Source: Sclerodactyla briareus (taxonomy: Eukaryota > Echinodermata > Holothuroidea > Dendrochirotida > Sclerodactylidae). Taken from it: a stretch of 64,000 bases of DNA. Below, one piece after another: positions 1-64,000 of this stretch. The notes under the pieces are model-generated. The model saw nothing but the letters and a program-made list of their open reading frames with translations, was not told the DNA's origin and did no database searches. The stretch spans positions 218,751 through 282,750 of the forward strand of contig JAODTK010002076.1 of assembly GCA_026419785.1 (NCBI GenBank), given 5' to 3'. The position numbers were made by a program, and so were the translations under genes. The first letter of the stretch is position 1. The number at the start of each line of letters is the position of its first letter.

Positions 1-790
1 ACTAAATTTCAACCTGATAGTGATCGGACAACAATTCCGGACTTACAAGCAATTTCAGACTTTGACCTCTGTTGACCTCAGATGACCTTTGACCTGACCC
101 AAAAACAATGGGGGGTTCATGTACTCATCAAGGATGAGCCCATCCTAGTTTTATCCATCCAAGTTATCATGTTTACAAGCAAAATTGGGCCAAAATATCA
201 ATTTTTCACAAATTTTCCAGTTTGGACCGAAATTCGTCCCGACCTAAACCAAAAACAATTCCTGTAAGTCCCCATAAGAAAGCTCCACTAAATTTAATCT
301 TATCAGACCAGGCGTTCTGGACTTAATCGTGTCCAACAGATCACATAACTTTTGACCTCGATGATCATTGACCTGACCCCAAAACAATAGGGATCATGTC
401 CTCATTATGGGAACCCATACACCAAGTATGAGCTTCATCCCATCCAGTGGGGTCAAGTTATCGTGTGAACGAGCTAAAATTTGCCAAATCATCAATTTTT
501 CCCAATTTTTCGATTTTTTCCCCCAAATCTGACCCCAGGTCTGCACCAAAAACAAAAGGGTTCCTGTACTCCCCATAAGAAGCTGCATACCAAATTTCAA
601 CCTGATCAGATCGAGCATTCTGAACCTATCGGTAACAAGATTTTCAGACTTTAACCTCTCTTGACCTCAGATGAACTACATCCATCCAAGTGGGGTCAAG
701 TTATCGTGTTACAAGGCTATGCCTCACACACACACACACACACACACCACTTTCATGAATGCATAGATTCCTCTGACTCTCAAGGAATCA
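1..790 (+). repeat. Family A dispersed repeat, diverged copy with (CA)n and conserved 3' end
   Basis: The stretch has more than two diverged copies of the roughly 310-bp unit seen in the array at 32-35.6 kb: the TTTGACCTC / TGACCTCAGATGACC block, 'CAAAACAATAGGG', 'TGTACTCATCA', and the 'CTGTACTCCCCATAAGAAAGC' block. It ends with a CA run at about 725-748 and then the conserved tail 'GCATAGATTCCTCTGACT' followed by 'AAGGAATCAAAAA'. The same tail closes other copies at 35.7, 15.95 and 16.4 kb. The short open frames here are not conserved as protein. The left end lies outside the window. Confidence 0.85.
725..748. repeat. (CA)n microsatellite in the family A tail
   Basis: About eleven uninterrupted CA dinucleotides. 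The same position in other family A copies (about 35.62-35.68 kb and 9.77 kb) is also CA-rich, so this microsatellite belongs to the element's 3' region. Confidence 0.9.
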
Positions 791-1600
791 AAAAAGATCT
801 CACGAAGTTTATCGAGCTCGTGACCAGGTAAAACTGAAACAGTGAAAAGACGAAAACAAGGAAAAGTATTAGGCTACATATATTATCTTCAATCATAGAG
901 AATATTGCTGATAAGGTAAGCTCGACTTTGAGTTCACATTTAAAGGTGGCTAGTGTGGCAGATCTCAATGAAGTTTGGTAAACCATTCCATGTCTTAAAG
1001 CAATAGTTGTACAAAAGTAATTAGCCATGTTTCGAGTTGTGCCAGCTTATCGAGAACAGAGTATTGTTTTCTTGTGCGGGCACAATCATTGGGAGGGCAC
1101 ACAAAGGGTAATAACACGAGAAATCTGGAGGTAGACATTATTTAAATACTGGTATAATAGACAATCTTTAGATATATATACATTCGAAAAAAAAAAAGGG
1201 GGGTATTGAAAGCATGAACGTATTCCAAGGCGGCGCTCGGCTTCGAATTTGCCCGGCCTCGGCCTTGTTCTAGCCTCCAGGCCGCCATACAGTGTACGAA
1301 CTCGAGAAATTAGCCTGGCCTCAGCCTTGGTTTGGCGGGCCTCGACTACACCCCTGATTAAGATCAGTATGGAGAGCATTCGTGGACTAGCGACGGTGTC
1401 TGTAAGTCACAGTTTTGAAGATCCTGTTTTGAAGGACCGTAATGGCTTCAGTAAGTTGCGGAGGTCATGCCATAAATCTATACACCGTACGAGATCCTTG
1501 ACAAGAGAATTGTAAAGCTGAGTAATGCCAGACAGGGATGAGCGAAGCTCTGAGGCGAAAGAAGAAAGATGTCCCTCTCAATCGTCTATTAAACCCAATG
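791..1600. other. Gene-free stretch
   Basis: No recognisable coding similarity. The block at about 1225-1345 is rich in GGCCTCGGCC-type words and gives an arginine-rich frame on the minus strand (positions 1086-1379). That frame looks compositional and I do not call it a gene. Confidence 0.5.
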
Positions 1601-1609
1601 TTTTTACTC

Positions 1610-1950
1610 AAATTAGTGGCAGGGTGGAAAACGGTATTAGTTTTAGTAAGTGCCCAACATGCAATGACGAGTAAGGTCCCGTGTGTTCAAACCTTGGTGT
1701 CGACAATGATACCAATTCCCAACCCGATTCTTTCTTGTGTAAGAAAAGTGGCTGCACAAGTAAAGCGCACTGCAAGTCCGTGGGGAGGGGATGTTTTAAA
1801 TGGCGGGAGTCCGGGAGCAAGGAATTGTCTCACCCCTCCCTTGTTAATGTCTGGACTCTATTCGAGAAGGAAGGCGAGTCTTCTCCGGTGTTCATGGCCC
1901 GATCACACTGAATATCATGTGGAAATGTATAAATGTATATATATGTGGTG
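1610..1950 (+). repeat. tRNA-derived SINE, family 2
   Basis: The head at about 1640-1695 looks tRNA-like, with a B-box-like 'GTGTTCAAACCTTGG'. It is followed by a body containing 'GTGGCTGCACAAGTAAAGC' and 'GATGTTTTAAATGGCGG'. An inverted copy with the same order of blocks lies at about 46079-46385, which makes this a dispersed SINE. The overlapping frames at 1538-1951 are not conserved and are probably not genes. Confidence 0.65.
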
Positions 1951-2380
1951 AGAGAATGTCCTTAATTGGATGTATCACCAAGAAAGAAGAAGAAGAAGAA
2001 AAGAAAGTTAAACCAAGCAACTTGGTTTCAGAATCATACCAGAAAACGTTTAACCAAAGTCATACCAATGAACTTTGTTCCTGAATTAAACTGGAGGATA
2101 TTCACAAGGCAAAATATACCTACTGATGTCACTAGGTGTAAACAAGAGCCAAACCCTGTACAAAGTCATGAGACAGTCTTTCTTGACATTGCGATCAACT
2201 TTTTAGGTAGGTTCTTGTACCATTTTCTCCCAGTCGGCACTAGCAGTGAATAAATTCCATCACTATTTTTAACCTGTGCAAAAAACAAAAGCCACACGCA
2301 CGCTGAAATGCAAGTAATTGGACTGCAAACTCTTAGGATGAGCACTTCAGCATGTAAGAATAACATCACCATTAGGCCAC
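1951..2380. other. Gene-free stretch before the LINE relic
   Basis: Includes an AAG-rich purine run at about 1980-2007. The part near 2290-2380 may be an unrecognisable upstream piece of the LINE relic that follows. No gene could be supported. Confidence 0.4.
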
Positions 2381-2384
2381 TGTG

Positions 2385-4260
2385 TCAGTCTGAGTGCACG
2401 CCACTTTGGAAAGAGGCTAATGTGTGTCCTGTCTATAAGAAAAGTGATCGATCTCTTCCACTTACCGCCCGTTTCACTACCTCATATGCTGTAAACTTCT
2501 GGAACACATCAGTTCTAATCTGATGCAGCATTTTGAGTCTCACAAATTAAAATATAATAATATACTATAAACTCATTGCCTTATATAGCGCTTTTCCAAC
2601 GTCGTAGACGTTCTCCAAGGAACCGGTACGCTCTCCAACAATCCGGGAGTGTATAAGTTGCTGCCATTGTGGGCACAGATTGTACTCAAATTCCTCACAG
2701 GTTCCCCATTATCGCCTGGGTGGGGTGAGGCAATGGAGACAAAGTACCTTGCCCCATTGCCCAAGGGTACACCGGAAGAGTTGATCGGTCATTGGGAATT
2801 CGAACTCGCAACCTTTCGATCACCAGTCCTAAGCTCTACTAACTGAGCTAATCCGATCTCCTATCCTGTCTCCTAGCAACGTGCCTTTAGGAAGTCACTC
2901 AGCTTGTGATTGTGAAACCAAATTAGTTTCTGTGATTGAGGATTGGGCATCGTGTCGTGATCAGAATAAACAAATTGATGTTTTCATCTTGGACTTTGAG
3001 AAGGCTTTTGACACTGTCCCTCATGAACTTCTCAAGTCGAAGTTGTACTCTATGGGGGGTTCTAAGCAGATTCTTTGTTGGGTTGCTGATTTTCTACACA
3101 ATCGTAAGCAAGCTGTTGTTATTAACGGTGCAAAGTCCGGTCTTACTGACGTTATCTCTGGTCTTCATCTTCATCGTAATACTCCAATGCGCCCTTTAGG
3201 CATTTGATTTGACCCTTGGTGTCCCAGGGTCAATCTGGGCCCCGTTCTCTTTCTGGCCTACACAAATGATATCGTTAATGTGGCTCATCTGATGTGCGTT
3301 GTTTGCCGATGACTGTGTCTTGTATACCCAAACGATTATTGATAGTGCCGATGATTGTCACAAGTGACATTGATAACTTGGGGCAGTGGGCGACATATGT
3401 GGTATGAGATTTCAGCTGCAAGGTTTTACTATCATGTCTATATTTTTAGGAAACCTAAGCCTATAAATTTCAATTATTCTTAAGATTCCGAACGTGACCC
3501 TAGTGACGTATCAAATACCATCTGCGTCAACATCACTCATGATCTCAACTGGGGCAAGTACATTCAGGGATCTGTAATAAGGGGAGCAGGATTCTTGGCA
3601 TTCTCCATAGAAATGTCCCAGAGAAGTCAGGCTGGCTGCCTATAAAGGGTTGCCCATCCAGTTTTGGAATATGCCAGTGCTGTCTGGGACCCCCCACCAG
3701 ATCCTTTCTAAAGTATAGCTTGAAGCATCCAGAAAATCAGCCAGATTCATTGCTTCAGAAATACGTATGAACCAGGTGACTTCTTTGTTAGAGAATCTTG
3801 ACCTTAAACCTCTGGCTGATCGTAGGAGACATAACAGGATCATTCTATTTGCTAAGGGCATCTATGGGCAGGCTGGCATCCCCGTAGCTGGTCTTCATCA
3901 TCCCATCCGGAGAACCCGTCATATCATATGCATGATTTGCACTTTTCAGCTGGCTTCTAGGACAGATTGTTATAAGTACAGTTTTTTGCTTGCACTAGAG
4001 ATGGAATGGTCTTCCTGCAATGTAATCTATACTGCTACCACCCATTATTTCTGATCCTGTCAAGTACTTAAAAATGGTCACGTTAAAATTAAAGTATAAC
4101 TTGACAACTCGGCGCTCGCGTGGTGAGATAAGTTCTTGTGGATTTTTCATCACCCGTAAGAGAAAGCGTAACGGCGAACGGATATTTTCACCCAGCAGCG
4201 AACCCAGATACCCAACTTGGTACGTGGATGTTCTGGTAGAGGTCAATCTGACTGGATACT
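2385..4260 (+). pseudogene. Non-LTR retrotransposon (Jockey superfamily, CR1/L2/Rex-like) reverse transcriptase relic
   Basis: Several reverse-transcriptase blocks occur in order on the plus strand but in changing frames. At about 2400-2560 is W-K-x-A-N-V-C-P-V-Y-K-K-S-D-R-S, followed in a shifted frame by NYRPVSLTS-like and KLLEHI-like words. At 2881-3170 is the A motif region (FEKAFDTVPHELLKSKL, then WVADFLHNRKQAVVINGA). At about 3235-3330 is GPVLFLAYTNDI, followed by the catalytic FADD box (LFADDCVLY). At about 3760-3870 a stretch with LADRRRHNRIILF resembles the C-terminal region of these proteins. Frameshifts and stops separate the blocks, and a SINE interrupts it at 2575-2866. It is a dead or badly sequenced copy. 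The clade is inferred from motif wording only. Confidence 0.85.
2575..2866 (-). repeat. tRNA-derived SINE, family 1, inserted in the LINE relic
   Basis: Read on the minus strand, the head has a pol III A box (TTAGCTCAGTTAGTAGAGC) and B box (GGTTGCGAGTTCGAATTCC) near 2800-2866. The body ends in a tail with 'AAAAGCGCTATATAAGGCA' near 2575-2600. Reverse-transcriptase coding blocks resume on each side, so the SINE landed in the LINE. The long body and the AGCGCTATATAA tail exclude a functional tRNA gene. Confidence 0.85.
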
Positions 4261-4980
4261 CACCGAGCTCAAGTGCTACAGGTTGAGTGTCATAATGGTT
4301 GTTACTTTCATTAAATGCATAGTGCCCGGAAGTGACGTACTGTACACATACATTGTTTTACATGTTGCACAGTGTCAGAGTTACTATCACAATGAGGTTA
4401 GGGTCATGGTTCGTTAATTTCATATAGGCTGCATAGGCCCTAGGGGCCTAGGCCTACCTGCGTCATGCTCCTTTTATGCCTCAGGTTCACGGCGACTAGA
4501 ATAGTGGTCCGTCGACTCGTACAGTATTCTAGTTTTATACACGAAGTCAATGTGTAGCTGCTGCTACAAGTGCTAGCCACTGGTAATGCACCTAACGTTA
4601 AGTAATATGCCTAACACAAATAATACTTAGCCTAGCCTAGCCTAATCAATTTTGTAACGGATGATAGGCTAATACCAATCGTGGCGTGAAACTGAAACGA
4701 ACCAGGCACTATAATTTCAATCTGATCAGTCGATTTCGACCAGAAAAATTTATTGATTCCATACTTACAACTGATTTCGCGATGCTGTTACAGGAATGAT
4801 TCACAGAGGCCCAAGCCACCTAACCTCGGGGTGATATTCACAATTTTTCTGATTTGCAAAACATCGGCCCGGACCGTACGTTACGTAGGTCTATGTGTAC
4901 TAGACTAGCAAGAACGATATGTCGGCTGGCAGGGCCGCAAGCTAGACCATTTAAATAGAGGGCGTGTGACACCCCGAACT
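4261..4980. other. Gene-free stretch
   Basis: No coding similarity seen. A small palindromic cluster of GGCC/CCTAGG words lies at about 4433-4456, and a triplicated 'TAGCC' at about 4628-4643. Confidence 0.45.
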
Positions 4981-5019
4981 TTTTTCAATTCCGAGATTGT
5001 GGAATAACTTTAACTTAGC

Positions 5020-6510
5020 GCTGTTCACCACTTGTGCCGATCCGATACATCGATACGATCACGATAAATTTATCGGATGGAGTGTTTCACACTTGTGCGA
5101 TAAAATATCGTACGATATATTTAAATCGGACGTCCTCGGCGCCTAACATAAACGGAGAAAGTGGTGGGATTGTATTTGAGCAAAAGCATAGTTCACACCC
5201 TTTTTGTCCACTCTTCAGCTTGGGGAAGCATGGTCTGCAGAAATTTTTGAGTACCCTCAAGAATTGTAATTTCTAGCAATTCGAATGCTTGTGCCTTTCT
5301 CGGTACTCGTAGGAGGCGTGAATAGTGTTTTATATGACCCATTTTAAAGCAACAACAGTTTACGACAGCCTTGTCTTGGAGACATGACGCGCAATGGGCA
5401 CCTGATAAATTGTTTTCTGGACATACTGAAACTTCATTCCATACATAAATATTTTCTTACGATTCATTCTGACCAAACCAATCAATCAGGGAGTGTGCAT
5501 GCCTGGAAGGCACTTTAGCTGCTCCACCCGTGCTTACGGCGAGTGATTTATTCAGAAAGCATTCAGTCTGCCGCCTCAGTTTAACAGTGATATTCCGCCT
5601 CCCTAGAATATGGGAAGCTGGAAGCAAATTGAGCTGAAAAATTGGAGCTTTGGTAAGTCTGCTCAGAACAAGCATGTAAACATAATATGTACGGCTCCAC
5701 CTGTGTACCACTTCTACTTTCCTCCTACCTACCAGACATCATTAACTTGCGTAGATCGACATTAAAAATGCCCCCTCCCCTCTATCGCTTATTTCCGTGC
5801 CTTCTTCGTTTCTTTTCCTCCCCGCCTCATTTCTTCACATGGGGTTAGGGTGAAGTTCCGTCAAGACGTCAGGCTGTGATCGACCTTCTCTGGAAACTCC
5901 CCTCCTCTCCTGCCCTCCCCGAAGGACCCAAACCGCCCATCCACTCACTAACCACCGCATATCTCCTGCATTTGCATGCCACAGTTACTTAGTAGTCGCC
6001 GACGCAACATTGAACCCTCCCCATTACCTCACTGGTCACGCTACTATTTGTCCCATTGGGAGTGCAAGCATTGATTCGAACACAATAATCGTTTCGTAGG
6101 TCCCATGCCTGGCGGCAAATAGAGCCAAGCAGCTCAATCAGAGCCAAGTCTTCCCCAATACTCACTAACACAATACAACATTCATCAAAACCCCTATTTT
6201 AAATCACTAAAACCCACTTTCATCCCGCCAACTTCCCCCAATAAGCCTGTTTGGCGTTTTCATACTCTATGCCGAATTGCGCAAGTTTATCCCTCCATTG
6301 CGCAATTTATCGCACTCCGATAATTTTATCGTAGCGATAAAGTTAAAATATTTCAACTCACGTCCGATAAATTTATCGTATCGTATCGTATCGTATCGTA
6401 TCGTATCGTATCGCACAGGTGGTGAACACTCCTATTGACAATAAACACTTTTTAACTCGAACTCGTCCGTAAATTTATCGGTATCTTATCGTACGTATCG
6501 TATCGTATCG
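5020..6510. mobile_element. Non-autonomous DNA element with CGATA-containing terminal inverted repeats
   Basis: The left end (5022-5085) reads GTTCACCACTTGTGC, then CGATA-type words, then GATAAATTTATCGGA. The right end (6361-6428), reverse-complemented, reads GTTCACCACCTGTGCGATA, then CGATA repeats, then ATAAATTTATCGGACG, so the two ends are inverted copies about 65 bp long. Each end has a second diverged copy of the same motif (5086-5135 and about 6465-6510). No transposase frame is visible inside, so this looks like a non-autonomous element. I found no clear target-site duplication, so the exact ends and superfamily are open. Confidence 0.65.
6371..6413. repeat. (TATCG)n pentanucleotide repeat within a TIR
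   Basis: About eight tandem TATCG units form part of the right inverted end of the element at 5020-6510. A shorter run occurs at about 6496-6509. The left end has only broken CGATA units. Confidence 0.9.
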
Positions 6511-7815
6511 CCAAGCTTGAAAGCCCTTTAGCAACTCCTTGCCTTGAACTTGGGCGACAGGCGCGTTTCCAGGAGGGAGCTCGCAGCGCGTTCCAAGAGA
6601 TTTGTCTTGGGGAGAGGGGGGGGTTGAGGACGGGGAAGGGTGGTTGAGGACGGGGGGGGGGGGGTTGAGGTCGGGGGGGGTTAGGGTCGGAACCAAGAGA
6701 ATGCGGCGCCCTCATGAATAGCCTCCCACTTCTATTTGTAAATAAGTACTTTACGGGCCCCCCGGACACATGCTGCTGGGCAATATTTTGCTAAGTAACC
6801 AGCTGCAAAAACCTTACTGAACTGCAAAAAAATCAGTTTTTATGTTTAAAAAATTATTTGTTTTTTTAAGTTTTTCTATTTTTTTAACCCCCCCCCCCCT
6901 GTCACTTATTAACGGCTCACAGGAAGGATGTTGGTTTCCAGCTCCACCCGCACGCACGTAAATTGTTACAGGGCATTGGGTTTTTGGTATTCAGTTCGTA
7001 ATCACTTGCTGACATATATTCTTTATAATATTTTGTATAAGCCATAGATGCCTGGTTGCTAGAATTAATCTGCGTAATTCCTGAAGAGTGAAAACTTTCC
7101 ACGTTTCTTCCTTATACTACGTTGCACATCCCGATATTCACACTTAATGCCGGCAAGAGCCAGTTTTCCGGCGATCTAGGAGGTAAGAAGCTAAATTTTA
7201 GGCTGCCACACGGTATCAGCGTTCCGTCCGTCACTCAACGTCAAATCTATTCCGTACGGCTGACGAATGCGCCATAGACTCCGCCCTGTCCGAAGCAGAT
7301 CCGTCTTTCCTTCCGTCATGCTACTGGAGATAAATCTACAATAAAAATCTTTGGGATGGTTAAATCTGTATTTTTTATGGCATTTATCGCACCAGTGGGC
7401 CAAAGTAGGTCGAATTATATCAAATTCGAATATTTTCGGCGGAAGAAATGCATGTCCAACAATTTCTATTCTGGGCAATCGAGAGTGGTAAGGTGAGTAT
7501 ATAGTTTGATTGCTGGATGATTGATTACACAAGATTCGGTTTTCGCACAACCACGACTAGCCACAACTATTCGAAATGGCGGACTCCGGCAGTGATGACG
7601 ACATCGCAGTTGTAACCCTCGGGGGGGTTGTCCCAGGCGCAACGGGGGGTCGTGGGTCCACGAAATCAACCAGAAAAAAGGACCCTCTCAGACTAACACA
7701 GACAATCAGTCAGTGAACTGTACCCTAGACGGTTCTTCCCATCGTAGCGTCATTCCTAACCATACACTATTTCTTAGAGATTCCGCTGCCAAGAGGAGAC
7801 CTCCCATTTTTGGTT
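6511..7815. other. Gene-free stretch with G-rich runs
   Basis: About 6608-6690 is a G-rich imperfect repeat of 'GGTTGAGGACGGGG'. A C run sits at about 6889-6898. The block at 7200-7320 has several GTTCCGTCCGTC/CCGTC words, like block 8820-9085, which could be decayed transposon ends. No gene could be supported. Confidence 0.45.
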
Positions 7816-7821
7816 AGAGGT

Positions 7822-8402
7822 TTGTCGCGTCCCGGAAATTTGCTTGAACAAACTGTCCTGGACAATGTGTGCATTTACGGGCCAGCTGATTAAGAAAAAT
7901 CGAGAAAATCAGTCCATTGGCAAAAATGTTGTCTTTTTCATTTTTGTTTCCGTTTAAAAAGTTGTCACAATTTTCAAAATTGTTTTTTTTTTTTTTTTTC
8001 CCCACGCTACCGCCTTATATAATGCCAAACACTGGCGAAGTCATTCTGTTATAAACAATCAGAGAGAAGTAAACTAAACTCGAGCCATTGTGTTATGTGC
8101 ATGCCAGTTGATTCCAGCATTGGTGGGCGCAACATGAATCGTGACCCAAACCGAGTTCTCCTTGTGGCTTTCCATATGTTCACCGCACTTATGATGAATG
8201 GTTAAAATGGAAAAAAGTATATTTGGCCGATACGTTCAGAAAACCAGCGCGTGAGCGCGAATCTTTTTCCCATTTTAGCCTCCTCAATATAAAATTTAGG
8301 TAATCTGGTGAGAAATATGTGGTTTGCCTTTGTGTTATGGGCCGTACTTACTTTCCTTGCTACCATCATTTCATTTAATAATTTCAGGAGATGCGTGTCT
8401 GG
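7822..8402 (+). repeat. Dispersed repeat, copy 1 of 2 in the window
   Basis: Aligned by eye with 62697-63404 in the same orientation. Shared landmarks in order: ATTTGCTTGAACA, TTATAAACAAT, a TTATGTGC..GCCAGT block, TTCCAGCATTGGTGGG, 'TTCTCCTTGTGGC', 'GAAAAAAGTATATTTG', a GCGCG..GCGAAT block, GCCTCCT..ATA, and GGAGATGCGTG. No coding capacity. The element type is unknown. Confidence 0.7.
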
Positions 8403-9544
8403 ATCTTGGGGGAGATGACTCACATAGGCCCCCCCCAATATCAAAAATTGGGGGTGTATACCCCGACCCCCCCCCCCCCTACCACCGTTGCCTTCATGTG
8501 AGATAGGATATTATGAATATCTAATTGAATATTCCTGATATGCTACCACCCCCCTCTACCACACTCCTTTCCTTCCCTTCCCCAGCAGCCCTACACTACT
8601 CCTCAATCTCATCTCACCCCCACGGAAGCATCCAGTTCACTTTCATGTAGCCCTTTCAAATTAGTTTCACTACGGGGTCCCAAGTGACACTGCACCTGGA
8701 ACAAGCAACATATACTTGCAGTAAAGAGCAATGAGAATAGTGTACCCCTTTCTCCCCCAGCCTAGCCGATGGGCTTTCTTCTGTGCTCAATTTTTTTCTC
8801 AGAACTTAGCATGAAAACATGGCGAGCTCCAAACTTGACGGATCGATCCGTCGTCAATTCTGCTATTCTGACGTACATGGACTTGGGAGCAATCCGGATG
8901 GTTGCGTACGCCTGCGTCAACTTTCTGACGTATTGTGAACGTGGACGGAACGGACGCCTCAGTGTGGGACAGCGCTTTATTACGTGGCGAAGTGATCGGA
9001 ATTTCGTGACGGAACGGATCGTATCCAGTGTGGACAGGCGTTTGGTGGAACGCTACGAGTCAACCAGTGTTTGGCGCTATCCGCTTAGATAGTCAATTGA
9101 AGTCCACTTCGCCCCCCCCCCCCCCCCTTTTTTGCAAACGAGAAGAGAACGGATCAGAAACGAGGGAAGAGAGGGGAAGAGAGAGAGGAGGAGAGAGGGG
9201 AGAGAGAGAGAGGGGGGGGGGGGGAGTCCACCTCCATACAATGCAGTAACACTTTTATTTTCTGCACAATGATCCCCCACAACAAGGGAGGCAATGGTGG
9301 CAATATTTACTTCTTGATCTATCTAGTTCCATTGTTCCCTGTGTCGATTTTTTCTGATTCTATTACATCCCCCACTGTCTCATGGAGCTCAGCGGGAGGC
9401 ACTTGGCAGCATTGACCTGCCGCTTTTTTTCAATCACCGGCCACCTGCTGGTAAGAAACCGCCTGGTCCTGATTTCTCATTGAGGTACCTGCAGCTCAGG
9501 CGATTCCTTGACTGATTTTTTGTGACGTATGACCAGACACAAGA
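8403..9544. other. Gene-free stretch rich in homopolymers and simple purine runs
   Basis: C runs at about 8465-8478 and 9110-9126. A GA-rich run at about 9130-9225 ends in a G run. The 107-codon frame at 8769-9092 is rich in repeated GGAACGGA/GACGGAACG words and resembles no family I know, so it is probably decayed repeat. No gene could be supported. Confidence 0.5.
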
Positions 9545-9830
9545 AAATGGATAATAACTAGGTTAATTCCATTATGGACCACAACTTTGGGAGTTACTGA
9601 CTTTGACCTCTAGAAGTCTGGTGACCTAAGATACGTTTGACCTGACCGGGCCCAACAACATATGGTTCATGTACTACTCATTGGGAACACCCATACCAAG
9701 TATTAGCTTTGATCAATCCAAATGGGGTCGAGTTATTGTGTTTACAAGCCAGGCATCACACACATACATACACAATACACAGGAACTCATAGCTTCCTTA
9801 CTTTCGTCAAGTCGACTCAGGAATAACTAG
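9545..9830 (+). repeat. Family A copy, left side of a nested insertion
   Basis: Contains the degraded TTTGACCTC / GGTGACCTAAGATACGTTTGACCTGACC block, the ATTGGGAACACCCATACCAAG block, 'GGGGTCGAGTTATTGTGTTTACAAGCC', a CA-rich stretch, and the tail 'CATAGCTTCCTTACTTTCGTCAAGT'. It is then interrupted at about 9831 by the family B element. Confidence 0.75.
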
Positions 9831-11965
9831 AGAACCAATGGTTTCATAGCTCAAACCGGACCATTTTTTCAATATGTAGTGAACTTGGTATGATGTGTGT
9901 ATTAGTATTGTACCTGGATTTCGGTTATGCTGACCTCGATGACACTGAGCAGCACTCATGAAGATACACTTCCTTTGATAGATAGGAGTACATGTTTTCA
10001 CACAATGGCCCATTAGGCGCCCTCAATTAACACCTTCACCTTGACCTTTGGGTGGTCCGAATGTCACCCAGCAGTCAATGATATTATGTCCAACTCGGGC
10101 AATGTCCATCAAAGAAGCCTAGCATTTGAGGGCCACAAACATGCGAATTGCATATTATTCTACTATTTGTGAACAAAATTGCTAGTACCCCCCTTTTTCT
10201 GGCCTTCCACCTACCATTCCTGTGGACTAGCATTATTATATTGTTACCTTATCGGACCGCCCGATGTCTGAAGGCCTTTTATTTCATGAGGCTTTTGTTT
10301 CATAAGGCCCTATTCATAACGTGCAACTTTTCGGAAAAAAGGTCCGTTAACCATAATTACCAAAAAGGTCCGATATTCATAATCAAAAAACAGGTTCTTT
10401 GCTCATAAGGTCCGATATTCATAATGACCAAAAGGCCCGTTTTTCATATTATCAAAAGGGTCTGTTCTTCATACAGAGCAGAAGGTCGATATTCATAATA
10501 GTAAAAAGGTCCGTTATTCATAATGGCGAGAAGGTTCCGTAATTCATAAAAGCGAAAGGGGACCGTTTTCATAATAGCAAAAGAGGTCCGTTATTCATAA
10601 TCGCAGAAAAGGCCCCGTTATTCTGATAGTGAAAAGGGTCTGTTATTCATAATACAAAAGAGGTCCCGTTATTCATAATCGCGAAAGGTCCTTATTCAAT
10701 AATGTGGTTTCCTTTCAAGATATACTTGCCAACAGATGATTCTATCCTATGCATGTCCCGCAAAGGATGCAAACATTAAACTGGCAACCTTTGGTCCAGT
10801 TGCGATCTCTGACAACCACGACCGGTGGTTTTGTGTTTCCCATTATGAATACCGGACCTTTTTTCCTATTATGAATATCGACCCCTTTTCCCTATTATGA
10901 ATAACGTACCTCTTTTCCTATTATGAACATCGGATCTTTTCCTTCATTAGAATATCGACTCTTCCTCCTCTCATTATGAATACGAGCCTTTTTTCCTATT
11001 ATGATAAACGGACCCTTTTCACTATTATGATAACGGACCGTTTTTGCTATTATGAATAACGGACCTTTTTTTTCATTATGAAATATCGGACCTTTTTCCT
11101 ATGAATAACGGACCTTTTTCCTATTATGAATAACGGACCCTTTTTCCTGTTCTGAATAATGGAACCTTTTTCACTATAATAATTATCGGAACAAAAAAAA
11201 AACAAAAACCGGTTTTATACTCTCTGACTCATCGGACCTCATTTGTGATTATAATATTCGGACCTTATAATAAAGACCTTTTCGGCCAATATGAATAACG
11301 GGCCCTTAGAACAAAAGGCCTTATGAATAAAGGCCTGATGACAAACGGACCGTAGAATAAAAAACTTATGACATCGGGCTGTCACCCCCTTATCATGGCA
11401 ATCTGACCGAATCTGCAGGAGAAGTATCGTTTTGCAGTTTCCACATCATGACCCATTGTGGCCGCCCTTTAAATGCCATTTGACCTTGACATTGAGTTGG
11501 TCAAAATGATGACCCCTGGGTCACTAAACATTGTGACAACTGTGGTCAAGATACATCGAAGCAGAGTATTCAAGGGTCCAAATACGTGCAATGTGCATCG
11601 GCTATTATTGTACACTTTGACCAAAATTGCCTACTATCCCCCTTTACTGACCTTTCACTCAAATTCCTGTACAGCCAAATACACAATCAATGGTTTACAC
11701 TTAGCATGATCATGGCAATCCGCCACCTAACTGCAGAAGCAGCGTTTTTCATTTCACAGTTTTCCCACATCATGACCCATTGTGCCCCGTTACTGCCATT
11801 AGACCATCATTCAGTAATCATTGTGACCAAGTTTGTTCAAGATCGATCGAAGCACGAACATTTGGTGGCCAAACAGCATAGGTAAATACATCTAGATGAT
11901 AATAGAATGACAATGCTGGGCATCACAATAGCTCCACCCGCAAGCTGGTTGAGCTAAAAATGAAA
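9831..11965 (+). mobile_element. Family B element (palindrome-ended), split by a foldback insertion
   Basis: Left end: ACTAGAGAACCAATGGTTTCATAGCTCAAAC. Right end: ACAATAGCTCCACCCGC, then AAGCTGGTTGAGCTAA. These match in style the ends of the second family B element at 13641-15355. The interior has at least two tandem units with 'ATCATGGCAATC', 'CACATCATGACCCATTGTG' and 'TTTGACCTTGACATTG'-like blocks. Unit 1 is split between 10247 and 11394 by the foldback element. Unit 2 (about 11460-11900) is uninterrupted and shows what the filled site looks like. No protein is encoded. Confidence 0.7.
10254..11387. mobile_element. Foldback-type transposable element with tandem-repeat arms
   Basis: The left arm (10254-10700) repeats roughly 28-30 bp units of the form 'AAAAGGTCCGTTATTCATAAT'. 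The right arm (10845-11387) repeats the inverse, 'ATTATGAATAACGGACC'. Between them is a unique spacer of about 150 bp. The outer ends are also inverted: GGACCGCCCGATGTC at 10254 and, on the other strand from 11387, GGGTGACAGCCCGATGTC. CCTTATC lies immediately outside both ends (10247-10253 and 11388-11394), consistent with a 7-bp target duplication. There is no transposase frame, so movement would need another element's enzyme. I do not recognise the family. Confidence 0.8.
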
Positions 11966-13264
11966 AATTCATTGAAAATTGCACAAAGGCAACCATCATG
12001 TGGTTTTAATCGCTTATGGGTACAACAAAACAAACTATATGACTTTCATGTTTAGATGTCACAATTAAATGATAAATACAAGAATAGCAGTTAATTTCAT
12101 TATCCATGGGTTTTATTAGGTATTATGATCACTGCTTCTTATTACATGCACGTGGCAGAGACAGAGACATATTGAGGGTTGCATTTGAAACATTGTAAAA
12201 TGAGTAGCATATAACAAATATACTTTAAACTCCATAAATAAACAACAACACATTCGACTGAATGTATAGATGTCACAATTCTAATAAATATAAAGAATGT
12301 CAGTTAATTATGCAGTGTGAGCAGTTTGCTCGCATGCTTCTTACTCGTATGTTACTTGACAGATAAAGGACATCTTGTGGGTGCTTTGAACAATTGTTCA
12401 AAAGGAGTACCGTATCATGTAACAAATTTCTCAAAACTAGCACAGATAAAAAAAAAAAAGAGCATGTCCTACTACCCTGGCCTATTCGTTAGTCGAGTGT
12501 TTTTAATTTACCGGTATATGTCGGTAAATAAATTTAATCTTGATTCATAGCATCCTGGGGGTGGGGGCACATATAGGAGACTATAGACCACTCACACTAA
12601 ATGCGTAACGTTCACCTAGCACTTTAGAAGCGACGGGCAATAGTCCCATTCCAAACGAAAGAAAGGTTCTATTGTACTTTTCCAAGTTATTATTTGGTAT
12701 GTTACGGGGGTTCCAAACGTTTGATTATGATATTATTGCCCTCCACCCCCATCCCCACCCTCACCAAAAAAAAAAGAAAACTCCCCCTTTTTTTTCTTCC
12801 GACTTCCACCGCGTCCCCAAAAATTTTGACCAAAAACAAAATTCACCCTCACATAATCATCCCCCTCCCCATTGTCCGTCTACGAACTTCAGCCCCCCCC
12901 TCCCACACTTCTGGCGATGGATTGACGTCGGTGCTGCTTGCTTATATGCTAATCTTGCTTGGCCTGGGACGGGTACGTGACGAGGCTCATACTATGGTAG
13001 GCATACAGGTGTTTCCCATGATGAATAACTGCCATTAAAAATATGCATGAATTGTATTCCTATTGTTTACTAGTCAGGTTCATTTGAGGTCACAAAAGGT
13101 CAGTGACTCAAAATGTGTAAACACTATCAATCCAAAATGCTTAGTCCGATGAGTTTTAATCGGTAGTCACTTATTGGAAATAGGCGTAATTAAAATACCC
13201 AATGTTTTGTATTGATACGAATCAGGGGTCATCATGTTTGGTTAAAAAATTTGATATTGAAGGA
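11966..13264. other. Gene-free stretch
   Basis: AT-rich sequence with no coding similarity. Two similar blocks at about 12045-12120 and 12260-12310 ('AGATGTCACAATT', a TAAATA word, then 'CAGTTAAT') suggest a diverged duplication. About 12735-12905 is C-rich with purine runs. A 102-codon frame there is compositional. Confidence 0.45.
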
Positions 13265-16200
13265 AAAACCAGAAGCCAAAGGCTTAGTGATTTTTGAACC
13301 TTTCTGAAAACTCTATAGCCAGACACAGGACAGATTGAGTTGTACAGTCTCTTTATGGGAAACATAACCTCTGTCAAATTTCCCCCATTTTTCCAACCAA
13401 CCAATAGGGTTTCCATACTCTTGATAAGATAGCTATTTCGAGGATTCAGACTTTGATCCCACTGGTGAACCCAAAACCGTAGGGTTCATGAACTCATCAC
13501 CAGGAACACAACCAAGTGTGAGCTTCATTCATCAGGTGGGGTCGGTTATCCATGTTTTCCCAGCAATAACTGGCCAAAAATTGACTTTTCCACAACTTTC
13601 ATATTTTCGACCAAAATTCACTCCTGACCTATACCAAAAACTAGAGCACCAATGGTGCTGTAGCTCAAACTGCACAAATGTACCGAGATGAATGTACCTA
13701 ATGGATAAAGTTCAAGATTTTGTTTCAAACTATGGCCAAGTTGTGCCCTGTTTATGACTGTTGACCACATCTTCATGTGGCCCAAAGATTTCTAGCAGTC
13801 ATAAATGTTCGACTATGGGCCGCATGCCACACAGTGACACTGGACCATGGGTCCTAAATCCCGGGCCCACCCCGAAGGTACAGCTATTTAGACCTCATTG
13901 TAACTGAACATCAGCACTGTTAAACAAAGTTGTAGGACGGAGATACATGATGTTGCAGTATTTCATATATTGGGCCCTTGGGCTCAAAATTCCCAAACAC
14001 CTCCAATGGCCTCTACCAAGCGGGGGGACTGTTACATGCTAATTGGAAGATTGAGTCAATCGAAGCTTGTGGAAGGTGCATTTCAAGTACCATTGTGTGA
14101 AAATTCCATAAATGGGCCCACATGCCCACATAGGCCTGGACCAAAATTCCTGAACCCCCAAAGGTACGGCTGTTTATAGATCCCTATGACTTAATGCCAG
14201 CACTGTGCACGAAATTCGTAAGAGGAGAATCAATTTGCGTAATTCCACATGGGGACCCTAGGGCTCCCACTGGGCCTTGGGACCTAAATTCCTGAACAAC
14301 CAGACAGTATGGCAGTTAGACCACTATTATGACTAAACATGAGCACTGTGCACAACATTTGCAGGAGAGACCAGATTTTGCAGTATTTCATATGATTGGC
14401 CCTAGGGCCAACTGAGCCTGGAGCCCAAAATCCCCGAACACCCTCCAATGGCCCTCTAACCAAAGACCATTACTTGTAACTCTGAAGATCATCATTTCAA
14501 TCTTGTTGTAGGATATGCGTTCAGTATATCCATTGTGTGAAATTTCATAAAATGGGCCCACGAGCCAAGTTGGACCTTGACCAAAAAATCCTTGAACCCC
14601 CAGATTACGGCTGTCGACCATCATTATACTGAATGTCCAGCACTGTGCACTGCATTCGTCAGAGGAGGCAGTTTTGGTGGAATCCACATGAATGGGCCCC
14701 AGGGCCCACACGGGCCCTTGGGACCTAATTCCCCTGGGCACCCTTAGGCACAGCTCGTAGACCACGCATTATCACTGAACATCAGCAAAATTGTGCCAAC
14801 AACTTTGGTAGGCGATACAAATTTTGCGGTATTTCACATAATATAATGGAACCCTAGAACCAAACTGGGCCGTGAGCCCAAACTTCCGAACACCCATATG
14901 GCCCTTCACCCAAGGACCATTACTTGTAAATTGGAAGAAATCAATTGAAATGGTGGAGGATATGCATTTCGAGTACATATTTGTGTGAAATTTCATAAAA
15001 TGGGCCTTCGGGCCCAGGTGGGACCGTGGACCGAAAATTCTGAACTCTCGAGGTCACGGCTGCTAGAACCATGATTATGACCGAACATCATCTCTGTGCA
15101 CCAAAATTTGTAGCAGAGATACATTTTTAAATTTTACACATAATTGCCTATACTGGGGGCCCCTTTTTGACCTTGACCTTCCAAAATAAACATGTCCCAT
15201 GGGTCAATAAACATTGTGTCCCAAGTTTGATCAACATCCGCCACTGAGACTGTTCGGGGTCCAAAAGGCAATTGTTAACACACTGGGATAGATAGATAGA
15301 GAGTTACATGCAGATTCCAAAAGCTTAACCAGCATAGCTGGTTTGAGCTAACAATTTTTAAGGGGGGGGCTCTCTGTACTCTCCATGAGAAAGCTCACAC
15401 CAAATTTCCATCCCGATCAACCACCATTCTGATTTAATCGTGTCCAAGGTTTTCAATAACTTTACCTCTGGTGACCCTCAATGACCTCTGACTTGACCCC
15501 AAACAATTGGGTTCATGTACTCTCATGGGGAACACACTGCAAGTTGAACTTCACCATCCAGGTGGGGTCGAGTTAGTCATGTTCACAAGTCAAATTGGCC
15601 AATTAATTGACTTTTCACCATTTTCTATCTTCGACTAAATTCACCCCTGACCTATACAAACCAATAGGGTTCCTGTACTCTCCAAAAAAAGTTACACTCC
15701 AATTTCAACTCGATCAAACCACCCATTCTGATTCATCGTGTTCACAAGGTTTTTCTGACTCTACCTTCTGGTGACCTCAATGACCTCTGACCTGACCCCA
15801 AACAAATAGGGTTTCAGTACTCATCATGGGAAGAACACTCACCAAGCATGACTTATCCATCCAGGTGAGGTCGTGTTATCGGTTCACAAGCCAGCGTCAC
15901 ATACACACAAACTGTCCATTGACTTCATAGATTCCTCTGGCCTTCTCCAAGGATCAAAAAGTGGGTTCGCCGACCTGACCTGACCTCAAAACAAAGGTTC
16001 ATGAACTCATCATGGGGAACACACATACCAATATGAGCTTCATCCATCCATGTGGGGCCGAGTTATCGTGTTCACATCCAATGGCCAATTTTTGCACTTT
16101 TCACAAATTTTATATTTTTGACCAAAATTCACTCCCCCCGAACCATACTCAATAGGTTCCTGTACTCCTCAGAGAAAGCTACACAAATCTCAAATTTGAC

Positions 16201-16440
16201 ACCCGATCAGACCAACCATCTGGACTTATCGTGTCACAAGGTTTTCAGACTTTAACCTCTGACCTGACCCAAAACAATAGGGTCTGTACTCATCCTGGGG
16301 AACACACATACCAAGTAAGAGCTTCATCCATCCAGTTTGGGGTCCGATTATCGTGTTCCCAAGCCAGCCTCACATCCAACCACTGTCATACTTCCTATAT
16401 TCCTCTGAACTTCGTCAAGGAATCAAAAAGTGGGTTCCCG
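13265..16440 (+). repeat. Family A element(s), two adjacent copies, interrupted at 13641-15355
   Basis: The 5' part (CCAGAAGCCAAAGGCTTAG, then TAGCCAGACACAGGACAGA) matches the start of the large element at 31965, so both mark the real left end of family A. The 'TATACCAAAAAC' block breaks at about 13640 and continues after 15355 with the expected 'CTGTACTCTCCATGAGAAAGC' block. Family A tails (ATTCCTCTGGCC..CAAGGATCAAAAAGTGGG and ATTCCTCTGAAC..CAAGGAATCAAAAAGTGGG) occur at about 15940-15967 and 16400-16436, so two copies lie head to tail. Confidence 0.8.
13641..15355 (+). mobile_element. Family B element made of about 445-bp tandem units, nested in family A
   Basis: The left end carries the perfect hairpin AGCACC-AAT-GGTGCT followed by GTAGCTCAAACTGC. 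The right end carries ACCAGCATAGCTGGT followed by TTGAGCTAA, so the two ends are inverted versions of one GCTCAAAC motif next to a hairpin. The interior has about three diverged units, seen from the recurrence of 'GCAGTATTTCATAT' (about 13950, 14380 and a variant at 14830) and 'CCAATGGCC' (about 14000, 14445, 14895). The last part has 'TTTGACCTTGACCTTCC' and GATA repeats. Frames within it (e.g. 14388-14765 minus) are not genes. Confidence 0.75.
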
Positions 16441-16970
16441 GGCCGACCGCTAGTCTCTGCCCTTTTTCGCGATTAGTGGTCTTTTTCATTTCGCAGTTAA
16501 TATATTTCCACCAACCTGATCTTATAGAGGTCGAAAGATCAAATTGCTAGTTAGCGATATTAACGCAAATCCAAAACAATTAGAGGTGGATTAGTTCGCC
16601 AGCCCCTAATTGTGCCTCCTATAAAATGGCACTATCAGTGACCATTTTCAAATTTACAAGGACTGATTGTTGACATTGCTCTCGTGTACTGGGCATATCA
16701 CGTCTTATGGCAGGAATACACAATATCCTGACATCACCATGGACAGTATGGTGTAAACAACACCATTGGGCTGTCATCACCACGGTGGCTGGACAGAATG
16801 CCGTTACCAAGTGGAATAGTTGAATCAAGCCACCTCTTAAATGACCCAATAAGATCCATATTTCAAAATCACAGAAACTGCAAATAGGAGAGCAGTTGTT
16901 AAATGTTTTTCTCAAGGCCCATGAGGACACGGTTAACGTAGTTATTCATGGGCCAATGCCCATTGATCCC
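16441..16970. other. Gene-free stretch
   Basis: No recognised coding region. A 103-codon minus-strand frame at 16619-16930 resembles no family I know and lacks flanking splice evidence, so I leave it uncalled. Confidence 0.4.
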
Positions 16971-16984
16971 TCATATCAGAACAT

Positions 16985-17305
16985 CAGCCTCACAGGCCAG
17001 CTCCCCTCCCAGGCCAGACCCCTTCCAGGCTAGATTCCTTCCAGACTGGATACCTCTAGACTGATCCCTCCCAGGCCAGAGATCTTCCAGGCTGGATCCC
17101 TCCCAGGCTGGATCCCTCCCAGGCCAGATATCTTCCAGGCTGGATTCCTCCCAGACTTGATCCATCCCAGGCCAGAGATGCTCCAGGCTGATCCATCCCA
17201 GGCCCGGAGATCTTCCAGCTGGATCCATCCCAGCCATAGATCTTCACAGGCTGGATCCCTCCCAGCCAAGCTCTTCAGGCTGGATTTCCTCCCAGCCAGA
17301 TTTCT
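16985..17305. repeat. Minisatellite of 'CCCAGGCCAGAGATCTTCCAGG'-type units
   Basis: About ten imperfect, compound units of CCCAGGCCAG, then AGATCTTCCAGGCTGGAT, then CCCTC. On the minus strand all three frames stay open through part of it and give repeats rich in W, P, G, R and L, which is expected from a stop-poor repeat and does not show coding. Confidence 0.85.
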
Positions 17306-17905
17306 CCATCATGGGCCCTACTTTCCTCCATGCCTGGTCTTGGCAAACTCTAGCTTCAGATATTTATGCCTTCATTTCTAACACTGCAGATTGTTAGCAT
17401 CCTCCAGTTTTTTTTTGTGCCAAGCAGAGCACCACAACACCTCACAAGCGCAGGACAAGGATGAATTAAACTGAGAGACGAAGGTGAATTTGAATGCCCA
17501 CAGCAGGCCAACCTCAGGAAATCCATGTGGTGGTTGTGTTACCCGGTCACATATTTGAGTTTTTGCATGGGCCAGATGCATTGATTGACGCCTTTGTTGA
17601 GGAAAGTAGAACTCACTTCACTGGGACCACTATGGTAGCAATGTATCTCACCATGGATAGATAATGAGTGACATTAAAGAGAGCACCATACTTTGTTTAT
17701 TTGCTTTTATTTTAAACCGAAGCTCGTGAACATGCAACAAGTTATTAATACCACACAAGCCCAATAAATGTATACACCCCCACAGTGGCTCAAATATCTG
17801 CCAAAAAAGGCAAGCAGGTATTTCTGTTCTGTTTCTTGCTCACAGTAACAACTGATGCCCATTTTAAGCTTCTGCCAACTCCTACTTAACTGAAGCAATG
17901 CTCCG
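17306..17905. other. Gene-free stretch
   Basis: No coding similarity or RNA gene seen between the minisatellite and the MITE at 17906. Confidence 0.4.
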
Positions 17906-18565
17906 TTCCATTTACCTCGTGAACAGGTGTAACACGACTTCACACCGTTACATTTGTACACAAGTCGTGATCATTAGTGGTGAAGTGGGAATTCCGATAG
18001 CAAGCAACTCGACTTCACGACCATCCAATATATGGCGGACATTCGACCAACTTAGTGAAAAGTCGAAGTCGAATAGAAAATTAAATAAATATAAAAAATT
18101 TATTTTAAAATAAAAAACAAAACCCCTCCTGTACACATGAATGTATTCAGGTCAATATTCCTCGAAATTGAGAACATTTAGAAATAATCCCTGCAGTTAG
18201 CGGCGAAGCAATTCCAAATAGCGAAATTCGAACCAAAAGGCTTTTCCCGACGTCGGCGATCGAGTGCTTTTCGCGAAACCAAACCAGTGTAGTAACTTAA
18301 CTTTCGATTTTGAAAGTTGCTGTACATGCTCAAATTCCAATAAACCACTCCAATTCACGTCGATATTGATTAATTTCTAGGACTAATGAAACCTAGTAAT
18401 TAGATCTGTCTTCATTCCACTATTGTAACAATACGGGGTGTTTTTCATTTCGCTGCATGTAGGAGGCCGCCATCTTGTATTCGTCCCATTTTCACGACTA
18501 GTTTTACTGGAACGCAATTCACGCGTGGGAAAGTCGTGATCACGAAATTCACGAGGTAAATGGAA
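17906..18565. mobile_element. MITE-like element with 18-bp perfect terminal inverted repeats
   Basis: TTCCATTTACCTCGTGAA at 17906-17923 is exactly repeated in inverse orientation at 18548-18565. Subterminal sequence is also partly inverted: ACGACTTCAC / CAAGTCGTGATCA on the left and GAAAGTCGTGATCACGAA on the right, and TGGCGGACATTCG inside left against GCCGCCATCTTGTATTCG inside right. It is 660 bp with no transposase frame. A target-site duplication is not obvious, so the true end may be a few bases away. Confidence 0.75.
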
Positions 18566-21500
18566 GGCAGCACAAATTGAAATGGAGCGGTAAAATCACA
18601 TCTCCAACGAGTTCAATTGCTCCTTTTTTTTTTTTTCCTGTTCCAACCAAGTCTGCAGTGACTCAGTAAAAATGCCAAATCGATTATGATCTCTATAATC
18701 AAATGGTCCTAATTGATATGCACTTGGGAACCCGTGCGCTTCACATTGGTGAAGCACTTCCACGATACCATATGGAGGTTGTTACATACATTCCCACAGT
18801 ATGGACTGACCGACCGTCACTGTAGCTTACAACTCCTGTAACCAGATAACCTCTCAGACTGGGCGGGTCAAGAATCGCTTTTCAATGTCCCCCCCCGACC
18901 ATAGGGGTTTGACCCGAAGGTGAGGCACAAATCCTCCACACCCCACAGATCCATTGATTTTGTTCCATAGTTTTAGGCTCCCCATTGCTTCCACATGCCA
19001 ATATAGAGCAGCCAACCTGATACAAGGTACACGAGGTCATTCCTGGGCATCCTTAGTCCGAACCATCCTATCAAGTATGTATGGTGTAGCGTTGAACAAA
19101 CAGCATCAACCCGTGTGAACGACAATTATAGGTATATGTCACAGTTTTAAGTTGAGCATATATAACAAAATAAATTGCAGGTCAAGTTTTTATTTTTTAA
19201 TACCAGGATTCAGAGTCGTGTGAAAAAAAAGCTTGTTTATATGCAGACAGCCAGGAGGATGCAAGTTTTGAGCTATCCTCTGTAACAGTGGGTCAGTGTG
19301 TCCTCCTGACCCCGAATGGTTTCCTGTGTTTCTGTTCAGCTTTCATTCTCAACGTTTCTTAGAATGGATAGGCTGTCTGGAAGTGTAGACTCAACTGCTG
19401 TGAGCTATCCCTATGGTAACCAACCATTCTCAAACCTGCTATCTACACTACACAGACGCTATACCCTACATACACGTGTGAGTACTATCCTGGGAGATGA
19501 GGCTCCAGCATTTTCCCTAAGAATCTTTCATGCCCTGATCTTTTTTTTTAAACAAAATATTTCTCAATTCCTACATGCCTGATAAATGCTTCAGAAACTT
19601 CAGTACCCATAAGAAGAACGAGGCCCAATTATTCAATACAAAGTCGGCCTATTGTGAACATCTAGGTGGAAGCACAATAACGTACAGAGAAAACGATGCC
19701 TGCCTACGGGCAATCATATCAAAAGAAGTGGTAGTGGTACCTCAGTTATATCCAGTTTAGTGTCCCATTCATGTTGTAGAATTTCCCAAATATGTACTGA
19801 CAGAGTGAATTGGTGATAACTCCATAAAGCGTAAAATTTTAGGAATTTAAATGAAAAAAAAAAAAAACACTTTTAGCACAGTAAACATGCACTGCCAATA
19901 TTCAGTGTAACAGGGAAAAAAGGAAGCTTTCATGAACTAATGTCCACATGGTAATGAACTTTATAGTGTAAACCGCGGCAGGCAATGTGCACATAATGGC
20001 TGGTGAATAATCTTTTGAAGAAAATTTAGAAAGTGACAGTCGTCAAATACACTTGGGGACTCCTAACATTCAGCTGTTTGAAAAAAAATATGTGAGGCAT
20101 ATTGACACTGGATATCAGTAGCATCATGTATGGATGCAACTTAATACTACATATATTTATGGGTATGCAGAGATATGCAGAGGTATGCAACCCTCCTGCT
20201 GATGGGATAATTGGCGGCTGTCACTGGCAAAAACAACATAGCACCACCCCTGCATACATAGGGTCAGAAACAAGCCAAAACATGACAGAGAATTAGCGAT
20301 ATATATCTGGTACAGAGCAGCGTTTATATTTATGTCTGATCAAAGCCAGCACATTACTCCTGAAGATCATGTTATTAATGAGAATTTTTTTCTGGACTAA
20401 ACAATACAGTCACTTGAATATCAAGTATATTATGGAACTGTAGAACACTCCAATAACCAGAACTATGGCCAGTACATAAGTTCTTAATCAAATCACAACT
20501 TGTTTGGTCATCGAGAATAATTCAGCTATAAATCCAAGCCCTATGGCAATATAATTAAACACTATTTACCAGTACAAGTAATATACTCATAATAACATAT
20601 CAATTACCAATCTCGTCACAGGGGGGAAGTGCATTTGTCAGGGGGTGATTACATCAGTGCGCAGAACAAGCAAGGTGATATATACCAACATGATCTGTCA
20701 CTGAACAGGATATTTGTAAAAGGGATCATCGATTCCTCCACAAGGTGTTGTGTCACCAATGCGGAGGGAGAAGCGACGTGCCATCAGGGGTTATAGGATG
20801 AAGCAGGGGTGTATAGTATGACATTAGTGTTGTGCCGCGTTCAGCATCAGTCGGCGGCTATGTATGGGACCGATGCCATCTTAGATATCATCATGTCAAT
20901 ATCATCTTCCTCACGTTTCGCTGGGGCCTTCGGCTGTTCGACCACAAGCTTGTTTCAAGTTGGACTGTTCGAGAATGAGATCTGCAGGGAGATAGAAAAT
21001 AACATAGCAAAGTAAAGGGTGAGTGATTATGGCAATGAAATGTAGCATTGTATCTCTATGTTATTGTTTGTCTCACAAATCCATGACTCCTGACCCATAT
21101 GTGCCATGGAGCTTAAATGAAGGGTCCCCATTTAATGGAAAAATTTTGAAGGTTCCATTCAGAGGTAGAAGATCATGTGAGGTCAAATTACCTAATGTTC
21201 ATCTTCCAACTGTGATGAGGTTGAAAGTTAAAGGAGAATGTAGTAGATTTTTTCAGAGGAAATATATGAGCTATGACAGTGTTAATGTTCAGCAGGGTAC
21301 GACATTCTGAGAAGGATTCTGCTTTTACTCAACCCCTTGATTATAAAGGTTTGTTTTTCAATATGATTGATTGCAAATAATTTAAGGAAAAGTGCACATA
21401 ATTTTAGGCAATTTAGCATCAATTTGTATCTCCACAGTATATACTTTAGTAATTCATTGGAAAAGCGTGCATCGAATTGCTCATTGGTGCTTATGATAGG

Positions 21501-24500
21501 TAATGAAAAAATAAAGAACATATATTCCTGTAGTCGGGGTTGTGGGACATCATAATTAGACTGTTCAAGTCTCGACATTATTTGAGGGGAAAATGGCGGC
21601 GCCCATTCTCAAGTTTTAAATGCACCTAAATTCGGAAAGGAACACTTTATTGGATTTTTTTTGCATAAAATACTGCTCCTTATATGAAAAGATTACTTTC
21701 AGGGTTATTCTCCTTTCATATGTGTAGTCCACATACAATCAGCAAAGGTCATGGGGAGGTCCATTAGAGGTTAAACGACTTGACTGTGATATCCCACAAA
21801 TCGATGAAATACTGTGAGGTTGAAGTTGGGATATGCAGTCAACATATAGTGGACATTGTAAGGTCACTCAAGGTAAAAAATTATTAAAATGTTCATACAT
21901 TCATTATACTTGTGGATGCTATGAGGTTTAAAGGTGGGATACATCGTGAATATTTACAGGCTAATCCTGTGTAAAACCACACTTTTTCAGGATAGATACA
22001 ATTTATAATTAGTGCATCAACACAGCCCGATATATATACATGTCTTCAATAGTCATGTAACAGCCTGAAACTAGCACCGGTGAAAAGGAAAGAGGGCATA
22101 CAACCCAAATTTGGAAGTTGCCTTGTTGAGATACTCCCTAGTTTCCTTTGAGAAATGCAAAAGGCCTCCCATAGACCCTATACTGTAAATGCTGCATTTT
22201 TGCGGCCTTGATATCCAGCAAACGAGAATAGGTCATCCCTCATGAATGAGTGAGGTTTTATTCTTGATTTTTTGTATGCTTCCTATTCGGACCGCATCTT
22301 ATTTTGTTTGGTACAGATTTTTGAGAGTGCATGTTTTACTTACTGCTTCACCCCTGATGCACATGGCAAATGTTGCATAGCTGATTGTGCTTTATCAGTA
22401 CACTCAAATCGCTGAAATTCATCTGGGATTTTGACTGTCTATTGTATATGGGAAATACCAAAAGGCCAGGTCATATTTACTGACCATCTGGCCTTTCTGG
22501 TCAACACAGGTGTTACGGTTTTAGCCTGTTGAAACAGGCGTTGACTTTGTTAACCTGGTATCCAGCCTCATTCCTCATATGAGCAGATGACGCTTCAACC
22601 AATCGGGATTGCCTAAACAAACGCTATGCGCCTCCGTCCGTCGCTGTCAAAAAACTGAATCATGGCAAAAAAAGGACTGTGGGCGGTGCAACGTCAACGA
22701 TGATTGCACAATCAGAGATTCTCTCTTTTACTAAATTGCGGAAACGGCCCATCCTGGTAATTACTCTATTGATCTGAATCTGGAATGGCTTAGACAACTT
22801 CCACTATTGTTGCATATGTTAGATGAGTATTCCCCAATTGAGATTCATATTTCTCTGAACTGTGCTGCGATACCGAACAAGCTGCAATAGACTTGCGCAT
22901 AGCTAAAACGTGGCTTCGGTTCATTTTAGGCTTCAAATGCATCCATTCTCTTCGATAATAATTCCGGTATTGTGAAAGCCTCCTGTAAATACCATGCCAA
23001 AATATGGGGCCGATTTTCGCAAAATCTATTCGGGGTTGCTCTCATCCATATCAACGTACGCCCATGTGCTACTAATGACTGACATCTACGTCACCCAATT
23101 GGATGAAGCATACGAATCCCAACTTTTTTTTTATTTGTAATGACGTCCTGCAGACTATATGTTAGTGATATTCGATCGTGGTATATACTAAAGTGAAGCC
23201 CCTCTATCTACGGCTTCCTCGCAATCGTTGCTTTAGCAGGCTATTACACTCCTGGCTAGGCACCCTCGATTTCAAACTACCACTGGTTCAACCCGGTGCC
23301 TACACCTTTCTTCTTCAGTTATGTAGCAATGTCTATTCTCTCTCCATTGGTCCGTTCATAGCATCACGCATACAATGGCCGTAGCTCGCCAGGAAGACTC
23401 TGCGATTGGACTGGGACCTTCTCGCTGTTCTGATGCTCTATAGGCCACAGCCCGTGGATAACTGTAGGCCAACTATGGCACACACGGCATGACTACAGCA
23501 ACTTGACCTACGTTTCTGTATCATATGAGCTCTCCCCGTGTGCACAAAAGAACCATTCGGTAATGTTGTAAATTTCAGTTTTCATTGCAATTCAACCATA
23601 TTTATTGCCATGCCTATCTAAGGCGTTTTCAAATGATTTCTTTCTTCGCTGGATATTGCAACAGGAACATGGCTACAACACTAGTTAACTTTCAAGATTA
23701 ATAGGTGGAATACAAATACATATATTAGAAGACTTTGGGTCGTTTAGTGCGTTTTTGGGTAGGAAGTCATAACTATTCAGTGCTTCCCAGTTCAGGCACT
23801 AAACAAAGCAACAGCATCATTTCATGACGACATTTTACATAGATACCCTGTGTGGGAGTGCTTGTTGTAAGCAATGTGTAACTGTTCATACAACAATGCA
23901 TCATGTAACAAAGAATCCAAGTTTACTGTAGCACCACTGAGAAAACTTGCAAAGACTGGCAATTTACACATTGCAGATGGGTGCAAGGTGCCAGGCTGAA
24001 AGGTGAAAAAAACAATACCTATATACAGCGTGCATCACAACCTAGTATACTCATAATACAACTGCCAAAAACTATCCACAGATCCACCTGTAAACCACCT
24101 CAGCACCCAAATCTGCTAACATACAACAGTTCTCCCTCCTAATCACTGACAAAATCCTACGTACCTTCAACCTGTTTAGAGACACTGTACAAACCCAATT
24201 TGGCATTTCCCTGCATCTCATCGGGATGCACTCCGGTTTTAAAACACTATAAATAGGTATATCTGAATGCTGTCATCACTGATAAAATGGAAATGGAGTC
24301 GAAGGCTGCATGTCAGAGCACCTTCAAATGAGGTGTAATCTGGTGCAATGAGACGCCAAAATGCATTGGGTGACAGTGCTGTTCAATTTGGATTCATCTG
24401 AAATGCAGTGCAACCGTAAAACAGGTTTGTATGATGTCCCTTACAAACAGCCTTTTCTACATATGGTTATACACTTTCAGTCACCACAATCTTATACAAC

Positions 24501-24990
24501 ACGAACCCACTCTCTCCATCTCAACAGTACCAATCCCTCTCTGCCTCTGGCACCACCTACTGCTGTGTCTTTGTCCTTATACTACTGATCTTCCCGGCCG
24601 ATCCACATTTCCTTCCCCCTCTCCTAATACCTTTGCGTTAAGACCCATTTGTTTTAGCCCTTCTTGAAGCTGGATCGTTCTCATCTGTCTACACAGACAA
24701 ATATGCACCCAACTGACTGAAATAATCGCCTTGTTCCAATTACCAAATGTGCCGTGGTTCATGTGAGACGATATCATGTTTGAATTGTCACGCCAAATGG
24801 CAATTCTCGATTTCACATGTGGGTAACGAACCCCTGTTACGGTCCAACCGTTCACAGACCTATTTTAATATCCTGATCGGGGGTGGTTTTCCCTACAGTG
24901 ATGTGACTGGATCATCTCAATTATTGGAGCAGATTCATTCGAACAGACGTTATACAAACACAACACCGAGAGTATGTTTGTGGCTGAATG
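18566..24990. other. Long gene-free region downstream of eIF5
   Basis: About 6.4 kb with no convincing exon. The longest frames (e.g. 19316-19582, 21282-21578) resemble no family I know. Minor features are a T run at about 18626-18637, an A run at about 19856-19866 and simple AT-rich tracts. It should contain the 3' UTR of eIF5 at its right end; an ATTAAA word on the minus strand lies near 24863 but is weak evidence for a polyadenylation signal. Confidence 0.5.
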
Positions 24991-25044
24991 GCGCACTGCA
25001 GATTCGCGGTGGTGACAAAATCATCTGGTTACGGGAATGTCATA

Positions 25045-25258
25045 TCATCGTCTAACCGAGACTTCCTCCCACAATGCTGTCTGACTGTCTCCCTCACCCC
25101 CCACCAGCCTGCTGCATCTATGATCTGTATGTACCTCAATTCTTCATCTTCTTCCTCACTGCTATCCTCTCGGCTCCTTGAGCCACTTGAGGAATGTTGC
25201 AGCCTCTCGTGGAACTGTACAGAGATGTCATTGGTCACATACTCTTGGGCATGGCGGT
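25045..25258 (-). CDS. EIF5: eIF5 coding exon 8 (C-terminal boxes, acidic tail)
   Basis: Y-V-T-N-D-I-S-V-Q is followed, after frame corrections, by a W2 box 1 of the form FLKWLKEAEED and the acidic SSEEEDEE tail. The exon start is uncertain: the family residues before YV are partly lost and no clean AG fits, so 25258 is approximate. In the corrected frame a TGA falls at 25047-25045; another frame runs to TAA at 25031-25029. A GAG|GTACAT at about 25135 could be a donor leading to a further short exon that I did not find. Confidence 0.78.
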
Positions 25259-26075
25259 CAATGAAAAACACCAGAATCCGTTCCGTTAGGAGTTATAGTT
25301 GGGGGGAGGGGGAGGTAAGCTTAGAAAAAATAACATTTAAAATATGTAATTAGTGGAAATGTATTCTCGGGTCTCAACATTGAGAGGTTTTGTTTGAAGG
25401 CTACTGAGGCTTGCACCACTTGTTAAATTGGCTGCAAATGAATAGGCAAACCCTGAATGGATGTAAGCACTGCTAAAAATCAAACCCCAGGAAACCAAAC
25501 CCAATAGGCCAGTTCAGAGTTATAGTTTAGTGAGATGGTAATGATATTCTGTCAAAGGTCATGAGGGAACTCCAGCAGTTCGATGTTGAACGTACGTGTG
25601 CAGAAAGATCTTTAGAAACTCTCCTGCCGAAAAAAATACAAATCCTGACCGACAAAAACTTTACAGATTCCCCCCCCCCCCTAATACTATTCAACATAAC
25701 ATCAAAAGCATGGGATGAATTAGTTGCGTTTTCAAATGTGGTGAAAGTGGTGAGCATGCTTATTAGCAACTTTCGTTTTAATTTAAAACTTGTAGGCAGG
25801 GGGACAGATTCAAAAATAGCTATGTCACCTTGCAAAATCCTCCTTACATCAGAGGACCTTCGAACCCACCAGAAGGTCTTGAAATTTCACTTTGAGATTT
25901 ATCTCTTCCAATTAAATGTTTGATATGCCATTACTGTGTATTTTTGAGCTCCACTTGAATGAGTAGAGAAAATGTTGTCGTGGTTTCACCAGGGACTATA
26001 ATGGCCGTATGCACCAGAGTCCAATGTGGATTAAACCAATTTGAAGTTAGCAATGGTTGAGAACTTGCAAAAATG

Positions 26076-26122
<47 letters not shown>

Positions 26123-29100
26123 TTGCAAATTGCCAGACCGGGCAGGTAAACAGTGATATTTTAAGGGCAAAAAGTAGAACCACTCAATTGTGACCATTGA
26201 ATCAGGAATGCCAACGTCAAAAGAAATATTTTCTCTGCTTACTGGATGGGAGACGTCCTTTGCCTCATTTGGAATTTTTGAAAACGTCCCAGTTTAGAAT
26301 ATTCAAATTTGACCTTTCCACCAAACCCCTAATAAATGACGTCTTGCCAATGAACTTTTCATACATAATACATAACCTACTAAAGTGTCATTGGTGATCA
26401 TTTGGAATTTACCATGGCAGTGAGGAATGCAACGTTAATGCAGCAAACAAAATGTTAGTTACTGACACACACATACAGTTGACCACCAGGTCCCCCCATG
26501 AGGATACTAAGACATGTTTGATGACTACTAGTAATCCCCCCGGGGGGTGGGGGGGGGATGGGGGGAGGGGTGGACTGATTATTGACAGGCGTGATCAGGC
26601 GCCTCGTAACCATTGACCTCTTGAAGTACCCTAAACACGTATTTGTCTGGGACAAAAAAAAGCACCCTAAATAAGTATAACCACAATATTTGTTAACCTA
26701 AACAAGGCTTCCGACTTCCAAATTCAGTCTTTCCCCTGGATATTCCCCAAAAACAATAGGTTTCTACAAAAAATAAAATACGCCCTCTTCCTTAATTCTA
26801 GTGGATTTTTGCACCCTTTCCACGTTCACACGTATCGTACCCGTATTTTTTAAAAGTACCCTATTTATGTGAATTCTTGGTTACACATGACACTCTCTTG
26901 TGAATGGCGAGTGCCCCCTCCCCCCTAGTAATCCTCCAAATGAATGACTAACCTTGAGTCCCCATTCGTGGAAGACCTCCTCGTCGACCAGATCCATATC
27001 ATACATCACCTTGAGGATTGAGGCTACCTTGGCATCAGTTTCTCAGGATGAACGTTTCCACAGAGCTGCTCAAGGCCGCCCAGCAGGGGGGGGGGCTTTG
27101 GGCCTTGTGGTTTGATTGGTGAACTAGAAAGAAGGCAGGAACCAGAAATAAGGTAGGGTTGGTCGTGCCAGATTATTCAAACAAATACTTCCACACCTTG
27201 TGGTTTTGACAGAGCAAGAGATGAGTTAACACTGTGAAATGGTCAAATTTCCAAGAAATAGCAAATTTTCCTAATGAGCAAGAACTTTTTCCTTCAGAAT
27301 AAAACAAGCCAATTCAAACGTGACTTTCTGCTTAACATACATTCCTCTCTATGTGTTCATTTACATTCATTCATCATCAGGATCAGTATCCAGGGGCCAA
27401 CAACCGGTGTGGTCCACAAGCCAAATGTAGAACAAATGCCCTCCTCTTCCCATGAACTCAAAATCTCATTTGTATTGTTCTCATATTCTTCTATCAGACC
27501 ACCTAGACCACCATTCAGGGTTGGAGGGCCTTCAGATGAGCACCCTTGTACCACGAAGAACAGGACAGCTTACCCGGAGAGAAAAATGCTTTGACGATTA
27601 TAGTTTCAGCTGCTTGAGGATATTCTCATCTAGCAGAACCTCGGCCAGGACAAGTGGGCACTTGTCCTTGTGTCCAGGCGCTCCCCCTCAAGCGCTATCT
27701 CCTTATCCTTGCCAATCAGCTGGTTGTCTGCCTTCAGTTTCTGGAGAGAAAGAAAACGTAAACATCAAGTTGCTAGATAGAACCACTGCATGTACTTATC
27801 ATGGGGTAGACTACACAAGAAGGTGATTGAATTGTATGTTCAATAACACCCGCTATATGTTTTGGCTGTCAAGTTGCAAAGTTGTAGGCATCCCCCTTTT
27901 TGGTCACCTCTTATAGCAGTCAAGGTTCAGGCATGCAAGGGACGGTAGATTAGCTCAGTTGGTAGAGCTCCAGACTGCAAAACAATTGATTGCGAGTTCG
28001 GAGCCATGGAAGCCCAAGGACTTTTCAGCAAATGTCTCCCGAAATAGCCACCGCATCCCACATGTAGAGTCGGGGGTACTTGGTGAGGTGACTTGTAAAA
28101 GAGTAGTGAGTGCGAGCGCCCTGTGCAAGCGTGCTCGATACCCCAGAGGACACAATGAAGTGAGGTACTGAAATGGTGCATAGGGGATGGGAACAAGCAA
28201 GAGGTGCCTGCTGAATGCTACGGATGTGACAAGTCACTAATGATCCCGGGTAATATTTGTAAAGCGCTTTGTTGAGCAGCCTTCAACCGGAAAAAGCGCT
28301 ACATAAGAACCAGATATAAAATTACTATTATGACGAACGGGGATATTAAGAGGGATATGCTTACTGCGACTGACAACAAGAATGGTTAGTTCTTATAGCA
28401 GCTTGGCCAAAAAACTGCTGGACATCGTACCCATGGTCACCGCTGACATGTCACACTATGATTACCCCCGTTGCAGATTAACCTGGAACTGTGAGGTAGG
28501 TCCAGAAGTTAGGTTAAAACGAAACAGCCATGTTTGGCTGGAGAGTTAAGAGCCATGTGCAACAAATCTGAAGGCAGCCAAGCAAACCGCTGGCTGTGAA
28601 ATATTCCAACATTTCTGGCAACAGTGGGGCGACAATGTCAATCTTGGGGAAAGTTATGTGTTTGGTTTCCGCTTATGTTTTGTCTCAGGATAACGATTCA
28701 TCTGGCCGGACACCATTTTAAATTTGAAAGTTCAAGATTTGATTGCATTGATGTGAAAATTCCATGCAAATGTGGCCGGACATCAGTGAAGACATCAGTG
28801 AAGACAAAACCATAATATCCCTGAAGTCGGGATAAAATCACTCTGTGTGGGAATAAGGACTGTGGCAGAAAATCTAATCCATTCATTCCAGAACAGACAG
28901 TCCTACCTTCACGGTAGTCAAAGAATGCTTGGAGTCTCTCAGTCTGGGTCAGTTCCAGGTCGTGGGTCATGGTGAGTCTTGGCTCCAAAGGTGAGCTCCT
29001 TCATCCTCTCAGCGACTGCATCCTTTGAAGTATCCACCGACCACTCCACATCATCAGCGCCGTCATCCTCCTGAGATGGCCAATGAAAATTGTTGATATT

Positions 29101-32100
29101 AAAGGACAACTGCAGGATGAATATATAGCTGGAGAAAACCGAATGCGTCAGTCCCAAAACCCGAAGTTCATACCACTTTCCCGTGACAGAGTTACAGTCC
29201 TTTGAAGTTTGTGTATGTGTATTTGCCCAGATCGAAAGCATTTTAATCATGCAATATGAATTATCTCATAGTTCACAACCCTGCGAACATTCTTTGTTTC
29301 CTGCTGAAATTCACACATTAATTTCACTTCGAAAGCATTTATTCTATGGGAAAGGTTGTCTTTAAGTGATTTGTAGGTGTTCTGTGTTACTTGGCGAGGG
29401 AAATACAACAAACTTCCGCTAAATGTTGACTTATTCAACAAAATGAAACAATGAAATACATATCAATTTACTGGGTTGTCCATGTGGTGCGTCATCGTTA
29501 TTGTGCACCATTGGGATTCTCCCCAATTCTCTCATATGACCAATCTTTGAACGCCAGAAACCTTACATAGGAAAATCGTATTAAAATGGGGTTTCACAAC
29601 CTATAGATACCGTTCTCCATTCTCTACGTATAACCTCTGTTATATCCGACCTGCAGTTGCCTTTAAATGTGACAGTTTGATGGATCTTGAATGAAATTTC
29701 CCTAAAACTAATTTACACAAAACCTCCTACGGTCTAAGATGGGTGTGGACATGCGAGATACAGCCTGCCATGGCTACACTGCTACAGCCTAGCCTAAGGT
29801 ACGCAATATTTCCTCATAGGACGATCAGAATTTTCTTGCAAATTTGACTTTTGAATCTGAAACTGATTACAAATCTCAAAGACAACAATTGGGAAGAAGT
29901 AGGGGCTAGTAGAATCTGGTTCGATGACAACAGAGCAGGTTGAATTGTTTAAACTAATTCCCCCCCCCCCGCAACAAACGACTAACCATGTTTTGTTTGT
30001 AACAAGTGGTGCCAGACCCTTGCCCACTGTTTATCCAAAGTCTAGAAAGATTATCTCAGCAGCTGCTGTGAGTGGGTAATGTTTATAGATACATAAGTTA
30101 TACATATAAGTCATTAAGACACATATGGGCAATTCCAGCTAAACCGGGCACTAAAATATCAAACTATTTATTTTGCTTCACAAAGTATTCCATTATGTGA
30201 TAGACATTCAAATAAAATTCCTTAAAGTTTTGTACCAAACGGGATTTGTTTGCAATTTTGTATTATATAAACGAGAAACGCTACTTGGGGATAAATATTC
30301 CTCCAAAACATCATGCATAGCAATTGATTGGCATTTTCAATGTCGCTGTGGAGGTAATTACCATGATACTGCATAATTCAGGTTCTTACCGTGGTGTTGT
30401 TCAGGTCTGTCGTCTCCTCAGCTTGCTTGTTCTTCTCCTCTTTGCGGTCCTTACGCTTGGTCTTACTCTCGCCGTAGCCTTGGGGTCCATCTCTGGTGGT
30501 TCTTCACGATGAACTGTGTGACCGGTGGGTCAATGGAGGAACTCCATGATGGCCCGCAGGCAATGCACCGCGGGCCATTTGTGCCCTTCTTCACTTTCTG
30601 CATGTGCTGCAGAATGAGATGGGAGGTCCGTGCTCTCAGAATAACTTTTGAGCATACCAATCAAATTGTTCAACTGCATATGGCTACGACTAGGACTAAA
30701 GGTCTTTTTTGGGATGGAAAATATTTTTGTCTAGCAACTTTCCACTATCATTTGCCTCTGTTGATTGGTCAATGAATGACACACCTCATTAAAAAGAAGA
30801 AGCCCATTATCGATCAATGAATTTTAATTGATGGTGAGACCTTTTGGAAAAGCTACCACATCCATGTCAACCAAAAAGCAACCGCTAACTAGTTTGAAAT
30901 TTAACACAGACCAATAAAGTAGTAATAGTGGACAATTTCAATTATTTTGACCCCTGACACCGAACCAACTTAATGTATTCACATGTCTGACATACTCAGT
31001 TGATGGGAGAGATGACATAGCCTCACACAGCCATCACACAAAATAACAAATACATATTTACAAAACCCTTCATGATCCCTTGGAACAGAAAAATCCAAAC
31101 AAGCCCTGATGCAGGGATCGAAATAAGGGATCAGAGTCCAGAGGTTTTTTTCTTCAAAATAAAGAGCCCCTGGTTCGTGCAATCTGGCATGGGACAGGGG
31201 TCATTTTGGTGGACCAGAGACTCTGATCATTCTCAACTCATGCATTGAGGAGGACCTGGGCTTCAAATGAGAAAATCAACCGCAGAGGCTACAAAACCTA
31301 GCTCACATGCATTAGTACATACACTGAAATGTCAGTCTGCCAACGAGACATTGAACTAGTACTTGCTGCCTTCATTAGTAAGAACCACCTCAATGTGAAT
31401 TCAGGTGAAGACCCCAGGGACTATTGCCAATAGCCCCTGGTTTATACAATTTCTTCAGACTTGGGATTATCGATGTATTATAGGGGGCTAACAGCCCTCT
31501 GGCTCCAGCCCCTCCCAAAAATAGCCCCTGGTTTATACAATTTCATTTGGACCTGGGGTTATTGATGTTTTTAGGGGCTAATAGCCCCTTGACCTCCGCT
31601 TATCATGAACCCTGGATGTCCAGGCCACCAGCATGATGAACGGTCTCCACAAGGCCTTTCTTCATCTAGGTAAACTCACCAGCTTTGTCTCAGGATTTTC
31701 ACACTCTGGGCAGAGGACAAACTTTCTGATGAAGCCGTCCGTAATCTCTTGCAGCTTTGCACTGTCGTGTGAGCCGTTCACTATGTCCCGGTCATTCTTG
31801 ATATCGAACTGGTCTGCGCTCCGAGCTCACATCCAAAGAACTCAATGGATCTAAGTGACATGAACCAGAGGATATATGTGCACTTGACCAATCGATGCCT
31901 CTGAAACATGGTGATCTCATTTTGAACAATATTCATACACGTACTGAAACCCCCAACCCCCCCAAACCAGAAAGCCAAAAGGCTTAGTGATTCCTTGACT
32001 GTTTCTGTCAACCCATAGCCAGACATGACAGATGGGAGATAGTACCATCTTCCATTATAGCAACAGAACGTCTGACAAATTTCCTATCTTTACCAACCAA

Positions 32101-35100
32101 CTAATAGGGTTCCTGTACCCTTGGTAAGAAAGCTACACACTAAATTTCGAGGTTTTCAGACTTTGACCTCTGGTGACCTCAGATGACCTCTGACCGACCC
32201 CAAAACAATAGGGATCATGTACTCATCATGGGGAATACACAAACCAAGTATGAGCCTCATTCACCCCGCCCTTTACCAAAAACAATAGGGTTTATGTACT
32301 CCCCATAAGACAAATACACACCTAATTTCAACTTGATCAACCAACCATTCTGGACTTATCGTGTTTACAAGGTTTTCAGACTTTGACCTCCGGTGACCTC
32401 AGATGAACCTCTGACCTGACCCCAAAACAATAGGTTCATATACTCATCATGGGGAACAAACATACCAAGTATGAGCTTCATCCATCCAGGTGGGGTCGAG
32501 TTATCGTGTTTACAAGCCAAAATTGGCTAAAATGTCAATTTTCACAGATTTTCTATTTTTGATCAAAATTCACTCCTGACCTGAACCAAAAAACAATAGG
32601 GTTCCTGTACTCCCCATAAGAAAGCTATACACCTAATTTCAACTTGATCAACCAACCATTCTGGACTTATCGTGTTACAAGGTTTTCAGACTTTGACCTC
32701 TGGTGACCTCAGATGACCTCTGACCTGATCCCAAAACGATAGGGTTCATGTACTCATCATGGGGAACACACATACCAAGTATGAGTTTCATCCATTCGGG
32801 TGGGGTCGAATTACCGTGTTTACAAGCCAAAATTGGCCAAAATATCGAATTTTCACAAATATTCTATTTTCGACCAAAATTCACCCTGACCTGGACCAAA
32901 AACAATAGGGTTCCTGTACTCCCCATAAGAAAGCTACACACCTAATTTCAACTTGATCAGACCAACCATTCTGGACTTATCGTGTTTACAGGTTTTCAGA
33001 CTTTGACCTCTGGTGACCTCAGATGACCTCTGACCCGACCCCAAAACAATAGGTTCATGTACTCATCATGGGGAACACACATACCAAGTGTCAGCTTCAC
33101 CCATCCAGGTGGGGTCGAGTTATCGTGTTTACAAGCCAAAATTGGCCAAAATATCGAATTTTCACAAATTTTCTATTTTCGACCAAAATTCACCCTGACC
33201 TGGACCAAAAACAATAGGGTTCCTGTACTCCCCATAAGAAAGCTATACACCTAATTTCAACTTGATCAGACCAACCATTCTGGACTTATCGTGTTTACAA
33301 GGTTTTCAGACTTTGACCTCTGGTGACCTCAGATGACCTCTGACCTGACCCCAAAACAATAGGGTTCATGTACTCATCATGGGGAACACACATACCAAGT
33401 ATGAGCTTCATCCATCCAGGTGGGGTCGAGTTATCGTGTTTACAAGCCAAAATTGGCCAAAATATCGAATTTTCACAAATATTCTATTTTCGACCAAAAT
33501 TCACCCTGACCTGGACCAAAAACAATAGGGTTCCTGTACTCCCCATAAGAAAGCTATACACCTGATTTCCACTTGATCAGACCAACCATTCTGGACTTAT
33601 CGTGTTACAAGGTTTTCAGACTTTGACCTCTGGTGACCTCAGATGACCTCTGACTGACCCCAAAACAATAGGGTTCATGTATCATCATGGGGACACACAT
33701 ACCAAGTATGAGCTTCATCCATCCAGGTGGGGTCGAGTTATCGTGTTTACAAGCCAAAATTGGCCAAAATATTGAATTTTCACAAATTTTCTATTTTCGA
33801 CCAAAATTCACTCCTGACCTGAACCAAAAAACAATAGGTTCCTGTACTCCCCATAAGAAAGCTACACACCTAATTTCAACTTGATCAGACCAACCATTCT
33901 GGACTTATCGTGTTTACAAGGTTTTCAGACTTTGACCTCTGGTGACCTCAGATGACCTCTGACCCGACCCCAAAACAATAGGGTTCATGTACTCATCATG
34001 GGGACACACATACCAAGTGTCAGCTTCACCCATCCAGGTGGGGTCGAGTTATCGTGTTTACAAGCCAAATTGGCCAAAATATCGAATTTCCACAAATTTT
34101 CTATTTTCGACCAAAATTCACCCTGACCTGGACCAAAAACAATAGGGTTCCTGTACTCCCCATAAGAAAGCTATACACCTAATTTCAACTTGATCAGACC
34201 AACCATTCTGGACTTATCGTGTTTACAAGGTTTTCAGACTTTGACCTCTGGTGACCTCAGATGACCTCTGACCCGACCCCAAAACAATAGGGTTCATTAC
34301 TCATCATGGGGAACACACATACCAAGTATGAGCTTCATCCATCCAGGTGGGGTCGAGTTATCGTGTTTACAAGCCAAATTGGCCAAAATATCGAATTTCC
34401 ACAAATTTTCTATTTTCGACCAAAATTCACCCTGACCTGGACCAAAAACAATAGGTTCCTGTACTCCCCATAAGAAAGCTATACACCTGATTTCCACTTG
34501 ATCAGACCAACCATTCTGGACTTATCGTGTTTACAAGGTTTTCAGACTTTGACCCTGGTGACCTCAGATGACCTCTGACCCGACCCCAAAACAATAGGGT
34601 TCATGTACTCATCATGGGGAAACACACATACCAAGTATGAGCTTCATCCATCCAGGTGGGGTCGAGTTATCGTGTTTACAAGCCAAATTGGCCAAAATAT
34701 CGAATTTTCACAAATTTTCTATTTTCGACCAAAATTCACCCTGACCTGGACCAAAAACAATAGGTTCCTGTACTCCCCATAAGAAAGCTATACACCTAAT
34801 TTCAACTTGATCAGACCAACCATTCTGGACTTATCGTGTTTACAAGGTTTTCAGACTTTGACCTCTGGTGACCTCAGATGACCTCTGACCCGACCCCAAA
34901 ACAATAGGGTTCATTACTCATCATGGGGAACACACATACCAAGTGTCAGCTTCAAACATCACCCATCCAGGTGGGGTCGAGTTATCGTGTTTACAAGCCG
35001 AAATTGGCCAAAATATCGAATTTCCACAAATTTTCTATTTTCGACCAAAATTCACCCTGACCTGGACCAAAAACAATAGGTTCCTGTACTCCCCATAAGA

Positions 35101-38100
35101 AAGCTATACACCTAATTTCACTCGATTAGACCAACCATTCTGGACTTATCGTGTTTACAAGGTTTTCAGACTTTGACCTCTGGTGACCTCAGATGACCTC
35201 TGACCTGACCCCAAAACAATAGGGTTCATGTACTCATCATGGGGAACACACATACCAAGTATGAGCTTCATCCATCCAGGTGGGGTCGAGTTATCGTGTT
35301 TACAAGCCAAATTGGCCAAAATATCGAATTTCCACAAATTTTCTATTTTCGACCAAAATTCACTCCCGACATGAACCAAAAACAATAGGGTTCCTGTACT
35401 CCCCATAAGAAAGCTATACACCTAATTTCAACTTGATCAGACCAACCATTCTGGACTTATCGTGTTTACAAGGTTTTCAGACTTTGACCTCTGGTGACCT
35501 CAGATGACCTCTGACTGACCCCAAAACAATAGGGTTCATGTACTCATCATGGGGAAACACACATACCAAGTATGAGCCTGACCTACCCAGACCTGATCAA
35601 GTTATCGTGTTTACAAGCTGGGCGTCACACACACGCACACACAATTACACACGCACGCACACACACACACACACACCCACACACGACGTGACTGCATAGA
35701 TTCCTCTGACTTCGTCAAGGATCAAAAATTCACTGATGCAACTATGACTGGATTTTTGCAAAGATTAACCTGCTACTATTTTTTTCTGGGGGTTGATACA
35801 ACAAACACCATGTTTTTGTCTTCACTTCAGCTAAGGTTGTGTACTAAGTGACTGAAAGAAGTGAGTTGGTAGGTGTTGATGATTTTTGATGAAAGTAAGA
35901 CAACAGAACCTTTGAAGAATGTTTAGTTTTTATACAATTATACAATTGAATGTTTAACACAATTATCAGCGTTTGTTCAACTGTGACGCCACGTGTTATT
36001 GCACAATATAGATTCTCGCTAATTCCTTCTCATAATGGACCAAACTTCATGGTTCAGACCCATAGATATAGTTTTCATTCTCCAGGTATATAACGGCAGT
36101 GGTCCTTTAACTTCAAATCTTTTATCCACCCCGGTTTGACTAGCAGTGTCTACAGCCTTGTTTCTAGTTGTGAATGGTTAGCTTAATCTCTCCTTCACCC
36201 TGCTTTATGGAGCATCATATATGAAGTTTAGGTGCTAGTTTCATAGGTCTGTTGATGAACCACTCATTTGACCAGGAAGCAACAAAGCCCCACCACTCAT
36301 CCATGGCCTTGGGCTAACACAGACACCCCTTATCAAGCCTATGATCCATAATATCAGTGACGGATATTGTAACAAGCCTTCCAAAAATTTCACATACCAA
36401 TTATCTCCAGGCTATGGTAAATTACAATTAGTTAACTCACAGCAATCTTCCATCCCTTCAACATACCTTCGGTCAGCTAAACATGATAGGTATGCTCATA
36501 AAACTATTTGGAATGTTACACTCAAAAACCTTTCTATTTGTAAGTAGCTATTTCAAGCAACATGCATTTTCCCACTGCTAGGGAAAGGTCTCCATTCGAA
36601 GCAATGCACGCCTATCCACAAGGCTGGATGATTTCCTCAGGAAGAACGATCGTTAGACCGCGTGTACATGTCCATTCACTCAATTAGCATAGCACCAGCT
36701 GATCATCAGAAGTTGGCGCTCCGTTCTGCAGATCTCGATCCAAACACCGTGTTGTAGTGCACATTGACGAGCAGCCTGCCGGGCAGGCAGGCTCGTTTAA
36801 TTCTAATTATCCTGCAGCCTCCCAACTACCATGTCTGGCTGGCTGTATTTTTTCTTCCCTATAGACACACATTCTGGTGAGAGGGCTTTGCCATTATTAT
36901 TTCAAGATAACTGATATATGAACAACAAGCAGTGAAATTCGAAGGACATACAATGTTTGCAGACAATCACTTTCAATCATTAGTATATATTTCTTCATCA
37001 ATATGTATATTGTGCATGAGCTTCACTGAATACATAATGTTATTAGTAAATATGTTTACTGACTATGTGCCTAATAGTTCTTGACTCTGTAGCTGATAGG
37101 CTCATTTAAAGGACAAGACAAGACTTTAAAGGTTGCCAATGTACCAAAATGACTTGCCTTATTTAGAACTACTTCAAGCTTACCAAATCAGACCTGACTC
37201 ATTTCATATGATTCACAACTCTTAAAGTGTGATTTCAGCTAAGAGGCTTTGAGTCACTCTTTATATGTTTCTGTGTTTGACGATCTCCCAGAATGCGGAT
37301 CATCTCCTCCATGCTTGAGGTTGGCACAGCCAGCGAGATGCTGGAAAAGGACTGGAAAAGTCTACACTACTTTTGAATCAATTACCTAGAACTCCGAGAT
37401 AGTCTCTTACTTACAAGTTGGAGGTCGGCACAGAGATTTGCCAATGTCTGCCATATTGGAAATGACGGTCTTGATCCCGTTGCCACTGCCCTCCACCTGG
37501 AAATATACGTCAAAAAATAGATATGAATAAACTCATTGGTAAAGTTCAATGGTGGTGTACCAGATTCCAAGCACAGGTGAAAAGGGGACATTCGGAGGTT
37601 CAAGCACGTTGCCTTGCTGGGTCTGAACTTGAGGGGGAGCGAAGCAAAGGCCACCTATAGGCTCTACGAAGTAACGGCTGCAATGTTGTGCCTCTTGATA
37701 ACAAAACAGAGAATATAGGTATCCACTAAGGAGTATGAACGAATGAATTAATGCCAACCATTTTGCACATTTCTTGTTACTGGTATCCTCATAGAATCGT
37801 ACTATAATAAGATTGCTGGCATAGGAACGAAGAGAATATGAAGGTCACATGGTGGCTGCTGCACAGCACGTTATACTGTGCTGAGTGTTATGCACCCTGC
37901 CGAGTGCTGACAGATAAACAGTACCATTGTCGAAAGATAAATTATACTTCCATATTTTATTTTTTATGGTTCCAGCTTGTGACACGGGCAACAGTTTTGC
38001 TTGGCTTGATTACACTGCAAATCACCTCAAGATATACAAAAAGGATAGTGACAGTAACGTACTCAACTTTTGCACTCCTTCTAGGTGAAATTCAGTCCCA

Positions 38101-41100
38101 AGGTTTATGCTTCAGATTTCATCACTGTACTAAGTCGCGGTATTTTAGGTACCAAAACTGTAAGGCCTAGTTTGTCTTGCTAAAATACCTGAATCACCAC
38201 TTATGCTAAACCGACAACAATTGTGTGATGGAGGTGTAAATTACATCTGGTCCCGACAAGTGGAGGTATTTTTTTTGTCAGTCATCCGAGGTTAATTTTG
38301 TGTAATATATTATGCAACTTTCCCAACTATGTCCGATTTGAACAAAACTTGGGTTTGTAGAAATTCAATTTTTTCCTGACGAAGTGGGAGGTGACTTTCA
38401 ACGTCATCAGGGTCAACTTTTGCATAATAAATTATGCGATTTTCAAGTTGGTCGCATTTGAAAAACAAAACTGTGGATAGTTGCCTTTTGGGTCCCTGAA
38501 ATCCATAGAGTGACATCGCCCTCATGATTTATCAAAAGTAGGATTATTACACGCGGGCAGGTTTACTGAGTTACCATACAGTAGTTTAAGTTTTTTCGAG
38601 CCACCGCACCACTGTGTGAACCTGATCAGTACAAACCACAGCATTCCCAACTGGTAGTACAGTGTTCACGGACCATGGCATTTTTAACAAATGGTAACAG
38701 TGAATATCATTACCACTCTTCCATTATGAGGGGTTGGGCCAATGAAAGAGGACTTGTACGGGTATATTCATGGATGCCAATGATCACTCTTGTACTGAAG
38801 CCAAGTGAGACTATTCATCATTCGACTGTTGTAAAATGAATTGATGAGGTTTCTCACGATCACAGACTACCTCGAGGTCAAGGGCCCGTACTGTGTAAAA
38901 ATGTGCTCAGTGAATGGAATAATCATGTACATTGATCAGACCACAGGAACACTTGAACACATTAACCACGGATGAATCCTAGATGGGTCTGGAACTCTGG
39001 ATAACAGGGAAAAATGCCCAGGTGGACATTGAGTCGTACTCCTTCAAAAAGATGATTGTTGTGAATTCATCCTTGGTTATAATATACTGTAACATAAAGA
39101 GGGACTGCACTTGGGAATATAATTCAATCGAATTGAATTTGAAATTCAGTCTGAATTTTGTGTGTAAACTGTGGTGCAATTTGAAGTCGGATTGTTCTAC
39201 TCTTTTATGACATTTGACTGGTCAGGATTTGAACCAAAAGCTCAAATTTAAAGTGTATATGACAGTGCCAATGTTACTAACTTTTCAACACTGTATGAAG
39301 CTTAGCCGGGGTAGAGAAACAGCTCTGTTTTGCCCAGCCTAATATGTCCCACTTTTTGCTCAACAATGTAACCGTATGTGTGTCCAGATTCAGTCTTAGG
39401 TTCCAGCACTCCACAGAAATAGTAGTTCAACAGACACTAGACTACAAGCTATGTCTTTTAATGTCTGGTCTCCCACGTAATCAGAAGGAATTTTACTGTA
39501 GCACACTTCCCATTAGGTGTGACGAAATCCGTCCCCATGCTCCAACTATTCTCCCCTGATTACATACAGCCCTCTATACCTTCATAACATATTCAAGAAC
39601 TTCCAATCACTACAATTGTTAACATTTCATTAGTCGGAATTATACCAACAAGTCTGGGGAATCACCACCGTTTTCCCCCACCTGTCTTGTTTTGTATAGT
39701 TTTGTAAACAAAGTGTTTGCCACTCCGTCCTGACTCAGGGCTCATTTTGGCAATCCCTTTTTATTCATATTGGGCACATGCAAGATCTTACTTAGAAAAT
39801 CTGCATGATTATTCATATCTTAGAGTGCAACTGGTATTCACAAACAACAACCTTTGTTAGAAGTGAATGCAGTTATGAATGTCCTGACTGCTTCTGGTAA
39901 ATAATTGGTAATCCTCACCTGCCAGAGACCAAACTGGAATTGAATGAGTTCTAACCTGTCTCTTAACTACGCTAATTGGTCTTTTGGGTATAAACATTGA
40001 GATGCAAGCTTGTCATAACGGAAGTTTCAGAAACTGAAAGTTGGCCGCAGGCTTCATTACACCTACTCGCAGGCTAGTCTGGTCTAACTGGGCAGGAGTT
40101 GGGCGAGTTTGCTGCAAAATCCCAACTTCTGACCCAAACTCCTGAGTTTCTGACTTTGAACTTCAATCTAGTTCAGGATTATCAAAAGTTTTATATGTTT
40201 TTTTTATAGTGTTTGAAGCGACGAGTTCGGTCTTGACAAATCTGATTATGTACGGATAAAATGGGAGACCAGACCGCGACAAGACTCAGTCAGGTGTGTC
40301 TGGCTAGTGACCCGTTCCCTTCAGTCCTTGAACCTTGTCGAATACATCTTGATTCAAGATTAGGGCCTCGACATTGGGGGAAAAAATGGCTCAGGCGCGA
40401 AAAACTAAGCTTGGAATACTTTGAAAGGAAAATATACCACACTCCTACTTCCCATGCTGGTGGAGGAATCCTTCCAAACAAATCCTGCAAAACGCCACAG
40501 AAATAAGTGCACACCTATAGCCCACAATAACTTTTAGACTTCGACGGTCCAAAAACTGTTAACCAGAACTTCTGGGAGAGAGGAAGAGGACGATGGGAGT
40601 GCCCGTTTGAGAGATAGGGTTTAATTTGCTAGAATGAGACTAGTAGGCTAAAGAGGCAAGGGATTTTCATCACCTCTTTTTCTGTATATGTGATTTTTCC
40701 TTTGAAATATAATATCAGGTATTAAAGTTGGAATCTTTTCAGAGGTTGCAAAAGTTGGACATTCCTTGTGTGATAAGTATTGGTGAACCCACTACCCAGG
40801 ATTATAACTAGCAAGGGCAGGATAACGAATTCCTCCCTCGTCACAATTTCGATTAAGCCATTAAGTTATATGTGATTGTATGGGCACAAACGTTTTGCAT
40901 ATTCTAACAAAATGCTCAAAATTGACCCCTGGATGATCTTTGCCCTCGACTCCATGAACACCCCAGGTGCCTGTTGCCTCATGATTCCTGTGAACGAGTT
41001 AGCATCATGATTAAAACTCTGTAAAAGTAGCATTTGAATCAGCTGTGACCGACAGTTCACAGATAGATAGATATACATGCAATGTCACAATAGCTGTACC

Positions 41101-43223
41101 CAGCAGTGCTGGATGAGCTGATATTGCCACCATTTGGAAAGTGCAAGGATGTTTGGCAAACAGCTTGGTGCAAAGTCTGCCAGTGCACATCCGTTGTAAT
41201 ATAAGTATTGGTGTACCCACTACCAGGATTAGAAATAGCAAGTGCAGGATAACGAATTGCCCTCTTCTAAATTTCGATTAAGCCCATTAGTTTAATATGT
41301 AATTGTCTGGGCACACCGTTTTTTGCATTTCCCAAAGCTCAAAATTGACCCCTGATGATCTTGCCCTCGCCTCCATGAACACCCCAGGTGCCTGTTCACT
41401 CAGTGATCCTGTGCACGATTTACCTCGATTCAAAACTCTGTAAAAGTAGCATTTGAACTCAGCTGTGAACGACAGATAGATAGATAGATAGATAGACATG
41501 CAGTTCACAATAGCTCACCCAGCACGTGCTGGGATGAGCTAATAACTGCGGCCACCATTATGGAAAGTGAAAGGACGTTTGGAAACAGCTTGTGCCAAAG
41601 TCCCTCCAACAATGATACCAGACACCTGATTGAAACTTCCTGCCTAGTTCACAATGTACCACACTTAAGTGTGTGTGGAAGAGTATATACTTCTTATACA
41701 GCGCACAGAGGAATTTATTTCACTTGTAAACACAAGACATCTTGAAACAAGGCGGGTAATTAAGAGGCATGGTTGTGCCTTATGGGGTGGTGCACCAGTT
41801 TAAACCTGTTTCTGCTTTAGTTGATTCACTTATTAATCAGCTCGGGGAATGACATTAATTCCACTCTGAAAAGGAACTTCCAGGCTGTTATTTATATTAA
41901 GCCAAGCTATTTTTGATGGGGCTGGGAAACACCTGTAGGACTGTGACAGTATTTCCTGCCCTGCCAATACTGTGTTCAAGTGACTGTAACACTCCAATGC
42001 CACACCTTCGAATTGTGACGTTTTCGATGAACGAGCAAGCAAACGCAGCCAAGGTATGCATCCCTCTGCTACACCTGTAGTCATTAAACACATGCATCTG
42101 TGCAGAGCACTGAGGCATTTAGCAACTGATGAAGACTGTCCAGCTCTGGCAAGAATGGTGATCATGAAATCACCAAGGACTGTTAATTGTCACTTGATCG
42201 TTGATATCGACGCATTCCCAGTAGTGGGTTCTTGAAACTGCCTCGCTAGTCCTGCCCGTTGTTGTGATCAGTGGTTGCCGCTGTGGGGTATAAATTTATT
42301 GGTTTCAACAACCTGTTCTATACGGGTCAAAGGAGCACTTTGCTCGTTAGCAGATAAAATTGAAGAATTCTGCAGCATCGGGGGTTGGGGGGCGGCTAAT
42401 AAGTGATCACTTCAAGGTGTTTACATATAAATGGCACTGACTCAGCACCCTGTGACTGGAGGCATATAAATTAGCTATATTACATAATCATGCTTCCATG
42501 CCCCAATAACCTATGCTGTCGGGAGATAGGGATGTGATCGAGGCTTATCGGGTTGTTTAACTTCAAGAAAAGACTTCAATGATCGCCACCAAGTTTTAGG
42601 CTGCAATTAGTTATACATGGTCTGTTGCGCTGGTACGGTGTGAACGAACAGCAGGATTGCTCATCCTCCAGATATGACTGCTATGGAATGTCCACAAAAA
42701 ACCCCTCTGATTTCAATGTCGGTGGCCAGTGGAATATGTAAATCTCCAGGTTTGAGGTACTATTTTCCAAGGTTTGGAAGGAAATCTCCAGGTTTATGCA
42801 TTTGGAGGTTGGCAGGTCTGAGGTTCTCAGATGGGCCTGAATTGGGTCCCTCAACTAGTTGATGTTAACTCAGAACCCTTTACTCTGCACATGATTAGTG
42901 TAATATAAACACGCATGTATCAGTGCAAAAATTACAGTATGCAACATGCTGGCCTAGAGCAGGACCATTCAGTACTAACACAATTTATGGATTGTAACCT
43001 GGATGATAATTTAGCAATCTTGCTATATTGAAATCAACAATTCTTCAGAGACCACGCGTGATTGCGTGCACATGCCCATGATAGAATTAACAGAAAACGA
43101 TTAACCATAACTTGCCAATAGCAGTTATGAGTTACACACCTTTGCTATCAGGCGGGGCATTTTGTAGCGGTAGTACGGATCCTTGATGCTCGAGTTGACG
43201 TTGATGTTCTGGCTGTTCTCCAT
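25045..43223 (-). CDS. EIF5: Eukaryotic translation initiation factor 5 (eIF5), 8 coding exons
   Basis: eIF5 stimulates GTP hydrolysis by eIF2 on the scanning 43S/48S complex in the cytoplasm and its C-terminal domain bridges other initiation factors. Eight exons in order on the minus strand spell the family: the N-terminal [12 protein letters not shown] with the arginine finger (Arg19 here, Arg15 in human), [10 protein letters not shown], the zinc motif CPEC plus CxxC, a charged [14 protein letters not shown] linker, and the acidic [15 protein letters not shown]. The W2 domain follows with [41 protein letters not shown] and FLKWLKEA-like boxes ending in an acidic tail. Introns are GT-AG wherever the boundary could be read. 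The frame needs at least nine one-base corrections; many are beside homopolymers and are probably sequencing errors. A unitary pseudogene is the alternative, which I think less likely because all domains and splice sites persist. Confidence 0.93.
25259..26952. other. eIF5 intron 7
   Basis: About 1.7 kb. It holds a C run (25671-25682), the 45-base A tract at 26076-26120 and a G-rich tract at about 26537-26571. The frames at 25527-25835 and 25561-25923 resemble no known family. No other element was recognised. Confidence 0.6.
26076..26120 (+). repeat. Poly(A) tract of 45
   Basis: An unbroken run of 45 A, with CTTGCAAAAATG immediately before and CTTTGCAAATTG immediately after. The near-identical flanks could be a short target duplication around an insertion reduced to its tail. 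Run length in this assembly is unreliable. Confidence 0.85.
26953..27123 (-). CDS. EIF5: eIF5 coding exon 7
   Basis: Acceptor CTTTCTAG, donor AAG|GTTAGT. It encodes FTNQT..KAQ, passes a 10-base C run (27086-27095) that shifts the frame, then [19 protein letters not shown] and, after a missing base, [20 protein letters not shown] plus HEWGLK. The C run is a likely sequencing artefact. Confidence 0.9.
27574..27740 (-). CDS. EIF5: eIF5 coding exon 6 (start of the W2 domain)
   Basis: Acceptor TTTCTCTCCAG, donor CCGG|GTAAGC. It encodes [27 protein letters not shown], then after a missing base near 27660 [21 protein letters not shown], and RQSIF-like residues after another indel near 27600. This matches the family's DKEIxxEAERLD..GPLVLxEVLFxExI..QIKKYR. 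Confidence 0.9.
27943..28330 (+). repeat. tRNA-derived SINE, family 1, in eIF5 intron 5
   Basis: A box TTAGCTCAGTTGGTAGAGC at 27951-27969, B-box-like GATTGCGAGTTCGGAGCC at about 27987-28004. The body has 'GAGGTGACTTGT' and 'GAGGACACAATGAAGTGAGG'. The tail is TAAAGCGCTTTGTTGAG..AAAAAGCGCTACATAAGAAC, followed by an A/T-rich end. Body and tail match 43622-44236. It is not a functional tRNA gene: the tRNA-like head runs straight into a SINE body. Confidence 0.9.
28331..28906. other. Rest of eIF5 intron 5
   Basis: Unrecognised sequence with a tandem duplication of the 12-mer ACATCAGTGAAG near 28782-28806. A 63-codon frame at 28624-28815 has no recognised relatives. Confidence 0.4.
28907..29070 (-). 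CDS. EIF5: eIF5 coding exon 5 (acidic VEWSVDTS region)
   Basis: Acceptor CATCTCAG, donor AAG|GTAGGA. It encodes [19 protein letters not shown], then [13 protein letters not shown] and, after one missing base near 28975, [21 protein letters not shown]. One extra C near 28913 disturbs the last VK codons, since the phase-correct join to exon 6 gives FDYVKKLKAD as in relatives. Confidence 0.9.
29071..30389. other. eIF5 intron 4
   Basis: No gene seen. The block at about 29470-29660 (CATCGTTATTGTGCAC, GATTCTC, CTCATATGACC, CATAGATACC-like) resembles 35960-36110 in the same orientation and may be an old dispersed repeat; the match is modest. A C run lies at about 29959-29969. Confidence 0.4.
30390..30606 (-). 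CDS. EIF5: eIF5 coding exon 4 (second zinc half and charged linker)
   Basis: Acceptor TTCTGCAG, donor ACG|GTAAGA. It encodes [18 protein letters not shown] (second zinc pair CIAC). A frame-disturbed stretch follows corresponding to GHHGV, THR, TQFIVKN, PPEMDP, and then a clean [19 protein letters not shown] and [11 protein letters not shown]. At least three one-base indels lie between about 30550 and 30480. The basic-acidic linker is typical of the segment between the zinc domain and the W2 domain. Confidence 0.88.
30607..31679. other. eIF5 intron 3, with small inverted and tandem repeats
   Basis: GATCAGAGTCCAGAGG at about 31129 and GAGACTCTGATCA at about 31219 form an inverted pair about 90 bp apart. 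At 31430-31595 two copies of 'TAGCCCCTGGTTTATACAATTTC' words about 95 bp apart form a short tandem duplication. No gene was found. Confidence 0.55.
31680..31850 (-). CDS. EIF5: eIF5 coding exon 3 (first zinc half, CPEC)
   Basis: Acceptor ...CACTTAG, donor CTG|GTGAGT. The exon encodes [11 protein letters not shown], then, one base off, [19 protein letters not shown], then [20 protein letters not shown]. One base is missing near 31845 (between Tyr-Pro and Glu-Phe-Phe) and one near 31808 (after GAQT), both at short C runs. CPEC supplies the first pair of zinc ligands. Confidence 0.92.
35171..35211 (-). promoter_or_regulatory. Candidate nuclear-receptor half-site cluster (representative of 12)
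   Basis: Four TGACCT hexamers (AGGTCA on the minus strand) lie in a row: the first and second are separated by CTGG, the second and third by CAGA, the third and fourth by a single C. That gives DR4, DR4, DR1 spacing. Nuclear receptors of the RXR-partner group are known to read such direct repeats. Whether any protein binds here is inference; the cluster recurs in nearly every unit between 32161 and 35520. Confidence 0.35.
35622..35684. repeat. (AC)n-rich microsatellite at the family A tail
   Basis: A long, interrupted run of AC/GC dinucleotides just before the conserved family A tail, as in the copy at 725-748. Confidence 0.85.
37415..37496 (-). CDS. EIF5: eIF5 coding exon 2
   Basis: An 82-base exon between ...CCAG (AG at 37498-37497) and GTAAGTAAG. 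It encodes [19 protein letters not shown] and then KSLCRPPT with one base left over, matching the family's [29 protein letters not shown]. No indels. The leftover T pairs with AT at the start of the next exon to give Tyr. Confidence 0.93.
40773..41605 (+). repeat. 428-bp tandem duplication ending in GATA repeats and a palindrome
   Basis: Copy 1 starts at 40773 and copy 2 at 41201 with 'ATAAGTATTGGTG'. Shared landmarks: GCAGGATAACGAATT, TTTCGATTAAGCC, GCTCAAAATTGACCCCTG, CCATGAACACCCCAGGTGCC, 'ACTCTGTAAAAGTAGCATTTGAA', GATA repeats, and AATAGCT..CCCAGCA..TGCTGG..ATGAGCT. The GCTCA/TGAGCT hairpin resembles the right end of family B, so the unit is probably a truncated family B tail duplicated in place. 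Confidence 0.88.
41509..41546. repeat. Hairpin palindrome, family B-type end
   Basis: TAGCTCACCCAGCAC is followed by GTGCTGGGATGAGCTAA, a near-perfect stem of about 15 bp with almost no loop. The equivalent in copy 1 (about 41087-41125) is more eroded. Confidence 0.85.
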
Positions 43224-43253
43224 CTTGTTGCTATCGTCCTTCCGGGTTGACCT
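43140..43253 (-). CDS. EIF5: eIF5 exon with start codon (coding 43140-43223)
   Basis: The ATG is at 43221-43223 and the exon codes 28 residues ending MPRLIAK exactly at the donor G|GTGTGT (GT at 43139-43138). The arginine-finger motif YYRYKMPR is intact. The start was chosen because it gives the family's short N-terminus and the frame is clean. An AG at 43254-43255 could be a 3' splice site for an upstream non-coding exon, which I could not find; 43224-43253 would then be 5' UTR. Confidence 0.92.
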
Positions 43254-43621
43254 CTGTTTTTATAGTTAGTGTGTTGTCTCCTGACAGGCAAATAGGGGAA
43301 AGCATTCGGGTCCTCTAGAAAAGACATAAACCTTAACGGATGGCGTTTTCGATGACGATAGACGCCCAATGGCCCTGTATAAAGGCTTCAAGTAAAGATG
43401 GATCTGTGAATGGAAAACAACAAAAACATCAGAATTGAGCACAGTGGTGCTGTTGCTCAAATGCAATCAACTTCAATGACAATGACATTTTGGGGCTCAA
43501 AATTTTGCCCAGGTGACCACCGGCCACACGTAATATGGTTCACTGATGGCTATCATTAGATATAAGTTATGATTTAACAAATCAATCAACAGCAGAAACA
43601 TTTGCATTTCACTCCCAAAAT
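43254..43621. other. Region upstream of the eIF5 start-codon exon
   Basis: No first (non-coding) exon or TATA box could be identified. A GCACAGTGGTGCTGTTGCTCAA word at about 43440 resembles the left-end hairpin of family B. Confidence 0.4.
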
Positions 43622-44236
43622 GAAGCGATTCAGCTCAGTCAACAGAGCTCCAAACTTATGGCACGAAGCTCGCAAGTTCAAATCCTACAAAGCCTTCAAG
43701 CTTTTTTCCAAAGTGCCCTTAGACAAGGCATGTCTCAATCGTCCATGTTAGCCACGTGTAAAATGAGGACCTCGTGAGGTGACTTGTGATTAATAATAAT
43801 AAAGTAGTGCTTATATAGCGCTTAATACAATGCCTCAAAGCGCTTTACAATGAAGAAGAGAAGAAAAATCGGGAGTGAAGCATGAACAGAAGAGTTTTCA
43901 GCTTTCTCTTGAAGGAGATGATACTAGGGGAGTTGCAAACATCCTCTGAAAGGGCGTTCCAGAGAGTAGGCCCCAACCAGGAGAAAGCACATTCGCCGTA
44001 GGTTTTAATGCGAATAGTAGGCATGCGTTGTATCATCGTATTTGGCTGCAACCCTATTGGAAAGTCCCCCAGGGGACACAATGAAGTGGCGCACTGAAAT
44101 GGCGTGTCGGGAGTGAACATGTGAGAGGTGCGTACTATACATATCGTAAGGTCTGACAAGTCAATAATGATCAGGAGTAATATCTGTGAAGGCTTTGATC
44201 ACGTCGAAAAAGCGCTATATAAGCACTTAGGTATCA
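43622..44236 (+). repeat. tRNA-derived SINE, family 1, split by a LINE 3' fragment
   Basis: A-box-like CAGCTCAGTCAACAGAGC at about 43632 and B-box-like CTCGCAAGTTCAAATCC at about 43669. The body up to GAGGTGACTTGT (43788) matches 27943-28330, is interrupted, and resumes near 44045 with AGGGGACACAATGAAGTGG through to the tail CGAAAAAGCGCTATATAAGCAC at about 44200. Confidence 0.85.
43795..44045 (-). pseudogene. LINE (Jockey superfamily) reverse-transcriptase C-terminus and 3' tail
   Basis: On the minus strand one open frame reads TYGECAFSWLGPTLWNALSED, then SFKRKLKTLLF and a stop, the usual C-terminal block of CR1/L2-type proteins (R-x-Y-G-x-R-A-F-S-x-x-x-P-x-L-W-N-x-L-P). It is followed by TAAAGCGCTTTGAGGCATTG, then AAGCGCTATATAAGCAC and an ATT-repeat end at about 43793-43803. 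Only the 3' end was inserted, as expected for 5'-truncated target-primed integration into the SINE. Confidence 0.85.
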
Positions 44237-46078
44237 TTAATGACCCAGTCACCCAAGAATGATGACCCGAAATTCCAGATCATACATGCAGCATGAGATG
44301 TGGCTAATTAAGCTAAAATAAGGCATTATCCACCCCTTTACCCTGTAATTCATTCCAAGAAATATGATCTTCTTCGAAGGAGGAAATGCATTTAGCAACA
44401 TTTACAGTTTTTTACACAGTGTCTCATTATGCCCCATGAAGGACCTCTTAAAATCAAACTCTTGAAAAGAGGACCCAGTAGTCAACAAACAAGTTTGATC
44501 AACATCCATCAACGGCAAAGCCCCTGTGGGCTGTGACACACTGACCCGATTTCACCGTCTTCTGCCTTCAGATGACCAATTATCGTATTCATTCTAATAG
44601 AAGCTCATGCCCTAATAGAAGCACACATGGAATTTTGCAAGATTTGTGATTTTTGTAACCCACCCTAATAGAGGCACACTTTGAAAACTGGTCAAACACT
44701 AATTAACACTGACAAATTACTTTTGGTAGGAAAAAAATGCAAGGTGTAATGTTGCGGCAGGGGGGCTAGGTTAGTTTTCAAAATCACTTACAAAGTTGTG
44801 TTAGTATTTGTTCAACAGATCATCACTTTTTGACTTATTTTGCTGCTCATGGTTGTCCGTAGGTGATTCAGTAATTCAGCACTCCGAGCTAGACTTTGTG
44901 GTATCCGTGGTAATGTAGCATCACTTAACTTGTGTATCAGTTCCGCGAGAAGACTGCCCTAATAAACGCGCATGTTTCCGAGATTGCCTCGCGGCAGTGC
45001 AAGTCTATTGGAATGAATACGGTTTATTAATTTTTCCTGAACAAGCCAGCGAAGGCCCACCCAAAGAGCACTGCTCAAAGATCATTATGACACAATTTCG
45101 AGAAAATCTAATACAACTGCTTAATAGCCCCTCGAAGGACCAGTGCCCTGCAGATGACGCATAGGTCAACAAACATTGGGTTCAAATTTGGTCAGCATCC
45201 ATCCAAGCCTGTGTGGGTCTGTAATTCTTATTTACCGGACTCTACTATTTCATTGAAGTTCAATTCCATCTTTGAAATATTCGGGAAATAGGCATCAATG
45301 ATATTGAAAATGAATGCCATTGGTTGTTAGTAGCCCCGCTCATCTACCCAGGGAACTTCAGGTCAAAATTACAGCACTCAAATTATCTCTACTCTTAAAG
45401 AAAATCATGATCAGTCCATGAATCTTCAAAAAATTGCCCCTGTTTCGCCACAGGGACCTATTCCACAAACCTACCAATTTTAACCTAATACTACCATTTC
45501 AACTGATTTTTTTTTCAATTTTGGTTTTATGTCAGTCAATACAATAGATTACTACAGTATGGATAGCTTTGTGGCTGGAAGGAGGACATGAAATGAAGGC
45601 TGAATGGAACTTTGAATGGCCTTGTATCAAAAATCTGTGGAGCAGCAATACCCAAGGAATATTTCGTACAAGAGAAATTCTTGATGCACATTGTATGGGA
45701 TGCATTCAGGCATTTATTGCGATTGCATGTTAAGATCAAGATTCCTTCTATCATGGCACGCCTCCTGCTGTCTTCCTCACAGAAATAGCGACAAGTCTGT
45801 GGTTGTTGGTAACCTGATGTACCCCATCCCTACACCCCTGGCAGCCAATACTTCTGTTACCTGGCAGGTAGCCCCCCCCCCCCACTTTCACAGGAGGGTG
45901 GTGTGAGACAATCGAGGAAACATGCTTCGTCTATTACAGCACTACTGAAAAAGCCCTTCAGGCATTTATTGGGATTTGCTCTCTTGCAATTTATTGATCT
46001 TTTTTTTTTAGTCATCATATGCCTCGTGTTATGCTATCCACCCGAAGGTGCTTCAGCTGACTAAGGAAATCCTAGAGT
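44237..46078. other. Gene-free region with family B scraps and a dispersed block
   Basis: Pieces at about 44430-44560 and 45125-45225 share GTCAACAAAC..AAGTTTGATCAACATCCATC-type wording with the ends of family B. The block 45440-45630 recurs at 47320-47505. C run at about 45872-45882. No gene could be supported. Confidence 0.5.
45440..45630 (+). repeat. Dispersed repeat block, copy 1
   Basis: Shares, in order, with 47320-47505: TGTTTCGCCACAGGGACCTA, ACCTAATA, CATTTCAAC, TGTCAGTCAATACAATAGAT, ACTACAGTA, 'TGGCTGGAAGGAGGACA' and TGGAACT. Same orientation, 1.88 kb apart. Confidence 0.85.
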
Positions 46079-46385
46079 AGGAAATTAGTAATAGTAGGCT
46101 CCAGGTTTGGGTCTGTGGAATGGGAAAGACACCGGCGAATCTCGCCTACTCTTTTCGAAGAGTGCCCTGAGTAACGAGGGGATAGGGGTGAGAATTCCTG
46201 TTCCCTGGATCGCCATTTAACGTCCCCATCCAACAGACAAGAGTGTAGCTTTACTCGTGCAGCCACTCTCCTACACGAGCACGTAGCGGGTGTTGGTGAA
46301 AAGTTGGGTCTGTGATGACGCCAGGGTTTAAACCAGGAACCTCTGGTATTACAGGCAAGACACTCCACCATTCCTGCTACCTCAC
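46079..46385 (-). repeat. tRNA-derived SINE, family 2
   Basis: Minus-strand head GTAGCAGGAATGGTGGAGTG with B-box-like GGTTCCTGGTTTAAACCC, then GAGTGGCTGCACGAGTAAAGC and 'GATGGGGACGTTAAATGGCG'. This is the same order of blocks as 1610-1950. The 99-codon frame across it is a by-product. Confidence 0.75.
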
Positions 46386-47319
46386 CACTCTGATCTTTTT
46401 GTTCGGAGTTCTACAGACCAAACTAATCTGCCCCTTCGATGGCCTTTGACCTCCAGTGGTCAGAGATGGACCAAAAGGTTAGTAAATATTCAAGTGTGGC
46501 TAACAACTCAATACTGAAAAACTGAAGCACCAGACAGTGCTGTAGCACAAACCATGCAAAATGTAGTCATTTATTTAAAAAAATGGAAAATTATTTTGGA
46601 ACTCATATTATTATTTGTTATGGGGAATTATATCATAGTAACAATTTGCTTCAGATTCTCGAGCACTCCATATAATGACGGCAACTCCATATGTTACATA
46701 TGATTAGCCATTTCAATACATGATTACATTTTGACGTCTTACCCCACCCAGCCACCCCTGAAACAACATCGGGTCAAGATGACCCCTAGATTGCAGCCAA
46801 TTCTGGAACACCAATATGCACCAATTGCACCAGAGGTCGATGAAGAGTATGTGCCAGCCTGGACAAATCCATGAAGTCTGAGCCTACCAGTGCCTATAAC
46901 TCTGTTTGATGCAATCTAGTTTTCCTTAACCTTATGATTCAATTTGCACGCAATGGCTCAATAGCCTCTTCAACCCCTACATGACCTTTGATCCCAAATT
47001 CCTGATCGCACCATATGTTATATAACTTTCATGATCATCTCATCTAGTTTGGATTGGAACAGCTTGACTGTTCAAACAAAATCGCTGAAAGGTGACCTTT
47101 GACATAAAATTCCTGAACATCCCATACTTATCAATAATCAATTATAATACTGACCAACTTGACTCACCTGGTCCAGGGTGGTAGCCTAGGGGATGGTTCA
47201 CCTGGTCCAGCTCACACAATTGACAAACTGCATAATGACCTCAAATGATCTATTTTCAAATACTCAAACTCTAAGTTCAATGACTTGGACAAAAAGACTC
47301 TGTCGGCCGTAACAAATGT
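46386..47319. other. Family B-like sequence, diverged
   Basis: Begins near 46525 with GAAGCACCAGACAGTGCTGTAGCAC, a hairpin close to the family B left end, and continues with 'GACCTTTGATCCCAAATTCCTGA' and 'GGTGACCTTTGACATAAAATTCCTGA' blocks. No right hairpin was confirmed. Confidence 0.5.
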
Positions 47320-47505
47320 TTGTTTCGCCACAGGGACCTATCTCACAAAATCACAAATTCTTACCTAATAGTCATTTCAACAGATTTTTCATTCCAAATT
47401 AGTTTTTATATCAGTCAATACAATAGATCACTACAGTAGGGTAGCTTCATGGCTGGAAAGGAGGACAAGATTATAAAGGCGGAATGGAACTATGCTTGGC
47501 TCTTG
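47320..47505 (+). repeat. Dispersed repeat block, copy 2
   Basis: Partner of 45440-45630; see that entry for the shared blocks. It runs on into sequence (after 47505) that does not match copy 1. Confidence 0.85.
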
Positions 47506-50500
47506 TTTAGTCTGAATTAGCCTTTTAGCGAATAGCATGTTGCAGTGTACTGTGGGATAGTTCAATCCTGCTGGGAACATCATGGGCAATTATTGGAAAA
47601 ATCTATAAATTCCAATTATCTTCCTCATTCTCTCATTATTGGTATGTTGTCCCAGATAATTTGTTACATCTAGCGATATTGTGACAAATCTGACCAAAAT
47701 GTGCTAATTCTCCACATAAAAAAAAAAATTATCTGCTGAAATTCCCATTTGGCCTTCCATAGATTGCCTACTTCGCCCCCTGAGCAAGACCACAATGCGC
47801 TGCGAGAGGTTATTTGTGAAAAGGTCTATTGGGACAGGTTTACGAAAATGAACTCAGGCTAGCCTATCCATTCACCTTTCAGTTTACAAAAAGACATAAA
47901 CCCTCTTGGTGTGGGTGTCTTTAAATGTAAAAAGGTCTGCAACAGCAATATTCCACACAAAGCTACGGGAGACGTAGGCTGGCGGTTGAGTCAAGACTCA
48001 AAGCGTGTCGTTGATCTTGTTGGTATCGGCCACTGCACAACTTCGTGCCTGCACATTCAGTGTAATGTTAGGATGGCTCAGCAATTGGCTGCTTTCTGTG
48101 AAACTTCACAGTGTAGGCTTCTCAGTATCACTCAGTCAATATCGTATCTTCGCTTCAGAAATAGCCTATCGAAGAAAGAAACACGATCAGTCACATCAAA
48201 TAGGAAAGATACAAATACTCAAACAAATCATTAATTATATACTAATTGGCAATGTTCTGATGGAATCGTAACACTCACGCGTGAATCAGTAGCGCATTAT
48301 ATCATCTATGGAATAATCTGGAAACGATTCCGCAATATGGAATTATCATGAATGAATGCATGAACTTCGCGAAACGTACGTGCAGTTTGTGTGTGTACCA
48401 TGTACCACTGCATAATGTATGCACTGTTTTCGCTGTAGTCAAATTATGCACATCTCGCTACCAGTACTCCAATATGGTGATGTAATGTGGATTACACCAA
48501 AGATGTTCAATTCACTAGATGGCACAGAAACCGATGAACGCATCGACCACAATGATTTGAAAAAGTGGTGGTCTCCCAAGTTCAAATATGCCGCAAGTAT
48601 TTTGATGTCCTGGAAGGTTGAAGGGATGAAGTCCAAATATAGGTGAACATGTTTTCGGTGGCTCCAATTTACACGTGGAACGAATTATTTATAACCCATG
48701 GGATATTCTCAGGATATGTGCAGCAATTAGTTCTGTGACGAAAACATGCACATTCCAAGTCATTCAAGGGACGTAGCGAGGGGTTGATAATTGAGGGGGG
48801 GGGGGGGGTTTTGTAGAGATTATGTGTTGACGACGGATTTGCAGTGGTGACGGATTGGGGACGGGGTATTTCGAAAAATATGAGTATTGAAACGCCCTTA
48901 GATGCAATCTGGTTTGTTTGTAATATTTACAGTACCCAATGGCGTTCAGTTAATTACTCGACCCCGCTTACTCCACGTACGCGGGACCCTTTCAATTTGG
49001 AACGCCGACAAATTCTGCCCGAGAGCCTTAAAAACCAATGGCCGCTTCCTACCGCAGCTCGTGAGTATGAAGCAATACGCCATCAATACACACTGCGCGC
49101 GGAGCGTGCAAAAAATTGACAATAATGGGGCAATTGATAAAATATTCAGCAAATTGTGTAACAAATTTTTCCACTTTCGCATTAGGAGCTCTAACCAGAT
49201 TTTAACTTGTTCTGTGCCCAAAGTTTGGTAGTTTCTGCCCGAATTGCGATCTAAAAAAACTGGGGGCTGCCCTCTATCTCACACCTTGTACTCTAGCTAT
49301 GCCGCTTGCATGATTTCCTAATTGGTTCCAGCAAAATGGCTTGAACAAATATTTAAGGCCCATCTCTCTCTGGAATATAGGACCAGAAACAAAACTGGCA
49401 AAGAACTGTCAAACTCATGAGAAATAAAATGTCAAACGCTAACGCATCTATTTCCCCCTTTGCCGAATTGCCGAACAGACTCGGTCACTCGTCCACAATT
49501 ACACACCGACGGCGACAGGCCGACGAACCCATTATTCCGTCCTGTTGAAATCGACTCATTAATCATTATTAGGGTTACGGGTATAGACTTGTAAAGGCCC
49601 TGACAAAATAACAAATTTTGTTTGTTCCTTGCAATCTATAACGTTCTCATAGGCATTTATGTTCTAGGCTTCTTGGTAGCAAGAATAATAGTTCTCAATC
49701 CTTATATCTGCGACGCGCGTGCCAGGTTGATTGATGATCGCAATCTCCTGATGTCATGCTCACACGTTTTTTTTTTTTTTTTTCCCTCGTTAACCTGTCC
49801 CGGCTTCGAACGACATTGAACTCGTTCCAAACAATGGGGTTCCCTTACTTCATATCTGAAGTGTACGGTGCATGCCCACTTCAAAGTCCATTTTCGCTTC
49901 GCTCCGCGCCAACCGAGGGTTTCGCTCCGCTTAGATATTCCGTCCGCGGCCCCCCCCCTTCTCGAAATTATTACGCCCCACTGCAAAATCTAGCTATACC
50001 ACTGTGCGTTCTAACTCTTTTCAAACCCCATACCGTATCTTTTAGAATTTGACGCCCACCTGGTGAACTGCCCCCCTCCATTATCGGTCTGGATCCGCCC
50101 TTGCACAAGGAGCGTCCCATATACACACGCCCATACTCCACACACAGTGTGACTGCATATTCCTCTGTCTTCAGCGGAATGAGGTCCTAAGGTCCTAAGC
50201 TAAGGTACTACCACTGCGCGATCTCAGTCCCTTTTTTTTCGTTTGTGTGAAACACTACATTATATTATTCAAGTTCATACCCTTGTTTTTCAACTGAACA
50301 CCCTTCAATCCCGAGAGCCAACATCCGAACATAGTGCTCTAGCGCTGTTTGATATCATTGGTGATTTCATTACAAATCAGCCAAGTGGTAATGGTAAAGA
50401 CCGCCATATAAACGACCTTTGGAAGTGATGGCGCCAAATCAATATGCTGTTGTTGTAAGGTAACTCCACTATCGTCAGTAGGATGCCGCGCATCAGCAGG

Positions 50501-51008
50501 TCGTCGAGATGATTAGTATGCAGAACGTGCTGAGCGGCACGGCATTCGCTAGAGGGCCCCCCCCCCCAAAAAAAGAAAGAACAAGAACGCAGAAGTGCGT
50601 AGTGATTCCTCTCCGCATTCATTCTTCTCTCACAACTTGAGTATGAGCAGGGTGTGTTTTCCAATTCCAAATATGGCTTGAGATAACGTGTGATAAGCGT
50701 GTTTCTTTGTTTTTGTTTTCATGGTATATTTGCCGAGCAGAGGATCGATCCTATTCAAGGCCCAGCAAGGGTGCGGGCCCGATACTGCACCTTTTGTCAT
50801 TTTTCGAAGCCTCACACGGGTACACGAAATAAGGCAACTGCCTCTTTGGCAGTAACCTTGAATGTGTGGGTTGGGGTAATCACACGCAGATGGCAACTTA
50901 CCAATTGCCTACCCTCGTTTGTCTGATCCAATCCTTTTTGCTGAGCGCCCCCCTCAGGGAGGAGGCAACAGGTTCCCTTTCCAAAAGTCTTTGGTATGAT
51001 CCATATAG
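47506..51008. other. Gene-free stretch
   Basis: No supported gene. The frames at 47911-48234, 48419-48646 and 48902-49231 have no recognised relatives. Homopolymers: G run at about 48797-48809, T run at about 49768-49783, C run at about 49951-49959. A family A-like remnant (CACACGCCC, then GTGACTGCATATTCCTCTG) lies at about 50115-50175. Confidence 0.45.
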
Positions 51009-53440
51009 ACTCGGGAGCCCAGGAGTCCAGCCTAGCTGGAGAGGTAACCAATTGTGAGCCATACAGCAGTGACAAACGCTATGCCCCTTGCAAGGAAATG
51101 GTCGTCTGGCAGGCACCTTCTGGTGGGTGTGGTGGTGAGGGCCCTAACAAAAGGCCCAAAATTAGGCTAGCTTAGCTCCCGAGGTAATCGCGGGAAATCT
51201 ACGGCAAAATGTTCAGCATTATCTCATAGAACATGGATGAACGTACCGTACAGACATTTTAGTTGGTGGGGTGGGCCTGCCAGACGCCAATAACTGGCGC
51301 CCAAAAATGAGCTAGCTTAGTCATTATAAATAACTAGTTGAACAAAGTTGAAAATGTTCGTGACGCTTCCAGCTATGAGAAATGGCCAATGACAGGACAT
51401 TTTAAGTGGTGGGTTGGGTGCGCCAGACGCCATACAATACCCCCACCCCTACAGCTTCCTTAATGTTGTTATGTCAACTCATCGTGAGGTAACCAGTTGA
51501 ACCAACTGAGAAATTGTTCGTTACACTCCCAGCTATCACAAGTGACCAATGACAGACATTTTAAGTGGTGGGTTGGGTGCGCCAGACGCCATACAATACC
51601 CCCACCCCTACAGCTAACCTAGGTTAGCTCGTATAAGGTAACCAGCTGAAACAAAGTTGAACATGTTCGTGACCCTCCCAGCTATCCACAAGGTGACCAA
51701 TGACAGGACATTTTAATTGGTGGGTAGGATGTGCCGGACGCCATACAATATCCTCACCATAGAGCGAACCTATAGGTTAGCTCGTAAGTAACCAAAAACT
51801 GAAATTCGTAATGTTCAATAGAGTTTTATTTAATGCCACTAGCTGAAATCCCAAGCATGTTAGAAAACCATCAAACAGGGACAGAGAAGAAGTTTATATG
51901 GGTTTAAACGGATTACATCCGTTAGGTTATACTACTAATAAACAATGTAAGTGTGGATTGGACCAAAACTGACTAGGTCATCTCATGTCTAAACAGTTTT
52001 GCCACGACAACCCGCAAATAAGCGGAAGAGTGTTCACACAATCTTATAGAAGATTTCCCAATAAGGCAGCTGTGGAAAATAATAAGAATAGTGGCGCCTT
52101 ATATTAAGGACTGGCAGCAGCCATGATTGAATGCTTACAGTTGAAAAAGGGATTATAAAGTGTTTTTACTTTTGTCATAGGGATCGTGACTATCACATTC
52201 AGATCGTTCAAGTGGCAGAAGCAGAGTGCAAACCACACAACCCAACTACATATTACTACGCTGGAAGCAATTTCCATGTTCACAAGTGGGAATCCTTGTA
52301 GTAGGGGGGTTGACGGTCACCATCTAGTGTTGCGCTTTGCCGGCGAACAGGACTTGATTGTTATGGGAGGCTACCCAAGATCCTGGAATCCGAGTCTGCG
52401 GATTTTGGGCCTGGATTTTGGGCAAAAACCACTTATATTTCGTGGCTTAGTGGCGCAGTTGCTGTTTTGAGTTGCAATTGTTGGTGTTGTCACAACAACT
52501 GGAAACAATGTCGGGAATTGGCTTGACTCAAGTCAGAAGAAGACTTTAGAAGTCTCAACACGTTTGTATTCATGAGGGGCCCATGCGCGGTCAATGAGCC
52601 ATGAACAGTCTGTGATATTGGCAATCAGGCTAAAATAGCATAGCCGATATGATCACTTTGTGAGCTTTTATTAGCCCAAGGTCAAGTAAGTCAAGTTGAG
52701 CAGGTATGTTTAAAAGTTCGTGAGTGGTATCGTTAGTATGGGCCAAAAACGTGTTTCTAAATGCCGACCTGAAAACAATTTGACCTTGGAAACCACAGTC
52801 TAGTGAAACTTTTAACGATGGGTTGAGAACCGACTTTGGGGAGTTCAAGAAACGCCATGCCGCCTTGGCAATAGCAATAGTCCGTCGGTGATATTGTTAA
52901 TCATGCTAAAATACCTATATAGCTGATTTCTACAATTTGATCACTTTGTAAACTTTTTATTAGCCCACAGAACTTATCACGCTGAGTTGAGTAGGAGTGT
53001 GTAAAGGTTTAGGAGTGTTATCGTGAACGGGACAAATTATGTGTAATATTGCCGACTGAACCAATTGACCACCTTGGATGCCATAATTCAGCTAAAATTT
53101 TAAACCTTGGGTTGAAACGAATTTGGTATGTTCATGAGATTCTCATGTCCGGTTCAATTAGTGGACAGTTCCTTTTCAGTGAAATTGTTAATCCAAGCAG
53201 GTTAATAACCATCGATTGAACAAGGTTCACTTGCGTAGCCTTTGTGTGGCTGGGTACTGGCATGAGGAGGTATGACGGCTAGTAAAACGGATCGGTGAAC
53301 GCTTCCATGGACGTTGGCGGAGGAGAGAAAATACCGTCCATGCGAATTTGATATGCGATACGGTAGATCGTCACTGATGATATCAACTGCAACCACAAAT
53401 ATGAAGATATCGCGAGACGGTATCTTGCCGCACGCAACGA
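51009..53440 (+). repeat. Left arm of a kilobase-scale inverted repeat
   Basis: The outer part starts near CGGGAGCCCAGG and includes CCTAGCTGGAGAGGTAACCAATT, 'CAAAAGGCCCAAAATT', three to four tandem units of about 165 bp (GCCAGACGCCATACAATA, then GTAACCA..TGA, 'CCCAGCTATC', 'TGACCAATGACAGGACATTTT'), and the GCCGGCGAACAGGACTTGAT / GGGAGGCTACC block at about 52340-52375. The inner part has two 280-bp units (about 52600-52860 and 52880-53130; shared CAATTTGACC..TTGGA, 'TTTTATTAGCCCA'). The arm ends with AAGATATCGCGAGACGG near 53420. All blocks recur inverted at 56380-57873. Confidence 0.8.
51930..52180 (+). pseudogene. LINE reverse-transcriptase C-terminal fragment
   Basis: A frame reading GYTTNKQCKCGLDQN, then with a frame change LGHLMSKQFCHDNPQIS, then NKAAVE and AAMIECLQL. 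It resembles the Cys/His motif (C-x-C-G-x-x-Q-T-x-x-H-L-x-x-C) at the end of many Jockey-type and related LINE proteins. The right arm of the inverted repeat has no counterpart of 51800-52280, so this piece was probably inserted into the left arm alone. Short and broken; the family is inferred. Confidence 0.5.
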
Positions 53441-56380
53441 GTGCGTACCTTGTCGACACTACCCCTCCCTAGACGAATTAGGCATGCGGGAGCACTATGT
53501 GACGTTTAAGAGCTCTTTGCTGGCTGGAGGACTCAACAAAAGAAGTCTACAGGCCGTATTTCCCAACGCCTCGTACCATAAAACCGGAAGCCACGCCGAC
53601 GACCTAAACCCTTGCAGGAGAAAGAGTATTCTTGTCTTTAAAAAGAGCTGAAAAACTCGACCCATCAGGGAACTCGGAAGGATACACACAACTACCTCGG
53701 ATAACAGGGTTATCTCAAACTCCCAGGTGCATACGTTGCACTGACGAGGGACAGACGAGGGACTGACGAGGAGTCTGGGACTCGTCACTCCGTCGCGGCA
53801 AGAACGTCGCCTGCCAGAAGCCTGGGCGAAGGCTTCTCGCCGTCAGGGCGAAGCGGGTACAAAAGCCGCTGCCAGAAAAATACAACAGGGCTCAAAGGGA
53901 TATCGAGTCCTACGAGTACAACGTCGAATCCAGCCGTATGCTACGAAGCTTCGCGACCTCCAAAGGAAGACCGATACGGGGAAAGCGAACCTCAAGAAGA
54001 AGTCGAGCAGGAGGCATACGCCTTTACAAATTCCTAAATGCAGATAGGCGGTCCAGACCTATTTTTCCGTGATCAAACGGCTCTTTTTAGGGCCACTACA
54101 AGCACCAGAAAGGGTTTGCATCAGCCAATCTCTCTAAAACGAAGCCTGTGTCGTGTCCATTTTTTATGTCATGAGGTAAAAGATAACACGATCCGTCTAA
54201 CAAAAAACGGAAATTAAACAGAGCGGGTAAAGTTAGTATTACAATATAACCGTAATCGTTATCAACCTATCAGGGAGCGCGGGCTACACGTAGCCACAGC
54301 CACAACCTGCAAAAGAGGCCAAATAAACTCAAGAGTAGTCAGAAAAACCCGATCAGACCGCCCTCTATACAATTTAGCGGTTATCACCCTAGGTGGGGGT
54401 AAAGTTCATCATGGACACCAGATAAAACCGAAGCGGACCGGTACGCATGTCCTCCCTCTCCATAAAGGAAACTCACAAGAACAATGCGCCTTCGTGTAGT
54501 CATGCGACCATAAAAGCAGCGAACACAAAGATTCCGCATGCACCCACATGGTCCCTCAGAAGTGACCTTAAACCAGAACTTGGAAGACTCCCTGGAGGGC
54601 CCAACAAAGGCGAGACAGATGGCTAGCAGGAACGCATGCTCCTAAATACCATTAGAGAACGAGTTACTCATTGTGGTGAAGCCCTCGACAGAGGAAGAGG
54701 GCATAGCTTCATACTCAATCGCTCAGATTATCAAACCGAGATCGAACGTCAGCTGAAAGGCGTCATTACGAACGGTTTGTTACCGGCGAACAGAACGAAG
54801 CCAACCACCGACGTGGTGTTCAAAACCGCCTCCTCCTTCACATAGCTCCAAACAAAGAAATAGAGAAGAGACATTCAACTGACCTAAATCCACCACAACA
54901 ATGAGACCCGCACGGCCGATGATATAGCGTCTTGCAAACTCAAAATTGCAGCAGTATATCATAGGCTAGTGAGGTTAACGGGTCCCCAACAGGAGCCAAA
55001 ATCTCAGCCTTTCTGGATTATTTCCTCCTTCCAATTAGTAGTAAGGCAAGAAACGTAGTGAAAGGACACAAATCAAACCTTACACTACTGGCAGGGGTGT
55101 TTGAAATTACCAGTTAATTTATCGTACCGGATGTCATCAAGGTACACCAAACACGCCACATGATGAGGCTCTCGACCCACATGCCAGTTGCATACGGATT
55201 AACGCAATTGAGGAACCATTCGATAGACTGAAAAATAGTCCCACATCAATGCGAAACTCATGATCTTATACTTTCACGCAACTGTTTGAATTCAACGGCC
55301 AATTATTTTATAAACAAAAAAATGGTTGCGCAATGGGCAAGTCAAGCGTCCCCTGAGATCTTCGACATTGTGTATGCACAAACTAGAGGACCTCCATCAT
55401 TTCAATCAGCAACAAAACATCCTACAATGTATAAGGTACAGTAGATGAACATACCTTCTGTTGACAGTGGAACCGAAGATGAACTGAACTCCATGGTGGA
55501 CCGTATAAACGTACTACACACACTCCTTAAGTTCACGGCAGAAAGAATTACTGATACTGAAGTCACATACCCCGATCTGCTAACAATTTTCAAAGGGACG
55601 ACAATTCCCTGTCAAACGACTTTCCAGGTAAAGAAGAATCTATCCCAAGCACACGGAAACCTACCCATATTTAGATCGCGCATTCAGCTCATCCCCAAAG
55701 CCACTTTCCCATGGCTTCATCAAAAGGGGAGTCTACGGTATGCACCCAATATGCAACCAATGAGGCAGACAGCGGACTTCATGAGAAAAAAACACAATTT
55801 TCACAGAAAAAACGCTGCTTCCGTAATACACGAACAAGAGAGGTGGGTCGTTGGCCAATGCTTCAGCATGAGGACCGCGACAAAGAGCGACGCATCGGCA
55901 TCGCCAAACAACGGCACGGCACGCAAATTCAGAACCACACTGGTGTTCAACAACATTACACCCCCATTGTCAAAACCAGGGAACCTAAAAGAGGCCTTAA
56001 TAAGATTGGAATTTGATGAAACGGTCACCCAGAACTATCGCAACTGTTTCCCCAAAGCCCCGTAATTGCCTACAAAAGGGCAAAAAAACTCAGAGATTAC
56101 TAGGTAAATCCAAATTTCCACACGGGCATGCAAGCGAACAAACAGAAAGCGAAGCGATTCTTCCGGATGAGTTGATCGCAGCACTATACACAAAAATACC
56201 AAAGTTGTACATAAACAGAGCCACACCGCGCGCCAATGACTAGACCACTGATGAGCCCCAAATAATACCGTGGCAGAAACCAAGTCTCAAGCCAACAAAA
56301 GGCTCACTCACGTCCCATACAGCTCCTAACTCCAACCAGAGAGGGGCAGTGGATCACGGCACGCATGTGGGGCATGGGGG
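53441..56380 (+). pseudogene. Penelope-like element reverse transcriptase, degraded
   Basis: Blocks in order: HSFILNRSDYQTEIERQL (about 54702-54760; Penelope-like proteins have a similar VVLNxSDYxxExxRQL); GSPTGAKISAFLDYFLLPIS (54975-55045); FNGQLFYKQKNGCAMG (55291-55338), the motif before the catalytic box; a damaged YxDD region (about 55429-55455); then in the longest frame (55445-56065) TEDELNSMVDRINVLHTLLK, FTAERITDTEVTYPDL, TIFKG, FMRKKHNF; and VIAYK..KKLRD, KSKFP-like at 56060-56125. Frameshifts separate the blocks. No GIY-YIG endonuclease was seen, and 53441-54600 is too eroded to read. The assignment to Penelope-like rather than DIRS-type or LINE rests on the motif wording. Confidence 0.75.
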
Positions 56381-57873
56381 AATTGTCGTCTCGCGATATT
56401 TCGACAATAGGGTTTTCATCGGATGTCGTTTGATATCATTGTGACGATATATCGTGTCGATACCTTCGCGGTCCAAGACGATATTTCGTCGGGCGTCCTA
56501 AAAGCGTCGCTACCGTCTCATTCGCTTTCATACCTCCTCCTACCAGTCCCGAGTCAAAAAATAAAAGGCTAAACAAGGTGAACTTTGGGCAAAATAGGGG
56601 GTTATATCCCGCACGTTCAACAATTTCACTGACGCGACAAGTCAAAAGGCAACGATTGAGCTACTTGAAACTTAACCACAGCGTTTTAACCAAACCCCAA
56701 AAGCCTCTACACATATGGTTCCATTCAAAGTATTCAATCGGCTTCATGTATACAAATTACAGATTATGGCCAGAAGAATGTGATACAACCTGAAGCGTTT
56801 TTTGCCATTCAAACGTCCAACTCAGCTACAAGTCCCGAGGCCAACTAAAGTGTCAAGTGTTCGTCGGATATTATTTTGCCTGATTTACAATATCACGAAG
56901 GGACGCCGTTATCAACAGGCGCATGGAACTATTGAATGCAAAACTATATGTGTTAGAAAGGTACTCAAAGACAAATGTCAGACTTGGTTAAGCCTTTAGT
57001 TCAAGACGTTTTGATAAACACCACGCGACTCAACTCCAAATCGGCAATCTCACGCCACCAAGCCGGGGGGCCCCCCCCGAATTACAAAGTTGGTTTTTCC
57101 CAAGAGCCAGGAGGCTCAATAATCGCTGGTAGGATTCCAGGATCTTCAGGTAGCCTCCCATAACGATCAAGTTCTTGTCGCCGGGGCAAAGCGCAACAAT
57201 AGATGGTGACGTCACCCCCCCCCCCCCCTCTTGTACTATACTGTTTTAACTAGTTAATTACGACTGGTACCCCTTAGGATTAGGGAAGGGTGTGGAAATT
57301 GTATGGCGTCTGGCGCAACCCACCCACCACCTTAAAATGCTGTCCTTGGTCATTTGTGATAGCTTGGAGCGTAGTCACGAAAGTTTTCTACTTGTTTCAA
57401 CTGAGTTACCTCCACGAGCTAACCTATGTTAGCTGTAGGGGTGAGGATATTGTATGGCGTCTGCCGCACACAACCCACCACAAAATGTCGTCATTCGGTC
57501 ATTTTGATAGCTGGGAGTGTCACCAAACGTTTTCCAACTTTGTTCCAACTAGTCACCTCATGAGCTAAGATAGCTATTTTTGGGGATCCAGTTATTGGCG
57601 TCTGGCAGGGGGGCCCACCCCACCAACTAAAATGTCTGCCATGGTATTCAGTTTCATGGGATATGCTGAACATTTTGCCGTAGATTTGCCGCGGTTACCT
57701 CGGGAGCGAAGCTAGCATAAATTTGGGCCTTTTGTTATGGGCCTCACCACCACAACCCATCAGAGGTGCGTGAGACCAACCATCTTGCAAGGGCCATTAG
57801 CGTTTGTCACTGCTTATGGCTCAACAATTGGTTACATCTCCAGCTAGGCTCTGACTCCCCCTGGGCTCCCGCT
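56381..57873 (-). repeat. Right arm of the kilobase-scale inverted repeat
   Basis: Inverted counterpart of 51009-53440, beginning with GTCTCGCGATATTTCG and CATACCTCCTCCTACCAGT, then the ATTATTTTGCCTGATTTACAATATCAC unit, the GATCAAGTTCTTGTCGCCGG block at 57165-57185, about two 165-bp units with ATTGTATGGCGTCTG and 'GGTCATTTGTGATAGCT', GTTATTGGCGTCTGGCAGG, and CAACAATTGGTTACATCTCC, ending at GGGCTCCCGCTC. It is about 0.9 kb shorter than the left arm because it has fewer units and lacks the LINE insert. The homology stops near 57873. Confidence 0.8.
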
Positions 57874-58369
57874 CTACTAATAGTAGTCAGTGCTATCGAA
57901 CTTATTAGTTTGCTGCGAAGACGATGTCTAATTACGAAGAATTTATCCAGAAGGCCACTTCATCAGGCCAAATGAAGGTCGAAAACAGGGGCGGCGATTC
58001 ACGGGGGGGGGGGGGGGGGGGAGGGGGACGGGGACATGTCACCCCAGAATATTTTGGTGGGGGGGAAATAATATCAAAAAACCCCCCAATATTTGCGGCT
58101 GGCGAAAAAATCTATAATCATATGTACGGTACGGCCCCAAAAACAAAAAGTCTAACTCATATTTCTCATTAGCTTGTTTAAATTTTTGTTGCTTGAGCAG
58201 GCCCAAATGGAAAAAAATGCGCGCGCTGTATCCATCTTTCCGTTACATGTTTAAAACAGTAGGCCCACGTGTGCAATATCTTTGTCAGATTCCGGCAAAT
58301 ATGAGTTTGGCCATACGTGTCATCTTAAGTGTGGTGACTTATAGGGAGGCACGATGAGAATTGGTTTGG
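57874..58369. other. Gene-free stretch
   Basis: A G-rich tract at about 58004-58035 and no recognised gene. A glycine-rich frame at 57924-58172 follows from the G run. Confidence 0.5.
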
Positions 58370-60920
58370 ACGTGATCAGTCCCGACCCCCCCCCCCCCCT
58401 CCTCCCTTCCCACTTACAACAATGCGAAATCCAACTGACATTTTCTTAACGCTGCACTCAGTTTAGTCTACTTCTGATCCTATTGTTCAAGATAGGCTTT
58501 GCCAGACTGAGCGGGGTTGTTTTTAATGAAGATGAAAGCGATATACAACGAAAAAACAACAGGATCAGGGATCGTGCACATTAGTATGGAGGTTTACGTG
58601 ATGACGTATGGAACTAACAGGCGCTGAGCAGGGCGACGACGAGGGAGCGACACAATTATGAGACATGAGCAATTTGGAAGAAAAATATGAGCGGAAAAAT
58701 ACATCTAAAAAATGACCAAATTGTCTGCTGACTGGCTCAATTCCTTGCAATCAAATGCCCGAAAATGCACACATTTTCAGACCAGGATGTTCAATGCAAA
58801 ATGTTCAATCTGCGGCAGCTTCCACCCAATTGGAAGGGTCCTCGATGGAATATCTCGAAGACATGGATATGGTAGAATGGAGACACGATGTTGAAGAAAT
58901 GAAAAGGATTAAACATGATTAGTTTTCGGAAATTACTGTCAATTTCAGTTATGGGCATAGCCATAGCGCGGAAGTGCGCCTCCCTGGGGCAATCTGGGGG
59001 GAAGGGGGGGGGGGGGGGGGGGGTCTGGAAGAACTATTTTTCTGGTGTATAGGTGGGCTTCAATGATGGTGGCGAGAATTGTTAATGGAAAACGTGTGAG
59101 ATCAGTTCCTTCAAGAGTGAGATATAACATTTCAGAAATTATTGTCACCTTTTGGGAATGTTGGTAACTGCCATAAGACATGGGAAGTACCGTTTCCAGC
59201 AAACTGGGGTGGATTCGTGATCGGCAAAAGGTTCCTTGTACTTATTACGAGACAACTGATGCTAGCCGAATTTTAAGGAAGAAACATCAATTAGTTCCGT
59301 CAAGAGCGTTTCTTGAAATACAAATTTCTGAAAGTTATCGCCAATTTTAGAGACGTTTGCTCACAGCCATCCAGCGCGGGAATTGCCGTTTCCTGCAATC
59401 TGAGGGGCTGTAAAATCACGAGGAGGAATTTGGTGTGGGACTTGAGTCATGTCCGACCCACCCAGCCCCCTCCTCCCTCCCATACAACACTGCGAAATCC
59501 CAACTTGCCATTTTTTAACACTGCCACACAGTTTATGTAGTCTACTTCTGATCCTTATTGGCAGATAGGCTTTCCCAGCCTGACGTGTTGTTTTTAATAG
59601 AATATGGAAGCAATATGCAACGAAAAACAACGGGACAGGGGATCGTGCACATTAGTATGGAAGTTTACGTGATTGAGTATGGAACTATACAGGCGCGGAG
59701 CAGGGCGCCGAAACGCGCAGAATAATTCTGAGACATGAGCAATTTGGACGAAAAAATTTGAGCGGAAATTAATCTAAAAAATGACCCCACAAATTGTCTG
59801 CTGACGGGCTCAATTCCTGCCAATCAAATTCCCGAAAAAAAAAATGCACACATTTCCATGACAGTGATGTTCAAGCAAATGTTCATCGCGGCAGCCTCCA
59901 ACCCCACAATTGGAAGGGTCTCGATGGAATATACTCTAAGACATGGCTATGGTAGGAAATGGAGACACGATGAAGAATGAAAAAAGGGCAACCTTATTTA
60001 GTGTTCGGAAATTACTGTCAGTTCAGTTATTGCATACTGCCATAGTTCGCGGGAAGTGCCGCTCCCTGCAATATGGGGGGGAGGGGGGGGGGGGGGGGTC
60101 TGTAAGACTATGTTCTTGACGGTACGCGTCAAATGATGGTGGCGGGAATTGGAATGGACTAAAAATAAACGTAGATCAGTTCCTTCAAGCGTGAGATTTC
60201 AGTCAGAAATTTATTGTCACTTTTGGGGATGCTGCTTACTTCCATACGGCCCGGAAAGTACCGTTTCCTGCAATCTGGGGGGGGATTCGTGAGGGCAAAA
60301 TGCCTTGTACTTTATTACGAGGACAACTGATGCTAGCCCAAATGTTAGGAAATAAACCTAAATTAGTTCCTTCAAGAGGTTTCTTGAAATAAAAATTTCA
60401 CTGAAAGTTTATTGCCAATTTAGAGACGTTGCTCACTGCAATAAGTGCGGGAATTGCCGTTTCCTGCAATCTGGAGGGGCTGTAAATCGTAAGAATTCCC
60501 TTGTACTCGACGCGTCCACTGATGGTGCGGCTGTGGGCCCGATTTGTAAGGAATTAACATCGGTCAGTTTCTCAAGAACGTTTCTAGAAATATGAAATTC
60601 TGAAATTCATTTATTGCAATACGGGTCCGGGAAGGCCGTTTCCTTCAATCGTCGGGGGTCTGACGGTGGGCCGGATTGTACGGAATAAACATGATCAGTT
60701 CCAGAAGAAGATGTTCTTGGAATAAAAAAATTCAGGAATTTATTACTTTTTTGGGCTGTGCTTACTGCCATAGATCCTAGAAGTGGCCGTTTCCTGCAAT
60801 TCTGGGGGGTCTGTCAAAAACTAAAAAAAATTCTTGGGCGCTGGAAGCGCCAACCCATGGTGGCGGTTCGCTTAGATGGTGCTACCCTCTATGCCCCTCC
60901 CCCAATTTTCAAACAAGATC
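58370..60920 (+). repeat. Hierarchical tandem repeat: about 1.07-kb unit twice, with a 195-bp inner unit
   Basis: Copy 1 (58370-59440) and copy 2 (59441-60490) share GCGAAATCC, 'GATCGTGCACATTAGTATGG', 'GAGACATGAGCAATTTGGA', 'ATTGTCTGCTGAC', 'GAATTGGAAGGGTC'-like blocks about 1070 bp apart. Within and after them an inner unit with GCCGTTTCCTGCAATCTG plus a G run recurs near 58980, 59190, 59385, 60055, 60260, 60460, 60630 and 60785, usually 195-210 bp apart within a copy. C runs at 58384-58399 and G runs at 59005-59023 and 60070-60090 make lengths unreliable. No protein is encoded. Confidence 0.9.
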
Positions 60921-60929
60921 GCCGCCCTG

Positions 60930-61770
60930 GTCGAAAAGTTGAAGTAGGTTGAGGTAGGTACAAGTAGTTGCACAGACGAACGAAATTTCCTTACGTCAGC
61001 ACCCTAAATGTTTATTGCGAGAATATAGGAAATGGTGAAATCATCGGTGTGCTAGAGACTGTTTCACGGATGTCCTCCCGTCACACCGAACATTACTGCG
61101 TGTCTGTGTTAAGAAAGTTTTTAGGCGTCAGTGTGATTGATTAATGGTGTGTTGCAACAGGACCGTGAGTCTGGTTGCAACAACAAAGAAAGGACCCCAA
61201 GGTCACATTAAATCATGACGGTATGGTCGAAGGAGGTCAAAAAGGTATCCGAAGGAGGTCAAAGTAGGTCATTAGATATAGTTTGAACAGAAGAACGAAA
61301 TTCTTCTTTACGCCAACCCACCTATAAATATTTCGTTGGTTCTCTGCCGAGATATGGAAAGATACTTTTCAGTAGTGACCTGATTGAGGCATGATATGTG
61401 ATCTGAAAACCAGTCAAGAGTAGAGTGCTTTCCTCTTCATATATGGAGCCCACACACAAGGTACCAATTTCAATCTACTTCCGTTCACCAAGTTATGGAC
61501 GGAAATGATTTGATTGACCCGCGACTTGCCCCGCCCTTCCAATGATATAAAAAAAAAAACACAATACAGGTTTTCCCCTACATGGGGAAAAACCTATACA
61601 ACTATTTTAAACATGTACGGCTTGCCGTCTTTATTCATCGTGACTGGGACACAACCACGCACGCACACACGAAGTCTACACACACACACGCACACCACAG
61701 CGATGCGTGATCGCATAGATTCCTTTTGCTTGGCCGAGGGAAGTGCAAAATTACAAACGTTGGAATATGT
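60930..61770 (+). repeat. Relative of family A with AGGTCA direct repeats and the same tail
   Basis: Two diverged units (60940-61080 and 61225-61370; shared 'GAACGAAATT..CTTACG', ATATTTCGTTGGTT/ATGTTTATTGCGAGAATAT) contain AGGAGGTCA and AGGTCAAAGTAGGTCA. A CA-rich tract then leads to GATCGCATAGATTCC..TTGGC near 61710-61730, like the family A tail. Confidence 0.65.
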
Positions 61771-62696
61771 GGAAGTTTAGGGACCAGTTCGGATTTTTTT
61801 TCGGAGGTTAGCTCTGGCGCACTATTCCACAACTCAAAATTAGGTCTTGTTAAATGTAAAATGTTTCCTTCTTCCGAAACAGATTCAAATCAGATTCAAA
61901 AGAAGAGAGGATAATTTTGGGGTCTACAAAAAAAAATCGTTTTCTTCTGCACTCCGTGGCAATTCATGCGTAGATTCGTTTCAGGCTTTGGGTTTTTTTG
62001 GGGGGGGGGGGGGGGGGTTGGTGACTAGTACGAACAATATCTAAGCGGAGCGCCACCATTAATCAGCGCGTAGCGATGCCGAAAAAATTTGGGTTTTAAG
62101 ACCCTTCAGATGGCCGGGAAAGGCACTTGCCGGGTGTTTTGAGACGGCATGGAATATTTCTTTATGACTGCAATTTCTAATTTAATGATAAATTAATCAA
62201 TCATAGGATGTTAATAAGCATATCCGAATGGTCTGATAATGCAAGTAATCATATCTGCCATGCAATCCCCTTTTCATTCATTCCATCTGTCAAGTTCCAT
62301 ACTAGAGCCTTTCATATCGCACGTTCAATCGCAAGTCCATTACCCATACATTACATAGCCTATGCATGTCCCCAAACGTTGTCCGTAAATTGCAATCATA
62401 GTTTAAGCACACACCGCACTGATTTGCTAAACTGAGACAGAAATCGTCGTCACTATGCGGTGATTTTGTGTTAAACATTGGAGGGATGGGCAGATTGGGC
62501 GTTCCAGACCCCCGGATTGCAGGAAACGAACGGCACTTTCCGGGGCAATGAGCAACATCACTGACATGGGCAAAAAAAAACTGACTTAATGCTCATCCGG
62601 GTTACAATTTTTTCATCGTGGCTTCCACTCCTACCCTACCTCTAATATTTCAGAGGTATTGCTCTGCGCGCAGAGGACCCTTCCAATTAGTAAAGG
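61771..62696. other. Gene-free stretch with an inverted scrap of the 195-bp unit
   Basis: A G run lies at about 62000-62016. At 62504-62570 the sequence GACCCCCGGATTGCAGGAAAC..GGCACTTTCC is the reverse complement of the 195-bp unit of 58370-60920, perhaps the other end of that element. No gene seen. Confidence 0.5.
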
Positions 62697-63404
62697 TTGC
62701 CCGCATCTTTGAAATTCGCTTGAACATCACACTGTCGTGGAGAATGTGCCATTTTTCGGGGCTTTGATTAAAAGAGATCGAGAATTGAAGATTTATTTAC
62801 GTTAAAGAAATTGTTAACATTTTACATGTCTCATAATTGTTTTGCCCCGCCCTTCCGCACATACATTATAGAATCGAAACGGTCAACACTCGCGTACGCT
62901 TCAACGGATGTTAAACCGATCCCGTCCCATTGTTTTCGTGCTATTAGCTTCCATCATTAAACAACACGTCGGCTGGCAAATCCAGTTATAAACAATAAGG
63001 AATCGAAGTAGACTAATCTTTAGCTATTGGTTATGTGCCGTGTTAGGAAATGCCAGTAGCATTCCAGTATTGGTGGGGGGCATCATTGATTGTGTCTCAA
63101 CCCCAATTCTCCTTGTGGCCTTCCCCTGCTGTATGTTCAACACAGTTTGATAGATGGCTTATGGAGAAGAAGTATATTTGCTGACGAAGTTATTGTGCAT
63201 TGGCGACTATATAATGCATGTAACGGACAAGATCGACAACAGCGCGCACGCGAATTTTAGAGGCATTTTGGCCTCCTAAACATAAACCTCAGGGCAATCA
63301 GATAAATATATGTGTTATGCCTTGGTGTTTATGACTGTACTGTACCTTTATTGCTTACCACATTTCTTTATTATTCTGGGAGATACTCGTACATGCCTGG
63401 ACAT
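62697..63404 (+). repeat. Dispersed repeat, copy 2 of 2 in the window
   Basis: Partner of 7822-8402 in the same orientation, about 55 kb away: ATTCGCTTGAACATC, TTATAAACAATAAGG, 'TTATGTGCCGTG..GCCAGTA', TTCCAGTATTGGTGGG, TTCTCCTTGTGGCCTTCC, 'AAGAAGTATATTTG', GCGCGCACGCGAATTTT, GGCCTCCTAAACATAAA. Longer than copy 1 by scattered insertions. Confidence 0.7.
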
Positions 63405-64000
63405 TCACACAAAAACCTATCCTCGTCATTCATTGCTGGACTAGGTAATAACTAGGCGCAACTAGTCAAGGCAAATGAGCAGTGTTTCCTAGTCAGCAAA
63501 CTAGTCAATTCTCCGAGAGCCCGTATTCAGGGACTCGACTAGTCTATGTCAGGACTAGAGATCTTAGTGTAGGAACTAGTTTACCAATGTTCTAAAGGCA
63601 TTGACTATTTTACCGTTTACGTCTCCTAGTTCGAGCAAGGCCTAGTTCATTGAAACCCGAAATGACCATTTTACTGAATGCTCATGCTCTAACAGAAAAT
63701 GGCTGGCGTCGACACTCGGCACTATGGGCAATCGAGTGTTAGGCCAGCATGCTGACAGATGGGCGGTTGGCTGACTTTTCAGCCAGTTTCATCACACCAG
63801 CACGTGACAAAATCCGAATCGACTACTCTTTTTGTTCACGGGAAACCTCCGACACAGCGATTGTCTGGTATCGAATACGGTCTTGATTTTTTTTTTGTTC
63901 CGAATCTTTTTCCTTCGCCGTTTGTTGTAAGACAATATTTCCTCTGAAATTTATATGAACAGGGTGTGAGACCGTTTAATCTCCTGAATCTTCGTACCAA
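63405..64000. other. Gene-free end of window, CTAG-rich
   Basis: 63438-63655 has at least nine ACTAG/CTAGT words, several as ACTAGT palindromes, and may be a small palindromic element. A short inverted pair GGCTGGCGTCGACACTCG (about 63702-63719) and CGAGTGTTAGGCCAGC (about 63733-63748) could form a hairpin. Confidence 0.5.

Follow-up and report, generated by a model that had tools for sequence, protein, structure and literature searches.

A HINE-like rolling-circle element in an eIF5 intron of Sclerodactyla briareus carries a ladder of nuclear-receptor-type half-sites, probably as a passenger

Our findings indicate that the array of TGACCT hexamers in this 64,000-nucleotide stretch of DNA (the window) is, judged by its sequence, the core of a single non-autonomous rolling-circle element with the end structures of a HINE. 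It probably belongs to a new HINE family in which a monomer with a good candidate receptor element is carried along as a passenger. The explanation we favor, to which we assign a probability of about 0.7, is that a HINE inserted into intron 2 of eIF5, that the ladder was inherited in its core, and that it drifts after insertion. In the proposed mechanism, a non-autonomous Helentron (HINE) would have landed in the intron bringing the array as its tandem core, and this insertion would be one among very many. The 310-bp dimer unit, with its 10-10-7-bp TGACCT ladder, would multiply within the element, and the core would spread through the genome together with it; the end structures suggest rolling-circle transposition as the route, as in other HINEs. 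The ladder would chiefly be inherited from an old monomer, where a short internal duplication may have been its origin, and after insertion this putative passenger would drift as does the remainder of the unit. The initial annotation had offered three options, namely a large enhancer, a sink for receptors and an accident of a repeat's sequence, and the last of these comes nearest to the reading we prefer.

The 3.8-kb element occupies positions 31966..35728 of the window, has the minus strand as its canonical direction, and shares both its ends and its flanks outside the core with other loci. In canonical order it is composed of a T-run, the subterminal repeat GATTCCTTGAC, a complementary inverted repeat, a GT microsatellite, the core, the second subterminal repeat GTCAAGGAATCA and the palindrome AAGCCTTTTGGCTT, an order in which, as in HINEs, the end modules enclose the microsatellite and the tandem core. 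The 5' end (35714..35728, minus strand) comprises the T-run, which is found at the 5' end of many copies, and the subterminal repeat GATCCTTGAC, the family form GATTCCTTGAC being one base longer than this right-end copy in the window. The short inverted repeat complementary to it (35699..35710, minus strand) was placed by fold and coordinates; in sequence, GTCAGAGGAATC adjoins GATTCCTTGAC and a hairpin is predicted. The CA/GT microsatellite follows at 35626..35684 (listed without a strand). The tandem core (32093..35619, described on the plus strand) opens with a partial B, a cut A and a second partial B, continues with full 310-bp A+B units and closes with an A truncated at profile position 142, the repeat unit being a dimer in which the A and B halves are about 70% alike. 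Near the 3' end lie the subterminal repeat GTCAAGGAATCA (31988..31999, minus strand; TGATTCCTTGAC on the plus strand) and the palindrome AAGCCTTTTGGCTT (31972..31985, minus strand).

This anatomy recurs elsewhere in the genome. Across the window and 21 fetched stretches, the subterminal inverted repeats GATTCCTTGAC / GTCAAGGAATC gave 16 left-end and 21 right-end matches, the right-end list running to E 1 and including weak ones. Sixteen of the 21 fetched stretches have a core that stops between profile positions 138 and 143; of the other five, four run off the end of the stretch and C28 has a different end. A cut first A unit is present in 13 of the 21. The array had been labeled a satellite, a label that we replace: its 10.8 copies lie between element ends shared with other loci, which makes it the core of a transposon that is dispersed and has definite ends. 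Classical satellite DNA was rejected on the same grounds, the copies being so few and shared transposon ends lying on both sides. Helitron_like_N domains were found on two contigs, C2413 and C2926. A family copy at 104755-108016 of C2413 starts about 1.2 kb past the domain, and no family ends were found round the domain within C2413 98001-114000 or within C2926 122001-132000.

The location of the array in intron 2 of eIF5 was borne out. The gene lies on the minus strand, with coding exon 1 at 43137..43205, coding exon 2 at 37416..37493 and coding exon 3 at 31683..31840 (all edges approximate), and the array sits in the intron separating exons 2 and 3. Three eIF5 pieces, in a two-exon or one-exon form, were compared with Pfam, a match to the IF5 domain being obtained for two of them but not for the third, and the joined peptide matched eIF5 among solved structures with a best E of 3.3e-47. 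Exon 3 has a one-base frameshift, which we read as an assembly error. The position between coding exons 2 and 3 is the single point in favor of the idea that this insertion has been co-opted as an intronic enhancer of eIF5. Against it, the same element is present at many further places and, in the pooled test described below, units of this array are no more conserved than others, so that we find such co-option hardly credible.

Within the window, twelve TGACCT ladders, one per A half, were counted on the plus strand between 32164 and 35517 (starts 32164 to 35485), in agreement with the estimate of roughly a dozen copies inside the intron; on the strand of eIF5 they read as direct repeats of AGGTCA. 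They lie in a tandem repeat at 32259-35618 with a period of 309, 10.8 copies and 95% matches. The hexamer, in either orientation (TGACCT/AGGTCA), occurs 48 times in 32161-35620, against 2.5 +/- 1.6 in 100 dinucleotide shuffles, and 64 times in the remainder of the window, against 32.9 +/- 5.9. Nearly every unit had been described as having four TGACCT hexamers with spacers of 4, 4 and 1. The spacing is real, though the exact form is found in only three of the twelve ladders (32694, 33314 and 35174), or in seven if TGACCY is accepted at all four sites. At the fourth site, four ladders have TGACCC and three have TGACCG or TGACTG, and an indel shifts two of the twelve out of register. Because eIF5 exon 3 has its one-base frameshift, part of the single-base losses in these ladders may likewise be assembly errors. 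The three leading hexamers are exact at 4-4 in ten of the twelve, and the DR4-DR4-DR1 grammar stands, with AGGTCA-type half-sites at spacings accepted for nuclear-receptor response elements. The unit was also considered as a possible structured RNA or ribozyme, a reading rejected because Rfam gave no match across 31900-35800 at E up to 1.

The ladder is dispersed well beyond this locus. In the assembly (319 Mb, 3,171 contigs) the exact 4-4-1 TGACCT pattern is found at 910 places, against none for the backward control, and it is absent from the viral contigs. Family loci numbered seven, weak matches included, in 40 sampled 3-kb stretches, a sample that is not strictly random because many of the contigs were known through the repeat occurring elsewhere on them. 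The window itself holds older family copies, and the similar spacing claimed for these scattered copies holds in part. A copy at 56..717 (plus strand) retains one exact 4-4-1 ladder at 63-95. The copy at 9599..9751 (plus strand) has a degenerate ladder, with exact hexamers at 9604 separated by gaps of 12 and 10, and those at 15369..16438 (plus strand) preserve their ladders incompletely, the hexamers at 15460-15800 being degenerate or separated by gaps of 3 and 1. Further remnants lie at 12979..13646 on both strands. The 910 exact ladders, together with the seven loci (weak matches included) in the 40 stretches, are what would be expected if many copies jointly acted as a sink titrating receptors. 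Such a sink requires open chromatin plus binding, and the ladders of older copies are often degenerate, which leaves it very unlikely in our estimation.

Whether the ladder is constrained was assessed by comparing rates of substitution in 120 full units from 24 sequence sets (the window, the 40 fixed-coordinate 3-kb stretches and fetched family loci). Eight units fetched for exactness, four of them full, were left out with their neighbors kept, and sixteen further loci picked for exact ladders were kept out of the rate tests. Substitutions affected 116 of 2813 half-site positions, 45 of 1046 spacer positions and 489 of 10741 non-CpG positions elsewhere in the A half. Standardized for base make-up, the ratio of half-sites to the rest was 0.90 (0.65-1.17) over all ages, and 0.88 (0.66-1.11) in an earlier run on 114 units; the ratio of half-sites to spacers over all ages was 0.99 (0.65-1.80). 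There is thus no overall constraint on the ladder. Indel-free ladders were found in 67 of the 120 units, and 133 of 230 other 33-column windows did equally well or worse. Among the first-A ladders, nine of 15 have TGAACT at site 1 and nine of 15 have TAACCT at site 2, indicating that a first A unit with lost half-sites has been passed on in many elements. The pooled rates, the indels and these half-site losses argue that individual copies do not have to bind a receptor. The enhancer and sink readings of the initial annotation gained nothing beyond the motif itself, as half-sites change no more slowly than other positions over all ages and the spacing lacks special protection against indels.

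When units were classed by divergence of the B half (young 66, middle 32 and oldest 22 units), the ratio of half-sites to the rest was 2.18 (1.33-3.86) in the young, 0.58 (0.23-1.00) in the middle and 0.69 (0.40-1.10) in the oldest. The excess in young units is partly due to a T-to-C change in the fourth half-site common to 14 of 114 units. Binning by the A half itself (youngest 5.04, oldest 0.44 (0.25-0.73)) was rejected, regression to the mean being inherent in it, and the B half was used instead. In the oldest 22 units, half-sites changed more slowly than spacers, at a ratio of 0.55 (0.35-0.90). At the level of sequence, the ladder over all ages thus changes at about the pace of the rest of the unit, the kind of outcome that the initial annotation had named as counting against its proposal, though the oldest units hint otherwise.

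The element resembles known systems in its architecture and, in its motif, other transposon families. The HINE plan has subterminal inverted repeats, an inverted repeat, a microsatellite, a tandem core and a 3' palindrome (PMC7492417, PMC4067079). As these sources describe the oyster Cg_HINE (PMC7492417) and DINE-1 (PMC4067079), our element shares with them the subterminal inverted repeats, the inverted repeat beside the 5' one, the microsatellite, the tandem core, the 3' palindrome and the terminal T-run. It differs in that its 310-bp unit is dimeric and bears a receptor-like ladder, and its microsatellite is a dinucleotide, whereas the motifs described for oyster HINEs are mostly of 4 bases (PMC7492417). 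Old monomers of about 160-170 bp with two conserved motifs, the BIV160 / Cg170 / CvA (Pearl) of bivalves, are reported as common to satellites and Helitron-class elements (PMC5139131), a likeness that we draw from their description. Alu, with DR2 and other response elements, is likewise a transposon family described as multiplying direct-repeat receptor motifs genome-wide; many Alu DR2s are reported to arise by CpG deamination in a near-motif, whereas the ladder here is in the family consensus (PMC1785376). The B1 repeats of mouse embryos, with NR5A2, also present a receptor motif in an abundant transposon; in contrast, they are RNA-derived and their motif, as described, is no 4-4-1 ladder (PMC10709309). 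Recruitment of RAR has been demonstrated for several Alus (PMC1785376) and binding for B1 (PMC10709309), whereas the ladder and element here are known from sequence alone. Should receptors bind the ladder, a rolling-circle transposon would here be distributing composite hormone-response elements, as is more familiar from Alu and other retroelements. Should they not, the case warns that perfect receptor grammar can spread genome-wide as a mere passenger, which would then dominate scans for motifs.

A competing explanation is that the element keeps its ladder since host nuclear receptors bind it in the germ line or early embryo, opening chromatin for its spread, with selection acting on source copies while dead copies drift. 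Precedents would be NR5A2 on B1 repeats in mouse embryos (PMC10709309) and, as reported for amphioxus, the binding of NR7 with RXR to DR0 and DR4 (PMC9535869). The genome does encode receptor DNA-binding domains, for which a family search gave at least seven pieces in at least five places; the best solved-structure matches make one piece NR6A1-like and one PPAR-like, and on our reading two more are NR5A-like and NR1-like. RXR was not among the pieces of this search, itself a lower bound. The ratio of 0.55 to spacers in the oldest units is in keeping with this explanation; the lack of overall constraint and of indel protection, and a propagated first unit without two or three good half-sites, are not. 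Taken together, we consider a receptor-kept ladder unlikely, with the passenger reading preferred.

A second repeat bears on the same question. Of the 16 further exact ladders fetched, 14 are in family A and two, L054 and L055, are in a repeat of about 300 bp, here called X, in which the ladder is extended to 4-4-1-4-1. No similarity of X to the A unit was detected, the family profile missing L054 and matching only neighboring monomers in L055, though the A and X ladders may have a common origin. The shared 4-4-1 order favors retention by receptors and, like the oldest units, leaves room for receptor use. More improbable still, in our view, is the full form of this idea, in which a DR4-DR4-DR1 ladder would have been retained by a clan of rolling-circle transposons, and perhaps acquired by it on two occasions (A and X), because binding of RXR-type heterodimers in the germ line or embryo gives it open chromatin; the clan would thereby have scattered very many composite receptor sites through the genome.

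Pairs of hexamers were also counted in 180,140 bases, comprising the 40 stretches and the window minus the element. Among non-simple hexamers in same-strand pairs, TGACCT ranks first at spacer 1 (4 pairs) and at spacer 4 (8 pairs), which weighs against the passenger reading; once A and X are masked, 2 pairs remain at spacer 1 (rank 5) and 3 at spacer 4 (rank 11). In the same sequence, eight right ends were recognized by their own profile, five of them at E under 0.001, and all five have a TGACCY pair at most 700 bp inside (two are in one stretch), as retention by receptors would lead one to expect. Of the three weaker right ends, one has an RGGTCA pair. Six left ends were recognized by their profile, four at E under 0.01, and against such retention the pair is inside just one of these four. 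The window has a copy of X with TGACCT pairs at 61223..61320 (minus strand, E 7.6e-9), and the remaining X units in L054 are degenerate. Judged by eye, L055 seemingly holds one element with A-like monomers plus X.

Copies of the family A element are found in head-to-tail arrangement at C2453:86071-89325 (fetched stretch L031), where the right end of one copy adjoins the left end of the next. On C2413, another contig of the same assembly, a Helitron_like_N reading frame (102597-103575; 4597-5575 of stretch L101) lies approximately 1.2 kb from a family A copy, and this represents a possible lead to an autonomous partner.

The TGACCT ladder is also present, with 4-4-1-4-1 spacing, in a second tandem repeat, X, of approximately 300 bp, copies of which occur in the window at 61223-61320 (minus strand) and at L054 and L055, two loci fetched from this genome for exact ladders; no similarity between X and family A was detected. 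Dispersed repeats distinct from X (L061, 1524; L070, 2375-2991; L092, 16) carry TGACCT pairs, several of them at spacer 4, with a CCAAGTTT-type motif after the pairs, and, judged by eye, are possibly remote relatives of the family A monomer. Outside families A and X, three TGACCTTTGACCY pairs (DR1) fall inside a single 3-kb stretch, L068, at 1207, 2664 and 2962.

The window also contains a pair of minisatellites with 25/26-bp units (10409-10703 and 10836-11171), whose units are mutual reverse complements and which face one another; these may be the tandem-repeat ends of another transposon. A G+C-rich minisatellite of 16/32/48-bp units occupies 17004-17300. Finally, eIF5 coding exon 3 (31683-31840) has an internal one-base frameshift, probably reflecting an assembly error.
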